This document shows positions 1-38,571 of a stretch of 38,571 bases of DNA, in pieces. Position numbers and translations under genes: made by a program. The stretch comes from a virus. Numbering within the stretch: the first letter of the stretch is position 1; each line of letters opens with the position of its first letter. The notes beneath the pieces are model-generated. The model worked only from the letters and a program-made list of their open reading frames with translations. It was not told the DNA's origin and searched no databases. Where the stretch lies: IMG/VR virus record IMGVR_UViG_3300033049_000176, positions 1-38,571 of that record; one strand, given 5' to 3'.

Positions 1-1
1 T

Positions 2-325
2 TTACTCACTTGCCCTCAAAAAATCATCGCGCCTTGCATATAACACCACAGCAACACCAATCAAAGCCGCCACGAGTGCAATAACCACGACCCCGGCCAA
101 CACAGATGGTAGCCAACTCACTTGCCCTGACAGGGCATATACGCGGTCTATGGCCATTGCAGTGCCAGCAGTGGCAATGCCGCCGCCCGCCAACCCGCCG
201 CCGCGCATTGTACGCGATTGGCTTAACCGTCCACGTTCACGACGGACGGGCGCGGGGCTTATACTTTCTCGCGGCGCAGTTTTCTGCAAATAAACCTCGC
301 CAAACAATGACAATCGACAGCCCAA
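2..325 (-). CDS. Small membrane protein, holin-like (start uncertain)
   Basis: The reading frame gives 107 residues from a TTG codon; the first ATG would leave 68. The N-terminal part is basic and polar, followed by a glycine/alanine-rich stretch (about residues 40-57) and one strong membrane segment (about 72-97) ending in a charged tail with Arg-Arg-Asp-Asp. I recall this layout (SQSRTMRGGG-type motif, then one C-terminal membrane helix) in holin-like proteins and endolysin tails of alphaproteobacterial phages, so a lysis role is plausible but unproven. It points the same way as the lysis cassette further right but is separated from it by the divergent acr-aca-like operon. No good ribosome binding site precedes either start. 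It ends two bases from the window edge, so it may be the last gene of the phage. Confidence 0.5.
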   Translation of the reverse strand: MGCRLSLFGEVYLQKTAPRESISPAPVRRERGRLSQSRTMRGGGLAGGGIATAGTAMAIDRVYALSGQVSWLPSVLAGVVVIALVAALIGVAVVLYARRDDFLRASE

Positions 326-455
326 TGGATGCGGTTTGAAATGAAAATGGGGAAAGCATGGACAAACAAATCAAAACCAAAATGCTTTCAGTGCCAAACC
401 CCTGGTTATGTGAATTGAAAAAAAAAGAGGGGTGTAAAAAAAGGGAACTATATAC

Positions 456-486
456 TTGACTTGTCCCAAAATCGGGACTATATAAT
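456..486 (+). promoter_or_regulatory. Promoter with internal inverted-repeat operator, putative acr-aca promoter
   Basis: A TTGACT -35 box (456-461) is followed by TATATA at 479-484 (17-base spacer) or TATAAT at 481-486 (19-base spacer). The spacer holds a perfect 5-bp inverted repeat, GTCCC (463-467) and GGGAC (474-478), separated by AAAATC. A dimeric HTH protein bound there would block RNA polymerase. The gene two places downstream encodes such a protein, so autoregulation is the simple reading. Confidence 0.7.
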
Positions 487-519
487 AGGTAAGAGAGACG
501 GGGTTTGCCCGCTCCAGTC

Positions 520-952
520 AGGAGACATAAAAATGAGTAAAACAACTTGGGTACCGCCGTTCGCAGGTGAGGAAGCAGCATGGATGAATAAAATGATAGA
601 AGAAAGGTTAGAAAGGCACGAAAAAGTCGCTATCACTAGCGCGGATAGCCACACAACCACTGGGTGGTTGCTAAAGGCATTTACCCCAGAAACACTATGG
701 TTGTACCCGGGCATTGGGCCACGGCTGGCGGCCATACTACTAAGGGGCAAACTATTTGACTACCCGTTTTACGGGGAACCCCGCGACATGCTGGTTAGGG
801 ACGCCCTAACCAGCATAAACCCAGACTGGAGGTACCGGTTTGCGGTTTCTCTAGAAAAGAGAGTTAAATTGATACGCCTGAACCACACCTGTTACGCTTC
901 AGACGTAAGAGAGAAGGTAGCGGCCATTATGGCAGGAGAAGATAATATATGA
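520..952 (+). CDS. Unknown protein, candidate anti-CRISPR (first gene of HTH-regulated operon)
   Basis: The start is the ATG at 533, because AGGAGA at 520-525 sits at the right distance; the frame is open further up to a TTG at 461, but that lies inside the promoter. The 139-residue product has no signal peptide, membrane segment or motif I recognise. It is mixed acidic/basic and rich in Trp, Tyr and Arg, with predicted helices around residues 12-28 and 120-136. Its stop overlaps the ATG of the next gene by four bases (ATGA). The anti-CRISPR suggestion rests only on context: small, unrecognised, AT-richer than its surroundings, transcribed against the late operon, and followed by an Aca2-like regulator under an inverted-repeat promoter. 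Toxin-antitoxin or another anti-defence role is equally open. Confidence 0.6.
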
Positions 953-1356
953 AAAAAGCATTTTACCAAACGGTGGCGCGAACCCTTAGCTTGTCCCCCT
1001 GTGACATAGCCGAGATCGGAGGGTGGAGAGATGATAGTTTTGCCCGTCGAATTATGCGTGGCAGTGCTAACTTCCCTCAAGATGTTAAATCTGCACTCTT
1101 AGACTTACAGGGTGATGTTGACGCGATTGCGGACATCTTGGTAAGCCAATGTTTAGATGGATACGAATGTGGGATTTTTGTTTTTAAAACTAATAAACAA
1201 TTGCGGGATAATTTCCCTAACCTTCCATGTCGCGGGGATGCTAACGGCGGGTTTGTGGGCGTTTACAATGTGGCGGCAATAAAGGCTAAAGATATTTTAT
1301 TACGGAAATACGGGATTAAAGTGGATATTTTGTTTTTTCACATACAAACAAATTGA
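949..1356 (+). CDS. HTH protein resembling Aca2-type anti-CRISPR-associated regulator
   Basis: This 135-residue protein starts at an ATG overlapping the previous stop. The first ~55 residues look like a helix-turn-helix in which 'LSLSPCDIAEI' forms the first helices and 'DSFARRIMRGSANFP' the recognition part. A helical linker (DVKSALLDLQGDVDAI) follows, then an alpha/beta C-terminal part. From memory this matches the Aca2/DUF1870-like pattern: HTH, 'VPxDVxxxLLDL', then a ~60-residue dimerisation domain beginning with a short beta strand and ending near 'AALYY..G..DLI', here 'AAIKAKDILLRKYGIKVDILFF'. Aca proteins repress their own acr operon through inverted repeats, and one lies in this promoter. 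Alternatives are an antitoxin or a generic XRE regulator. The similarity is recalled, not computed. Confidence 0.55.
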   Translation: MKKAFYQTVARTLSLSPCDIAEIGGWRDDSFARRIMRGSANFPQDVKSALLDLQGDVDAIADILVSQCLDGYECGIFVFKTNKQLRDNFPNLPCRGDANGGFVGVYNVAAIKAKDILLRKYGIKVDILFFHIQTN

Positions 1357-1407
1357 ATTTATTGTAAGGCCCGCGTTTTGAATTCAGGTGAACGCACTTA
1401 TTGAACA

Positions 1408-1752
1408 TCAAAACAACCCAAACCGTTTTTTCTTGACTACCTCATCTATTACAAGCACATCCGTTATAGTTGCACCTTGCACCTCCAGCACGTTTTTCAC
1501 CTCAAGTAACTGCAGTCGGCAATCTTCCCCTGCACTTTGAAGCCGGGTGATATATACCGCTATTTGTGCGTCTGATCTATTTTCGCTAGCGGGCACAATA
1601 GGCTCTACCGTACACTTAAACTGCCCGTTAGTTAGGATTATTGGCCTGTTTACGGCTTTGTTTGTTGAGCAACTGCTCAAGAGCAATGCGGATAGGCTCA
1701 CTATTAGCACACTGATTACTGTCCTGGGCCTGGATAATGGCTTGTTCTGCAT
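1408..1752 (-). CDS. Outer-membrane lipoprotein spanin (Rz1-like o-spanin)
   Basis: The 114-residue product begins with basic residues, a hydrophobic stretch (about 11-26) and a lipobox ending in LLSSC, so it should be lipid-modified at Cys28 and exported. The first 125 bases overlap the end of the i-spanin gene in another frame, the classic Rz/Rz1 arrangement. Spanin pairs fuse inner and outer membranes in the last step of lysis. It is longer than phage lambda Rz1 and is not proline-rich. It is the last gene of the lysis block and converges on the Aca-like gene with about 50 bases between them; no clear terminator is visible there. Confidence 0.75.
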   Translation of the reverse strand: MQNKPLSRPRTVISVLIVSLSALLLSSCSTNKAVNRPIILTNGQFKCTVEPIVPASENRSDAQIAVYITRLQSAGEDCRLQLLEVKNVLEVQGATITDVLVIDEVVKKKRFGLF

Positions 1753-1984
1753 TGTTTAAATCCTCTCTGGCTTGCGATTTGCGCTCACCTTGGCGGGCTT
1801 GACTGGCGATTGTGCCGTCTTTGGCCAACGAAGCGGCTTTAACTTCTTCGATTTCATTTTTAAGCCGCTTATTGGCTTTCATGGTCATATCGTATTTGAG
1901 ATATACGCCGCCAATAATAGCAAAAAGCACAACATAAAAAACTGTCGATCCACCGCCAAAAAATGCTTTTACTAAAGCTTTCAC
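1628..1984 (-). CDS. Inner-membrane spanin (Rz-like i-spanin)
   Basis: I start this at the GTG at 1984, one base after the TGA of the lysozyme gene, so translation is probably coupled; the frame stays open upstream inside the lysozyme gene. The 118-residue product has one N-terminal membrane segment (about residues 13-29), then a long charged helical part with coiled-coil character (KANKRLKNEIEEVKAASLAK and onward). That topology, and the o-spanin gene overlapping its 3' end, fit an Rz-type i-spanin: anchored in the inner membrane, spanning the periplasm and pairing with the lipoprotein. Confidence 0.75.
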   Translation of the reverse strand: MKALVKAFFGGGSTVFYVVLFAIIGGVYLKYDMTMKANKRLKNEIEEVKAASLAKDGTIASQARQGERKSQAREDLNNAEQAIIQAQDSNQCANSEPIRIALEQLLNKQSRKQANNPN

Positions 1985-1985
1985 G

Positions 1986-2780
1986 TCACAAACCCCGTAA
2001 GCAATATTCGCGCTCTTGCGATCTACGCCGGACAAGCCCGCGTACAACGCGCCCGCCAGCCCGCGTCCACCATGCAATGGCTTTACACGCACCTATTATG
2101 TCACCTTTATTAAGTCGCCGTGTGGCAGTAGACTTCCCGGCACTACGAATGCCAATATTATACGCCAATGAGACAAAGGCGTCGGCGCGCATGACTGTGA
2201 GGCGTTCGCGCTTGGTTTGCGCGGTGAAATAGACATAAAGCCCATCTCGGTATTCGGCAATTTCTTTGAGTAACAATTTCTTGCATACTTCATCTGTCTT
2301 GTATTGGCCCGGGCCCGCCGTGCGTGTGTGACCAAAGCAGACCGTCCAACGAGGAGGTTTTGCAATAGTGTCCAAATAACTAACATTCCAAATAGCCGTT
2401 ATGCCTTTATAGTTGGCAAGTTTTTTATTTTCTCCCTCCCAACCAGAAATGAGTGTGAAAGCGACATCATCAAAATCAGGCTTTGGCTTTTCATGAGCCA
2501 AAGCGGGCCAAGCCATAGTAATTATTGCAACAAGCGCACCTATAATAATAATCCTGCGCCGCCAACGGGTTTCAAACTTCTGAACAATCAAACGACCAAA
2601 CACGGTAAATACGGCCGCAATAATTTGGAGCACACTCACAACCCACGGCGTAACATCAATCTCGGACACTAAATAAATAACATCCGGTGCAAACGTGAGA
2701 AATATAAACGCATATGCCCCCCACATAGAATATCCAGTGATGGCCAGTTTCTTCCAATCATCTACAAAGCATTTCATCAT
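1986..2780 (-). CDS. Endolysin: N-terminal holin-like membrane domain fused to GH24 lysozyme
   Basis: The 264-residue protein cleaves the glycan of peptidoglycan. Residues about 103-264 match the phage lysozyme (GH24) pattern: SGWEG with the general acid at Glu115, then YLDTIAKPP with Asp137, and WTVCFGHT with Thr152, followed later by SLAYNIGIRS, STATRRLN and the AGGRVVRGLVRRR-type end. In this subfamily YLDT usually follows soon after WEG, so about ten extra residues seem inserted between Glu115 and Asp137. Residues 77-95 form a hydrophobic segment like a signal-anchor. Residues 13-66 hold two more membrane segments (about 19-38 and 45-65) resembling small alphaproteobacterial phage holins. 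A GGAG-type ribosome site precedes the ATG. Confidence 0.85.
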   Translation of the reverse strand: MMKCFVDDWKKLAITGYSMWGAYAFIFLTFAPDVIYLVSEIDVTPWVVSVLQIIAAVFTVFGRLIVQKFETRWRRRIIIIGALVAIITMAWPALAHEKPKPDFDDVAFTLISGWEGENKKLANYKGITAIWNVSYLDTIAKPPRWTVCFGHTRTAGPGQYKTDEVCKKLLLKEIAEYRDGLYVYFTAQTKRERLTVMRADAFVSLAYNIGIRSAGKSTATRRLNKGDIIGACKAIAWWTRAGGRVVRGLVRRRSQEREYCLRGL

Positions 2781-2792
2781 TTCATCTCTCCT

Positions 2793-3047
2793 CTATTTAT
2801 GGGGAAACCCGAAACCTTTAAAGATAGCCGCACCAATGCCTAAAACAGCGGCGGTAACTACCACCATTAAAATCTTGTTTTGAATGCCTTTGGTGGTTTT
2901 TCGGAGATCACGGGTAAAGACCAAATCAGCGCGCAACTCGTTAATGCTGCCCTGCTTTGTCGTATCGACGCCAAGCTTGCCAAATACTTGCTGTACTGCC
3001 GATGTGGCGGCTCGCTCTGCGATTTCACGCATTTCTTTATCTGTCAT
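2793..3047 (-). CDS. Small single-span membrane protein of the lysis region
   Basis: The ATG at 3047 is chosen because GAGGGG lies just upstream and the tailspike gene ends next to it; a longer frame runs into the tailspike gene. The 84-residue product has a charged, helical N-terminal two thirds (TDKEMREIAERAATSAVQQVF, then INELRADLVFTRDLRKT), followed by one membrane segment (about residues 58-77) and a short basic tail. I recall similar small proteins next to phage lysis genes, some listed as DUF6127-like, with no proven function. It could be an accessory holin or antiholin. Confidence 0.65.
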   Translation of the reverse strand: MTDKEMREIAERAATSAVQQVFGKLGVDTTKQGSINELRADLVFTRDLRKTTKGIQNKILMVVVTAAVLGIGAAIFKGFGFPHK

Positions 3048-3048
3048 A

Positions 3049-5571
3049 TTACCCCTCAACCACGCGAGCAATCCAAGTGAAAGCCCCGCTTTCCAAACCG
3101 CTTTCGTTGTAAATGAGATAAACCCCGTTCGATGAATTATGCACGAGCGGTTCTTCGGCATTAATCGCACCGCCAATCCGCTTATATTCAGCAACCCCGC
3201 CCAAGGTTTTCTGACACCAGAAATACTGGTTTAATGTCCCCTCAGCATTTCCAGCCTTGACGATTTCGCGGGTAACGGCGACACCTGCCGACCAGTTCGT
3301 ACCGTCATATGTGCTAATTCCCGACTCGCCCGCAAAGGCGCTCGCACCTGGGGTGAGAATAAAGCACGTATCACCATTTGCGGGTGTAGGTACATCAGCA
3401 CTGTCCGCAAAAGCAAAATCAACATCTGTGACCGTCGTTGTAATTGTCGGGCTGGCAGATAAATCCCAATCCCATTTTCTCGATGTCGTGGTATTTGGCG
3501 CGGTGAGTGTGATTGTGTCGTAAATACTGGTGTTGTGCGTCCCTATACCTGTTGGCGGCGTTCTAATTGCGCTTTCGCCTTTGGATATGCGGATATGCCC
3601 TATATGCACGGTTCCCGTGCACTGGTTGAGCGAGATTGCCAGCGTTGCCGCGTAACCGTACCCGGTCACAAATTCAAATTCTATCTCTTCATATCCAGCA
3701 GTAACCTGATATTTTCTAGCATATCCGGCTACATTTGATCCAGATGAATAATCATCAGAAGTGCCGTTAAGAATACCAGAAGTGTCATTCTGCCGGGTTT
3801 CGTGATCAATAGAAATCCCGTGATTAACATTACCCGATCCGCCGTTTAACACCAATTCCGTCTGGATTTGATACCGGATATGCGCGGTGTATCTTGTAAA
3901 GGGTCGTACTGAAAACGGTTCAGTGGTTAAACTAGGGCGATTGTTGCCTGTTCTGTAACCCTCCGCGTAAAGTTCAACTTTCGTAGCCGCACCGTTTAGT
4001 GTATTGTTGGCGGTGCGGGCCGCTATATCATTCGCACCTCCAATGCCCTGCAAGGTGTGTACATTACCATTTTGCAAAGTCGGGTCATGCATGAGATTGC
4101 ACGGCCCCAAATTCCGCCAAGGCACAATTCTAACGCCCGCATCATAGGCCGCTTGGCAAATGGCTCTAAAATCTGATGCAGAAACATATGGGGTTGTCCC
4201 CGCATCAGCAACATCCGCATCCTCTGGCGTGAAATGCCCATAGATAATCCCGGTATCTGTACCGGATAAACTACGGACATATGATAAAATTTTCTGCAAA
4301 CGCGCCGGGTCATTATTAGGGTCACATGTGAGCGCCGTCCAGTGCATGGGTTTTGGCCCGTCCACATCTGTAGAATATAAATGGTCACCGCTAAACCCTA
4401 AAGTGCCGTTGATAGAACGGACTTTATCGTATGTGTAATAGTATGCCAAATCAGACGTAGCGCTTCTAAAGCCACCGCGATAAACCGCCCCTGCTACTGG
4501 GTAATTGGCATATTCAGGATGGGTTATTGTCCCGTCAATGATATTCTGCCCCGACACTCTTTTTTCCCCCGTCATAAGCTGCCGTAGCAGCAAGTTTTCT
4601 GCCTGTGCATCTGCGACCATTACTGACTCAGTTGCCGCCAAATCCGGCAAGGCCGCATGATTGACGATCTCGCATCCGTATTTTTCGACCAATGTCCGCA
4701 AATCTTGTGCCGTTAAAACGGGCTGTCCAGAAATGCCCGCATAATTACCTTTACCAACTCTTTCAACCTCCACACCAACAGTAAATGCATGACCAAATTC
4801 AGCCGCAATAGACGCGGCCACGGTAAGGTTGTTTTGATAACCATCGTCGAACATCAAAACCAACGTTGGGCCAGGTGGAGCTTCCCGCGTATATTCGGGC
4901 GTGTCACGGGTGAACAACCGACCAAGACTATCAACAATTCTGTCATAGCCATTATCATCAGCAGCCACATACCCCGCAGTGTCGTCCGTACTGAACGTAC
5001 CTTGATAGCCATCACCCACCGACACACCCCCGCGCAGATGTGCATATATCACATCCGCATCCGCCAAAGCTCGTAAATGCACGTAGGTCTCAAATACATC
5101 ACCTTTGCCGGACATGGTAATAACTGACTTGGCCCCCACAAGCCCAAATTCATTTTCTGCCGTTCCCATCAATATCTTCCCGCTAACATCTTGACCATAA
5201 GGCAATTCAAACGCCACCTGTCCCGGCGGAGCCATGAGTGTGCGGCCAAAATTATCGTCATGCTCCTGGGCAATATAGGTAAGCCGGTCAAGCTGGGCTT
5301 CTATGGTTGCGCCGGGTAATTTCTTTAAATCATTAAAATCTCCGGTCTGCCCGATAACCGTATCGCGCAAGACACTGATTTTGGCACCGGACGCGGGCGC
5401 ACTGGCAAGCTGGATTTGTTTTTTGTCTGTGGACAATGTAGCGGTCGGATCAAGCACCCCGCCGACATAAACCAAAACACCGTCAAGGGCCGGATACGGC
5501 AGATCGCCAAACACTGTGGCGACACCGTCCCCGTCAAATTCGACCAATACAGGTGTGACGACAACCGTCAT
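3049..5571 (-). CDS. Tail fibre/tailspike with polysaccharide deacetylase (NodB-like) domain
   Basis: This 840-residue protein is probably the receptor-binding appendage. Residues 1 to about 110 look like a virion-anchoring N-terminus of the T7 tail-fibre kind (DFNDLKKLPGATIEAQLDRL). Residues about 235-490 carry a NodB-homology polysaccharide deacetylase domain: LVLMFDDG at 237-244 (catalytic and metal Asp), EIVNH at 301-305, and a later IYGHF motif. The usual second metal His four residues after His305 is replaced by Pro309. The remainder has beta-rich, carbohydrate-binding-like segments (about 520-660) and a C-terminal DUF2793-like part. Such enzymes remove acetyl groups from host surface polysaccharide. 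It has its own promoter-like element upstream (5602-5652). Confidence 0.85.
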   Translation of the reverse strand: MTVVVTPVLVEFDGDGVATVFGDLPYPALDGVLVYVGGVLDPTATLSTDKKQIQLASAPASGAKISVLRDTVIGQTGDFNDLKKLPGATIEAQLDRLTYIAQEHDDNFGRTLMAPPGQVAFELPYGQDVSGKILMGTAENEFGLVGAKSVITMSGKGDVFETYVHLRALADADVIYAHLRGGVSVGDGYQGTFSTDDTAGYVAADDNGYDRIVDSLGRLFTRDTPEYTREAPPGPTLVLMFDDGYQNNLTVAASIAAEFGHAFTVGVEVERVGKGNYAGISGQPVLTAQDLRTLVEKYGCEIVNHAALPDLAATESVMVADAQAENLLLRQLMTGEKRVSGQNIIDGTITHPEYANYPVAGAVYRGGFRSATSDLAYYYTYDKVRSINGTLGFSGDHLYSTDVDGPKPMHWTALTCDPNNDPARLQKILSYVRSLSGTDTGIIYGHFTPEDADVADAGTTPYVSASDFRAICQAAYDAGVRIVPWRNLGPCNLMHDPTLQNGNVHTLQGIGGANDIAARTANNTLNGAATKVELYAEGYRTGNNRPSLTTEPFSVRPFTRYTAHIRYQIQTELVLNGGSGNVNHGISIDHETRQNDTSGILNGTSDDYSSGSNVAGYARKYQVTAGYEEIEFEFVTGYGYAATLAISLNQCTGTVHIGHIRISKGESAIRTPPTGIGTHNTSIYDTITLTAPNTTTSRKWDWDLSASPTITTTVTDVDFAFADSADVPTPANGDTCFILTPGASAFAGESGISTYDGTNWSAGVAVTREIVKAGNAEGTLNQYFWCQKTLGGVAEYKRIGGAINAEEPLVHNSSNGVYLIYNESGLESGAFTWIARVVEG

Positions 5572-5601
5572 AACAAATCACTTCCTGGCTGGTGGATGTC
5601 A

Positions 5602-5660
5602 TCTATAACACAGTCCCGGATTGAGCCGCCATTACACCAACATTGGTGTAATGGGAACCA
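5602..5660 (-). promoter_or_regulatory. Late promoter element A upstream of the tailspike
   Basis: Read on the - strand, a palindrome with 10-bp arms and a 2-base centre (5631-5652, core ACCAA-TG-TTGGT) lies 28 bases upstream of a TATAGA -10 box (5602-5607). The same core, flanks and distance recur upstream of the small terminase. There is no good -35 box, so an activator bound at the palindrome (centre about -46) is likely. The expected transcript start leaves about 24 bases before the tailspike ATG. Confidence 0.55.
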
Positions 5661-5669
5661 AAACGAAGC

Positions 5670-8213
5670 TTACGAACCGGACGGCGGAATGATATATCTT
5701 TGCCCCCGTTCCCGCTCCATCCGCTTTTCCATCCGCTCCAGTGAGCCTGGATTGACCCATTCCTGCATCTGAAATAAAACCAGATAATCAAGCGCGGCCT
5801 GCGTATAGAATAAATTGGCGAACGGCGTATGTCCTTTGGCAAACCGCAACGCCTTTGGCCCGACCCTGTCCTCGGTAAACAACGCCCGTGTCATGCCTGC
5901 AAACTCCGTCATGCTACCCGCCGTAGGCCCAAGGGCAGTATCCAAAAACCCGCCGCCGTAGCGGTTATAATCCGCAAAGAAAAAGTCCCCGTATATCCCG
6001 CCGCCGCCGCCTTGCAAAAACGCGGCCATCACGGTCTCGCCTGACATCTCCCTAAGTGTTTTCCCTTTGGCCAATTGCTTGGACTGCATGGCAAAATACC
6101 CCAGGATTGTCGCACCAACAATCATATGAGCCACCGATGCCATAGAATTAAGCCCTGCCGTCCCCTTAAAGCCCGGAATAATTTGCTGGGTCAAAACCGT
6201 CAAAGGAAACGATTTAAACTGCAACATGGTTTCAACAAGCGCACCCCAAACTGTACCTTTCTTGGAGCCAAACCGCAACAGCGCCCGCTCCCGTGCCTTT
6301 GGCTCGGTCATAGCCCGGTCGGCAATATCATTGTAAAACATCCCGAACCGCAATTCCGCTTCCCGCGCAATCGCAGGCCCATTGGTCAAACCTTGCGCCT
6401 TGCCCCATGCCGCCAATTTCTCCGCCGGGGTACGCCCAACCATATCCGGTGTCAAAAGCCGCCCCATATCCAGACCGTCCACATCCGAAGCCGAACCGCG
6501 CACCGCCTGCCACAAGGTTTTATCAATCCCGTAACTCTCAAATGTCGCACGGGTTTCGGCAGGCAATCGCCCCCAGCTCTTATCCGCCATTGTCCCGATA
6601 AATTTACCCAAGCTGGCCCCAACACCATTACGGATCCCGGTTTGCCAAAAATTAAACAGATTGACCTTGTAAAATGATGTGCTTGCCCGGTTCAAAACCC
6701 CGCCCGCACCGTCACTGGCTGCATATCTTTGGATTTGCGCCCCGGCGATCACCCGCACATTCACCCCCAGCAACTCGCCAACCTCGCGCCGCACCGACCC
6801 CTCCAGCCGCGATAGACCGCCGAATAATGATGAATAGCCATTCAGCAAAGGCACCCCGGCCCGCCGCAAAGTCTGCGCCGCAAACGTATTATCACCCATA
6901 GACGACAAAGTCATGCCGCCAAGCTTGGATACAACCTGCAAGGTTTTGACAGCATTGACAAATGTGGACAACCGGACATTTTCAGTAGAACTGGCCACCC
7001 CGGTAATCTGGTCAAATTCCGCTTGACGGCGATTGAAATGCAAAACACTTTCCACCCGGTCAAAACTCTTGGCATTGCCGCGAATGCCCGCCAACATGGC
7101 TTCAAATTTTGCTTGCGGATTAGGGCCGTAAACCCGCATCAATTCGGTATTTCGCGCCGCCAAATCCAGTTGCCGCACAATATTTTCAATCACCGTACCC
7201 TTGGAATAGGCCTGCTTATACGTCCACGCATCGGCGGCAGACTTGAAGTGCAACACCCGTTCTTGCGATACCCGCCGCGCCAGTGAAGCCTTGCCCACAC
7301 TTGGAGCCACATCTTTAAGCGCACCGTCCAAAGCCGTACCGTTCACCCGCTCATGATTACCTGTAATGATATTGGCCCAAACATTATCCAAAAAAGCGGT
7401 ACGGTCTTTAACCCCGGCAAATGTCCGCTCATGTAAAAGCGGCAAGATCGTATCGCGCCACTGCTTTTGTGCGGCCTTGCGCCGGGCCTGGGAATTGGCT
7501 TTACGGTTCGGGTTCAGCACATTTAGATCAGTCCCCTTGAAAAACCCGCCTGCCACCTTGAGCATATCGTGATCTTGCGCGGTGACATATCCGTCAATCT
7601 TGCCAATAAACGCCCCCACTTCATTTTGCGACAATCGCGCCCGCTCCAAATACGGAGCCAGAATTTCAGCGATTTTTACCGCGTCCTTATTCCCGGTTGG
7701 CGCGTCCGAACCGTTATTGATCCGCGATATTTCAATAAAGATATCCCGGCCCAATGCATCATCAGCCCGCCGAAACGCTTTTTGCTTCAACAAAGGCATA
7801 ACCCCGGCCTCTTCCAAGTCCGTAAACATCCCCTGTAACCAGCCCCGGTGCAACTCCCGCGACCTTTGGTCAAGTCCGCCCTGGTTTCCGGCCCGGTCAA
7901 GCCCGGTGCCCACATTCATCGCCTGTAATCTTTGTGTATCGCTCTGGGCGTCAAGCCCGTTCCACCGGACACCCCGCTCCACATCGGCCCGCTTGTCATG
8001 GGCCGCCATATGCTTACGCACCGCAAATTCTTTAAGCTCCTCGACCGTCATTTCGTCGATAATCTCGGTGATCGAGCGGCTGGTATCCGCGCCGGGCTTG
8101 TCCATCCGGGCGCGGGCTTTCTTGGCCACATCATCAACAATGCGCTCTACATCCGCCGCGTCGAATACATCTCCGGCAAATTTAACAAATTGGTCGCGGC
8201 AAGCCTTGGTCAT
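5670..8213 (-). CDS. Large internal virion protein
   Basis: The 847-residue product begins with an acidic helical region (FVKFAGDVFDAADVERIVDDV) and is mainly helical, alanine-rich and basic. Hydrophobic stretches occur around residues 540-560 and 690-720 (MASVAHMIVGATILGYF). The C-terminal ~60 residues (PFANLFYTQAALDYLVLFQMQEW followed by a run of Glu/Arg/Met) recur, as I remember, at the end of large internal core proteins in many alphaproteobacterial podoviruses. Size and position next to two other very large proteins fit the T7 gp15/gp16 group, which is ejected into the host to conduct DNA across the envelope. I see no lytic transglycosylase motif. The start overlaps the upstream 71-residue gene by 32 bases. 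Confidence 0.7.
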   Translation of the reverse strand: MTKACRDQFVKFAGDVFDAADVERIVDDVAKKARARMDKPGADTSRSITEIIDEMTVEELKEFAVRKHMAAHDKRADVERGVRWNGLDAQSDTQRLQAMNVGTGLDRAGNQGGLDQRSRELHRGWLQGMFTDLEEAGVMPLLKQKAFRRADDALGRDIFIEISRINNGSDAPTGNKDAVKIAEILAPYLERARLSQNEVGAFIGKIDGYVTAQDHDMLKVAGGFFKGTDLNVLNPNRKANSQARRKAAQKQWRDTILPLLHERTFAGVKDRTAFLDNVWANIITGNHERVNGTALDGALKDVAPSVGKASLARRVSQERVLHFKSAADAWTYKQAYSKGTVIENIVRQLDLAARNTELMRVYGPNPQAKFEAMLAGIRGNAKSFDRVESVLHFNRRQAEFDQITGVASSTENVRLSTFVNAVKTLQVVSKLGGMTLSSMGDNTFAAQTLRRAGVPLLNGYSSLFGGLSRLEGSVRREVGELLGVNVRVIAGAQIQRYAASDGAGGVLNRASTSFYKVNLFNFWQTGIRNGVGASLGKFIGTMADKSWGRLPAETRATFESYGIDKTLWQAVRGSASDVDGLDMGRLLTPDMVGRTPAEKLAAWGKAQGLTNGPAIAREAELRFGMFYNDIADRAMTEPKARERALLRFGSKKGTVWGALVETMLQFKSFPLTVLTQQIIPGFKGTAGLNSMASVAHMIVGATILGYFAMQSKQLAKGKTLREMSGETVMAAFLQGGGGGIYGDFFFADYNRYGGGFLDTALGPTAGSMTEFAGMTRALFTEDRVGPKALRFAKGHTPFANLFYTQAALDYLVLFQMQEWVNPGSLERMEKRMERERGQRYIIPPSGS

Positions 8214-8397
8214 GGAGTTGCTCCAGACTGTCCTTGATATCCGACAATTGCGCCCGTGCGATCTCCCGGTATGTCCTGTCGGGCAATGCCGTCAAGTCCG
8301 CCATATCGGCCAGATCGCCAACCATCTCGTCCAGATCGTCCAGCACCTGCGCCACGCCCTCGTAGCGCTTGATGATCACAATCTTGCCCCGGCTCAC
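8182..8397 (-). CDS. Small helical phage protein, unknown
   Basis: The GTG at 8397 overlaps the TGA of the preceding gene (GTGA), so a coupled 71-residue product is the best reading; the frame remains open further upstream. After a short strand-like start (KIVIIKRYEG) it is strongly acidic and helical (VLDDLDEMVGDLADMADLT, then YREIARAQLSDIKDSLEQL). I do not recognise a family. Its place between the structural genes suggests a small virion or assembly factor produced in step with the large internal protein, which it overlaps. Confidence 0.6.
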   Translation of the reverse strand: MSRGKIVIIKRYEGVAQVLDDLDEMVGDLADMADLTALPDRTYREIARAQLSDIKDSLEQLHDQGLPRPIC

Positions 8398-8582
8398 AAC
8401 GCGGGCTTGAACGGAGCCAACTCCCAACCGTGGCGGACAAGCGGGCGGATAAGTGTCCGAAAATCTGCATCCCCCATACACGTCTCGTCCAGCGTAATAA
8501 TCGCCCCCAGAATAAACCGGCATTCTTCAAATGATAGATTATTGCTGTCGTATTTCTGCATTGATATTGTGGCCTCACCCAT
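8394..8582 (-). CDS. Small phage protein, unknown
   Basis: This 62-residue gene is preceded by a strong AAGGAGG ribosome site at the correct spacing. The product has a central hydrophobic helix (ECRFILGAIITLDETC) and ends in a tryptophan-containing tail. No family recognised. It begins a cluster of three coupled genes that ends with the large internal virion protein. It is separated from the upstream genes by the structured 259-base region with a terminator, so it probably relies on read-through or on a promoter in that region. Confidence 0.65.
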   Translation of the reverse strand: MGEATISMQKYDSNNLSFEECRFILGAIITLDETCMGDADFRTLIRPLVRHGWELAPFKPAL

Positions 8583-8650
8583 GAGAACCTCCTTGTGTTA
8601 GGCCGCCACACCAGTGCTGGTAAACACTGGTGGGCGGACGAATGACACGG

Positions 8651-8778
8651 TACCAGACCGAATAACCTACACAAGGCGTCAGCTAAACGGCAGAGCCTAA
8701 GCCCTCCGTGTAAACGCCCGCCCATAAAAAAACCACGCAATCGTGGCGTGGGGAACGCCTTGTGTACTAGGTCTGGTA
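8651..8778. repeat. 128-bp element with nested terminal inverted repeats
   Basis: Outer arms TACCAGACC (8651-8659) and GGTCTGGTA (8770-8778) enclose a second perfect pair, TACACAAGGCGT (8668-8679) and ACGCCTTGTGTA (8755-8766). The inside holds a rho-independent terminator for the - strand (8726-8751). The geometry resembles terminal inverted repeats of a miniature transposable element, or a large cruciform or RNA structure. No clear target-site duplication flanks it. Confidence 0.6.
8726..8751 (-). terminator. Rho-independent terminator
   Basis: On the - strand, stem CCACGC (8751-8746) pairs with GCGTGG (8738-8733) and is followed directly by seven T residues (8732-8726). It would stop or attenuate late transcription between the small membrane genes and the internal virion protein cluster. 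Confidence 0.8.
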
Positions 8779-8828
8779 AACCCGTGACGCGACTATTGCC
8801 ACGCCCCGCATCCCTAAACCTGCATTTT

Positions 8829-9081
8829 ACAAATGTCAAGCCTAGCTGAAAATACTGATTATTGCCCAAATGACGGCGAACAAAACAAATAATTTGATTG
8901 CACCCTCTACCAACATACCAGCAATTAAAGCGCCATATGCTTTCAATCTTTCTCCAGGTGGATGCAATTTCGCGGCGGATTGCGCCCGCATATTTATTGA
9001 GACCAACCAGATAAAGACAACAATACCAACTATATTTGCAAACATATCTAACTCCCAAAACAAATGTCAAGCCTAGCTGAA
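8829..9081. repeat. 22-bp direct repeat at the 3' ends of two tandem membrane-protein genes
   Basis: The identical sequences at 8829-8850 and 9060-9081 are 231 bases apart. On the - strand each spells the last codons, the TAG stop and the following TTGACATTTGT. A copy of TTGACA, a perfect -35 box, thus follows each gene, but no good -10 box lies 16-18 bases beyond either. Confidence 0.8.
8842..9045 (-). CDS. Small two-span membrane protein (tandem copy 2)
   Basis: The ATG at 9045 is preferred because GGGAG precedes it; two more upstream codons could be used. The 67-residue product has an N-terminal membrane segment (about residues 3-18), a basic polar loop (NMRAQSAAKLHPPGERLK) and a second long membrane region (about 40-66), ending in Ile-Phe-Ser. 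Its last codons and the following bases are identical over 22 bp to the end of the neighbouring gene, so the two may be diverged tandem duplicates. A holin-like or superinfection-exclusion role is possible, but nothing in the sequence decides it. Confidence 0.6.
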   Translation of the reverse strand: MFANIVGIVVFIWLVSINMRAQSAAKLHPPGERLKAYGALIAGMLVEGAIKLFVLFAVIWAIISIFS

Positions 9082-9282
9082 CAGACTGCCAATAAAGCTT
9101 AAAAATAGATACAACATAAATATAGAAAAAGCCCCCCATAACGCCATTGTGGCGAACGCCACAAAAAACATAGCAAGTCTTCCTTTTGTCTTGTCCGCTT
9201 CGTCTTGCGCAATCCGCCATGCCAGAATGGCACTGCCGATTATATCTATGACTATCGCTATTTTGGCTAATGTTAGTAACAT
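9073..9282 (-). CDS. Small two-span membrane protein (tandem copy 1)
   Basis: The start ATG has a strong GGAGG site that overlaps the end of the 865-residue gene upstream. The 69-residue product shows two membrane helices (about residues 3-22 and 37-66) around a charged loop (RIAQDEADKTKGR) and ends in Leu-Phe-Ser. Topology and 3' end match the next gene (see the 22-bp repeat). No family recognised. The position between internal virion proteins suggests a membrane function during infection or lysis. Confidence 0.6.
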   Translation of the reverse strand: MLLTLAKIAIVIDIIGSAILAWRIAQDEADKTKGRLAMFFVAFATMALWGAFSIFMLYLFLSFIGSLFS

Positions 9283-9297
9283 ATTTACCTCCTAAAT

Positions 9298-11895
9298 TCA
9301 TGATCCACCGCCTTTCACTACACAAATTACCGCCGCCCGTAAACCTTTCTTAAATGCGGTTAATTTCTCCGGGTCATATTCGGCCACAAGATCCGCCAAC
9401 ACACCCTCGTCCAGCATCCCGCCCTCGACCAGGTTCTCAATCTCGCCCGCAAGAACGGCGTTCTCCGCCTCAATTTCAGAAAGTTCATCGAATCGCTTAG
9501 GGTCATTCGTGACCCCGTCGGCCACGCCAGTTTTCTTGGCTAGTTCAGTACTGTCCCGTCCGGCGGCGTCCGGGGTTCCCCCTGGGCTTTCAGGATCGCC
9601 TTGTCGCGCTGAAACGCCTGATTGCCTGCCAGTTTCGGCTCGGACATCTCCAACGCCTTGGCCATCGCCAGCCCCACCTTGACGTGGCGCGGTACCTGGT
9701 GCGGCGCGGATATCGGCAAATCCCTCCGGGACGTCTTGCCCGGTGATTTGCGTAAGGATATCTTTTGGTCTTTGCGCCGGGGCATCACTCTCTCCAAGTT
9801 TATTGGCTCCAAACAAATTTGGCCCGCCTTTAGTGGTCAGGGCAATATCTATATACGCATTTAGCCGCGTTTGTACAGCTTCTTTAGACAAGGCCTTGAT
9901 TAAGGGATTACCCTTGCTGTCCGGCCCGTAAAACATATTCAGCATCATCCGCTCGGTCGCGCCCCGCGCCTCGCCAAACAAATCACCATTGGTTTCCGCT
10001 TCCAACTCGGCCAATGTCACCTTTTCGCCCTTGGCTTTAATATCGCGCATCCGGCGAATTAACGTAACCGCATTCAAAAGTTCCTGGGTGATATCCATAT
10101 CCCCGTCAATATCGCCCTTTTTGGCCAAAGCCCGCATATTGGCCCATTTGGGCGCAATCTCCACCAAAGCCGTGTTTATGGCCCGCGCCCCCGGAGACGT
10201 ACTTTCCAAAATATCGGTCAACAAATACGGATCATCATAAGCCTTGGCCGCCAATGCCGCCTTAACCCGCCTAAGCCCGTCCGCCGAGATCGCCCCGGAT
10301 TTATCAATCAGCTTAGGCAAATCACTGGCACTGGATATTGTGTTCAAAATCCCGGTGACAAAATCCCGATTGCCCGCACTGGACAATTCGCCTTTAAGCT
10401 CCACATCCAAAACACTATCATCAAGCCTGTCCCCGTCGATCCTGGCCCGCTCGGTCACGGCAAAATCCGCCTTGCCGTCCTCATTGGCGTCTTGGCCAAA
10501 TTTCACCCGCTCTTCCGGTGTACGCTCCCCTTGGGCAATCCGCACCAATACGGGCGCGTCCATATCGCCTACAGGATAGCCCTGGGCGGCCAAATACTCC
10601 TGATAGGACTTCCACCCCCCAAGACCATCGCTCCTTGCCATCCTAAGCGCCAGTGTCCGCCCATTGCCGCTTTCCACCACCCCGTCCGGCGCAATAACCG
10701 GCGCACCATCACTGGCCAGCGGGTTTTCGCCCAAAAGTTCCGGTTTCAATTTGGCCGCTATTTCCCGGACTTGCGCCTGATACGCCCCGCTTGAACGGTC
10801 ACGGGGTTGCAAAACGCTCGGATATTGCTGATTGACCATAAACCCGGACCTATGGGACGTGATCAAATCGTCAAGCTCGACCAAAGCATATTCAACATAG
10901 GTCTCGCCGCCTTTTGCGTCATAGGCAATATCAGCCTTGATTGCCCGCGCTCGGATTGCGGGGCCAGTCTCGCCCAATTGTGCATTCATCCGGCCCAACC
11001 GCCCAGCTTCCAAAACATCCGCCGCCGTCACAGGCTCGCCGTTTGCCACCTGCTTGACCGCACTCCTAAATGCCGCCTGCTTGGTCGCGTCCGGCACATC
11101 CGGCCCGGCCACCAAATCCGCCCCCGGACGCGGCACGATATCATTGCCGTCAATCCCCAAATTCTCTGTCACGGGACTGGTCAAGGCCAAGTCACGGGAC
11201 GCGCCGGTAGCACCATCCGTGGCCGCCAGCTCCGCCCGGTGTTTTCCGCCCAAATCCGCACCCCGCGCCAACGCACCCAGCCCAGACGATAACACCAATG
11301 TCAGCATCATATCTTCCGCGCCGTAATCCCGCTTCTCGCCGTATATGGCGAGGGGCATAATCACCAATTCTTGCGACAACCCGGCGGCAAAGCCCTCCGC
11401 CGCACCGACCCCCATCCTGCGCCCCAAAGTCATGGCCTTGCCGCCCGCCCGCGCAATATGCGCCGCCTTGATAGACGTCCCCACATAAGGCACAAATGCC
11501 ACCGCGTCCCCGATCGGGTCAATTAAAGACGCCGCCAAAGACACCGCCAGATTTTCAAACATCCCGGTATTACCCGCTTCGATAATAGAGCCGCGCACCA
11601 ATTCGCGTTGTTTGATCTCGTAAAGTTGCTTGGCATGATCGGCATATACAGGCTTGTCAAACGCCAACAAACCATCAACCCCGAACTGGTCATTGGCCGT
11701 ACCGATGTCCAACAAATCTCCGGCAGTCCCGGTCAGTGCCCCCAATTTCCGCCCAGCCGCCCTCCAGACAAACCCGGTCACACTTTCCTCAATCGCCTGC
11801 CCGGCCAAAGCGCCGTAAACATCCAAACGGCCCGTAGAAAAATCACCCATTTTAAGAACAACAGGGTCAAATTCAAAAGCCTGTTGGCGGATCAC
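9298..11895 (-). CDS. Internal virion protein with DdrB/ParB-like domain
   Basis: The 865-residue protein starts at a GTG overlapping the previous stop (GTGA). Residues about 1-215 are alanine/glycine-rich and helical, with hydrophobic stretches typical of ejected core proteins. Residues about 335-560 match my memory of the DdrB-like ParB superfamily domain found in phage 'polyvalent' proteins: ITSH, then YPSVLQPRDRS, QVREIAAKLKPELLGENPL, ASDGAPVIAPDGVVESGNGR. The region after about 690 is low-complexity and polar, with a Gly/Gln/Asp-rich linker and an acidic helical end. ParB-like domains bind CTP or cut DNA in other settings. Being carried in the virion, this one may act on incoming or host DNA. 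Confidence 0.75.
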   Translation of the reverse strand: MIRQQAFEFDPVVLKMGDFSTGRLDVYGALAGQAIEESVTGFVWRAAGRKLGALTGTAGDLLDIGTANDQFGVDGLLAFDKPVYADHAKQLYEIKQRELVRGSIIEAGNTGMFENLAVSLAASLIDPIGDAVAFVPYVGTSIKAAHIARAGGKAMTLGRRMGVGAAEGFAAGLSQELVIMPLAIYGEKRDYGAEDMMLTLVLSSGLGALARGADLGGKHRAELAATDGATGASRDLALTSPVTENLGIDGNDIVPRPGADLVAGPDVPDATKQAAFRSAVKQVANGEPVTAADVLEAGRLGRMNAQLGETGPAIRARAIKADIAYDAKGGETYVEYALVELDDLITSHRSGFMVNQQYPSVLQPRDRSSGAYQAQVREIAAKLKPELLGENPLASDGAPVIAPDGVVESGNGRTLALRMARSDGLGGWKSYQEYLAAQGYPVGDMDAPVLVRIAQGERTPEERVKFGQDANEDGKADFAVTERARIDGDRLDDSVLDVELKGELSSAGNRDFVTGILNTISSASDLPKLIDKSGAISADGLRRVKAALAAKAYDDPYLLTDILESTSPGARAINTALVEIAPKWANMRALAKKGDIDGDMDITQELLNAVTLIRRMRDIKAKGEKVTLAELEAETNGDLFGEARGATERMMLNMFYGPDSKGNPLIKALSKEAVQTRLNAYIDIALTTKGGPNLFGANKLGESDAPAQRPKDILTQITGQDVPEGFADIRAAPGTAPRQGGAGDGQGVGDVRAETGRQSGVSARQGDPESPGGTPDAAGRDSTELAKKTGVADGVTNDPKRFDELSEIEAENAVLAGEIENLVEGGMLDEGVLADLVAEYDPEKLTAFKKGLRAAVICVVKGGGS

Positions 11896-14213
11896 GGCCC
11901 AATCTCCAACGGTGAAGCTTCAGCCAAAGACAAAGGCGGACGCGCCATACCTCTTAATTTGTCTTCAGGGGTTCCAATGCCAGGCGCGAGCATTCTGTCT
12001 TGCCGGCGCACCGCCCATTTCCCCATTTCAATCAACTCATCAGGCCGGTATTCAATAATCCGCTCTTGCATATCCGGGACGGGACTTATCTGACCATTAT
12101 CCATAACAACCAACCGCATTTTTTCAGTACCGTCACCTGATATGACATTTATCCACTTCCCGGAACCCCGAACCTTGGCGGCCAATTCAGCCCGCTGGCT
12201 ATCCGCATTCCCCAATGGATTGCCGTAATTACCACTTAAACCCGTGTCATATTGCAAGGCCAACGCATCCATGCCCGCCGCCACCAGTTTTTCCCCGGAG
12301 ATATTTTTCGTATCGGTTCTAAGCTCCAGCCTGTGTTTTTGCAGACCCTCGCTAGCATTCATCCGCCAACTGCCATTAAACACATAGCCCCGCCCCATAG
12401 CCTCCGCCGCCAACCGCCGCGCATCTGGCACGTCTTCGCCCTGGGAAACATATTGCATCGCCAAAGCAATGTGCGCTTTTTTGTAAGACCCGATATCCCG
12501 CGCCGACTGCGGCGAAAACCGCATCGTGTCCAACAGATCGGAAATATCGTCGGCGGTTTTCTCCACAATGGTTTTATAATCGTCCTTATCGACAATCTTC
12601 TTAATCTCTTTTTGGTTGACCAAAGCCCGCGCCAATGACCCGGAAGCCAGATAATTGCGGTCTGTAAAATCAATCACAACTTCAAACCCGTCCGGCAAGC
12701 CGCCAAGCTTTAATTCCTCCAATGCGCTGGGCGAATATTTGCCGTATGTTTGTTGAAACGAGGCGGCGGCGTCCCGGATACTTTGATCATCGCCCTGCGT
12801 AAGCGCAGTATTCCACTGCTCATTCTGTCCTTTGCTCATCACCCGGCGATCAACATCCGCAATCCCCATATCCGCTTGCGCTTGTTGGCTCAATGCCAGT
12901 GCCGCGTCCCGGTCGGTCTTCACCCGCGCCTGAGCATCAATCTCGGTTTCGCCCTCTTGCGGCTCCGCCGCTTCAGGAGAAAACGCCGCCGCAAAGATAT
13001 CCGCAAAACCCTCTTCTTGCGCCGCGAACGCCGACGGGTCTTTGGCGCGGGCTTTTTGAACATCGGCAATTTGTCTGTCAAATACCTGCAACGCCGCCTG
13101 TTGGTTTGCATAATTATCAGACCCCGGTACAGGTATGAGAGTTTTACGCCGCGCCGCCCACTCGCTTGGCCCGGCAAATTCCATACCCCGGAAATTCTCA
13201 AACATTTTCCCGGCTTGTTTGTCTTGCGTTAAAAATTTCATGGCAGCAACTTCGCCGTATATAGCCCGAACGGTTTTATAGTTCACATCGGGATTGCCAA
13301 CCCCGTCCCTGGACAGACTGGCCAAATGGCTTTCCAACTTTGGCCCAAAAATGGCACGGTCAATTTTGTTTTTTGCGGCAAGCTGCTTCTCGATCTTGTC
13401 CGCCGCGATTTTTTCATTGCGTTCTTTCTCGTCCTTGGCCCGTTTATTATCAATCTTGCGGGTTTTAAGCTCGCGCCTATTGGCCGCCATCGCCGCCGAC
13501 TTGACCTGCGGGCTAAGAAGCTCGTCCAGCAAACCCTCTTTAAGTTCTTTTTTAAGCCGATCCGGGTCAAGCTGGTTCAAACCATCCACATAAGCCTGGC
13601 CGTAACTCTCCTGAAGTTCGGTTTTATATTTATCCCGCAAAGCTTCCGGCACCGCCGCCAGCAGGACATCAATCTCCTCAAGCGCCGGGGTCAGTTGCGC
13701 CGGATCGGAAATAATCTGGTTGCGCACCGTATCCGTAGTATTGGCGAGTTCTGAATAGGCCCGCGCCCGCCGCCCTAAAACTTCCTTGCCCCTGGCATCA
13801 ATCCTAAGTGCCGAAGATGTACTCAACAATTGCCGTTCAACAATCGCCCGTATGTCCTTGTCGTCAATCCCGGCCAGGACCGCATCCATATCGGCGGCCA
13901 TATCGTCCGCGAACGGTTGGGAAAACTCACTTTCGCCGTCATATGCCGCCGCCCGCTCCAACAATGTCCGGGTTGACCGCTCCCGAAACCCGGACGTATA
14001 TTTAACCACAGCAACGCCGCGAAGCCTTGCCTTTTCCTCGTCCAGCTCCCGTTCCTGAAATTGCGCAATCCGGCCAAGACCCTGACCAATAGACCCCAGC
14101 GCATTGCCCAAGGCACCCGCACCAACCCCGCCGCCGCCGGACATCGGCAAGCGTTCACGCGACGGCGCTGAGGTTCCGGGATTACTGGCTGGGCCGTCAA
14201 GTCTTACCGCCAT
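11892..14213 (-). CDS. Internal virion protein (gp15-like by position)
   Basis: The 773-residue product starts with a glycine-rich stretch (MSGGGGVGAGALGNAL, about 24-39). It continues as a long, highly charged helical protein: ERELDEEKARLRG near 53, and a Lys/Glu-rich coiled-coil region about 250-290 (ELKTRKIDNKRAKDEKERNEK). No enzyme motif is visible. The N-terminal pattern 'IGQGLGRIAQFQERELDEEKARL' recurs, as I recall, in internal core proteins of T7-like virion modules. Its start lies 17 bases inside the gp14-like gene and its end overlaps the DdrB-domain gene, so the three large core proteins are translationally linked. Confidence 0.7.
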   Translation of the reverse strand: MAVRLDGPASNPGTSAPSRERLPMSGGGGVGAGALGNALGSIGQGLGRIAQFQERELDEEKARLRGVAVVKYTSGFRERSTRTLLERAAAYDGESEFSQPFADDMAADMDAVLAGIDDKDIRAIVERQLLSTSSALRIDARGKEVLGRRARAYSELANTTDTVRNQIISDPAQLTPALEEIDVLLAAVPEALRDKYKTELQESYGQAYVDGLNQLDPDRLKKELKEGLLDELLSPQVKSAAMAANRRELKTRKIDNKRAKDEKERNEKIAADKIEKQLAAKNKIDRAIFGPKLESHLASLSRDGVGNPDVNYKTVRAIYGEVAAMKFLTQDKQAGKMFENFRGMEFAGPSEWAARRKTLIPVPGSDNYANQQAALQVFDRQIADVQKARAKDPSAFAAQEEGFADIFAAAFSPEAAEPQEGETEIDAQARVKTDRDAALALSQQAQADMGIADVDRRVMSKGQNEQWNTALTQGDDQSIRDAAASFQQTYGKYSPSALEELKLGGLPDGFEVVIDFTDRNYLASGSLARALVNQKEIKKIVDKDDYKTIVEKTADDISDLLDTMRFSPQSARDIGSYKKAHIALAMQYVSQGEDVPDARRLAAEAMGRGYVFNGSWRMNASEGLQKHRLELRTDTKNISGEKLVAAGMDALALQYDTGLSGNYGNPLGNADSQRAELAAKVRGSGKWINVISGDGTEKMRLVVMDNGQISPVPDMQERIIEYRPDELIEMGKWAVRRQDRMLAPGIGTPEDKLRGMARPPLSLAEASPLEIGP

Positions 14214-14691
14214 CTTTGCCCCCTTTCTTAAATTTAAACTTCCCGGTGCCCGCCGCCGTCATCAATGTCGATCCGGCGGAAACCAACCCGGTGACAAACC
14301 CAATATCACCTTGCCGCTTGGCGGCACGGCCCTGGTCACGATAAGCTTGTGACCGAAGCGCACCGTCATATATGGCCGTCCCGGCCCGCTGGGTACTTTC
14401 CGCCGCGATCTGCGCCATCACATCAACCGCCGACCCGGAAACCGCAAACCCGGACGCACCGGCCCGCGCCGCCGCCGCACCCACCGCCTTTTCTCCAGCC
14501 CGCGCCTGGACTTCCGCCGCCCCGGATGCTTGCCGCCGCGCCAACAAGGCATTGCGCTCAGCCAGCTTTTGCCGGTACTTTCCTTGCTGACGGGCCGAAA
14601 CACCTTGGAATACTTTCCCGGCAGCTCCGGCAACAGCACCAACAGCACCTATACCTTTTACGAGCACTGGTAAGGCGGCTAATGCGGCCAT
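14197..14691 (-). CDS. Virion core protein, T7 gp14-like
   Basis: This 164-residue protein has a hydrophobic, glycine/alanine-rich N-terminus (about 1-30), a basic helix rich in Gln/Arg (QQGKYRQKLAERNALLARRQ), an alanine-rich middle with 'GASGFAVSGSAVDVMAQIAAES', and a basic Lys/Gly tail. The pattern 'G...SGSP..V....A' between two helices is what I know from gp14-type internal proteins of podoviruses, which insert into the outer membrane during ejection. It lies directly before the larger core proteins, as in T7-like genomes. Start and stop overlap both neighbours. Confidence 0.75.
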   Translation of the reverse strand: MAALAALPVLVKGIGAVGAVAGAAGKVFQGVSARQQGKYRQKLAERNALLARRQASGAAEVQARAGEKAVGAAAARAGASGFAVSGSAVDVMAQIAAESTQRAGTAIYDGALRSQAYRDQGRAAKRQGDIGFVTGLVSAGSTLMTAAGTGKFKFKKGGKDGGKT

Positions 14692-15116
14692 GACAACACC
14701 CCCATAATATAATCATCCCCATTGTGAAAATTCTTCATGATACTTTCTTCCTTAAACCCCAGTTTTTTGGCAAAACTCCAAAGCCCCGGCGGGGTACATT
14801 TAACCCAGCACTCAATCCGGGACGTTTCCCTATGAAGCCCCAACATCTTTCGGGCCAATATGTTGACTTGCGGCCAAGCCCGGCGCGGCATGTTTTTATC
14901 CACATACCCCCAAGCCACTGACCGCCCGTCCCAAGTGTGCGCAATGCCGCCAATCGCCAGGACTTTATGATCCACAACAATGGTAGACGCGCCGCCGTGG
15001 GCCAATAATTCGGCAATCATTGAATGTCTAAACCGGGACTTTTGCACATCTTGCACATCAATTAAATGTTCATCGCCGGGCAGATAATTCCTGATATTTA
15101 CATTTGGTTTAATCAT
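14679..15116 (-). CDS. GNAT-like/DUF2833-like protein, T7 gp13-like by position
   Basis: The 145-residue product fits a GNAT-type fold: an N-terminal 'IRNYLPGDEHLID', then strands around 'STIVVDHKVLAIGGIAHTWDGRS', the helix 'WPQVNILARKMLGL', and a C-terminal 'GLWSFAKKLGFKEE' typical of acetyltransferase ends. The usual Q/RxxGxG/A acetyl-CoA loop is not obvious, so it may be a structural relative without activity. Proteins of this kind lie between tail tube and internal core genes in many podoviruses and assist core assembly. It overlaps the split tail tube gene and the gp14-like gene. Confidence 0.7.
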   Translation of the reverse strand: MIKPNVNIRNYLPGDEHLIDVQDVQKSRFRHSMIAELLAHGGASTIVVDHKVLAIGGIAHTWDGRSVAWGYVDKNMPRRAWPQVNILARKMLGLHRETSRIECWVKCTPPGLWSFAKKLGFKEESIMKNFHNGDDYIMGVLSWPH

Positions 15117-15591
15117 TGCTGGTCAACCGCCCCTCTATTTTCAGGATTTTCATGGGAAAACCGGGCGTCGGCCTGATCTCGATCTGGTTACTGCCCCAGC
15201 CACTGGAAAATTGCTTGGTCGAAACGTCATTCCTACCCGGCACCGCCGTAGAAATATCGTCGCGGGTTTCACGGACCGCAAATTGGTAAAACTGATCGGC
15301 CCGATCCGGCGGCCCGATCCACCCCCCGACACTGGCCTGATATTGAATGGCCACATTATCAAACCGCTTGCGGGCATGGATTACTTTAGCCCCCTGGTGT
15401 CCACCATTATTTGGCAAGCTGACCAACCGCCCATTATAAACCAACCCGACCCAGCCGGTGACGGCAGGCGTGTCCAGTTTGACCCGGCCATTCGCAACCA
15501 CATAATCACCATTTAACGCCCCGTCCGAAACAACCCGCACGGTCATGCCCTCAAGATAATCAAGCCCGGAAAGTTCTGTAAATTCCGTCAT
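15109..15591 (-). CDS. Tail tube protein B, C-terminal part (split gene)
   Basis: The 160-residue product starts at an ATG that shares one base with the TAA of the preceding gene (TAATG). It begins 'GLDYLEGMTVRVVSDG' and continues 'NGRVKLDTPAVTGWVGLVYNGRLVSLP', the segment normally found inside one long tail tube B/stabilisation protein, between 'YLD.G' and the C-terminus. The rest (HARKRFDNVAIQYQASVGGW, then a short 'FPMKILKIEGRL' end) also matches the C-terminus of that family. The domain therefore exists as a separate polypeptide that must assemble with the 663-residue partner. Confidence 0.75.
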   Translation of the reverse strand: MTEFTELSGLDYLEGMTVRVVSDGALNGDYVVANGRVKLDTPAVTGWVGLVYNGRLVSLPNNGGHQGAKVIHARKRFDNVAIQYQASVGGWIGPPDRADQFYQFAVRETRDDISTAVPGRNDVSTKQFSSGWGSNQIEIRPTPGFPMKILKIEGRLTSND

Positions 15592-17582
15592 TACGGTATC
15601 TCGCAAATTTCATATATTCCGCCCGGCCCGGTACAGATCGGTGGAATATCTTCATCAGGCGGTAAGTCCGGCAAATCCGGCGGCGGATTAACTGGCGGCG
15701 GCGGCGGCGGCGGCGGAACATCCGGCGGATTAACAATCACATCACCCCCGCCGCCTGCGTCCGGTTGACCACTACCGTCCGGAGCCACGCTGTCCGGATT
15801 ACTGGCATCAAAAAACCCGGCGCAATCAAGATAACAAGCCCCCGAAATCCCGGCACCGTCAACTTCCGGGGCTTTAACTTCAACATAACGGACAATATTG
15901 CCCGAAATATCGTTGCGGCGTGTAATCAGCCAAAGCCGTTCAGTCCCGTCGCGCAACCGAATAACCGACATGCTTTCAATGGCGGCAGCTCCGGCAAATT
16001 GCAGGGGCGAAAATGCGCTATAACCTTGTTGCTTGTCATAAACACAAACCCGCAAAGCACCGTCTGCGCACAAAATCCATAATCTATCTTCGGTTTCCAT
16101 CCACTGGATATCCGTGATCGGGCTTTTAAATAAATGCTCCGACAAAATACTGACCCGGCCAGGCTCCCCGCGCGGCCCAATTTCCCGCAACCTTTTGCCA
16201 CCTGTTTCCACATAGACAATATAATCGCCAATCATCACAGGAACCGTCCCAATTTGTGTGCCAAATGAGCCGCGCACTTTCCGGGTTAAAGCTCCGGCAG
16301 GCGTGATCGGTTCTTCATTGGCCGGGCCGCGCACCTGATGGATTGAGCTTGTGCTAAACACATATAATTCGTCCGCCGCCAGCATCGCCACAACCGGGTC
16401 AACACTTTTGTCGCCAAATGTCCGCTGCACCGCGTCCTGGTCTGTCACCAGCCCAGAACCAAGCCCCGGCTTAAACCCCGCGCCGTTAGCATCATAATCA
16501 TTGATCACGCCGCTATTGAGCGTATCGGGAGAAAACACCGCGCCGCTCACATGCAAGCGTTCCTGGTAAAACACGCCCGCAGACGGAAACCCGTCTTTGG
16601 CGTTATAAGACTGAATTTGCCAAAAACTGGTCGAGCTAATAATCGGTGTTTCAATCTCAACCGTCGCCGTAGCAGATGTCGGACTATTGACCGCCGTAAT
16701 CCGGGCCGTCCCGGCACCGTCATGGACAAATGTCCAGTTAAGATCACCGTCCGAATGTGTGCCCTCGCTATGAATAGGCGGCTGGTTCCCGGCCACACCG
16801 CCGCTTGCCGCCTTATAAAGCCGCCCGTTAAAAGCCCGCTTGTCTCCAATCACAACAAGCGGATCATCCGGCGCACCCTTTTTGCCCTCAAACGCTATCC
16901 ATTTTTTATGGCCAATGGTCAGATCAGAATTTTTCAACCGCACCAAAGCCCCCACATGCCCGGCTTCAAATATGGCCGCACTGGCCGTCAATGTTAAGGT
17001 ATTGCCAACCGCCTGCCCGCCGCTCACAGTTAAACTGATATCAGCACCCGCACTTGTGGTCGGATAAGCCTGCCAAGGCCCGTCCCGGTACTGGTAGGTA
17101 TCAAATTCCCAATCCGCCTCCCCGCGAAACCGAACAACGCTTGTCGGTAATTCTCCCAATACATCAAACAACAGCATCACATCACCCTGACGGTACCAGG
17201 TCAAGCGCGTCAATTGCTCGGATGTATAGGGGGTGGTCACTTGAACATCCGCACCACCGGACTGTACCAGGGAAAATGTATTCGGGTTCCAGACTCGCAA
17301 GGTCAAATGGCCAAACTCCAACACATATCCGGTCTGGGCCGAACGCTGAAACTTGATCAGCCGCGAATAAGCAGGCGTTACCGGATCGGTGAGCGGCGGT
17401 ACAAGCGCATCCCCGAAGCGCATGGTGCCAGCCCGAAAGCCCGTTCCGCCCTCAACATAGGCAATGAAGTTGACCATGACGACCGCACCGGCACTATAGG
17501 CCTCTATATCGTCGCGGGCGATCACCGCAGGCGAAAACTCACCCCCGGCCCATAAAGCTTGTGAGAAATACTCCCGCCCCAT
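15591..17582 (-). CDS. Tail tube protein B / tail stabilisation protein, N-terminal part
   Basis: The 663-residue protein opens with 'FSQALWAGGEFSPAVIARDD', a hallmark of podovirus tail tube B proteins, and is beta-rich throughout, with repeats of the type 'FFQ/FYQERLHVSGA', 'DQDAVQRTFG' and 'ELYVFSTSSIHQVRG'. It should form the lower tail tube below the gp11-like ring. After 'GACYLDCAG' (about 575) the expected 'GLDHLEG' region is missing. In its place are a Gly-rich linker and a proline tract (about 612-645, eight prolines in a row, coded by GGC/CCG triplets), then a Cys-containing end. The missing domain is the next gene. Confidence 0.85.
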   Translation of the reverse strand: MGREYFSQALWAGGEFSPAVIARDDIEAYSAGAVVMVNFIAYVEGGTGFRAGTMRFGDALVPPLTDPVTPAYSRLIKFQRSAQTGYVLEFGHLTLRVWNPNTFSLVQSGGADVQVTTPYTSEQLTRLTWYRQGDVMLLFDVLGELPTSVVRFRGEADWEFDTYQYRDGPWQAYPTTSAGADISLTVSGGQAVGNTLTLTASAAIFEAGHVGALVRLKNSDLTIGHKKWIAFEGKKGAPDDPLVVIGDKRAFNGRLYKAASGGVAGNQPPIHSEGTHSDGDLNWTFVHDGAGTARITAVNSPTSATATVEIETPIISSTSFWQIQSYNAKDGFPSAGVFYQERLHVSGAVFSPDTLNSGVINDYDANGAGFKPGLGSGLVTDQDAVQRTFGDKSVDPVVAMLAADELYVFSTSSIHQVRGPANEEPITPAGALTRKVRGSFGTQIGTVPVMIGDYIVYVETGGKRLREIGPRGEPGRVSILSEHLFKSPITDIQWMETEDRLWILCADGALRVCVYDKQQGYSAFSPLQFAGAAAIESMSVIRLRDGTERLWLITRRNDISGNIVRYVEVKAPEVDGAGISGACYLDCAGFFDASNPDSVAPDGSGQPDAGGGGDVIVNPPDVPPPPPPPPVNPPPDLPDLPPDEDIPPICTGPGGIYEICEIP

Positions 17583-18190
17583 CAGATCAAATCCTCGCGC
17601 CAGACATACCCGGACTGGGCCGCACCCTCGACCGCCGACGCGGTACGAAGTTCAAACATATAGCTGGATTTAAGTTCTTTGAGCGCTGTTGTCGAATTTT
17701 CATTGGGACGGTGGATTTTCAAGGCCAGTTTCAACCCCATCACGGCCCGCAAATCCGCACCCCAACTGACACGCGGCTCTTTTGAATTAAAGTTCACATG
17801 TGGCCCAGTTTGTAAATTTGTATTTAGCGTAACATGCCCACCGGACGATGCGCGGTTTCTATAGGGAACCCCGATAATCAATTCCCGGCCCGATTGCCGC
17901 CAGTCTTTAGTGGTAAGACCCCGGACGAAATTCACCCGGACACAATTTTGCGGCAATTGATAACGGGGCGCACCGGATAAACTACTCATTGAAAGCTTCG
18001 TCAAAATCGCTTCGTCAAAAGTCCCTGACCAGGGCCGCACGGCCAAGACTTGCTCAATGGCACTTTGCAGGCGGTTCACGGCCCAGTGTTCAATATATCC
18101 TTGCGGATTATCAGGTGTGGAAAGCGGCGGCTGGCCAAGGGCTGACATGCATTCATTCAAAATATCATTTTTAATATCTGCGTCAATCAT
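17582..18190 (-). CDS. Tail tube protein A (gp11-like adaptor)
   Basis: The 202-residue protein is rich in conserved podovirus features: an N-terminal helical 'NDILNECMSALGQPPL', a helix ending 'AIEQVLAVRPWSGTFDEA', then a beta part with 'APRYQLPQNCVRVNFVRGL'. This is the standard tail tubular protein A pattern, a ring that joins the portal to the nozzle. Its stop overlaps the ATG of tail tube B (ATGA). A hairpin with an AT tract separates it from the capsid gene upstream, so capsid transcripts are probably more abundant than tail transcripts. Confidence 0.85.
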   Translation of the reverse strand: MIDADIKNDILNECMSALGQPPLSTPDNPQGYIEHWAVNRLQSAIEQVLAVRPWSGTFDEAILTKLSMSSLSGAPRYQLPQNCVRVNFVRGLTTKDWRQSGRELIIGVPYRNRASSGGHVTLNTNLQTGPHVNFNSKEPRVSWGADLRAVMGLKLALKIHRPNENSTTALKELKSSYMFELRTASAVEGAAQSGYVWREDLI

Positions 18191-18213
18191 GACAACCTCA
18201 AATCAAAGTCCCC

Positions 18214-18256
18214 AAATAAAATAAGCGGCGCAGCAACCCCTTGCTACCGCGCCGCT
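18214..18256 (-). terminator. Terminator or attenuator after the capsid gene
   Basis: On the - strand AGCGGCGC (18256-18249) pairs with GCGCCGCT (18231-18224), with further pairing in the loop (AGCAA and TTGCT), followed by TATTTTATTT. Partial termination here would give the capsid message an excess over tail messages. Confidence 0.75.
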
Positions 18257-18304
18257 AAAGTGCGTCCACCAGCCATGATAAGCGCACAATTAGAAACAAT
18301 CAGA

Positions 18305-19294
18305 TTATGTCTGATCGTTTAAAATCTTGAAGACAGATGTATCATCGCGGCGAAGACCACTATCTTCCCAACGAACATATGCTTCCATATTATAGTTATA
18401 ATCAGCCCGCTCTTTAATCCGCGCCTTGACCAATGTCCGGCGTTTGAACCGAATGGCAGACTTGACCCAGACCGGACACTCCGCCGCCGCCGTGTCAACC
18501 CCGACTTGGGTATCGGGATAAAGCCGTTTGAAATGAAAGCCCATAAATTTGGACAGCTCACCGTCAATCAATGCCCTGATCATATTATAATCGACACTGG
18601 CTACAGGAACGGAGCTGATCAGGTTAATAAGATCGTTTTCACTCGCACCAATAAATAATTCACCTTTCATTCTGCGCCGGGCCGCAAGTTGCCGCACCTT
18701 GGCCAACTTACCAACCGTCAGCCCGCGCGGACCAGCTGCTGGAGCAGTCGCCCCGTCCGCCTTTCCGATCCACCAGTCATTGTCGTCAACAGCAACAATA
18801 TTGGCTGCAGGAAAAGTTTTAATAACCCGTGAATGTTGTTCAGGATTGGTTGCACCAACCGGGTTATCATCTTGATTTTCCAACACGTCAGCAAACATGA
18901 TAGATATAATCCGCTTGTCAGTATGAAATCCCATAGCTTCGCCGTGTGATCTCACGTAGTAATTTGTCGGGTCAATTAACTGATCAGCTTTTTCTTTTAT
19001 GCCAATCATATGCGTTAGCCGTTGCATTTGCCAAGAGGCATTGCGTGTTCCGCGCGGAATACGCTTTGGAACCTGTTGGGTGAATTCATCGGTAATGGTT
19101 TCGACCTGCACACGGGAATAAACATTGTCGTCCCAACTTGTGCCGGATGTTGTATCATTTAGATCTGTCTCAACACAGTCGATCAGTTCGCTTTGCCGCG
19201 CCATCGCTTGCCAGACATTACGGGTATAAGCCCGCACATTATGTGCTTTAATGCTATTTGCACCGGCTTCGCCGGTCTCTACAATAAGTGCCAT
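18305..19294 (-). CDS. Major capsid protein
   Basis: The 329-residue protein has a strong AAGGAG ribosome site and stands alone between two terminators, as expected for the most abundant virion protein. An N-terminal region suited to an HK97-like N-arm (ETGEAGANSIKAHNVRAYTRNVWQAMARQSELID) is followed by 'KRIPRGTRNASWQMQRLTHMIGIKEKADQLID' and a mixed alpha/beta middle. A beta-rich C-terminus closes it (VWVKSAIRFKRRTLVKARI and onward). I recall this type from podoviruses with T7-like tail modules; the HK97 fold is inferred. There is no sign of a decoration domain or frameshift variant. Confidence 0.8.
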   Translation of the reverse strand: MALIVETGEAGANSIKAHNVRAYTRNVWQAMARQSELIDCVETDLNDTTSGTSWDDNVYSRVQVETITDEFTQQVPKRIPRGTRNASWQMQRLTHMIGIKEKADQLIDPTNYYVRSHGEAMGFHTDKRIISIMFADVLENQDDNPVGATNPEQHSRVIKTFPAANIVAVDDNDWWIGKADGATAPAAGPRGLTVGKLAKVRQLAARRRMKGELFIGASENDLINLISSVPVASVDYNMIRALIDGELSKFMGFHFKRLYPDTQVGVDTAAAECPVWVKSAIRFKRRTLVKARIKERADYNYNMEAYVRWEDSGLRRDDTSVFKILNDQT

Positions 19295-19411
19295 TTTGGA
19301 AACTCCTTGGTTGTCCAGTTAAAATTTATAAAATTTCAGCTAAACTCCCCGGAGCATTCCGGACTTGCGCCTGACATTTAAGCCTATGTCACAGCAACTA
19401 TCAGTACAGAC

Positions 19412-19442
19412 CCTATATCAGGACTACCTGCACATCAGTTAA
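19412..19442 (-). promoter_or_regulatory. Possible capsid promoter
   Basis: On the - strand TTAACT (19442-19437) is followed after 18 bases by ATATAG (19418-19413), about 115 bases upstream of the capsid ATG and just downstream of a terminator. The bases TCAGTTAACCA on the + strand also occur at the promoter upstream of the small terminase. The -35 box is weak. Confidence 0.35.
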
Positions 19443-19495
19443 CCACGAATCATTCACATTTTTTTGCGACCGTCAAGATGTTTTGGAATAAAAAC

Positions 19496-19576
19496 AAAAA
19501 AAATCCGGCCCGTGTGATCTGAAAAATAGGCCAGCTAAAGGATTTTCACCCAATACTGGCTTCTCACACAGGCCGG
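19496..19576 (-). terminator. Long-arm rho-independent terminator with inner hairpin
   Basis: On the - strand CCGGCCTGTGTG (19576-19565) pairs with CACACGGGCCGG (19516-19505) with one mismatch and is followed by a run of eight T (19503-19496). The large loop contains a second stem (GCCAG 19560-19556 with CTGGC 19534-19530). The 5' arm belongs to a tandem 13-bp repeat (19565-19596), so two alternative 5' arms exist. Confidence 0.65.
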
Positions 19577-19637
19577 ACACACAGGCCGGACACACATGTA
19601 GACCGGGGGTGTTTGACATCGTCCCCGGTGGCATGCG

Positions 19638-20414
19638 CTATGCTGGTTTTTTGGGCGCAGTTTTTTTATCAGGCTTGGGCTTATCTGGCTGGGTCGCCGT
19701 CTCCAAATCCTTATGAGCCGTTTCCAGATCGGCCCTCAAACTGTCAATTTCATCATTTAATTTCGAAAGCTCGTCCGAAAACACAACTGCACCCGCTCGC
19801 TCGGCGTCAAGTTTAACTTTCAACTCGTCCCGTTCTTTGGCCATGGTTTCCAGCTCTGGGCTTTCTTTCCCGCCGCCTGCTTTCAGCTTTTTATTTTCAG
19901 CCGCTAACAAACCGATTTGATCGCGAAGCTCCTGCACCTGCTCACTGTCCTCGGCAAGCGGTTCATCTTCCGTGATCAATTTCCAACCCTGATCAGTCGC
20001 CACATATTGCACCACTTGCATTGGCCCAATCATGATTTCACCAACAGATTTTTTATGGCCAATTTTGGCGAAAACACCCTCGGCATGGGCTTGCTTGACT
20101 GTTTCAACCAAGACACCAATATCGCTTGGAATTTTATTATTTAACTTTTTGTTCTCGCAAACAAGAAGCCCCAAATTATCGGGATTACCGCTCTGGCCCG
20201 CAACAATAAGAGGATCACAATTATAAAGCCGGATACCGTCCAAGGGCAAAAACGCCCGAACAGCGATAATATCTCCGATACCCATTTTCTCGTCCGCGAT
20301 CAGATCAGAAAGGGCCTGGTCATCAAGCGGGTGATGCATTGGTTTAAACCCAGTGTTGCCAAAGAAAATAGCAGAAACACCCGCCGCCAATAGTTTAGTA
20401 TGAAAGTTTTGCAT
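19638..20414 (-). CDS. Head-region coiled-coil protein, unknown
   Basis: The 258-residue product lies between scaffold and capsid genes and has a GGAG ribosome site. Its first ~140 residues are a mixed alpha/beta domain I do not recognise (DEKMGIGDIIAVRAFLPLDG, then SVGEIMIGPMQVVQYVATDQGW). Residues about 150-235 form a clear coiled coil (EQVQELRDQIGLLAAENKKLK and LNDEIDSLRADLETAHKDLE). The end is a Lys/Pro tail (PDKPKPDKKTAPKKPA) that could bind DNA. It may be a head-inside or second scaffolding protein; the function is not decided by the sequence. Confidence 0.65.
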   Translation of the reverse strand: MQNFHTKLLAAGVSAIFFGNTGFKPMHHPLDDQALSDLIADEKMGIGDIIAVRAFLPLDGIRLYNCDPLIVAGQSGNPDNLGLLVCENKKLNNKIPSDIGVLVETVKQAHAEGVFAKIGHKKSVGEIMIGPMQVVQYVATDQGWKLITEDEPLAEDSEQVQELRDQIGLLAAENKKLKAGGGKESPELETMAKERDELKVKLDAERAGAVVFSDELSKLNDEIDSLRADLETAHKDLETATQPDKPKPDKKTAPKKPA

Positions 20415-20439
20415 GTTTATCTCCTGTTATGCAAATTAT

Positions 20440-20466
20440 CCCGGACGTAATTATTGCCCGTCCGGG
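20440..20466 (-). terminator. Hairpin attenuator overlapping the scaffold stop codon
   Basis: CCCGGACG (20466-20459 on the - strand) pairs perfectly with CGTCCGGG (20447-20440); the loop contains the scaffold TAA. It is followed by ATAATTTGC rather than a full T run, so partial termination or mRNA 3'-end protection is more likely than full termination. Confidence 0.45.
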
Positions 20467-21290
20467 TCGGCAAGCTTAATCAGTTCAAGGCGTCTTTTGA
20501 TTGCCCAGTCATGATTGGCGTCATCAGCAATATGTATAGCTTTCTCATACTGCTGCTCAAATTTCGCCAACTCCGCTTTCGCTTCACCCGGTGTCATTTC
20601 TCCGCTTTCCCGGCCCGTACCAGCCCCGGCACCCGGTTCGGAATATTCCTTGGCCAATTTCATAAACCCGCCGATCAACCGGGGATCATTACCCAGATCG
20701 GTATCATCGAGGGCATCGACAAATTCAGAACCGAAATATTTTCCCATAAAGGCTTTCCCGGCTTGCATGGCGGGTTCGAATTGCATCCCGTATTCTTTAC
20801 GCAACTTGTCCAACCCCTCGCTTTGAAACTGCTTGAGCTGCACATCTTCCGCCGCGCCGTTTTCCAAAACCATGCCGGCATAACCTTCATACATGGCAGT
20901 ACGTTGCGCCGTCGATAGCCCGGCATCATAGGCCATTTTGTTAAATGCCCCGACCTGATCTTCGCTTAATCCACCGACGCCCTCGATCTCCGGCAGATCA
21001 CCATATCCATCTGCACTTTCAGGCCGACCGCCCGCGTTGAAATATGCCTGAAAATCATCACTGGCAATATCGTCCCCGACCGGAGCTTTCAAAACTTGAC
21101 CTTTGTCAAGCCCGACCAGGCTTTGGGCATGACGGGTTGATGTAAAAACCGCGTCCAGATCAGCAAAGCCGTTGGCTTGTGCAAATTCTATGTTTTCGGG
21201 ACTGGCACCATCATACCAATTTGCACCGTCGCCGCCTGTACCGCCGCCCTCGCCACCGTCCGTGCCTGTGCCTGCATTTTCTTCGCTCAT
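20451..21290 (-). CDS. Capsid scaffolding protein
   Basis: The 279-residue product is very acidic and starts with a Gly/Glu-rich low-complexity segment (about 1-25). It continues with 'WYDGASPENIEFAQANGFADLDAVF', which I associate with scaffold-like proteins next to podovirus portals. The C-terminal third is a charged helix (PGEAKAELAKFEQQYEKAIH and onward), fitting a scaffold that binds capsid subunits through a helical tail and leaves the prohead before packaging. It lies between the Bbp19-like gene and the capsid region and has a good GGAG site. Confidence 0.75.
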   Translation of the reverse strand: MSEENAGTGTDGGEGGGTGGDGANWYDGASPENIEFAQANGFADLDAVFTSTRHAQSLVGLDKGQVLKAPVGDDIASDDFQAYFNAGGRPESADGYGDLPEIEGVGGLSEDQVGAFNKMAYDAGLSTAQRTAMYEGYAGMVLENGAAEDVQLKQFQSEGLDKLRKEYGMQFEPAMQAGKAFMGKYFGSEFVDALDDTDLGNDPRLIGGFMKLAKEYSEPGAGAGTGRESGEMTPGEAKAELAKFEQQYEKAIHIADDANHDWAIKRRLELIKLADPDGQ

Positions 21291-21291
21291 G

Positions 21292-21579
21292 TTAATCTCC
21301 TGTTTCTGGGGTTTGTGTTGAATTAGGTTTAAAAGCTGTCAGCGGATCAATGCCCGCTAAATTCATTAAATCTATCATGGCACTGCGCCGACCTTCGAAC
21401 ATGCCCCGTTCAAATGTGTCATAACCACTGCCGATTTTTTGGGTGATTTCACCGACGCCGCAAATCCGGGCATAGGCCAGCACCGCTTGCGCGGCTTGAG
21501 TGCCGGGGCCAAAGGCGGATTTGATTAAATCCACCTGCTCTTTGCTCGTCTTTGGGGTTGAAACTTTATGATGGTTCAT
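21292..21579 (-). CDS. Bbp19-like small head-region protein
   Basis: The 95-residue product has a basic polar start and a central pattern 'VLAYARICGVGEI...FERGMFEGRRSAMIDLMNLAGI'. This resembles the Bbp19 family of small podovirus proteins encoded between portal and scaffold. Its role is not established; position suggests head assembly. The start overlaps the portal stop (ATGA), so it is probably made in proportion to portal, and its TAA is next to the scaffold start. Confidence 0.7.
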   Translation of the reverse strand: MNHHKVSTPKTSKEQVDLIKSAFGPGTQAAQAVLAYARICGVGEITQKIGSGYDTFERGMFEGRRSAMIDLMNLAGIDPLTAFKPNSTQTPETGD

Positions 21580-23270
21580 TGTCCGGCCCCCGCAGTTTCA
21601 AGCCCCGCATTTTCAAGACTGGCCAGACCTTGCGCACTGTCGCGCAGGGCCGCCGCCGCCTGACCCGCCGCCTGGGCTTCCTCTTGCGCTTTGGCCGCTT
21701 CTTCGCGCGCTTGTCGGATATCGTCTACATCCTCGGGGGATCGGTTCAACGTCCGCTTCATCCCGTAATCACCAACGCCCTGGCGGTACATGGCATCACC
21801 GTCAATATTATCAATGACACTCGGATCGAGCTCGCCAATATTGCGGGCCAGTTCCAGGGAACGAATAATACTTTCCACATCCCCCTGATCCATGGCCGCC
21901 GACAAGGGCGAACGAAATTCAAAATCAAGCACATCGCCGCGCAAGCTTTCCGGCATGGGCGGAAATGCGCCGTATTCTTCCAATTTGCGAAATGTAATAT
22001 CAATAATCGGCCCGGCCAGATTATTCTCGGTATCCGCCGTAAAGCCGGACAAGGACTTAAACCGCAAATCTCGTTGGTCGAGAACCTCTGTCGCCGTGCG
22101 CTGGCCCGCGCCGCTCCTGTCCATCATCCAGTCAATATAAAACGCTTCACGAATATCATTCTTGGCCATATTCAACATAGCTTCGCCAGCCCGCAAATCA
22201 CCGCTCGGCGGCAAAGTCTGAAAAACTTCTCTGATATTGGAAAACCCAAGGGCTTCAAACGTCCCCATATTCACCGCCCCGGCCCGGCGATCATGATCCG
22301 GGAACGCCCCGTTGCTCATATCCCAGACGGGAGGGTCAATGGATTTTTCCGCCCCGGACGCAGTGGCGGCGTAAAGCCGGTTCATCCAATAAGCTTTTGG
22401 CGCGGCTTTATGGCCAGAACCAATACCGTACACGTCACCGGGACGGGTATGGAACCGCCCAACCGCAAAGGGCATATAATCATACCCGCTTTCTTCCAAA
22501 AATATTTTATCATCAAGGCCAATAACATATTCAAGAAACGGTTTATTAAGCGCCGGAGCACCGCGCCGCCCGCCCGTCCGTTGCCAAACGGCAGATAAAA
22601 ACGTCAGGCGCAATCCGGGCGACTTGGTGGCAATCTTGGCCAATTTCGGGTGTTGCCATTTGCGGAAAGCCGCACTGGCCGACAAACGAAACCGCCTAAA
22701 ACACATTTCCGGCTTGCCGTTATCGCCAAAGATGACCCAAAAATCCCAAAGCGGCGTTGATTTATATTGCGGCAATTGTCCCAAACCAGCCCCGGCCCAC
22801 ATATTACCCGTCCCAAACATAATCTGGTCAAACACCGTCTGCATCATGGCGGCGCGAAACGTCACATCCCCGGACCGAAAAACGCTGTGCATGGTATCGC
22901 GCACCGTATCAAGCCAGACATTTTCGGCATAACTGGTTTTATCGCGCCCCTGGAGACGCGGCACCGCAAATGGTTCACGGCCTCCGAACAAATATCCAAA
23001 CAACAAAGCCGCAGAACGCTCCCCCGCATCCACCGCGCTCATATCGTGCAAATAATGGGTGAGGTTACTACCCTCTGGCTTATACCCCGCGGCCAATTTA
23101 TCCGGCGCACACCAACGGGCAATATACCGCCAATCCGCTTCATAAGGCAAACGCTGGGATTTGGCTTCCTCCCAACGGCGCAAAGCCTGATCTATCTTGC
23201 CAATGTTTGGATCATTGTCATTTGTCATATCGCCGCCGGGGCGATCCATAGTCATAGCTTCCATGATCAT
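21576..23270 (-). CDS. Portal protein (head-to-tail connector)
   Basis: The 564-residue protein forms the dodecameric ring at one head vertex. Features of the podovirus connector family are visible: an N-terminal helical 'IDQALRRWEEAKSQRLPYEADWRYIARWCAPD', then 'HDMSAVDAGERSAALLFGYLFG', the central 'FGTGNMWAG', 'FAVGRFHTRPGDVYGIGSGHKAAPK', and 'RTATEVLDQRDLRFKSL' before the C-terminal region. The last ~60 residues are an Ala/Gln/Glu-rich helix suited to a barrel. Several ATG codons lie at the start; the first overlaps the stop of the preceding gene (ATGA). Confidence 0.9.
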   Translation of the reverse strand: MIMEAMTMDRPGGDMTNDNDPNIGKIDQALRRWEEAKSQRLPYEADWRYIARWCAPDKLAAGYKPEGSNLTHYLHDMSAVDAGERSAALLFGYLFGGREPFAVPRLQGRDKTSYAENVWLDTVRDTMHSVFRSGDVTFRAAMMQTVFDQIMFGTGNMWAGAGLGQLPQYKSTPLWDFWVIFGDNGKPEMCFRRFRLSASAAFRKWQHPKLAKIATKSPGLRLTFLSAVWQRTGGRRGAPALNKPFLEYVIGLDDKIFLEESGYDYMPFAVGRFHTRPGDVYGIGSGHKAAPKAYWMNRLYAATASGAEKSIDPPVWDMSNGAFPDHDRRAGAVNMGTFEALGFSNIREVFQTLPPSGDLRAGEAMLNMAKNDIREAFYIDWMMDRSGAGQRTATEVLDQRDLRFKSLSGFTADTENNLAGPIIDITFRKLEEYGAFPPMPESLRGDVLDFEFRSPLSAAMDQGDVESIIRSLELARNIGELDPSVIDNIDGDAMYRQGVGDYGMKRTLNRSPEDVDDIRQAREEAAKAQEEAQAAGQAAAALRDSAQGLASLENAGLETAGAGQ

Positions 23271-23491
23271 CTCCCAAAAATAGTTGGGCGGGTTGGCACT
23301 TTGGCGGCTCCACCGCCCGCAGACGGCAGGCCAGTACGCCTGGCCTGACTAAGGATCGTCGCCGTCCGCCCGCTTTTACCCCGCTTGCGCCGCTCCAGCT
23401 CCGCCGCCCGGCGCGATGCCTCATCGCCAGGACTTGGCGCGGTCTCAATATCCGGCGCTTCAACTTTCGGGGTTTTAAATAATCCTGACAT
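23267..23491 (-). CDS. Small basic pre-portal protein
   Basis: The 74-residue product begins 'MSGLFKTPKVEAPDIETAPSPGDE', continues with a very basic helix (RAAELERRKRGKSGR) and ends 'TATILSQARRTGL...PTIFGR'. Small proteins of this shape, with an N-terminal 'F..PK.P' motif and a C-terminal 'T.L.GG/LG' signature, sit directly before portal genes in many tailed phages; the function is not known. The stop overlaps the portal start. The gene lies nine bases after the large terminase. Confidence 0.7.
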   Translation of the reverse strand: MSGLFKTPKVEAPDIETAPSPGDEASRRAAELERRKRGKSGRTATILSQARRTGLPSAGGGAAKVPTRPTIFGR

Positions 23492-23500
23492 AATTTTCTC

Positions 23501-25045
23501 CTACAAATAAACTTTGGCTTTACGGCGGGGGTTATGCCCCATCTGGTCAACCGCCCGCATCAACGCCCGGTTGAGGGCGTCCGGCGCACCGTCAACCGCC
23601 AAACAAACATATTGCACCGCGTCATGTGGCTCGGTAAATTGCCGCCACTTCCCGGTCTTGTCGGGACGGTCGCTATAGCCAACATCAAGCTCGCTTCCAG
23701 TGCGCTTGAACCGATAACCGCCCAAAAACCCCTCGCGGGTCATGACGCATCTTTTGTTGATTTGAAAAAGCGGATAACCTTGATGCAATTTTGACAAACG
23801 CCAATTGACCGCATGATACCTCTTGGTCCAATTATTGCTCGGCGCAGGGATACAATACAGGCCAGACGCTTTCATAAATTCTGACATCCAGGTTTTTTTA
23901 TCGCCCATCTCTGTATGACCAGCGGCGGAGCTGGCTTGCCATAATGTGGGATCACCCACCCCGACCGCTGGACACCCGGCAAACTCACTGGCTAACCTGG
24001 CCTTAACACGAGCCCCAAATTCCGCTGCCGAATTTGTTGTCCCCGGCTCTGTCACATCTTCGGCAATAAACCGGATACGGTTAAGCTCCTTACGATCTGG
24101 CTGACCATATAAAGCGCCCGCCAATAAACCGCCGTCAATACCGACCACGACCAATTGTCCCGGTTCTGGCTTCATTTCCGCACTGACAGCATGTTGCTGA
24201 TCGTCGTAATTTGCATAGACAGGTTTCCCCGTCCGGTCATAGCCAGGTTTGTTTTCGATCATCCGGGCAATTTCTGCCGGATCATTCATCATCGCGGCCC
24301 GGTTCCGGTAAAAATCCGGGTGAATATTTGCGTGCAAATACTCGACATTCTCCGCATTGGGCGCAAACCCGGAAGGTTGAACAAACAACTGATCTTCGGA
24401 GCCTGGATTAAGGGCAAGGCGGCGGTAAAGCTCATGGGTTTCATTGGGCGCATTGAAATCAGCCCAAACAAATGTTTGCGGGAAATCACCCTCTTTGAAC
24501 CAATTACCCGGCGGCCAACGACCCAAACGCTGGGCCAGCTTACCGAGCGCACCTGCTGGCAAAAAAGTGGCCTCGTAAAGATAAACACAGGTTGGCTGTA
24601 AACCACCAATAAAACTGGCAAGAGACTGCCCGTCACCTATGGCGCGAAACTGCCAATGGATGTGCAATTTGCCATTGCCTTTGCTATCCGCAAAATAATG
24701 CTCAACATCGGCCTTGTTATTGGTGGCACCTTTAATTTTTCCGTACACATCTTCTGGCCACATATCCCTGAAAGACGGCAACAGCTTATCCCAAATATTG
24801 CCGTAAGTATCTGCGACCGCCACAATCTTGCAATGCTTGACACCATCATGGATTGCTATAGGCTGCCGCGCAGTAACTCTAACCCCTTTCATAAGCGAGG
24901 CTATTGTTTTGCCACCAGCCACCGGTCCCATAATTCCAGTAACCGATTTTTTCGAATGGATAAACGCCTGCGCCACAGGCCCAGGTGCGGTATACCCCGC
25001 AAACACTCCCATATCCCGCTCAACAGCATCAGGCGGTGGAGCCAT
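23501..25045 (-). CDS. Terminase large subunit
   Basis: I start at the ATG at 25045 (514 residues); a GTG at 25093 would add 16. The packaging ATPase shows a Walker A-like GPVAGGKT (residues 40-47), a Walker B-like strand 'TCVYLYEATF' with the catalytic Glu, and a C-terminal RNase H-fold nuclease with acidic positions in 'VVVGIDGG', 'VGVGDPT' and the final 'EPHDAVQYVCLAV'. This is the T7-like podovirus type. It packages DNA into the prohead through the portal. A 300-base gap with G-tracts and a hairpin separates it from the small subunit gene. Confidence 0.9.
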   Translation of the reverse strand: MAPPPDAVERDMGVFAGYTAPGPVAQAFIHSKKSVTGIMGPVAGGKTIASLMKGVRVTARQPIAIHDGVKHCKIVAVADTYGNIWDKLLPSFRDMWPEDVYGKIKGATNNKADVEHYFADSKGNGKLHIHWQFRAIGDGQSLASFIGGLQPTCVYLYEATFLPAGALGKLAQRLGRWPPGNWFKEGDFPQTFVWADFNAPNETHELYRRLALNPGSEDQLFVQPSGFAPNAENVEYLHANIHPDFYRNRAAMMNDPAEIARMIENKPGYDRTGKPVYANYDDQQHAVSAEMKPEPGQLVVVGIDGGLLAGALYGQPDRKELNRIRFIAEDVTEPGTTNSAAEFGARVKARLASEFAGCPAVGVGDPTLWQASSAAGHTEMGDKKTWMSEFMKASGLYCIPAPSNNWTKRYHAVNWRLSKLHQGYPLFQINKRCVMTREGFLGGYRFKRTGSELDVGYSDRPDKTGKWRQFTEPHDAVQYVCLAVDGAPDALNRALMRAVDQMGHNPRRKAKVYL

Positions 25046-25096
25046 GACGGTTCCGCCTAAAGGTAATTGGCTTTGGCCAAGCTGATTTAACACGCC

Positions 25097-25271
25097 GCCA
25101 CCCCCCTACCCCCAATCCATAAGTAAAAATTATCGCGGGCCGCACATCCAAAGGTAATGCCTCCAAATTGAAAAACGTCAGAATTTGGGTTGCCGCCTGC
25201 GGTTGCTCCCTTACCCCGGCAGGGGCCGGGTCTGTCTTGGGGGTGGGGGGGTGCGAAAGGGGCCGGGGGGG
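25097..25271. other. G-tract cluster between terminase genes, quadruplex-forming potential
   Basis: The + strand has G5-N1-G7-N7-G4-N2-G7 at about 25239-25271, a textbook four-tract quadruplex motif. About 130 bases away, at 25097-25113, G-tracts lie on the other strand (GGGGG, GGGGGG, GG). No convincing gene is present in 25046-25345. The place between small and large terminase genes is a common site for pac or cos signals. Confidence 0.55.
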
Positions 25272-25286
25272 TGCTGACGTGCGCGA

Positions 25287-25315
25287 AACCCAACGGATGC
25301 CCCATCCGTTGGGTT
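25287..25315. repeat. Perfect 12-bp hairpin in the terminase intergenic region
   Basis: AACCCAACGGAT (25287-25298) pairs perfectly with ATCCGTTGGGTT (25304-25315) around a 5-base loop. Neither strand has a T run after it, so it is not a standard terminator. It could be a terminase recognition site, an mRNA processing site or a protein-binding dyad. Confidence 0.7.
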
Positions 25316-25345
25316 CTTGTGAAAAGTTTCAATGTTATCAAACTT

Positions 25346-25894
25346 TTACTCATCATGCCCCACCTCATCTTGTGCGACGGCTTGGGCGGTGGCCGCGTAA
25401 CCTACTGATTTCATTGCATCTTTTATTTGCAGGTCAAAATCCGTATCACTATCAGCATCTTCCGCGAACAAACCCAAATCAATATTGACCGGCTGGAAGT
25501 TGATACCAGCGATCACAACCGCACTGGGTTGCGCCTGATGTGTATATTTCATGCTTAATGCCAAAGCTTTCAGCCAGAGATCAGCAGCATCCTTGGACTT
25601 TAACGTCCATTCGCGGCGCAATTGCTTCGGTGTCATGGCCACGATGTCCAGCAGAGTAAACAACTGATCGCGGTAATTAGCCTTGGCCACCCGCACCACA
25701 TCGCTGGTCATACGGTTCTTTGAGCCCCTTGGCCGCCCAGGCCCGCGCTTCCCTGGCGGTTCAGCATCAAATTGCGACGAAAACAAATCCGCCAACAAAT
25801 CAGCATCCGGATCAACACTCACCAAAGCCCCAATATCACCGCCAGCACCCTTAACCGTACCGCCAGCCCCAACTTCCTCAAAATCCACAGGCAT
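25346..25894 (-). CDS. Terminase small subunit (probable)
   Basis: The ATG at 25894 has a GGGGGAGAG ribosome site; the 182-residue product is the first gene of the structural operon. After an acidic N-terminal region it carries a basic AT-hook-like motif 'GKRGPGRPRGSKN' (about 48-62), then a helical domain (SDVVRVAKANYRDQLFTLLDIVAMTP), and an acidic C-terminal third. The 'GPGRPRGSKN' start followed by a helical region directly upstream of the large terminase is common for small subunits in this type of phage. Its role would be to bind the packaging site. Confidence 0.7.
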   Translation of the reverse strand: MPVDFEEVGAGGTVKGAGGDIGALVSVDPDADLLADLFSSQFDAEPPGKRGPGRPRGSKNRMTSDVVRVAKANYRDQLFTLLDIVAMTPKQLRREWTLKSKDAADLWLKALALSMKYTHQAQPSAVVIAGINFQPVNIDLGLFAEDADSDTDFDLQIKDAMKSVGYAATAQAVAQDEVGHDE

Positions 25895-25986
25895 CAACTC
25901 TCCCCCCGCACTTCAGAGTAAAGCGACACCGAATTTTCAATTTTCGAATATTTATGCAATATTTAATTCCTGCTGGCAAAGCAGGC

Positions 25987-26046
25987 ACCATAGAGCAAGC
26001 CGGAACTGGGCCGTCAGTTAACCAACATTGGTACGACGGGAACCAC
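25987..26046 (-). promoter_or_regulatory. Late promoter element B upstream of the small terminase
   Basis: On the - strand the dyad ACCAA-TG-TTGGT (26032-26021) lies 28 bases upstream of a TATGGT -10 box (25992-25987). The same core, the upstream GGTTCCC, the downstream CCGG and the same 28-base distance occur at element A (5602-5652). The transcript would have a leader of about 86 bases before the small terminase ATG. Confidence 0.55.
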
Positions 26047-26057
26047 AACAATTAAAA

Positions 26058-26325
26058 CCTTACACGCATTACAGGTTCCTGACACAATTCCTTACATGTT
26101 AAACTATTGAAATCATTACACATATATCTATATTAGAGATGTGTAAGGTATGTAAGGAATTGCATCGCGCACACATGAGAAAAAGGGGGCAAATCCCCTC
26201 TTTTTTCTCGCATGTGCGAGTAAATCCTAAAATTCCTGACACAAGCCAAAAATCAATAAAATCATTAATAAAATCAATGACTTAACTCAATATTTCATGT
26301 AAGGAAAGGTGTCAGGTATGTAAGG
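26058..26325. repeat. Iteron-like repeats (nine TGTMAGG), candidate replication origin
   Basis: TGT(A/C)AGG occurs on the + strand starting at 26142, 26151, 26298, 26310 and 26319, and on the - strand at 26058-26064, 26078-26084, 26090-26096 and 26235-26241. Two larger units appear: a 20-bp direct repeat with one mismatch (26142-26161 and 26310-26329), and a 19-bp inverted repeat with two mismatches (26078-26096 and 26298-26316). An AT-rich stretch at 26250-26297 could be an unwinding element. Confidence 0.65.
26168..26218. repeat. 51-base near-palindromic hairpin inside the iteron cluster
   Basis: Left arm CGCACACATGAGAAAAAGGGG and right arm CCCCTCTTTTTTCTCGCATGTGCG pair with few mismatches around a short loop. 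With its T/A runs it could serve as a terminator on the + strand, but its place among the iterons also fits a priming or initiation structure. Confidence 0.7.
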
Positions 26326-26547
26326 AATTATTTAAAAACCCTTATATTTCAAGGGTTTAAGTGTAATGAAAATCCCGCACTGTAAGAAAATAAACTGGTC
26401 TATTTTCGCTCAATCTCATTATAGCTGTCATTGGGTGGGGGTAAAGGAAAAATAATTTATTTTCAATTCTTATCGCTTTTCAATGAGGGTTGGGGATATT
26501 TGAGCGCACCAAATAACAATGCTATGCATTTTATTGCAAATACTCCC

Positions 26548-26576
26548 TTGACATTGCTAAAAGCTTTCTTTATAGC
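26548..26576 (+). promoter_or_regulatory. Strong sigma70-type promoter of the rightward small-gene operon
   Basis: TTGACA (26548-26553), a 17-base spacer and TATAGC (26571-26576) are followed by a short leader with AAGGAG about eight bases before the ATG at 26612. It is the best sigma70 match I see outside the repressor region. Confidence 0.75.
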
Positions 26577-26611
26577 ACTCTTACCAAGTCAACACAAAAG
26601 GAGATTACCAA

Positions 26612-26941
26612 ATGACTAGTAATAGCACAGCAACAATTATATTAAATCAATTAGGCGGTCGCAAGTTCATTATAATGACTGGAGCGTCTAAATTAATGGG
26701 AGAAACAAACGGTTTATCTTTTAAATTACCCCGCGCATTTGCAAAAAATAATGTAAACCACGTATCAATAAAATTAAATCAGATAGACTTGTACGACATC
26801 ACATATTCCCGGATTTGGGGCGGAAAATACAAAGTAATCGCCAAAAGCGAAAATATATATAATGATATGTTACAGGTAGACTTTACCGATAATACCGGGC
26901 TGGATTGCACTTTTGGAGAGATATATCATGCTTCAATCTGA
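26612..26941 (+). CDS. Conserved phage protein of unknown function
   Basis: The 109-residue product has the pattern 'ILNQLGGRKFIIMTGA...GLSFKLPRAFAKNNVNHVSIKLNQIDLYDITYSRIWGGKYKVIAKSENIY', which I recall from many phages as a small beta-rich protein encoded in early regions, never assigned a role. It has a strong promoter and ribosome site, so it is likely made early and in quantity. The next gene starts 14 bases before its end. Confidence 0.7.
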   Translation: MTSNSTATIILNQLGGRKFIIMTGASKLMGETNGLSFKLPRAFAKNNVNHVSIKLNQIDLYDITYSRIWGGKYKVIAKSENIYNDMLQVDFTDNTGLDCTFGEIYHASI

Positions 26942-27146
26942 AACCATCAACATTGGCCATGAAACCGTCGAGCAAATCTTGCTCGGCGGCCCCAAACCAA
27001 TAGTCACGCCCAGCACTCAAACCGCCAGGGACGCCCACACCATCAAAACCACATCCGCAAAGCCCCTCCGATCGAGCCAAGCCCAAAAGCCCTGCACAAT
27101 CGGACTATGGGACGACACGGCAAGGGCGCAACGAGAACTATTTTGA
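26928..27146 (+). CDS. Small hypothetical protein
   Basis: The ATG at 26928 is preceded by GGAGAG. The 72-residue product has a short N-terminal helix (ETVEQILLGGPKPIV) and a polar, Thr/Lys/Ala-rich remainder without a recognisable fold. It overlaps the end of the previous gene in another frame, which supports co-translation. No family recognised; it could be a small regulator or host-takeover protein. Confidence 0.5.
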   Translation: MLQSETINIGHETVEQILLGGPKPIVTPSTQTARDAHTIKTTSAKPLRSSQAQKPCTIGLWDDTARAQRELF

Positions 27147-27235
27147 GATAACCGGGCGGGGAGATTACCAAGTCACCACCGCCCGGACGCACCCGTCAAA
27201 GACAGACGCGCAAACCCAATTTATAAGGCAAAACC

Positions 27236-27532
27236 ATGAACAACAAGCCCAAAAAACCAAACCACAAATCCTATACGGCCATGACGGCCACCGACTACGG
27301 CAATATGATCACCACCTGCTTACCCGGCCACAACAAATCCCAAATCTGCAAGATTTTAGACATTACCGCCGCCACCCACGCCAGATGGACGCGGTACGGG
27401 ATCACCGGCAATTACAATCCCACCAAAGCCGACAAAAATAAAGCCCAAGTGCTAAACCGCGTGCAGAGCCACGCAAACAACCTATACAATCAAAGCAGGA
27501 GCATCGAAAGCTGGCTGGCCAGTCAAGCATAA
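27236..27532 (+). CDS. Small HTH-like protein, related to the 123-residue early protein
   Basis: The 98-residue product is basic. Its middle 'GHNKSQICKILDITAATHARWTRYG' reads as a helix-turn-helix. The same pattern 'GHSKDWMLARLAITAATYIKWT' occurs in the first gene of the leftward early operon (36451-36822), so the two look like distant paralogues. It is the last gene of the rightward operon and converges on the methyltransferase end. As a small basic DNA-binding protein it is a candidate for the late-gene activator or an origin-binding factor; that is inference only. Confidence 0.55.
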   Translation: MNNKPKKPNHKSYTAMTATDYGNMITTCLPGHNKSQICKILDITAATHARWTRYGITGNYNPTKADKNKAQVLNRVQSHANNLYNQSRSIESWLASQA

Positions 27533-27562
27533 AGGTCAGTTTAACATATGACGTTAATACTA

Positions 27563-27571
27563 TTATCCACA
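27563..27571 (+). promoter_or_regulatory. Perfect DnaA-box match
   Basis: TTATCCACA, the consensus host DnaA-binding site, lies in the short non-coding gap between the converging rightward operon and the methyltransferase remnant. It is a single copy in the gap; another copy occurs inside a coding region near 14893. It is about 1.2 kb from the iteron cluster. Confidence 0.4.
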
Positions 27572-27669
27572 AGCCCGGTCAGCCTTGACCATATCCCATG
27601 GCACACCCCGCCTCACGTCCAGCCAAGCACCAACACCCTGCCCGTCAACTTTTAGTGCGACGAGAAACC

Positions 27670-27810
27670 TCATTTATTTGCGTTTTCGCGCCCGCCCAGC
27701 CCGTTTTCAGGCCGACCGGCCTCAAAATCAAGAATAGCATATCCAATAATTTCCACAACTCGCGGATCCATTGCATTGCCGAGCACCCCTATTCTGTCCA
27801 CCCAGTTGGG
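27670..27810 (-). CDS. C5 cytosine methyltransferase, C-terminal part in the -1 frame
   Basis: This frame carries 'DRIGVLGNAMDPRVVEIIGYAI', the motif X end of cytosine-5 DNA methyltransferases, which is absent from the main frame. It can be joined to the upstream part by a -1 shift at TTTCCCA (27807-27813 on the + strand, written as its reverse complement), whose zero-frame codons are TTC CCA. The joined product would be about 270 residues. Otherwise the gene is broken by a one-base frameshift and this part is not made. Confidence 0.6.
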   Translation of the reverse strand, partial: PNWVDRIGVLGNAMDPRVVEIIGYAILDFEAGRPENGLGGRENANK

Positions 27811-28479
27811 AAATGCATGAACGCTTCGCCTAATTCGGGCGTAGGATTTATCTCGTTGCAAGCCAGACATTCTGCCCAACTCATCCCGCCGAGATTTCCC
27901 TGTTTGTTTAATTTTCTGCGTGAGTGCACCAGCGTAGGCTTTGCGGCGGACAGCATGTCCACTTTGGTAAAGTCGGCCAATAGCCAAAGCCGATCCCTCT
28001 GATGAACGGCACCAAGGGCGGACGACGGTATGCAATGCCATTCCGCATCATACCCGACCTCGGCCAAGGCTCCAAGTACAGGGCCCATTCCTCGATTAAG
28101 CAACGCTGCCACATTCTCCAACAAAAGTCTTGGCTGTCCCACCACGCAAAGGGTTCGAATGATGTGCCAGAACAATCCACTACGTTTTCCGGCAAGTCCG
28201 GCACCCTTGCCCGCGAATGATATGTCTTGACACGGGAAACCCGCCGTAACCAAGTCCACGGCTTGGCGATATTTAAAACTGGTGATATCGTCATAAATTT
28301 TTACATCCGGCCAGTGCTTTTTTAATATTTTTTGCGGATAATCCGCTTTTTCACAAAACGCGACGGTTTCAAACCCGCCCGTATTTTCAAGCCCAAAACT
28401 TGCGCCGCCAATACCCGCAAACAGGTCCAGGACCTTAATTTTTTCCCGAACGCAATTCCCATTTTCAGGCCGACCGGCC
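27700..28479. repeat. 22-bp direct repeats flanking the cytosine methyltransferase gene
   Basis: 27700-27721 and 28458-28479 differ at one base and contain the partial palindrome GGCCGACCGGCC. They are 758 bases apart, bracket the methyltransferase frames, and on the - strand both code for AGRPENG in different frames. They may mark the edges of a transferred cassette or be binding sites for the enzyme. Confidence 0.75.
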
Positions 28480-28481
28480 AC
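27789..28481 (-). CDS. C5 cytosine DNA methyltransferase, main part (frameshifted 3' end)
   Basis: The family motifs are clear and in order: VLDLFAGIGG (motif I, cofactor binding), GFPCQDIS (motif IV with the catalytic Cys), LLLENV (motif VI), and QRDRLW (motif VIII). The region after 'LVHSRRKLNKQG' is a short target-recognition part. The frame stops after 'HFPTGWTE', before motif X, which lies in the -1 frame. The start is uncertain; I use the GTG at 28481, next to the adenine methyltransferase stop. The enzyme would modify cytosine in phage DNA and protect it from restriction. A 22-bp repeat containing GGCC sites is present at both ends. Confidence 0.75.
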   Translation of the reverse strand: MAGRPENGNCVREKIKVLDLFAGIGGASFGLENTGGFETVAFCEKADYPQKILKKHWPDVKIYDDITSFKYRQAVDLVTAGFPCQDISFAGKGAGLAGKRSGLFWHIIRTLCVVGQPRLLLENVAALLNRGMGPVLGALAEVGYDAEWHCIPSSALGAVHQRDRLWLLADFTKVDMLSAAKPTLVHSRRKLNKQGNLGGMSWAECLACNEINPTPELGEAFMHFPTGWTE

Positions 28482-28483
28482 AC

Positions 28484-29155
28484 TTACACCATAGCCAAAC
28501 AACAAGCCGCAAACACCGCGTGGCGCTCTCCTGGCGGCATATCCGCCAACATCCGCGCCCAGCGGGCCGCCTTGCGCTTGATCCGCCGCCGGCAATCATG
28601 ATCAGCACCGACCATATCGACCGCAAATGGTTCCCTGGCCGGGTAATTCATATATAGAACTTCGCGCCTCGGCCCGCCCCGTGTCGGAGCCGTAAATTCC
28701 CAGCGCCGCCAATCCGCCAACGCTTTGTCGTAAAACGGGTGCGGGTAATGGGACAGGATCACATCACAAGGCAAAGCCGTCACCATTGCAAGTAGCCGCA
28801 TATGCTCCCCGTGCTCAAAATCATATTTATACCGCTTATCAGATGTCCGCGTCTCCAAATGATAAGGCGCGTCAATATAGACCAACACACACAAATCATT
28901 TGCCAGATATTTTTTAACCAAATCCGGCAGAAGTAAAAACGCATCCCCGTGGATAAGTTCTTCTCCGGATGCCCGGTCATAGGCGGCCACAAGATCCGCA
29001 TCAATATCAATCCCGACATGCACCGCCGCAGGCGGCTTACGCAACATCACCTGCCCCGAGCCCAAAAACGGCTCAATATAAACATCATGGGGCGGCATAG
29101 AGCCAACAATCCGTTGCCAAACCCCATTGCCACCTTTTGAACCGAAATAACTCAT
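28484..29155 (-). CDS. DNA adenine methyltransferase-like protein (D12 class)
   Basis: The 223-residue product starts 'MSYFGSKGG' and has 'DVYIEPFLGSGQVML', the cofactor-binding motif I of D12-class N6-adenine methyltransferases, followed by 'GIDIDADLV' and the catalytic motif region 'VLVYIDAPY'. The usual DPPY is DAPY here; a D-x-P-Y variant can be active, but this is not certain. The C-terminal part includes 'VILSHYPHPFYD' and a basic helical end. It probably modifies phage DNA against host restriction. It overlaps the following 63-residue gene by four bases and is directly followed by the cytosine methyltransferase. Confidence 0.8.
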   Translation of the reverse strand: MSYFGSKGGNGVWQRIVGSMPPHDVYIEPFLGSGQVMLRKPPAAVHVGIDIDADLVAAYDRASGEELIHGDAFLLLPDLVKKYLANDLCVLVYIDAPYHLETRTSDKRYKYDFEHGEHMRLLAMVTALPCDVILSHYPHPFYDKALADWRRWEFTAPTRGGPRREVLYMNYPAREPFAVDMVGADHDCRRRIKRKAARWARMLADMPPGERHAVFAACCLAMV

Positions 29156-29343
29156 GGTGTGGTAACAATACCGTGACTATAAGCATCTGCTAAAGCCAAC
29201 ACTTCCGATGCAAACCACCTGCCAACTATATCACGATTACTACCGATAGATAATTGCCAAAACCAACGCCCAGATAAACATTCTTGAAGCACAAAAAATG
29301 GCTCATCTTCAATATTCAACGCTTTCCAATTAGCTTTTACCAT
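29152..29343 (-). CDS. Small hypothetical protein
   Basis: The 63-residue product contains several aromatic residues (WKALNIEDEPFFVLQE, then RWFWQLSIGS) and reads as a small beta-rich protein. No family recognised. The ATG overlaps the end of the ASCH-like gene upstream, and the stop overlaps the adenine methyltransferase start, so it belongs to the leftward early operon. Confidence 0.6.
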   Translation of the reverse strand: MVKANWKALNIEDEPFFVLQECLSGRWFWQLSIGSNRDIVGRWFASEVLALADAYSHGIVTTP

Positions 29344-29687
29344 CTAATCAAAACCCCCTTAAATGGCAGGCCATAGGTTTTATCGAAAAAAGAGAGCATA
29401 TCTGCCCAATTTTCAAATCCGTCAGCAATTGCAAAATGATTGAGTGTGACCGCCCGATTATCTAAATTTAGTCGCGGGCTATAAATCCAGCGCTTATTAA
29501 GGTAACGACGCATTATACCATAATCACCAATAGCTATAGTCGCTACACTCAAACAAACCGGATCCACATCAACCAACTTGCGACAAGCCTTTGTCCGCAT
29601 CCCGGTATAAAGCTGGAGCTTTACACCCGCCCCGATCAGACGCCCGAATTGTTTGCCGCTTCGTCCCGTCCGCCACTTTATCAACAA
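29337..29687 (-). CDS. ASCH-like phage protein (probable)
   Basis: The 116-residue product has the pattern 'GAGVKLQLYTGMRTKACRKLVDVDPVCLSVATI', followed by 'FAIADGFENWADMLSFFDKTYGLPFKGVLIRW' at its end. I recall this from ASCH-domain-like phage proteins (RNA- or nucleotide-binding fold), in which a conserved Gly-Phe-x-x-x-x-x-Met/Phe helix and a terminal 'FxGxLIRW' strand are typical. Its function in phages is not known. It lies ten bases after the PcfJ-like gene. Confidence 0.6.
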   Translation of the reverse strand: MLIKWRTGRSGKQFGRLIGAGVKLQLYTGMRTKACRKLVDVDPVCLSVATIAIGDYGIMRRYLNKRWIYSPRLNLDNRAVTLNHFAIADGFENWADMLSFFDKTYGLPFKGVLIRW

Positions 29688-29698
29688 ATTTACTAAAG

Positions 29699-30823
29699 TT
29701 AATTGCTACCATTATGTTCGCCTTTCAAAGTCTGTTTAAGTGGGGCAAATTTTTGCTTTTTACTCATCAGAACATCATAAAACGCACCGGTCTTGACAGT
29801 ATTCCTAAGCCATGACGGCGCGGACGCATTGAATTTTCCCCGGATTTGGGTTGGTGCCCATTGCCGCTCCATTTCCACCCGCTGCCGATACATTTCCAAT
29901 GTAAATCCATGTCCCGCCCCAATTTCCGCGCCGTCTTTATCCAATTCCACAGTTTCCAAATGCAAATATATAGCCGCCCCCGCCGCCCATTTTTTATGAT
30001 ACTTCATATGATCTTGGCCAACACAATGCTGCATAATTTTGCTTTCCAAAGCCAATTGCCGCCGGGTCAACAAAACCTTAGCATCAATCCGGTATTTACT
30101 TTTGGTAATAACACTAAATACCGGACAAATCCCCTCCGGGACAATCTCGACCTCATCGTCATAACCGGCAAGATCAGCCTGGGCCGCATCCTCATGCCAT
30201 TTATCCATTGCCCGTTTTGCCTGGGCCAATGTCCATTGTTTTGGCCAAGGCAAACCCTCGCCCATCCGATGCCGGGCATAATCCGATAAATCTTGAGCAT
30301 CGGAATTGTTTAAATATATGGGAAGATTGACCAACCACCGGGCGAATATTGTACAATCAGGAACACAAGTAAAAGCCGTTTCGATATTGACCGTAAGTCT
30401 TTGGTTGTGAGCAAGATCGCCTTTACGAAGCCCGATATCAGTAATTTTTAAGAATGGATGTTGTGACAGATTGGAGCTAAATAAAAATACGGGGAGAGAA
30501 AAAGTATTTCTAACTGATAAATCCATAAATCGCCATTGCCACGGCAAACCCAAATTTTTAAAAATCTGGCGTAGGCCGGATTTTTTTGAAACCGATTGTA
30601 AAAAAACAGCTGTATGGGCAGAATTATTATCCGTTTCTAAGCTCTGAAAAACATAACACCGCAAAATCTGCGCCGCGAATAAACAATCGCGAGCATGAGG
30701 ATATTGCTGGCAAAAATACTCTAATTTCGAGTTTTGTTTCGGATCCATGCGCCATTCATTGGCCTCGGAAGCCTGTCGTAGTGTTTTAGTAAGATGCATC
30801 ACACCTGGCTCATATGTAAACAT
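29699..30823 (-). CDS. PcfJ-like protein
   Basis: The 374-residue product starts at the ATG overlapping the helicase stop (ATGA). The N-terminal two thirds are mixed helical with no recognised motif. From about residue 255 comes 'RRQLALESKIMQHCVGQDHMKYHKKW', followed by 'AAIYLHLET' and 'GFTLEMYRQRVEMERQWAPTQI', which fits the PcfJ-like domain first seen on conjugative plasmids: LxxEgxxMxHCVGxY, then a strand, then TLEI...QxxGxxN. The usual Tyr after HCVG is replaced. The role of PcfJ proteins is not settled. Here it is co-translated with the replicative helicase, suggesting a link to DNA replication. Confidence 0.7.
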   Translation of the reverse strand: MFTYEPGVMHLTKTLRQASEANEWRMDPKQNSKLEYFCQQYPHARDCLFAAQILRCYVFQSLETDNNSAHTAVFLQSVSKKSGLRQIFKNLGLPWQWRFMDLSVRNTFSLPVFLFSSNLSQHPFLKITDIGLRKGDLAHNQRLTVNIETAFTCVPDCTIFARWLVNLPIYLNNSDAQDLSDYARHRMGEGLPWPKQWTLAQAKRAMDKWHEDAAQADLAGYDDEVEIVPEGICPVFSVITKSKYRIDAKVLLTRRQLALESKIMQHCVGQDHMKYHKKWAAGAAIYLHLETVELDKDGAEIGAGHGFTLEMYRQRVEMERQWAPTQIRGKFNASAPSWLRNTVKTGAFYDVLMSKKQKFAPLKQTLKGEHNGSN

Positions 30824-32664
30824 CAATCCTGCCCCTCAAACTCGATAAACGCCGAAACCCGGATCATCGTCCCCCAGGAAACTTTACCGCCGATCCGCGC
30901 ACTGCCCTGTTTACTGCGCACTTCGCTTGGTGCCCGTTTTAAGGCCGCGCTCCATACCCCCCGGTCCGCCGCGCCGCTCTTCCAGGCCGAGCGGGCAAAA
31001 ACCTCGCGCAAAGCCGCATGTTTGGACGGGATGAACAAAAAATTGGTTTTCCGGGACAATATCCCGTTTGGCTTGACAATACCCAGCCCGATTTCCGCCA
31101 ATTGGTCACGAATACCCGCAAATTCAAGCCGGTCAGCCTCTGGCCCAGGTTGGTAATAGCGCACCAATAAAGCCCGCACCGACCGATAGGTTTTATTGCT
31201 CCACAAACCAATCGGGGTTTCGATTAAATGATCTAGACATCCGCGCCAATTATCAACATTTTGCGCCTTTTCACGCTCAGACATAGATTGTAAGTGCGAG
31301 ACCCAGTCTTTAACATCCCCGGCGTCCGGCAGACCATCTCGGGTCAAAATAAACCACATGCCCGCCAATGTCCCGTACTGATCCCCAAACCGGCTATCAA
31401 CTTGCAAGCCGTTAATTAAACCGTTCCTGAAAATGGTGATGGCTTTGTTTAAATTATCCCAATTGTCCATAATCCGCCGCATCATTTTACGGCCATTTTC
31501 CGCCAGAGCAGCAACATTAAATTCCGGGGCTTGACTGCCTTGGGCAAATGGCTGCAAATCTAATATGGCAATTCGCGACCGGGCCGTTGGCTTTAAACTG
31601 GGCAAATTCACCGCTGACAGCATAAAACATGACCGCAATATAAATTCCACATGATTATGCTCGGCACCACCCCGCAGGATTTTACTACCCGAAGATGCCG
31701 TGATTAACAGATTGATCACCGCCTGTACGGCCCGATCGTCTTCACTGCCCTCGGCTTCGTCGTACAAAACGGCAATGGTATCGTGTTTAAGACTTTGGTA
31801 AATCCCCGCCGCCGTCGTATCGGAAGTCCGGACAATATTAGCCCCCATCACGTGCTCGGTCAGTTCGTGCAAGGTGGATTTCCCGGTTGATTTATCACCG
31901 GTTACGGCAATATGTGGCCGCCAGCCCAGCGCCCCGCCGAACATGGCACACCCGATCCAGGCCACATAAAGCCGCGCATCAAGTGCGCCCCGGTCCCAGC
32001 TCCAGGTCAATATATATTCATAAATCTGCCGTGCCGCACCGTACATATCCGCCGGTTCAGCATTGCCCCACGGTTTTGGCCCAGGCTCCAAAGCCGGATA
32101 CAAAAACCGGCCAATCTCGCCGGGTTTTTCTGGCAAATCTGTATAACCATTCACATAAATAGCATTGCCCCCATGAAACACCATTTGGCCGTATTCATTC
32201 AAACTGGCCCCGCGCCCGCGAAACCTGTCCTTAGGCGACCAGGCACCTTTATAACTACACGCATCGATTAAGCACCGCCGCGCCGCTTCGCTGGCAAAAC
32301 GCCCGGTGTTAATTTCGCCGTTTTTATATCGGGCCGGCCAGGCCCAAAACATATATTTTATCCGGCCCCCAAACATAAATTCCAAATCGGATTGCCCGGC
32401 AGACTTGGACGTCATAGGTACCAGTGTGCCGCGCGGTGACAATAAATACAGTATATTATTATCAAAACCCAGCGCCGTGACTGGACATTCCGGCGGCAAT
32501 CCCAATTCGTTCGGCTCCCATTTTCCGGGCGGAATAGCTTCGCCGTCTATAATCCGGTTATCACCTGGCAAGCTATCTGCAAACCGGGCCGAGACTATAT
32601 TTTCAGCCTCCTCAAGCGCTTGATTGATAACGTCTTTTTTTTGTTGTTCCGTACCTTTGCTCAT
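30823..32664 (-). CDS. Replicative helicase/ATPase
   Basis: The 613-residue protein has a Walker A motif GDKSTGKST (256-264) and a Walker B-like IAVLYDEAEG (about 297-306), followed by 'ILRGG' and 'SCFMLSAVNLPSLKPTARSRIAILDL', resembling the sensor and arginine-finger parts of phage/plasmid primase-helicases. The first ~240 residues are a separate domain. It directly follows the TOPRIM primase with a 4-base overlap, so the two together do the work of a fused primase-helicase: unwinding and priming at the phage origin. No DNA polymerase is present; the host polymerase must be used. Confidence 0.8.
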   Translation of the reverse strand: MSKGTEQQKKDVINQALEEAENIVSARFADSLPGDNRIIDGEAIPPGKWEPNELGLPPECPVTALGFDNNILYLLSPRGTLVPMTSKSAGQSDLEFMFGGRIKYMFWAWPARYKNGEINTGRFASEAARRCLIDACSYKGAWSPKDRFRGRGASLNEYGQMVFHGGNAIYVNGYTDLPEKPGEIGRFLYPALEPGPKPWGNAEPADMYGAARQIYEYILTWSWDRGALDARLYVAWIGCAMFGGALGWRPHIAVTGDKSTGKSTLHELTEHVMGANIVRTSDTTAAGIYQSLKHDTIAVLYDEAEGSEDDRAVQAVINLLITASSGSKILRGGAEHNHVEFILRSCFMLSAVNLPSLKPTARSRIAILDLQPFAQGSQAPEFNVAALAENGRKMMRRIMDNWDNLNKAITIFRNGLINGLQVDSRFGDQYGTLAGMWFILTRDGLPDAGDVKDWVSHLQSMSEREKAQNVDNWRGCLDHLIETPIGLWSNKTYRSVRALLVRYYQPGPEADRLEFAGIRDQLAEIGLGIVKPNGILSRKTNFLFIPSKHAALREVFARSAWKSGAADRGVWSAALKRAPSEVRSKQGSARIGGKVSWGTMIRVSAFIEFEGQD

Positions 32665-33815
32665 ACGACCAAATCCTTAAACCAGTCGTTTAAATCCTTG
32701 ACACCCGGCGGCGGGCGCAGTGAGTTTAACTGCCGACCATTGGCCAAACTTGCAAAATGAGCGCATATATTGTCCCATGTTTGTGCCGCTGCTTCACCGG
32801 GATCATTATCCCCTAATAAAATCAACCGGCGGGCATTCTCCGGCCAAGACTGGCTGATAAAATTCCCGCAAGCATAAGTAACATGCACCCGGTAATTGGG
32901 CCAAATCTGTACGGCTTGGAAACCGTCTTCCAACCCCTCCAACAAAACCAGGGTATCACGCACCCCCTTTTTGATCGCCTGCTTAACCGATAGACCTGAT
33001 TTACCGCGCCATAAACGAATGGCTGAACCCGTAGGCGACCCCCGCACTTTTTTCACACTCGGCACATCCGCCTTATACCCGTCTTTCGTTAAATATGTCC
33101 GGTGCAAAGCCGTGATTTTCCCGGCGTCATTTGTCATAGCCGCCGCAATCAATGGATGGGTGCTATAATTTTCAAGACCGCCGCCCCGGTAATACCGCCC
33201 GTCCGGGTGAAACCGCACCGCGCCGCAAGCGGGCTTATAACTCGCTGATTTAATAATCCCGGCCAGATCAATATCCCGCCGCGATAAATACCGACCAACC
33301 GGCCCGTCCAACAAATCGCTTCGGTCCGGCATAAGCTTTGCCGAACCGCCGAGCCATTGCCCCATCAGTTTTTTAGAACCGATCGCCCCGGTGCTAGACT
33401 GATACCCAGAACGGGGCTTAGTCGGCGCATCCCGCCGCTTGGGTGCATGTTTGGGCAAATCCTTATAATCTATTTGCGCCAGTCCGAAATACCTGGCCGC
33501 CCAGGCTAGGGCGCGGGGGTAACCCTCCCGGCTCGATGCATCAAAACCGAGTGCCAGCCCGATCAGCGAGATCATATCACCGTGGTTGGGATAGGCATTG
33601 GACGAAAAATCATGCCAGCCAATGTTCTCGCCCTTGGTAAATATCACAAATGACCCGGGATTGGCATCACTCCGGCTTGGATTGCGCGGTTTATAATGCC
33701 CTTGGCCTTTATCCTCTTGTGCATGGGCATCCGGGATCAATTCTTGGGCCACGGCCAAGGCATTGACCTCAAGCCGGTGCTTGATCTCGTCGTCTGTCCA
33801 TTCATAATTTGCCAT
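32661..33815 (-). CDS. TOPRIM primase
   Basis: The 384-residue protein ends in a TOPRIM domain: 'TLVLLEGLEDG' (288-298, catalytic Glu), 'LILLGDNDPGE' (331-341, the Asp-x-Asp metal pair), and 'PPPGVKDLNDWF' near the end. A 'ALHRTYLTKDG' segment at about 236-246 is typical of phage DUF7146-type primases. The N-terminal ~90 residues read like a CHC2 zinc-binding primase domain (GHYKPRNPSRSDANPGSFVIF...GDMISLIGLALGFD), but the zinc-ligand cysteines are missing, so it is a degenerate version. It makes primers for phage replication with the adjoining helicase. Confidence 0.85.
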   Translation of the reverse strand: MANYEWTDDEIKHRLEVNALAVAQELIPDAHAQEDKGQGHYKPRNPSRSDANPGSFVIFTKGENIGWHDFSSNAYPNHGDMISLIGLALGFDASSREGYPRALAWAARYFGLAQIDYKDLPKHAPKRRDAPTKPRSGYQSSTGAIGSKKLMGQWLGGSAKLMPDRSDLLDGPVGRYLSRRDIDLAGIIKSASYKPACGAVRFHPDGRYYRGGGLENYSTHPLIAAAMTNDAGKITALHRTYLTKDGYKADVPSVKKVRGSPTGSAIRLWRGKSGLSVKQAIKKGVRDTLVLLEGLEDGFQAVQIWPNYRVHVTYACGNFISQSWPENARRLILLGDNDPGEAAAQTWDNICAHFASLANGRQLNSLRPPPGVKDLNDWFKDLVV

Positions 33816-34168
33816 TACGCCGTATTTTCCCCAGGCATATTCGTAGATATACTTTCCCGCCCAGCAAATTCGGCTTGCACCCGCCGCTCTCCGCTGAATA
33901 ATTTCTCACTAAATTGCCGGTAGTCACCGCGCAAATCCTCGATAGACTGCACGTATTTTGAGACGGTGGCGCGGCTGACGCCAAACAGATCAGAAACAAT
34001 ATAATGTTTCTGATCCAGTGAAACCGTTGCTAAGTAAAGCGCGACTTTAAACCCGATTTTTACTCTATATTTGTGTCGAGTGTTGTCCAAACAATAAGCA
34101 TATGGATCGCCAGTAATATCCGCCGCCACCCCGGCACAAAAAAACCGATGTTCCCGCCCGATTTTCAT
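33815..34168 (-). CDS. DnaA domain IV-like DNA-binding protein
   Basis: The 117-residue product has a helical segment 'VALYLATVSLDQKHYIVSDLFGVSRATVSKYVQSIEDLR' (about 42-80). It resembles the C-terminal HTH of the host initiator DnaA (AMYL...ELS...IG..FG.DHTTV.HA...I), with the DnaA signature loop changed to SRATVSKY. The rest is short and basic at the N-terminus, acidic at the C-terminus. Such small DnaA-like proteins are common in phage early operons and may bind origin or promoter DNA. It lies directly before primase (TAATG overlap), which supports an initiation role. Confidence 0.7.
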   Translation of the reverse strand: MKIGREHRFFCAGVAADITGDPYAYCLDNTRHKYRVKIGFKVALYLATVSLDQKHYIVSDLFGVSRATVSKYVQSIEDLRGDYRQFSEKLFSGERRVQAEFAGRESISTNMPGENTA

Positions 34169-34572
34169 CACCAGCCCCCAAGCAAAGGGATATCAATATT
34201 ACCCGCATAAGCTTCTGCGATCTTGGGACTGACTTCATCAGCCACCGTGCGCCCGGACGGCAATATAATATGCGACATAAAGGCTTCTTCAAACGTCTCG
34301 ATCCCGGCCTTGGCACTTTCCAGTTTGGCCTTTATGGTCAAGAGAATATTCCTATATAAAGCCCGGCGTTTTTGCTCCGTTTCTGGCACAAGTGCCGTAA
34401 ACTTTATATTGCGACCATTCATCGCAAACATCACCCCAACCTGGCCATTAAATTCACCGATCATCACATCCGATGAGCCAAATTTGTAAATCAGCTCTTC
34501 AATATGTTTTTTCGAGCGCGAAACCGGAACCTTGGTATTTGCCGCATAAACTCTTATATTATCCGCCATCAT
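34168..34572 (-). CDS. Conserved phage early protein, unknown
   Basis: The 134-residue product begins with 'VPVSRSKKHIEELIYKFG', continues 'VMFAMNGRNIKFTALVP', and has a helical middle 'ALYRNILLTIKAKLESAKAGIETFEEAFMSHIILPSGRTVADEV'. I recall this exact layout in many phages and prophages next to replication genes, always without an assigned function. Its start and stop overlap the neighbours, placing it in the leftward early operon. Confidence 0.7.
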   Translation of the reverse strand: MMADNIRVYAANTKVPVSRSKKHIEELIYKFGSSDVMIGEFNGQVGVMFAMNGRNIKFTALVPETEQKRRALYRNILLTIKAKLESAKAGIETFEEAFMSHIILPSGRTVADEVSPKIAEAYAGNIDIPLLGGW

Positions 34573-34955
34573 CAATCCTTATACGGTAATTTTTTATGGA
34601 CAAAACCCACATCACCCGACACCCGCTTCGCCGCGCCGGCTGACACGGCCAAAATACTGGCCAGCGGGATATTATGCGCCTCGCAATAGGTCTTAATCCG
34701 CGCCCGAATAAACATAGAGACAAAATAAAAGCTGCGGATCAAGCCAAATTCCCCGCCCTTGCCTTTATGAACCATATTTGCTAGCCCAACAAATACTTCC
34801 AATTCCTGGTCAGAAACCCCATTTCCGCACAGCTCATGCACCTGCTCAAGCCAGTCCGACAATTGCGCCAGATATTTAACCTGGGCTTTACGCTCCGGCT
34901 TTTGCTCCAAATTAAACGCAATATCGCAAAGTTGCCAAAGGCGGGAAAGCGTCAT
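34572..34955 (-). CDS. Hypothetical protein
   Basis: The 127-residue product is mainly helical, with an N-terminal '[38 protein letters not shown]' and a basic C-terminal end. No known family or motif. It is co-translated with both neighbours by 1- to 4-base overlaps. Position suggests replication or host takeover, but no feature of the sequence supports a specific role. Confidence 0.65.
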   Translation of the reverse strand: MTLSRLWQLCDIAFNLEQKPERKAQVKYLAQLSDWLEQVHELCGNGVSDQELEVFVGLANMVHKGKGGEFGLIRSFYFVSMFIRARIKTYCEAHNIPLASILAVSAGAAKRVSGDVGFVHKKLPYKD

Positions 34956-35203
34956 GATCTAATCTCCTCGTGTTTTTGGCCGTCTAGTTCACCCAAGTAA
35001 TAGTTCACGCCCTTAGCAGGCCCGCAATTCATCGTGCATTGACCCGCAGATCCGCATTCCTCACAAATTGGTGGTATGTTATTGGTGCGCCGAAATATTA
35101 CTTCCAGCTTCATGAGTTCTGCGTTTGATAATCTGGGAGGAGTCCAACCTGCACGGATTAAGGCGGCTTTAAAGTTAGGGGCTAGCGAGGCAATATTCAT
35201 CAT
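34952..35203 (-). CDS. Small zinc-ribbon-like protein
   Basis: The 83-residue product contains '[14 protein letters not shown]', a CxxC plus CxxxC cluster that could bind a zinc ion, after a helical N-terminal half ([28 protein letters not shown]). No family recognised. It lies between the shortened DUF5131 gene and an unknown gene, with four-base overlaps on both sides. Confidence 0.6.
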
Positions 35204-35604
35204 GATTTAATTTCCGGCATGGCCCGGTACACGACACAGTCCAAAGTTTTTGGATCCATTGATTTTGCACCCCGGAAAAAACTATCGTCGGCCTGATCGG
35301 TATTTGAATTATACTGCCGAAACGGGATGCATTGACCCCACTGCTTAAAGAAGAACGGAATGCCGTGTTTTTTGCAATCAGCGCGCAAGTACCGAAACCA
35401 ATCTGCGTTAAACCGGACTTTCCCGTTCCACACCGGCCCGGCCTTTGACATATCCGTCAAACCCTTACGGCTTTTATGGTTTTTAAGCCGACCGCCAGCA
35501 ATCTTCATGGCATAGCAATTGGTACATCCCGCCGAGACCACAGAACACCCAGTCACCGGGTTCCAGGTCGCATCCGTCCATTCAATTTTTGTATTATCCG
35601 CCAT
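35200..35604 (-). pseudogene. DUF5131 (phage Gp37/Gp68) family protein with internal deletion
   Basis: The 134-residue frame begins '[29 protein letters not shown]', the invariant start of DUF5131 proteins, with the CxxxxxxxCxxC cluster that resembles a radical-SAM iron-sulphur site. Normally about 130 residues follow before the family's last block. Here, after '[11 protein letters not shown]' (about residue 66), the text jumps directly to '[25 protein letters not shown]', the C-terminal block. The frame is intact across the junction, so a short protein may still be made, but the barrel core is missing. Confidence 0.75.
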
Positions 35605-35817
35605 TTATATTTTCTTCACTTTAAGAGTATTAACCATAATTTTTTGAACAGCCATAAGAGCCATGCCTTTGGTCATCCATTCGCATAAGCCAATGCTCCA
35701 ACCATCCGCTTTAAGGTAATATTTTTTGGGTGCAATTTTCTCAAGATACAATCCAGTATCAACTCCGTTAAGGGTAAACCGGCCCGTTTTTGTAAGTTTT
35801 ATGGTTACTTTACTCAC
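35605..35817 (-). CDS. Small hypothetical protein
   Basis: The 70-residue basic product starts at a GTG overlapping the previous stop (GTGA) and reads as a beta-rich fold (KVTIKLTKTGRFTLNGVDTGLYLEKIAPKKYYLKADG) followed by a short helix. No family recognised. It ends next to the start of the shortened DUF5131 gene. Part of the leftward early operon. Confidence 0.55.
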   Translation of the reverse strand: MSKVTIKLTKTGRFTLNGVDTGLYLEKIAPKKYYLKADGWSIGLCEWMTKGMALMAVQKIMVNTLKVKKI

Positions 35818-36095
35818 AACGCCGCACCTTGAAACTTCCGGGGTCGCGGACGGTTTTTGCCGTATCCGTTTTTGGTTTTGCTTGGATAAATCGATTGCCG
35901 CCCCGCCGCATACCGCGCCTGCTTGGCGGCGGTGCGGTTATTAGCTATAATCCGGTCAATGGTTTTGTGCCCTTGGGCCGTAATCTCGCCGCCCTCGTCA
36001 ATAAACCCGCCCGCCTGTAACCCCAACAAAAATTCCGCCGGACACCGCCCGGTAAGAGACGATTGTAACAACCCGCCCTCAAGCGCCGAAATCAT
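35814..36095 (-). CDS. Small hypothetical protein
   Basis: The 93-residue product has a helical N-terminal half (CPAEFLLGLQAGGFIDEGGEITAQGHKTIDRII) that resembles a winged-helix fragment, and a very basic C-terminus (PSKTKNGYGKNRPRPRKFQ) that could bind nucleic acid. No family recognised. It overlaps both neighbours by four bases. Confidence 0.55.
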   Translation of the reverse strand: MISALEGGLLQSSLTGRCPAEFLLGLQAGGFIDEGGEITAQGHKTIDRIIANNRTAAKQARYAAGRQSIYPSKTKNGYGKNRPRPRKFQGAAL

Positions 36096-36454
36096 ATCGG
36101 CAACTCTGTGTGTTTCCTGGTTTTAAGGTCGAATTTAGATATTTTTACAACATTGCTCTCCGATCCCATACATTTATCCATGACAACCGGCTTCAAGTGG
36201 CCTTCGATATCAGCCCAAAAATCCACGGCAAAATCCACATCACCCTTGAGCTGCGGCTCGTTTGCTATCAATGTACTGACCATTGTAGCAAGTATATCTT
36301 TAGCAAAATTAGTGAGCACAGATGAGATAGCTAAAACACCATCATCACCGGGTTTCATATCCGCCAGAATAATATTTATTATTTTTTCTTGAACCTCGAC
36401 CGACAGGTCTCCAATTTCTTTTCTGGTTTCACCTGATAAATATTTAAAATTCAT
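36092..36454 (-). CDS. Hypothetical protein
   Basis: The 120-residue product is acidic and helical (LSGETRKEIGDLSVEVQEKIINIILADM, then VLTNFAKDILATMVSTLIAN). It has no motif I know. It is the second gene of the leftward early operon, overlapping the HTH gene upstream by four bases. Confidence 0.55.
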   Translation of the reverse strand: MNFKYLSGETRKEIGDLSVEVQEKIINIILADMKPGDDGVLAISSVLTNFAKDILATMVSTLIANEPQLKGDVDFAVDFWADIEGHLKPVVMDKCMGSESNVVKISKFDLKTRKHTELPI

Positions 36455-36822
36455 GACCCACTCCCGGTTTTCTCTTGCTCGATTTCCCTATCCAGTGCCA
36501 ACTTGGCTTTGGCCCGTAAAAAACCTGCCAATTGCGCGGCCCAGCCAGATATATTGTAAAAATGCTCGGGCCGCACAATGCCGCCCGTAAGAATATAAAT
36601 CCGTTTCATGGCTTGCGGCCGGGGCACCAACGCATTCTTGTGCTCCCGGGAACATGTCCATTTTATATAAGTCGCGGCGGTGATCGCCAACCGCGCCAAC
36701 ATCCAGTCTTTGCTATGGCCATTATACCGCCGCCACATCTCCAGCTCATGGACATATTCGCCGCCCCGTGCAATTGGCTGGGCTTCCGCGCCATTTCTAC
36801 ACTCGTCAACCATATTTACCAT
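36451..36822 (-). CDS. HTH-like protein, first gene of the leftward early operon
   Basis: The 123-residue product has 'GHSKDWMLARLAITAATYIKWTCSREHKNALVPRPQAMKRIYILTGGI', a plausible helix-turn-helix with a basic loop, followed by a helical tail (AAQLAGFLRAKAKLALDREIEQE). It shares the core 'GH.K.....L.ITAAT..RW/KWT' with the 98-residue protein at 27236-27532. As the first gene after the repressor-controlled promoter it is well placed as an early regulator. GAGAG precedes its ATG. Confidence 0.65.
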   Translation of the reverse strand: MVNMVDECRNGAEAQPIARGGEYVHELEMWRRYNGHSKDWMLARLAITAATYIKWTCSREHKNALVPRPQAMKRIYILTGGIVRPEHFYNISGWAAQLAGFLRAKAKLALDREIEQEKTGSGS

Positions 36823-36902
36823 AAATATCTCTCAAAACTGGGCGGTCAGCCATGACCACAAGTGATTCGTTTCACACTTGACACTTTCCAATTAACGGCG
36901 CA

Positions 36903-36921
36903 TGTCAACCACTAAATGGAA
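36903..36921 (-). promoter_or_regulatory. Operator copy 1 and leftward early promoter -35 box
   Basis: The 19-base sequence is the exact reverse complement of 37637-37655. On the - strand it ends in TTGACA (36908-36903), directed at the leftward early operon. The -10 region 16-18 bases on is poor. Another TTGACA (36878-36883) faces it on the + strand, for possible use by the repressor gene. Confidence 0.55.
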
Positions 36922-36978
36922 TTATCTAATAAATTTTCTCGATTGCAGCCGCTCGCTACCCGACATAGCTCTGTACAT

Positions 36979-37635
36979 ATGAAACCAAATAATCGAATAG
37001 AAGAATTGCGAACGGCGCGAGGCTGGAACCAGGCCGATTTGGCCAAACGCGCCCGTGTTAGCCCGTCCCTAATAAGCAAGCTCGAAAATCAAGAGCAAAA
37101 ACTTACAACTATACACATGGAAAAATTTGCAAAAATATTCCATGTCAGACCAACCGATATATTGGCGCGAAGATTACTGGAAGACAGCGAAATTCAAACC
37201 GAAATCAGTGAGCGCGGCGCAGAAGCCTGGACACCAGAACCAGCAGGCAATGACAACAAACACGGGAAAAACCACGACAAACCCAAGAAAAACACACTTA
37301 ATATTGATTTTAAAGCCAGTATGATAACGGCCCTGTTGGACGAAAACCCAAACCGCTCGGCCTGGGTTCTCCGCTCTCAAGCCCTTAATGTAGACGGTTA
37401 TCGCCCCGGCGATATATTGATTATCGACGCCGAGAAAAAAGCCAAACCGGGCGATATTATCTGCGCCCAACTTTACAATCGCGGTGATGCCAACACCGTA
37501 TTTCGCATCTACCAACCCCCCTATCTTATTGCCGCCACCACCAAAACCAATCTGCGTGAACCCCGCCTGATCGACCCGGGCCGGGTAAAAATTATGGGTA
37601 CGGTTACTGAAACTATCCGGTTTAGAAACTCATAA
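36979..37635 (+). CDS. CI/LexA-like prophage repressor with XRE HTH and S24-like C-domain
   Basis: I start at the ATG at 36979 (218 residues); an earlier in-frame ATG at 36916 lies inside the operator. No good ribosome site precedes it. Residues about 6-60 form an XRE-type HTH (RIEELRTARGWNQADLAKRARVSPSLISKLENQEQKL). A charged linker of ~35 residues follows (GNDNKHGKNHDKPKKN), then an S24/LexA-like fold: 'SQALNVDGYRPGDILIID', 'KPGDIICAQLY', 'TVFRIYQPPYLIAA'. The catalytic Ser of GDSM-type sites and the Lys of the VKR-type strand are absent (Ala and Phe-Arg-Ile-Tyr). It should bind the 19-bp sites on both sides of its own gene and keep the phage dormant. Confidence 0.85.
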   Translation: MKPNNRIEELRTARGWNQADLAKRARVSPSLISKLENQEQKLTTIHMEKFAKIFHVRPTDILARRLLEDSEIQTEISERGAEAWTPEPAGNDNKHGKNHDKPKKNTLNIDFKASMITALLDENPNRSAWVLRSQALNVDGYRPGDILIIDAEKKAKPGDIICAQLYNRGDANTVFRIYQPPYLIAATTKTNLREPRLIDPGRVKIMGTVTETIRFRNS

Positions 37636-37636
37636 T

Positions 37637-37678
37637 TTCCATTTAGTGGTTGACAATAACATCATTTACTCATTAAAC
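37637..37678 (+). promoter_or_regulatory. Rightward promoter with operator copy 2
   Basis: The 19-bp operator (37637-37655) ends in TTGACA (37650-37655), followed by a 17-base spacer and TTAAAC (37673-37678). A repressor on the operator would cover the -35 box. Together with the inverted copy at 36903-36921 it brackets the repressor gene. Confidence 0.65.
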
Positions 37679-37684
37679 CTCGGT

Positions 37685-37762
37685 CGAACCGGGGGTCAAA
37701 TCAGCGATATACGCCCCTAAGCTCTATCGCTGACCGCATGCCACCCACAGACCCCCGGTTCG
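37685..37762 (+). promoter_or_regulatory. Highly structured leader of the rightward operon
   Basis: An outer perfect 13-bp inverted repeat (CGAACCGGGGGTC 37685-37697 and GACCCCCGGTTCG 37750-37762) encloses an inner perfect 8-bp one (CAGCGATA 37702-37709 and TATCGCTG 37725-37732). The ribosome site CGGAGG for the next gene follows seven bases after the outer stem. Both stems lie in the transcribed leader. Confidence 0.7.
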
Positions 37763-37779
37763 CTTTACCGGAGGTTTTT

Positions 37780-38163
37780 ATGAGCACACACAATCATCCA
37801 AATACGACCACCGCATCACAATACCCCGTTGATGTCGGTGAAGACTTGGCGGGAAGCCCTGGGCTAGGCAGCAATGCCCGGCCTACTCATGCGGGTTTCC
37901 CGCCCTTTTTCGTTTATTGTAACGATTGGGGCGAGATCAGCATCGCCGATCACCTGCCCGCCGATTGCACAGAACTGGCGAGGGCCAGCAGGCAAGGCGA
38001 AGCCGAACATCTGGAGCGGATCATTGAAGCAACCGCCACACTTACCCCGTCTGGCCGACGATATGTCCCCGGTGCCACCCAATGCAAACCCGATCAACGC
38101 CCTGAAAAATTTGCCCTCTACGCCGCCAAACTCTACCGCGAAACCAGGTCACAACCAGTTTAA
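37780..38163 (+). CDS. Hypothetical phage protein, rightward operon
   Basis: The ATG at 37780 has CGGAGG just upstream. The 127-residue product starts with a polar Thr/His/Pro-rich stretch (about 1-45), followed by 'FPPFFVYCNDWGEISIADHLPADCTELARA' and helical 'EAEHLERIIEATATLT', then 'RYVPGATQCKPDQRPEKFALYAAKLYRE'. No family I can name, though I have the impression of similar proteins next to alphaproteobacterial prophage repressors. It would be the first gene switched on rightward when the repressor is lost, so a regulatory or host-directed function is possible. Confidence 0.65.
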   Translation: MSTHNHPNTTTASQYPVDVGEDLAGSPGLGSNARPTHAGFPPFFVYCNDWGEISIADHLPADCTELARASRQGEAEHLERIIEATATLTPSGRRYVPGATQCKPDQRPEKFALYAAKLYRETRSQPV

Positions 38164-38184
38164 ACCATTAAAGGAGATATTGAA

Positions 38185-38571
38185 ATGCCGATAACTGAAC
38201 ACCCAATTTATATTCAAGGACCGCAGGGCTGCGGTAAAACAACTCACGCGGAAACCCTTATGCTAGTTTTAGGAAAAGAGCAGTTTATCGATGGAATAGA
38301 ATGCGGAATTAAACAGCCAATACCAAACACATATTTATTGTTAGGGCAGGCCGATCCACTAACCTTAAATTTATATAGTGATACTAAAAGGATTATTGTT
38401 TTAGACTGGCCCGCAGCACAAAACTGTTTAATAACCGGGTTTCCACCAGTTGCTTATGCCACAATAACCGTACCGCGTAGAGGGCCATTCAAATGGTGGC
38501 AGAATATCGTTAGAGCATTTCACCTCTCTCCATTCCTAAAACAATACGACTATACGATTTTACCGGAGTGA
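38185..38571 (+). CDS. Small P-loop protein
   Basis: The ATG follows AAAGGAG at the correct spacing. The 128-residue product has 'IYIQGPQGCGKTTHAETLML', a Walker A motif (GPQGCGKT, residues 11-18), and a hydrophobic strand 'RIIVLDWPAA' (about 69-78) that could provide a Walker B Asp. It is too short for a complete AAA+ ATPase and may be a small kinase-like or nucleotide-binding protein. It ends exactly at the window edge and is AT-richer than its neighbour upstream. Confidence 0.6.
   Translation: MPITEHPIYIQGPQGCGKTTHAETLMLVLGKEQFIDGIECGIKQPIPNTYLLLGQADPLTLNLYSDTKRIIVLDWPAAQNCLITGFPPVAYATITVPRRGPFKWWQNIVRAFHLSPFLKQYDYTILPE

Follow-up and report, generated by a model that had tools for sequence, protein, structure and literature searches.

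A two-gene unit with a distant Aca2-like regulator and a tandem-hairpin leader in the lysis cassette of a podovirus-like phage

One of the main routes to new anti-CRISPRs is guilt by association with aca genes, and its reach is limited to the known Aca models. What, then, is a small two-gene unit that runs against the late genes of its phage, and is it an anti-CRISPR operon with an Aca2-like regulator, as an initial annotation had proposed? The window analysed here, a 38.6-kb virus record taken at its full length, is that of a podovirus-like phage encoding internal virion proteins, a head-tail adaptor, a terminase and a CI-like repressor. Nearly every gene lies on the - strand and, given its CI-like repressor, the phage is probably temperate. 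The two-gene unit sits inside the lysis cassette at the left end of the window, antiparallel to the late operon, and - strand late/lysis genes flank it on either side, which bears out the orientation first described.

533-952, + strand: P0001, 139 aa, ATG start, Shine-Dalgarno AGGAG just upstream, orphan
949-1356, + strand: P0002, 135 aa, Aca2-like HTH regulator, putative autorepressor
2-325: small membrane protein of the lysis cassette
1408-1752: Rz1-like gene of the lysis cassette
1628-2092: Rz-like gene of the lysis cassette
1986-2780: lysozyme of the lysis cassette

Both genes are real. They overlap by ATGA, each has a Shine-Dalgarno site and codon usage prefers their sense frames over the antisense and +1 frames, in accordance with the overlapping + strand pair of the initial annotation; P0002 as a gene is further backed by a homologue, 45% identical, from a second phage. 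The pair had also been called AT-richer than its surroundings, a description that holds for the second gene (GC 0.425) but not for the first (0.493) or for the entire operon (0.458); the right flank stands at 0.457 and the genome at 0.508. The coding sequence of P0001 contains one further element, an inverted repeat with no T-run at either side.

788-816, + strand: perfect stem of 13 bp with a 3-nt loop (RNA -22.1 kcal/mol, z -7.7)

Elsewhere in the window, perfect hairpins of 12 and 13 bp (5629-5654 and 25287-25315) stand between main - strand genes and are possible terminators. The stretch 26000-27000 is an AT-rich island (GC 0.35-0.37). It has a promoter-like start (TTGACA, near 26549), motifs of the GTAAGGAATT type in repeated copies and, on the + strand at 26612-26941, a gene that matches phrog_9437; the island is possibly an origin of replication or another accessory module. 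Two DNA methyltransferase-like genes at 27789-29155, one of the C5-cytosine type (PF00145, half of the model covered) and one of the D12-class adenine type, possibly act in anti-restriction. Positions 1-13259 of an IMG/VR contig (L003) are 99.8% identical to 19346-32537 of the window, and this contig stops short of the operon.

What kind of protein is P0002? Pfam, NCBIfam, PHROGs and PADLOC contain no model that matches it, and the HTH that the initial annotation had assigned to the second gene, undetected by every HMM library, is visible only through distant profile comparison. PF08965 (Aca2_YdiL) gives no match at E<=1 or E<=10, and P0002 is therefore not placed in that family. By tblastn, P0002 has one relative (E 4e-24), which is 45% identical over 95%: Rhks_57 of Rhodovulum phage vB_RhkS_P1 (KX077179). 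Beyond this phage, no relatives of P0002 or Rhks_57 were found in viral_contigs, genome_contigs and plasmids. A profile of these two proteins was compared with an alignment of seven Aca2/YdiL proteins, consisting of Aca2 from Pectobacterium phage ZF40, two viral-contig proteins, two Pasteurella phage proteins, one of Streptomyces phage Gilgamesh and E. coli YdiL. We find that hhalign pairs the two profiles with a probability of 80% (P 1.4e-5) over 81 columns, residues 3-84, in near-perfect register and reaching past the HTH. Likewise, when an Aca2 HMM is run on 1,821 ORFs, Rhks_57 (E 0.009) and P0002 (E 0.04) rank directly below the true members, and the best non-self match of the P0002+Rhks_57 profile among 1,082 single ORFs is ZF40 Aca2, whose similarity spans 65-81 columns. 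Searched against all PDB chains, Rhks_57 retrieves seven sequences at E<10, five of them Aca2 (three constructs) or Aca1 (two), and the pair profile aligns with Aca2 at an E of about 1, collinear over residues 10-92. Across the aligned part P0002 is ~20% identical to Aca2. A low-confidence model of P0002 (pLDDT 42) places helices at residues 2-12, 17-21, 30-37, 44-69, 83-88 and 108-119, an order that matches that of solved Aca2 (PMC8434428); Foldseek with this single-sequence prediction was uninformative. Each E-value is modest alone and none is decisive, and combined they all point in one direction, to a distant but specific similarity. The profile tests thus argue, with moderate strength, that P0002 and Rhks_57 are an outgroup of Aca2, and the initial view of the 135-aa protein as Aca2-like survives. 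P0002 resembles a distant Aca2-type regulator and probably functions as one; that it is an Aca2-like DNA-binding autorepressor we regard as very probable.

The region ahead of P0001 offers such a regulator a candidate site:

456-486, + strand: core promoter, -35 TTGACT at 456-461 and -10 TATAAT at 481-486, 19-bp spacer
463-478: putative operator GTCCCaaaatcGGGAC, a perfect inverted repeat of 16 nt between the two hexamers
438-454, + strand: upstream near-copy AAAAAGGGAACTATATA, 82% to 468-484, i.e. the right half-site plus the -10 region (repeat search)

Both hexamers of the sigma70 promoter of the initial annotation are present; our consensus promoter scan did not list it because they are 19 bp apart and the scan took spacers of 16-18 bp. 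An alternative -10, TATATA at 479-484, leaves a 17-bp spacer from TTGACT. The GTCCCaaaatcGGGAC motif occurs once in the window. With 54 inverted repeats of the 5-6-5 form in 38.6 kb, the chance of meeting one within a 25-nt core promoter is a few per cent; Aca operons as a rule carry repeats in their core promoters (PMC9410906), and the acrIF8-aca2 promoter of ZF40 carries the 16-nt inverted repeat GTTCGCGATTGCGAAC, different in sequence, at the equivalent position between -35 and -10. GGRACTATA, the right half of the repeat plus the -10, is found in vB_RhkS_P1 too, a comparison confined to these elements by a record that stops inside the promoter. The near-copy at 438-454 is possibly a second site for the regulator.

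Apart from the regulator gene, vB_RhkS_P1, a Mu-like phage, shares just short marginal matches with the window genome. There, Rhks_57 is the last gene of a short unit antiparallel to tail genes, and the genes upstream of it, Rhks_59 and Rhks_58 (173 aa and 40 aa), are not homologous to P0001. The two units are alike in the 45% identical regulator at their end and in a tandem-hairpin leader before the first gene; they differ in the type of phage, in the upstream genes and in a terminator-like repeat that vB_RhkS_P1 has between Rhks_59 and Rhks_58. In that record (L002 576-745) the terminator-like inverted repeat comes after Rhks_59, and Rhks_58 has a second ribosome-site hairpin, CTCAGGAGAG, ahead of it.

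The leader of the window, as folded in RNA, holds two hairpins:

497-512, + strand: leader hairpin 1, G-A-CGGG-GUUUG-CCCG-C, with a bulged A and a 5-nt loop
517-526, + strand: leader hairpin 2, GUC-AGGA-GAC, whose loop contains the Shine-Dalgarno AGGA

The structure common to the window and vB_RhkS_P1 reads G-A-CGGS-5 nt-SCCG-C, then SUC-AGGA-GAS. All base pairs (8/8) are kept between the two leaders, with two two-sided (compensatory) changes, one of them in hairpin 1; coming from two leader sequences only, this covariation is without statistical force, and 121 of 500 shuffles perform equally well. The alignment of the two leaders scores 19.5, the best unrelated scores being 15 and 12 in ~11,000 windows each, and the combined motif of hairpin 1, spacer and AGGA-loop hairpin 2 occurs once per genome, ahead of the first gene of each unit. 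Competing alternative folds appear once more of the P0001 gene is included. A search of viral_contigs with the leader pattern gave no match and Rfam returned nothing; a blastn match to the leader in MT836946, which falls inside a ParA-like coding gene, was taken as chance. The leader common to these two otherwise unrelated phages is suggestive evidence for a conserved RNA structure in both. Two hairpins beside the ribosome site are likewise formed by the ZF40 leader. The first of these repeats an operator-like sequence a second time, whereas the leader hairpins of the window are shorter and are no copy of its operator. ZF40 Aca2 reportedly represses translation through RNA stem-loops of this kind. 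Leader hairpin 1 is possibly the RNA target of the regulator, and we put RNA-level control by P0002 at an even chance. An Aca2-RNA complex has been reconstructed by cryo-EM (PMC11239489).

How close does this bring the unit to systems already described? The ZF40 acrIF8-aca2 operon (NC_019522, 19220-19859) also joins a small gene to an Aca2 regulator antiparallel to holin/lysozyme neighbours. It differs in that its regulator is so distant in sequence from P0002, which lacks the PF08965 match, and in that P0001 has no known relative. YdiL/DUF1870 (PF08965) proteins share with P0002 a similar length, the layout of an HTH plus a C-terminal domain and similarity at the profile level; yet P0002 falls under all Pfam-model thresholds and stands second in an operon of a phage, whereas YdiL is a regulator encoded on the chromosome, with no acr. 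In Moraxella phage Mcat8 (L012 35-430), an unannotated Aca2-like ORF adjoins the attL end.

A question remains, what does P0001 do? No relatives of P0001, and no known Acr among them, were found in viral contigs, phages, plasmids, PDB, Pfam, NCBIfam, PADLOC or PHROGs, in agreement with the initial annotation, which had seen no similarity of the 139-aa protein to a known Acr. The HMM libraries gave no toxin, lysis, membrane or other family match, and single-sequence fold prediction was unreliable. The layout of acr-aca loci is present, a small unrecognisable gene directly before an HTH gene, on a mobile element and behind a repeat-bearing promoter. Given the Aca2-like control, the lysis-gene neighbourhood as in ZF40 and the occurrence of the regulator and leader with different first genes elsewhere, we judge the case for P0001 as an anti-defence protein of any kind to be evenly balanced, and an anti-CRISPR in particular to be rather unlikely. 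The step to a new Acr is unsupported, since P0001 has no relatives in the collections searched, its predicted fold is unreliable and most Aca2-like regulators have no adjacent known acr: in bacterial genomes a known acr lies upstream of only 35 of 1,223 (3%) Aca2-like proteins (PMC9410906).

That count is also an argument for a different reading, in which the unit is an Aca2-like autoregulated moron and its first gene serves, for example, lysogenic conversion, superinfection exclusion or lysis timing instead of anti-defence. YdiL, which has no acr upstream, the position of the operon within the lysis cassette and the probably temperate phage with its CI-like repressor all fit such a moron, which we consider somewhat unlikely: P0001 has no match among lysis, membrane or other families, the published count would overlook acr genes of unknown families, and the unrelated first genes that accompany the regulator and leader in vB_RhkS_P1 are expected of swappable arms-race cargo.

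A type II toxin-antitoxin unit of the higBA/mqsRA type, with P0001 as the toxin and P0002 as the HTH antitoxin behind it, would have the identical gene order and overlap, and the HTH of P0002 is weakly similar to those of HigA and MqsA. The set of 1,082 ORFs included both proteins, together with HipB, DicA and two CI proteins, and HigA ranks second in it, with a score similar to that of Aca2 and ahead of two Pasteurella Aca2-like proteins, MqsA lying lower. The likeness of HigA, however, ends at the ~38 columns of the HTH, whereas that of Aca2 continues through the long helix in register; HigA and MqsA, both aligned over the ~38-residue HTH, reach no better significance, and no toxin-antitoxin family thus fits P0002 clearly better than Aca does. 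Given also that P0001 matches no toxin family and that the upstream genes of vB_RhkS_P1 are unrelated to it, such a unit is very unlikely. The closeness of the HigA score, the marginal value of every single E-value and the silence of the curated PF08965 model would equally suit a generic HTH regulator whose resemblance to Aca2 is HTH-to-HTH, next to an arbitrary early gene. The CI, HipB and DicA controls, however, rank far below Aca2 in the same test (as does YdiL when entered as a single sequence), HTH_3-type Pfam models readily detect the CI of the window and not P0002, and the register is kept beyond the HTH; a generic regulator is accordingly a highly improbable account.

We favour, at about even confidence, a self-limiting accessory operon on the plan of acrIF8-aca2, with P0001 most likely a counter-defence protein. 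Host RNA polymerase would use the promoter, and P0001 would be made soon after infection, P0002 being produced through translational coupling to it. As an Aca2-like HTH dimer, P0002 would then bind the 16-nt inverted repeat (463-478) and switch transcription off; it may additionally bind the tandem leader hairpins, blocking the Shine-Dalgarno of P0001. P0001 would be the effector, most likely in counter-defence, with anti-CRISPR, anti-restriction and other activities as options.

P0002 and Rhks_57 stand outside the known Aca models and yet come with an Aca2-type control layout, and with a leader found in two unrelated phages. Whether they constitute a new Aca family, with a portable cassette of promoter repeat and a hairpin leader that conceals the ribosome site, and P0001 and Rhks_59/58 new families of anti-CRISPR or other anti-defence proteins, is a tentative proposal that we hold to be rather doubtful. 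If true, a portable cassette moves between unrelated phages and sits before different anti-defence genes, and the leader would be usable as a sequence bait for more effectors such as P0001. Furthermore, if P0002 binds both the DNA repeat and the leader, RNA control by Aca2-type proteins would be wider than ZF40.

Follow-up and report, generated by a model that had tools for sequence, protein, structure and literature searches.

The window analyzed here, i.e., the whole stretch of DNA under study, is the 38,571-bp virus record IMGVR_UViG_3300033049_000176. The portal, the capsid and the BcepC6B-type terminase encoded in it mark it, judging from sequence, as a podovirus-like phage; with portal, capsid and terminase genes of its own, it is not a PICI satellite. 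The leftward late genes start at 25897 with a probable terminase small subunit (25346 to 25897, minus strand), which adjoins the terminase large subunit (TerL; 23501 to 25093, minus strand), assigned to the BcepC6B type by a sequence match. The product of 25346 to 25897 gave no family match and is named from its position and its look. Between this gene and a rightward ORF at 26612 is a gap of 714 bp, in which an array of short repeats sits. To the right of the gap follow four small rightward ORFs (26612 to 28220, plus strand), some of which may not be genes, and a region (28484 to 36822) in which the majority of early genes run leftward, the AAA+ helicase P0003 (30823 to 32664, minus strand) and the DUF7146/Toprim primase P0004 (32661 to 33815, minus strand) among them. 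The four rightward ORFs and further small leftward genes separate the array from the helicase gene. A repressor-like gene with an S24-like end is found at 36916.

Several of the other genes can be described briefly. Relatives of the first rightward ORF (P0001, phrog_9437) occur in jumbo phages and in KVP40-type Vibrio phages, 27236 to 27532 gave a weak antitoxin-like match below the family cut-off (TIGR02293, E 0.007), 35200 to 35604 gave a partial match to DUF5131, and several proteins of the early operon (29699 to 30826 and 33815 to 36822) had no Pfam or PHROG match. An earlier note on this DNA had remarked that no integrase was in view, and in agreement with this none was matched among the ORFs scanned, which were part of the window's ORFs; the DnaA-like protein that it had also invoked found no match in the same set. 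The GC skew across the window shows no switch at the site of the array.

A two-strand iteron array in the intergenic gap

Nine exact copies of TGTMAGG lie within 26058-26325, four on the minus strand (26058, 26078, 26090 and 26235) and five on the plus strand (26142, 26151, 26298, 26310 and 26319), in a region with a GC content of 0.354 (26001-26500). Nine TGT(A/C)AGG copies in both orientations is what the earlier note had claimed, and the density is far above chance: the whole window holds 14 copies, 9 of them inside 268 bp, compared with a mean of 5.44 copies in whole-window shuffles, and 60 Markov samples of the window never had more than two in any 300 bp. The exact word CCTTACA reaches six copies per 300 bp, the maximum of all heptamers in the window, with the next two words at five each; in 710-bp Markov samples of the region, an exact-word count of 5 occurred in 4 of 500 and a count of 6 in none. 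When one mismatch was allowed, 14 sites were found in 25980-26456, whereas 500 Markov samples had 2.06 on average and 7 at most.

The copies are grouped into blocks. The left outer block (26058 to 26096, minus strand) consists of TGTAAGG at 26058, a degenerate TGTAATG at 26067, TGTCAGG at 26078 and TGTAAGG at 26090, with spacings of 9, 11 and 12 bp, the degenerate copy dividing the 20-bp spacing of the exact copies 26058/26078 into 9+11. It is followed by an AT-rich spacer (26097 to 26141, 78% AT), a candidate melting element with a further degenerate copy at 26114 (minus strand), and by the left inner pair (26142 to 26157, plus strand), spaced at 9 bp. The centre (26158 to 26225) is made up of alternating purine-pyrimidine pieces interrupted by a 51-nt hairpin (26168-26218). 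Beyond it lie the right inner block (26226 to 26241, minus strand), with the exact TGTCAGG at 26235 and, identified by eye, a two-mismatch TTTTAGG 9 bp apart at 26226, then a second AT-rich spacer (26242 to 26297, 79% AT), and finally the right outer block (26298 to 26325, plus strand), i.e., TGTAAGG, TGTCAGG and TGTAAGG at spacings of 12 and 9 bp. With the hairpin in the middle, this order amounts to an imperfect dyad, a layout that is absent from the earlier note. The distance between inner and outer blocks is 52 bp on the left and 63 bp on the right, and the difference of 11 bp is about one helical turn.

Other elements described previously could be located precisely. Among the exact copies, the proposed spacings of 9 bp (26142/26151 and 26310/26319) and 12 bp (26078/26090 and 26298/26310) are each seen twice. 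The direct and inverted repeats, given before as 20 bp and 19 bp, are real, and were found to extend over 26 nt (26136-26161 and 26304-26329, 88%) and 21 nt (26078-26098 and 26296-26316, 90%), respectively. The 51-base hairpin is present (-16.4 kcal/mol, z -5.2). The AT-rich stretch holds good for the two spacers, one inside each half of the array, but not for the centre with the hairpin, which is itself 54% AT.

Predicted fold of the helicase P0003

P0003 is the proposed initiator, and P0004 is likely to be its partner; in one relative (L243), a Toprim and a helicase match fall within one protein. The AlphaFold model of P0003 has a mean pLDDT of 89.6 and a pTM of 0.81. The best Foldseek match of this model was the SaPI5 primase-helicase (E 1.3e-8, TM 0.33 by model length), and a second aligner ranked SCCmec Cch first (Z 17.7, 441 residues, rmsd 6.6), with MCM helicases just under Cch at Z 15.0-16.6. 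The AAA+ core of P0003 is predicted by the model to have the Cch / SaPI Rep fold, in comparisons where TM-scores are low and MCM helicases score nearly as high. The P0003 sequence itself matched no Pfam family (E<=0.001), DUF927 included, and no NCBIfam family (E<=0.01). Since it matches neither DUF927 nor a related Pfam family, we describe P0003 as a protein that may work like Cch and SaPI Rep and not as a DUF927 member. The elements and hosts in which P0003 is found differ from those of Cch and SaPI5 Rep, its best predicted-fold matches.

Arrays lie downstream of related helicases

Relatives of P0003 were collected with a three-sequence helicase alignment, which provided the best 80 of 219 viral loci and 44 genome loci; the named genomes are mostly Alphaproteobacteria, and the relatives include prophages of Nitratireductor indicus C115 (L269) and Oricola cellulosilytica JCM 19534 (L271). 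A motif-blind scan for heptamer arrays on two strands covered 123 of these 124 loci (L311, a short match, was left out) and the window, with 41 Markov-made loci as the control. At a cut-off of >8.5, hand-set above the best Markov locus (7.7), 85 arrays were detected. Four were removed. L188 comes from the contig of L002/L003, and its matched proteins are 100% identical to those of the window; L261 has a downstream 24-bp tandem repeat, and in L259 and L270 the hit is upstream and consists of a 6-bp tandem repeat and a GC-only word, respectively. The remaining 81 array loci comprise 54 viral loci, 26 genomic loci and the window, some viral/genomic pairs being the same prophage, and a threshold of 90% helicase identity reduced them to 64 representatives. 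The window array scored 12.5 when read on one strand and 10.0 on the other, and the next best cluster in the window scored 8.0.

Among the 76 helicase loci that extend 4 kb or more to each side, the array was downstream of the helicase in 54, upstream in 1 and absent in 21; with 4 kb required downstream, 72 of 100 loci had an array there and 28 had none, an association that is partly by design, as the loci were selected by helicase. The median distance from helicase stop to array was 191 bp (80 loci). The window array is 4498 bp downstream of P0003 and not immediately 3' of the helicase gene. The nearest relative of the window by helicase distance (L268) has the helicase, about 5 kb, the array and then a rightward ORF running off the locus. 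L219 is the sole case among the 81 with its array upstream of the helicase.

The window array lies between divergent genes, its outer blocks facing outward, one to each operon, and could be read as an operator array at which a regulator switches the leftward late genes and the rightward genes from 26612, with the central hairpin as terminator. Promoter-like sites in 25700-26750 number 6, compared with 2.7 in shuffles, and there is 1 terminator-like hairpin compared with 0.9; the hairpin at 26168-26218 is terminator-like on the plus strand and, as judged by eye, on the minus strand. Against the operator stands the position of the array in relatives, which is mostly close behind the helicase stop (within 450 bp in 58 of 80 loci) whatever gene comes next, as well as the resemblance of its distances to those of P4 crr/ori. 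We consider this explanation improbable, and repeats serving only transcription of the flanking operons, the outcome that the earlier note had named as its refutation, fit the comparative data less well than an origin does. Autoregulation alongside origin function is possible. Lying beside the late operon and 4.5 kb away from the helicase, the window array may also have a late-promoter role.

Terminase genes at the array loci

The window array is also directly upstream of the terminase genes. Of the 81 array loci, 44 carry a TerL of the window type, and the array precedes it in 43 (L219 left out). Such an arrangement would be expected of a packaging site (pac or cos), with the small terminase subunit binding to repeats that immediately precede its own gene. 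Covariation between motif and protein was analyzed as well. Motif distance correlated with helicase distance (rho 0.24, p 0.005; 199 permutations, 63 loci), and in the same 31 loci it tracked TerL slightly better (rho 0.386) than the whole helicase (rho 0.335), the partial rho being 0.11 for the helicase given TerL and 0.23 for TerL given the helicase. Covariation with the helicase C-terminus was rejected as a proof of binding, the C-terminal part doing no better than the rest and TerL slightly better. Since the motif follows TerL slightly better than the helicase, common descent may explain the covariation, and no one protein is marked out by it as the one that binds the motif.

However, unrelated terminases occur at array loci, i.e., the window type, Terminase_3 (L243) and GpA (L247, L265, L300 and L309), and that three terminase types follow arrays argues against a packaging site. 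Ten large downstream proteins at other array loci included five terminases (four GpA and one Terminase_3), and the repeats were not tied to terminase type in the manner of a lambda-type cos or pac. In L219 the helicase gene and TerL abut each other, with the array 3.9 kb away and apart from the terminase. Two Pseudomonas phages of the PrimPol type, Lodos and PG1, have their array around the stop of the primase gene and the hypothetical gene behind it; holin genes come next, then terS, at a distance from the array of 2.4 kb in Lodos and 1.7 kb in PG1. When loci were selected by TerL, an array was found in 5/5 with a P0003-type helicase and in 11/31 without one (one-sided 0.012), a test weakened by duplicates in both groups, with four independent phages among the five. 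This set kept the 36 of 80 loci with 2.5 kb upstream and left out 44 shorter ones; L344 is on the same contig as L225, and the pairs L322/L323 and L376/L381 are apparent duplicates. One locus (L337) has an array without a P0003-type helicase, beside a VapE helicase. A packaging site is, on this evidence, extremely improbable.

The spacing plan is kept while the word drifts

The heptamer varies among relatives and includes GGTAACG, TGTAACG, GGTTCTG, TGGAACC, CCTAACG, GTCGTGG and CCTTACA. Across the 64 representatives, same-strand spacings were 8-9 bp in 191 cases and 11-12 bp in 119, and opposite-strand gaps peaked at 41 bp (17 cases) and 43 bp (18 cases), a further group being seen at 20-23 bp. 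With the window left out, 230 gaps of 15-85 bp were periodic at about 11.5 bp, not at the 10.5 bp of B-DNA, with a power of 22.9 compared with a jittered maximum of 11.1 (n=500). Adjacent opposed inner pairs were present in 47 of 64 representatives and a strict four-block dyad in 16 of 64; the numbers refer to loci and should not be read as independent events. The right inner block of the window contains a single exact copy, which leaves the window outside the strict four-block class; it shows the 9 and 12 bp spacings, but its gaps are 52 and 63 bp. These results suggest stronger conservation of the spacing plan than of the recognition word, and this is the novel part of the analysis.

TGTAAGG was rejected as a universal phage motif, as other words also form arrays, TGTAAGG being the commoner of the two tested. 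In a scan of viral contigs, three tandem copies of TGTAAGG were found in 88 stretches and of the reversed word in 46; two-strand arrays with at least four copies made up 44 of 87 of the former (one window duplicate left out) and 6 of 46 of the latter. Many of these 44 arrays fall into the same phage groups. In 36 contig sets, no window protein was in any of the 30 most widely shared protein families. The TGTAAGG look-alike arrays occur in phages with PrimPol-DUF5906, VapE, AAA_25 and CHC2-Toprim primase-helicases. The presence of unrelated helicases beside TGTAAGG prompted the idea of a host-factor site, which was dropped because phages with related helicases carry other words.

Arrays of other words were seen in addition. 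TGTGTTG/GTTGGGT arrays with a spacing plan close to that of the window lie beside the PrimPol gene in the Pseudomonas phages Lodos, LPPA56, pAN and SC_9 (L097, L098, L099 and L101). The control contigs L143, L146, L151, L160, L167 and L186 have nine to ten AATGTTC copies on both strands, and control contig L164 has a twelve-copy two-strand CTTAGAA array at 5928-6216.

The window and Lodos, a Pseudomonas phage of the PrimPol type, could be compared copy by copy. The copies stand at 0/20/32, 84/93, 177 and 240/252/261 in the window and at 0/20/31, 83/92, 196/205 and 270/281/290 in Lodos (an extra Lodos copy at 247 is omitted), so that each half agrees within 1-2 bp and the Lodos centre is longer by about 20 bp. 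The right outer and right inner blocks are on opposite strands in the window and on the same strand in Lodos. Tentatively, the origin may be coded by its geometry, i.e., phages and satellites with unrelated initiators would use a similar spacing plan while the 7-bp word drifts freely. This plan might be common to the Cch/SaPI Rep-like P0003, PrimPol-DUF5906 helicases, VapE helicases and P4 alpha, and might place copies 8-9 bp apart inside the inner blocks and 11-12 bp apart inside the outer ones, with about 43 bp, or a further one to two turns, separating the blocks, all around an alternating purine-pyrimidine core. The strand difference between the window and Lodos lowers the probability of such a geometric code, and we hold the odds to be somewhat against it.

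Centre, hairpin and spacers

In the 40 representatives in which a centre could be delimited, alternating purine-pyrimidine runs had a mean of 19.7, compared with 6.1 in controls, with p<=0.05 in 38 of 40 loci. The longest such run in the window centre is 12 bases (p 0.0075). The spacers between inner and outer blocks of relatives were more AT-rich than their own locus in 69 of 72 cases. A conserved central hairpin was rejected: the mean z was -0.64 for the 40 centres and -0.43 for flanks, with z below -2 in 10% and 12.5%, respectively. The window, with a centre z of -5.8 in this comparison, is an exception among its relatives. The literature search returned no paper on alternating purine sequences together with iterons at a phage replication origin.

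Comparison with known replication systems

Phage P4 was used as a control, in which the same detector ranked the annotated crr first (13.1) and the annotated ori second (11.0). The third hit (8.9) corresponded to the annotated attP arm repeats, and for this reason a score >8.5 alone is not proof of an origin. The annotated type-1 repeats of P4 have distances of 9, 43, 18, 14 and 10, 11, 22, 43, 10 bp. The likeness to P4 crr/ori lies in type-1 repeats on both strands and in distances of 9-11, 22 and 43 bp; unlike the window, P4 also has distances of 14 and 18 bp, its crr consists of two direct 120-bp repeats, and its ori is separate. P4 alpha and the P0003 family matched over only 35 columns at the P-loop (probability 13), without full-length homology.

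Centromeres, too, typically have short tandem sites about one helical turn apart. P4 crr, the cis required region, has similar distances and lies apart from the annotated origin. A partition or copy-control site, i.e., a centromere-like or crr-like accessory and not the start itself, would be consistent with both points. However, no par genes were found among the ORFs scanned (part of the window's ORFs), and the window has no second TGTMAGG cluster, whereas P4 has two. We judge this possibility to be very improbable.

In the portions of the sources available, PICI/SaPI origins are described as two iteron sets around an AT-rich region, immediately 3' of rep (PMC6092414 for EcCICFT073; Ubeda et al. 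in PMC7581432), with terS sometimes encoded in the same direction (PMC6092414; PMC7581432). The C-terminal domain of SaPI Rep reportedly binds iterons directly downstream of its own gene, and that of Cch2 is described as binding the direct repeats in a putative origin that lies downstream of the Cch2 gene (PMC7581432, in part); no origin of Cch itself was found in the portions of the literature available. Going by these descriptions, the arrays analyzed here differ from PICI/SaPI origins in belonging to full-size phage genomes, in their two-spacing blocks on both strands and in their alternating purine-pyrimidine centre, and the window array differs in being 4.5 kb from the rep-like gene. For pRN1, mutational analysis placed the origin directly 3' of the primase-helicase gene, and for the Bordetella phage BIP-1, in which they found no origin-like iterons, Berkner et al. 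proposed a stem-loop 3' of the replication gene as origin (PMC4234260, in part). Both pRN1 and BPP-1/BIP-1 differ from the window in that they have stem-loops without iterons; in agreement with Berkner et al., the detector gave no array >8.5 either for BPP-1 (20000-34000) or for BcepC6B, of which the two 3-kb ends were joined and scanned. In the titles and abstract openings covered by a literature search, subscription papers being mostly outside reach, no such origins were found in full-size phages of this kind.

Proposed origin and its implications

Based on the sequence features established above, i.e., the array, its layout, its recurrence beside P0003-type helicases with changing words and the predicted helicase fold, we propose that 26058-26325 is a putative phage replication origin, with a probability of roughly 85%. 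By analogy, it would work like SaPI/PICI and P4 origins, in a full-size phage and with small genes between array and helicase. The iteron origin of the earlier note is retained with the position relative to the helicase, the recurring geometry and the P4 control in its favour; the hairpin is given up as a general part, the centres of the family being no more hairpin-prone than their flanks. In the proposed mechanism, P0003 would bind the TGTMAGG iterons, probably via its C-terminal domain, and each half of the dyad, i.e., outer block, AT-rich spacer and inner block, would be the loading site of one hexamer. Melting would then take place in the AT-rich spacers or in the centre, the Toprim primase P0004 would prime, and two forks would leave in what would be bidirectional replication.

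This origin would provide podovirus-like phages and prophages, which by the named genomes are mostly of Alphaproteobacteria and for which the literature search found no studied origin, with a site that can be tested, and would extend the SaPI/PICI-like type of origin to full-size phages. The spacing plan could make origins easier to find in phage genomes that lack annotation, and it constrains how a self-loading hexameric helicase assembles on DNA. If the origin is indeed coded by its geometry, two self-loading hexamers in head-to-head placement would have this plan as their footprint, and phage origins could be located without knowing the word.
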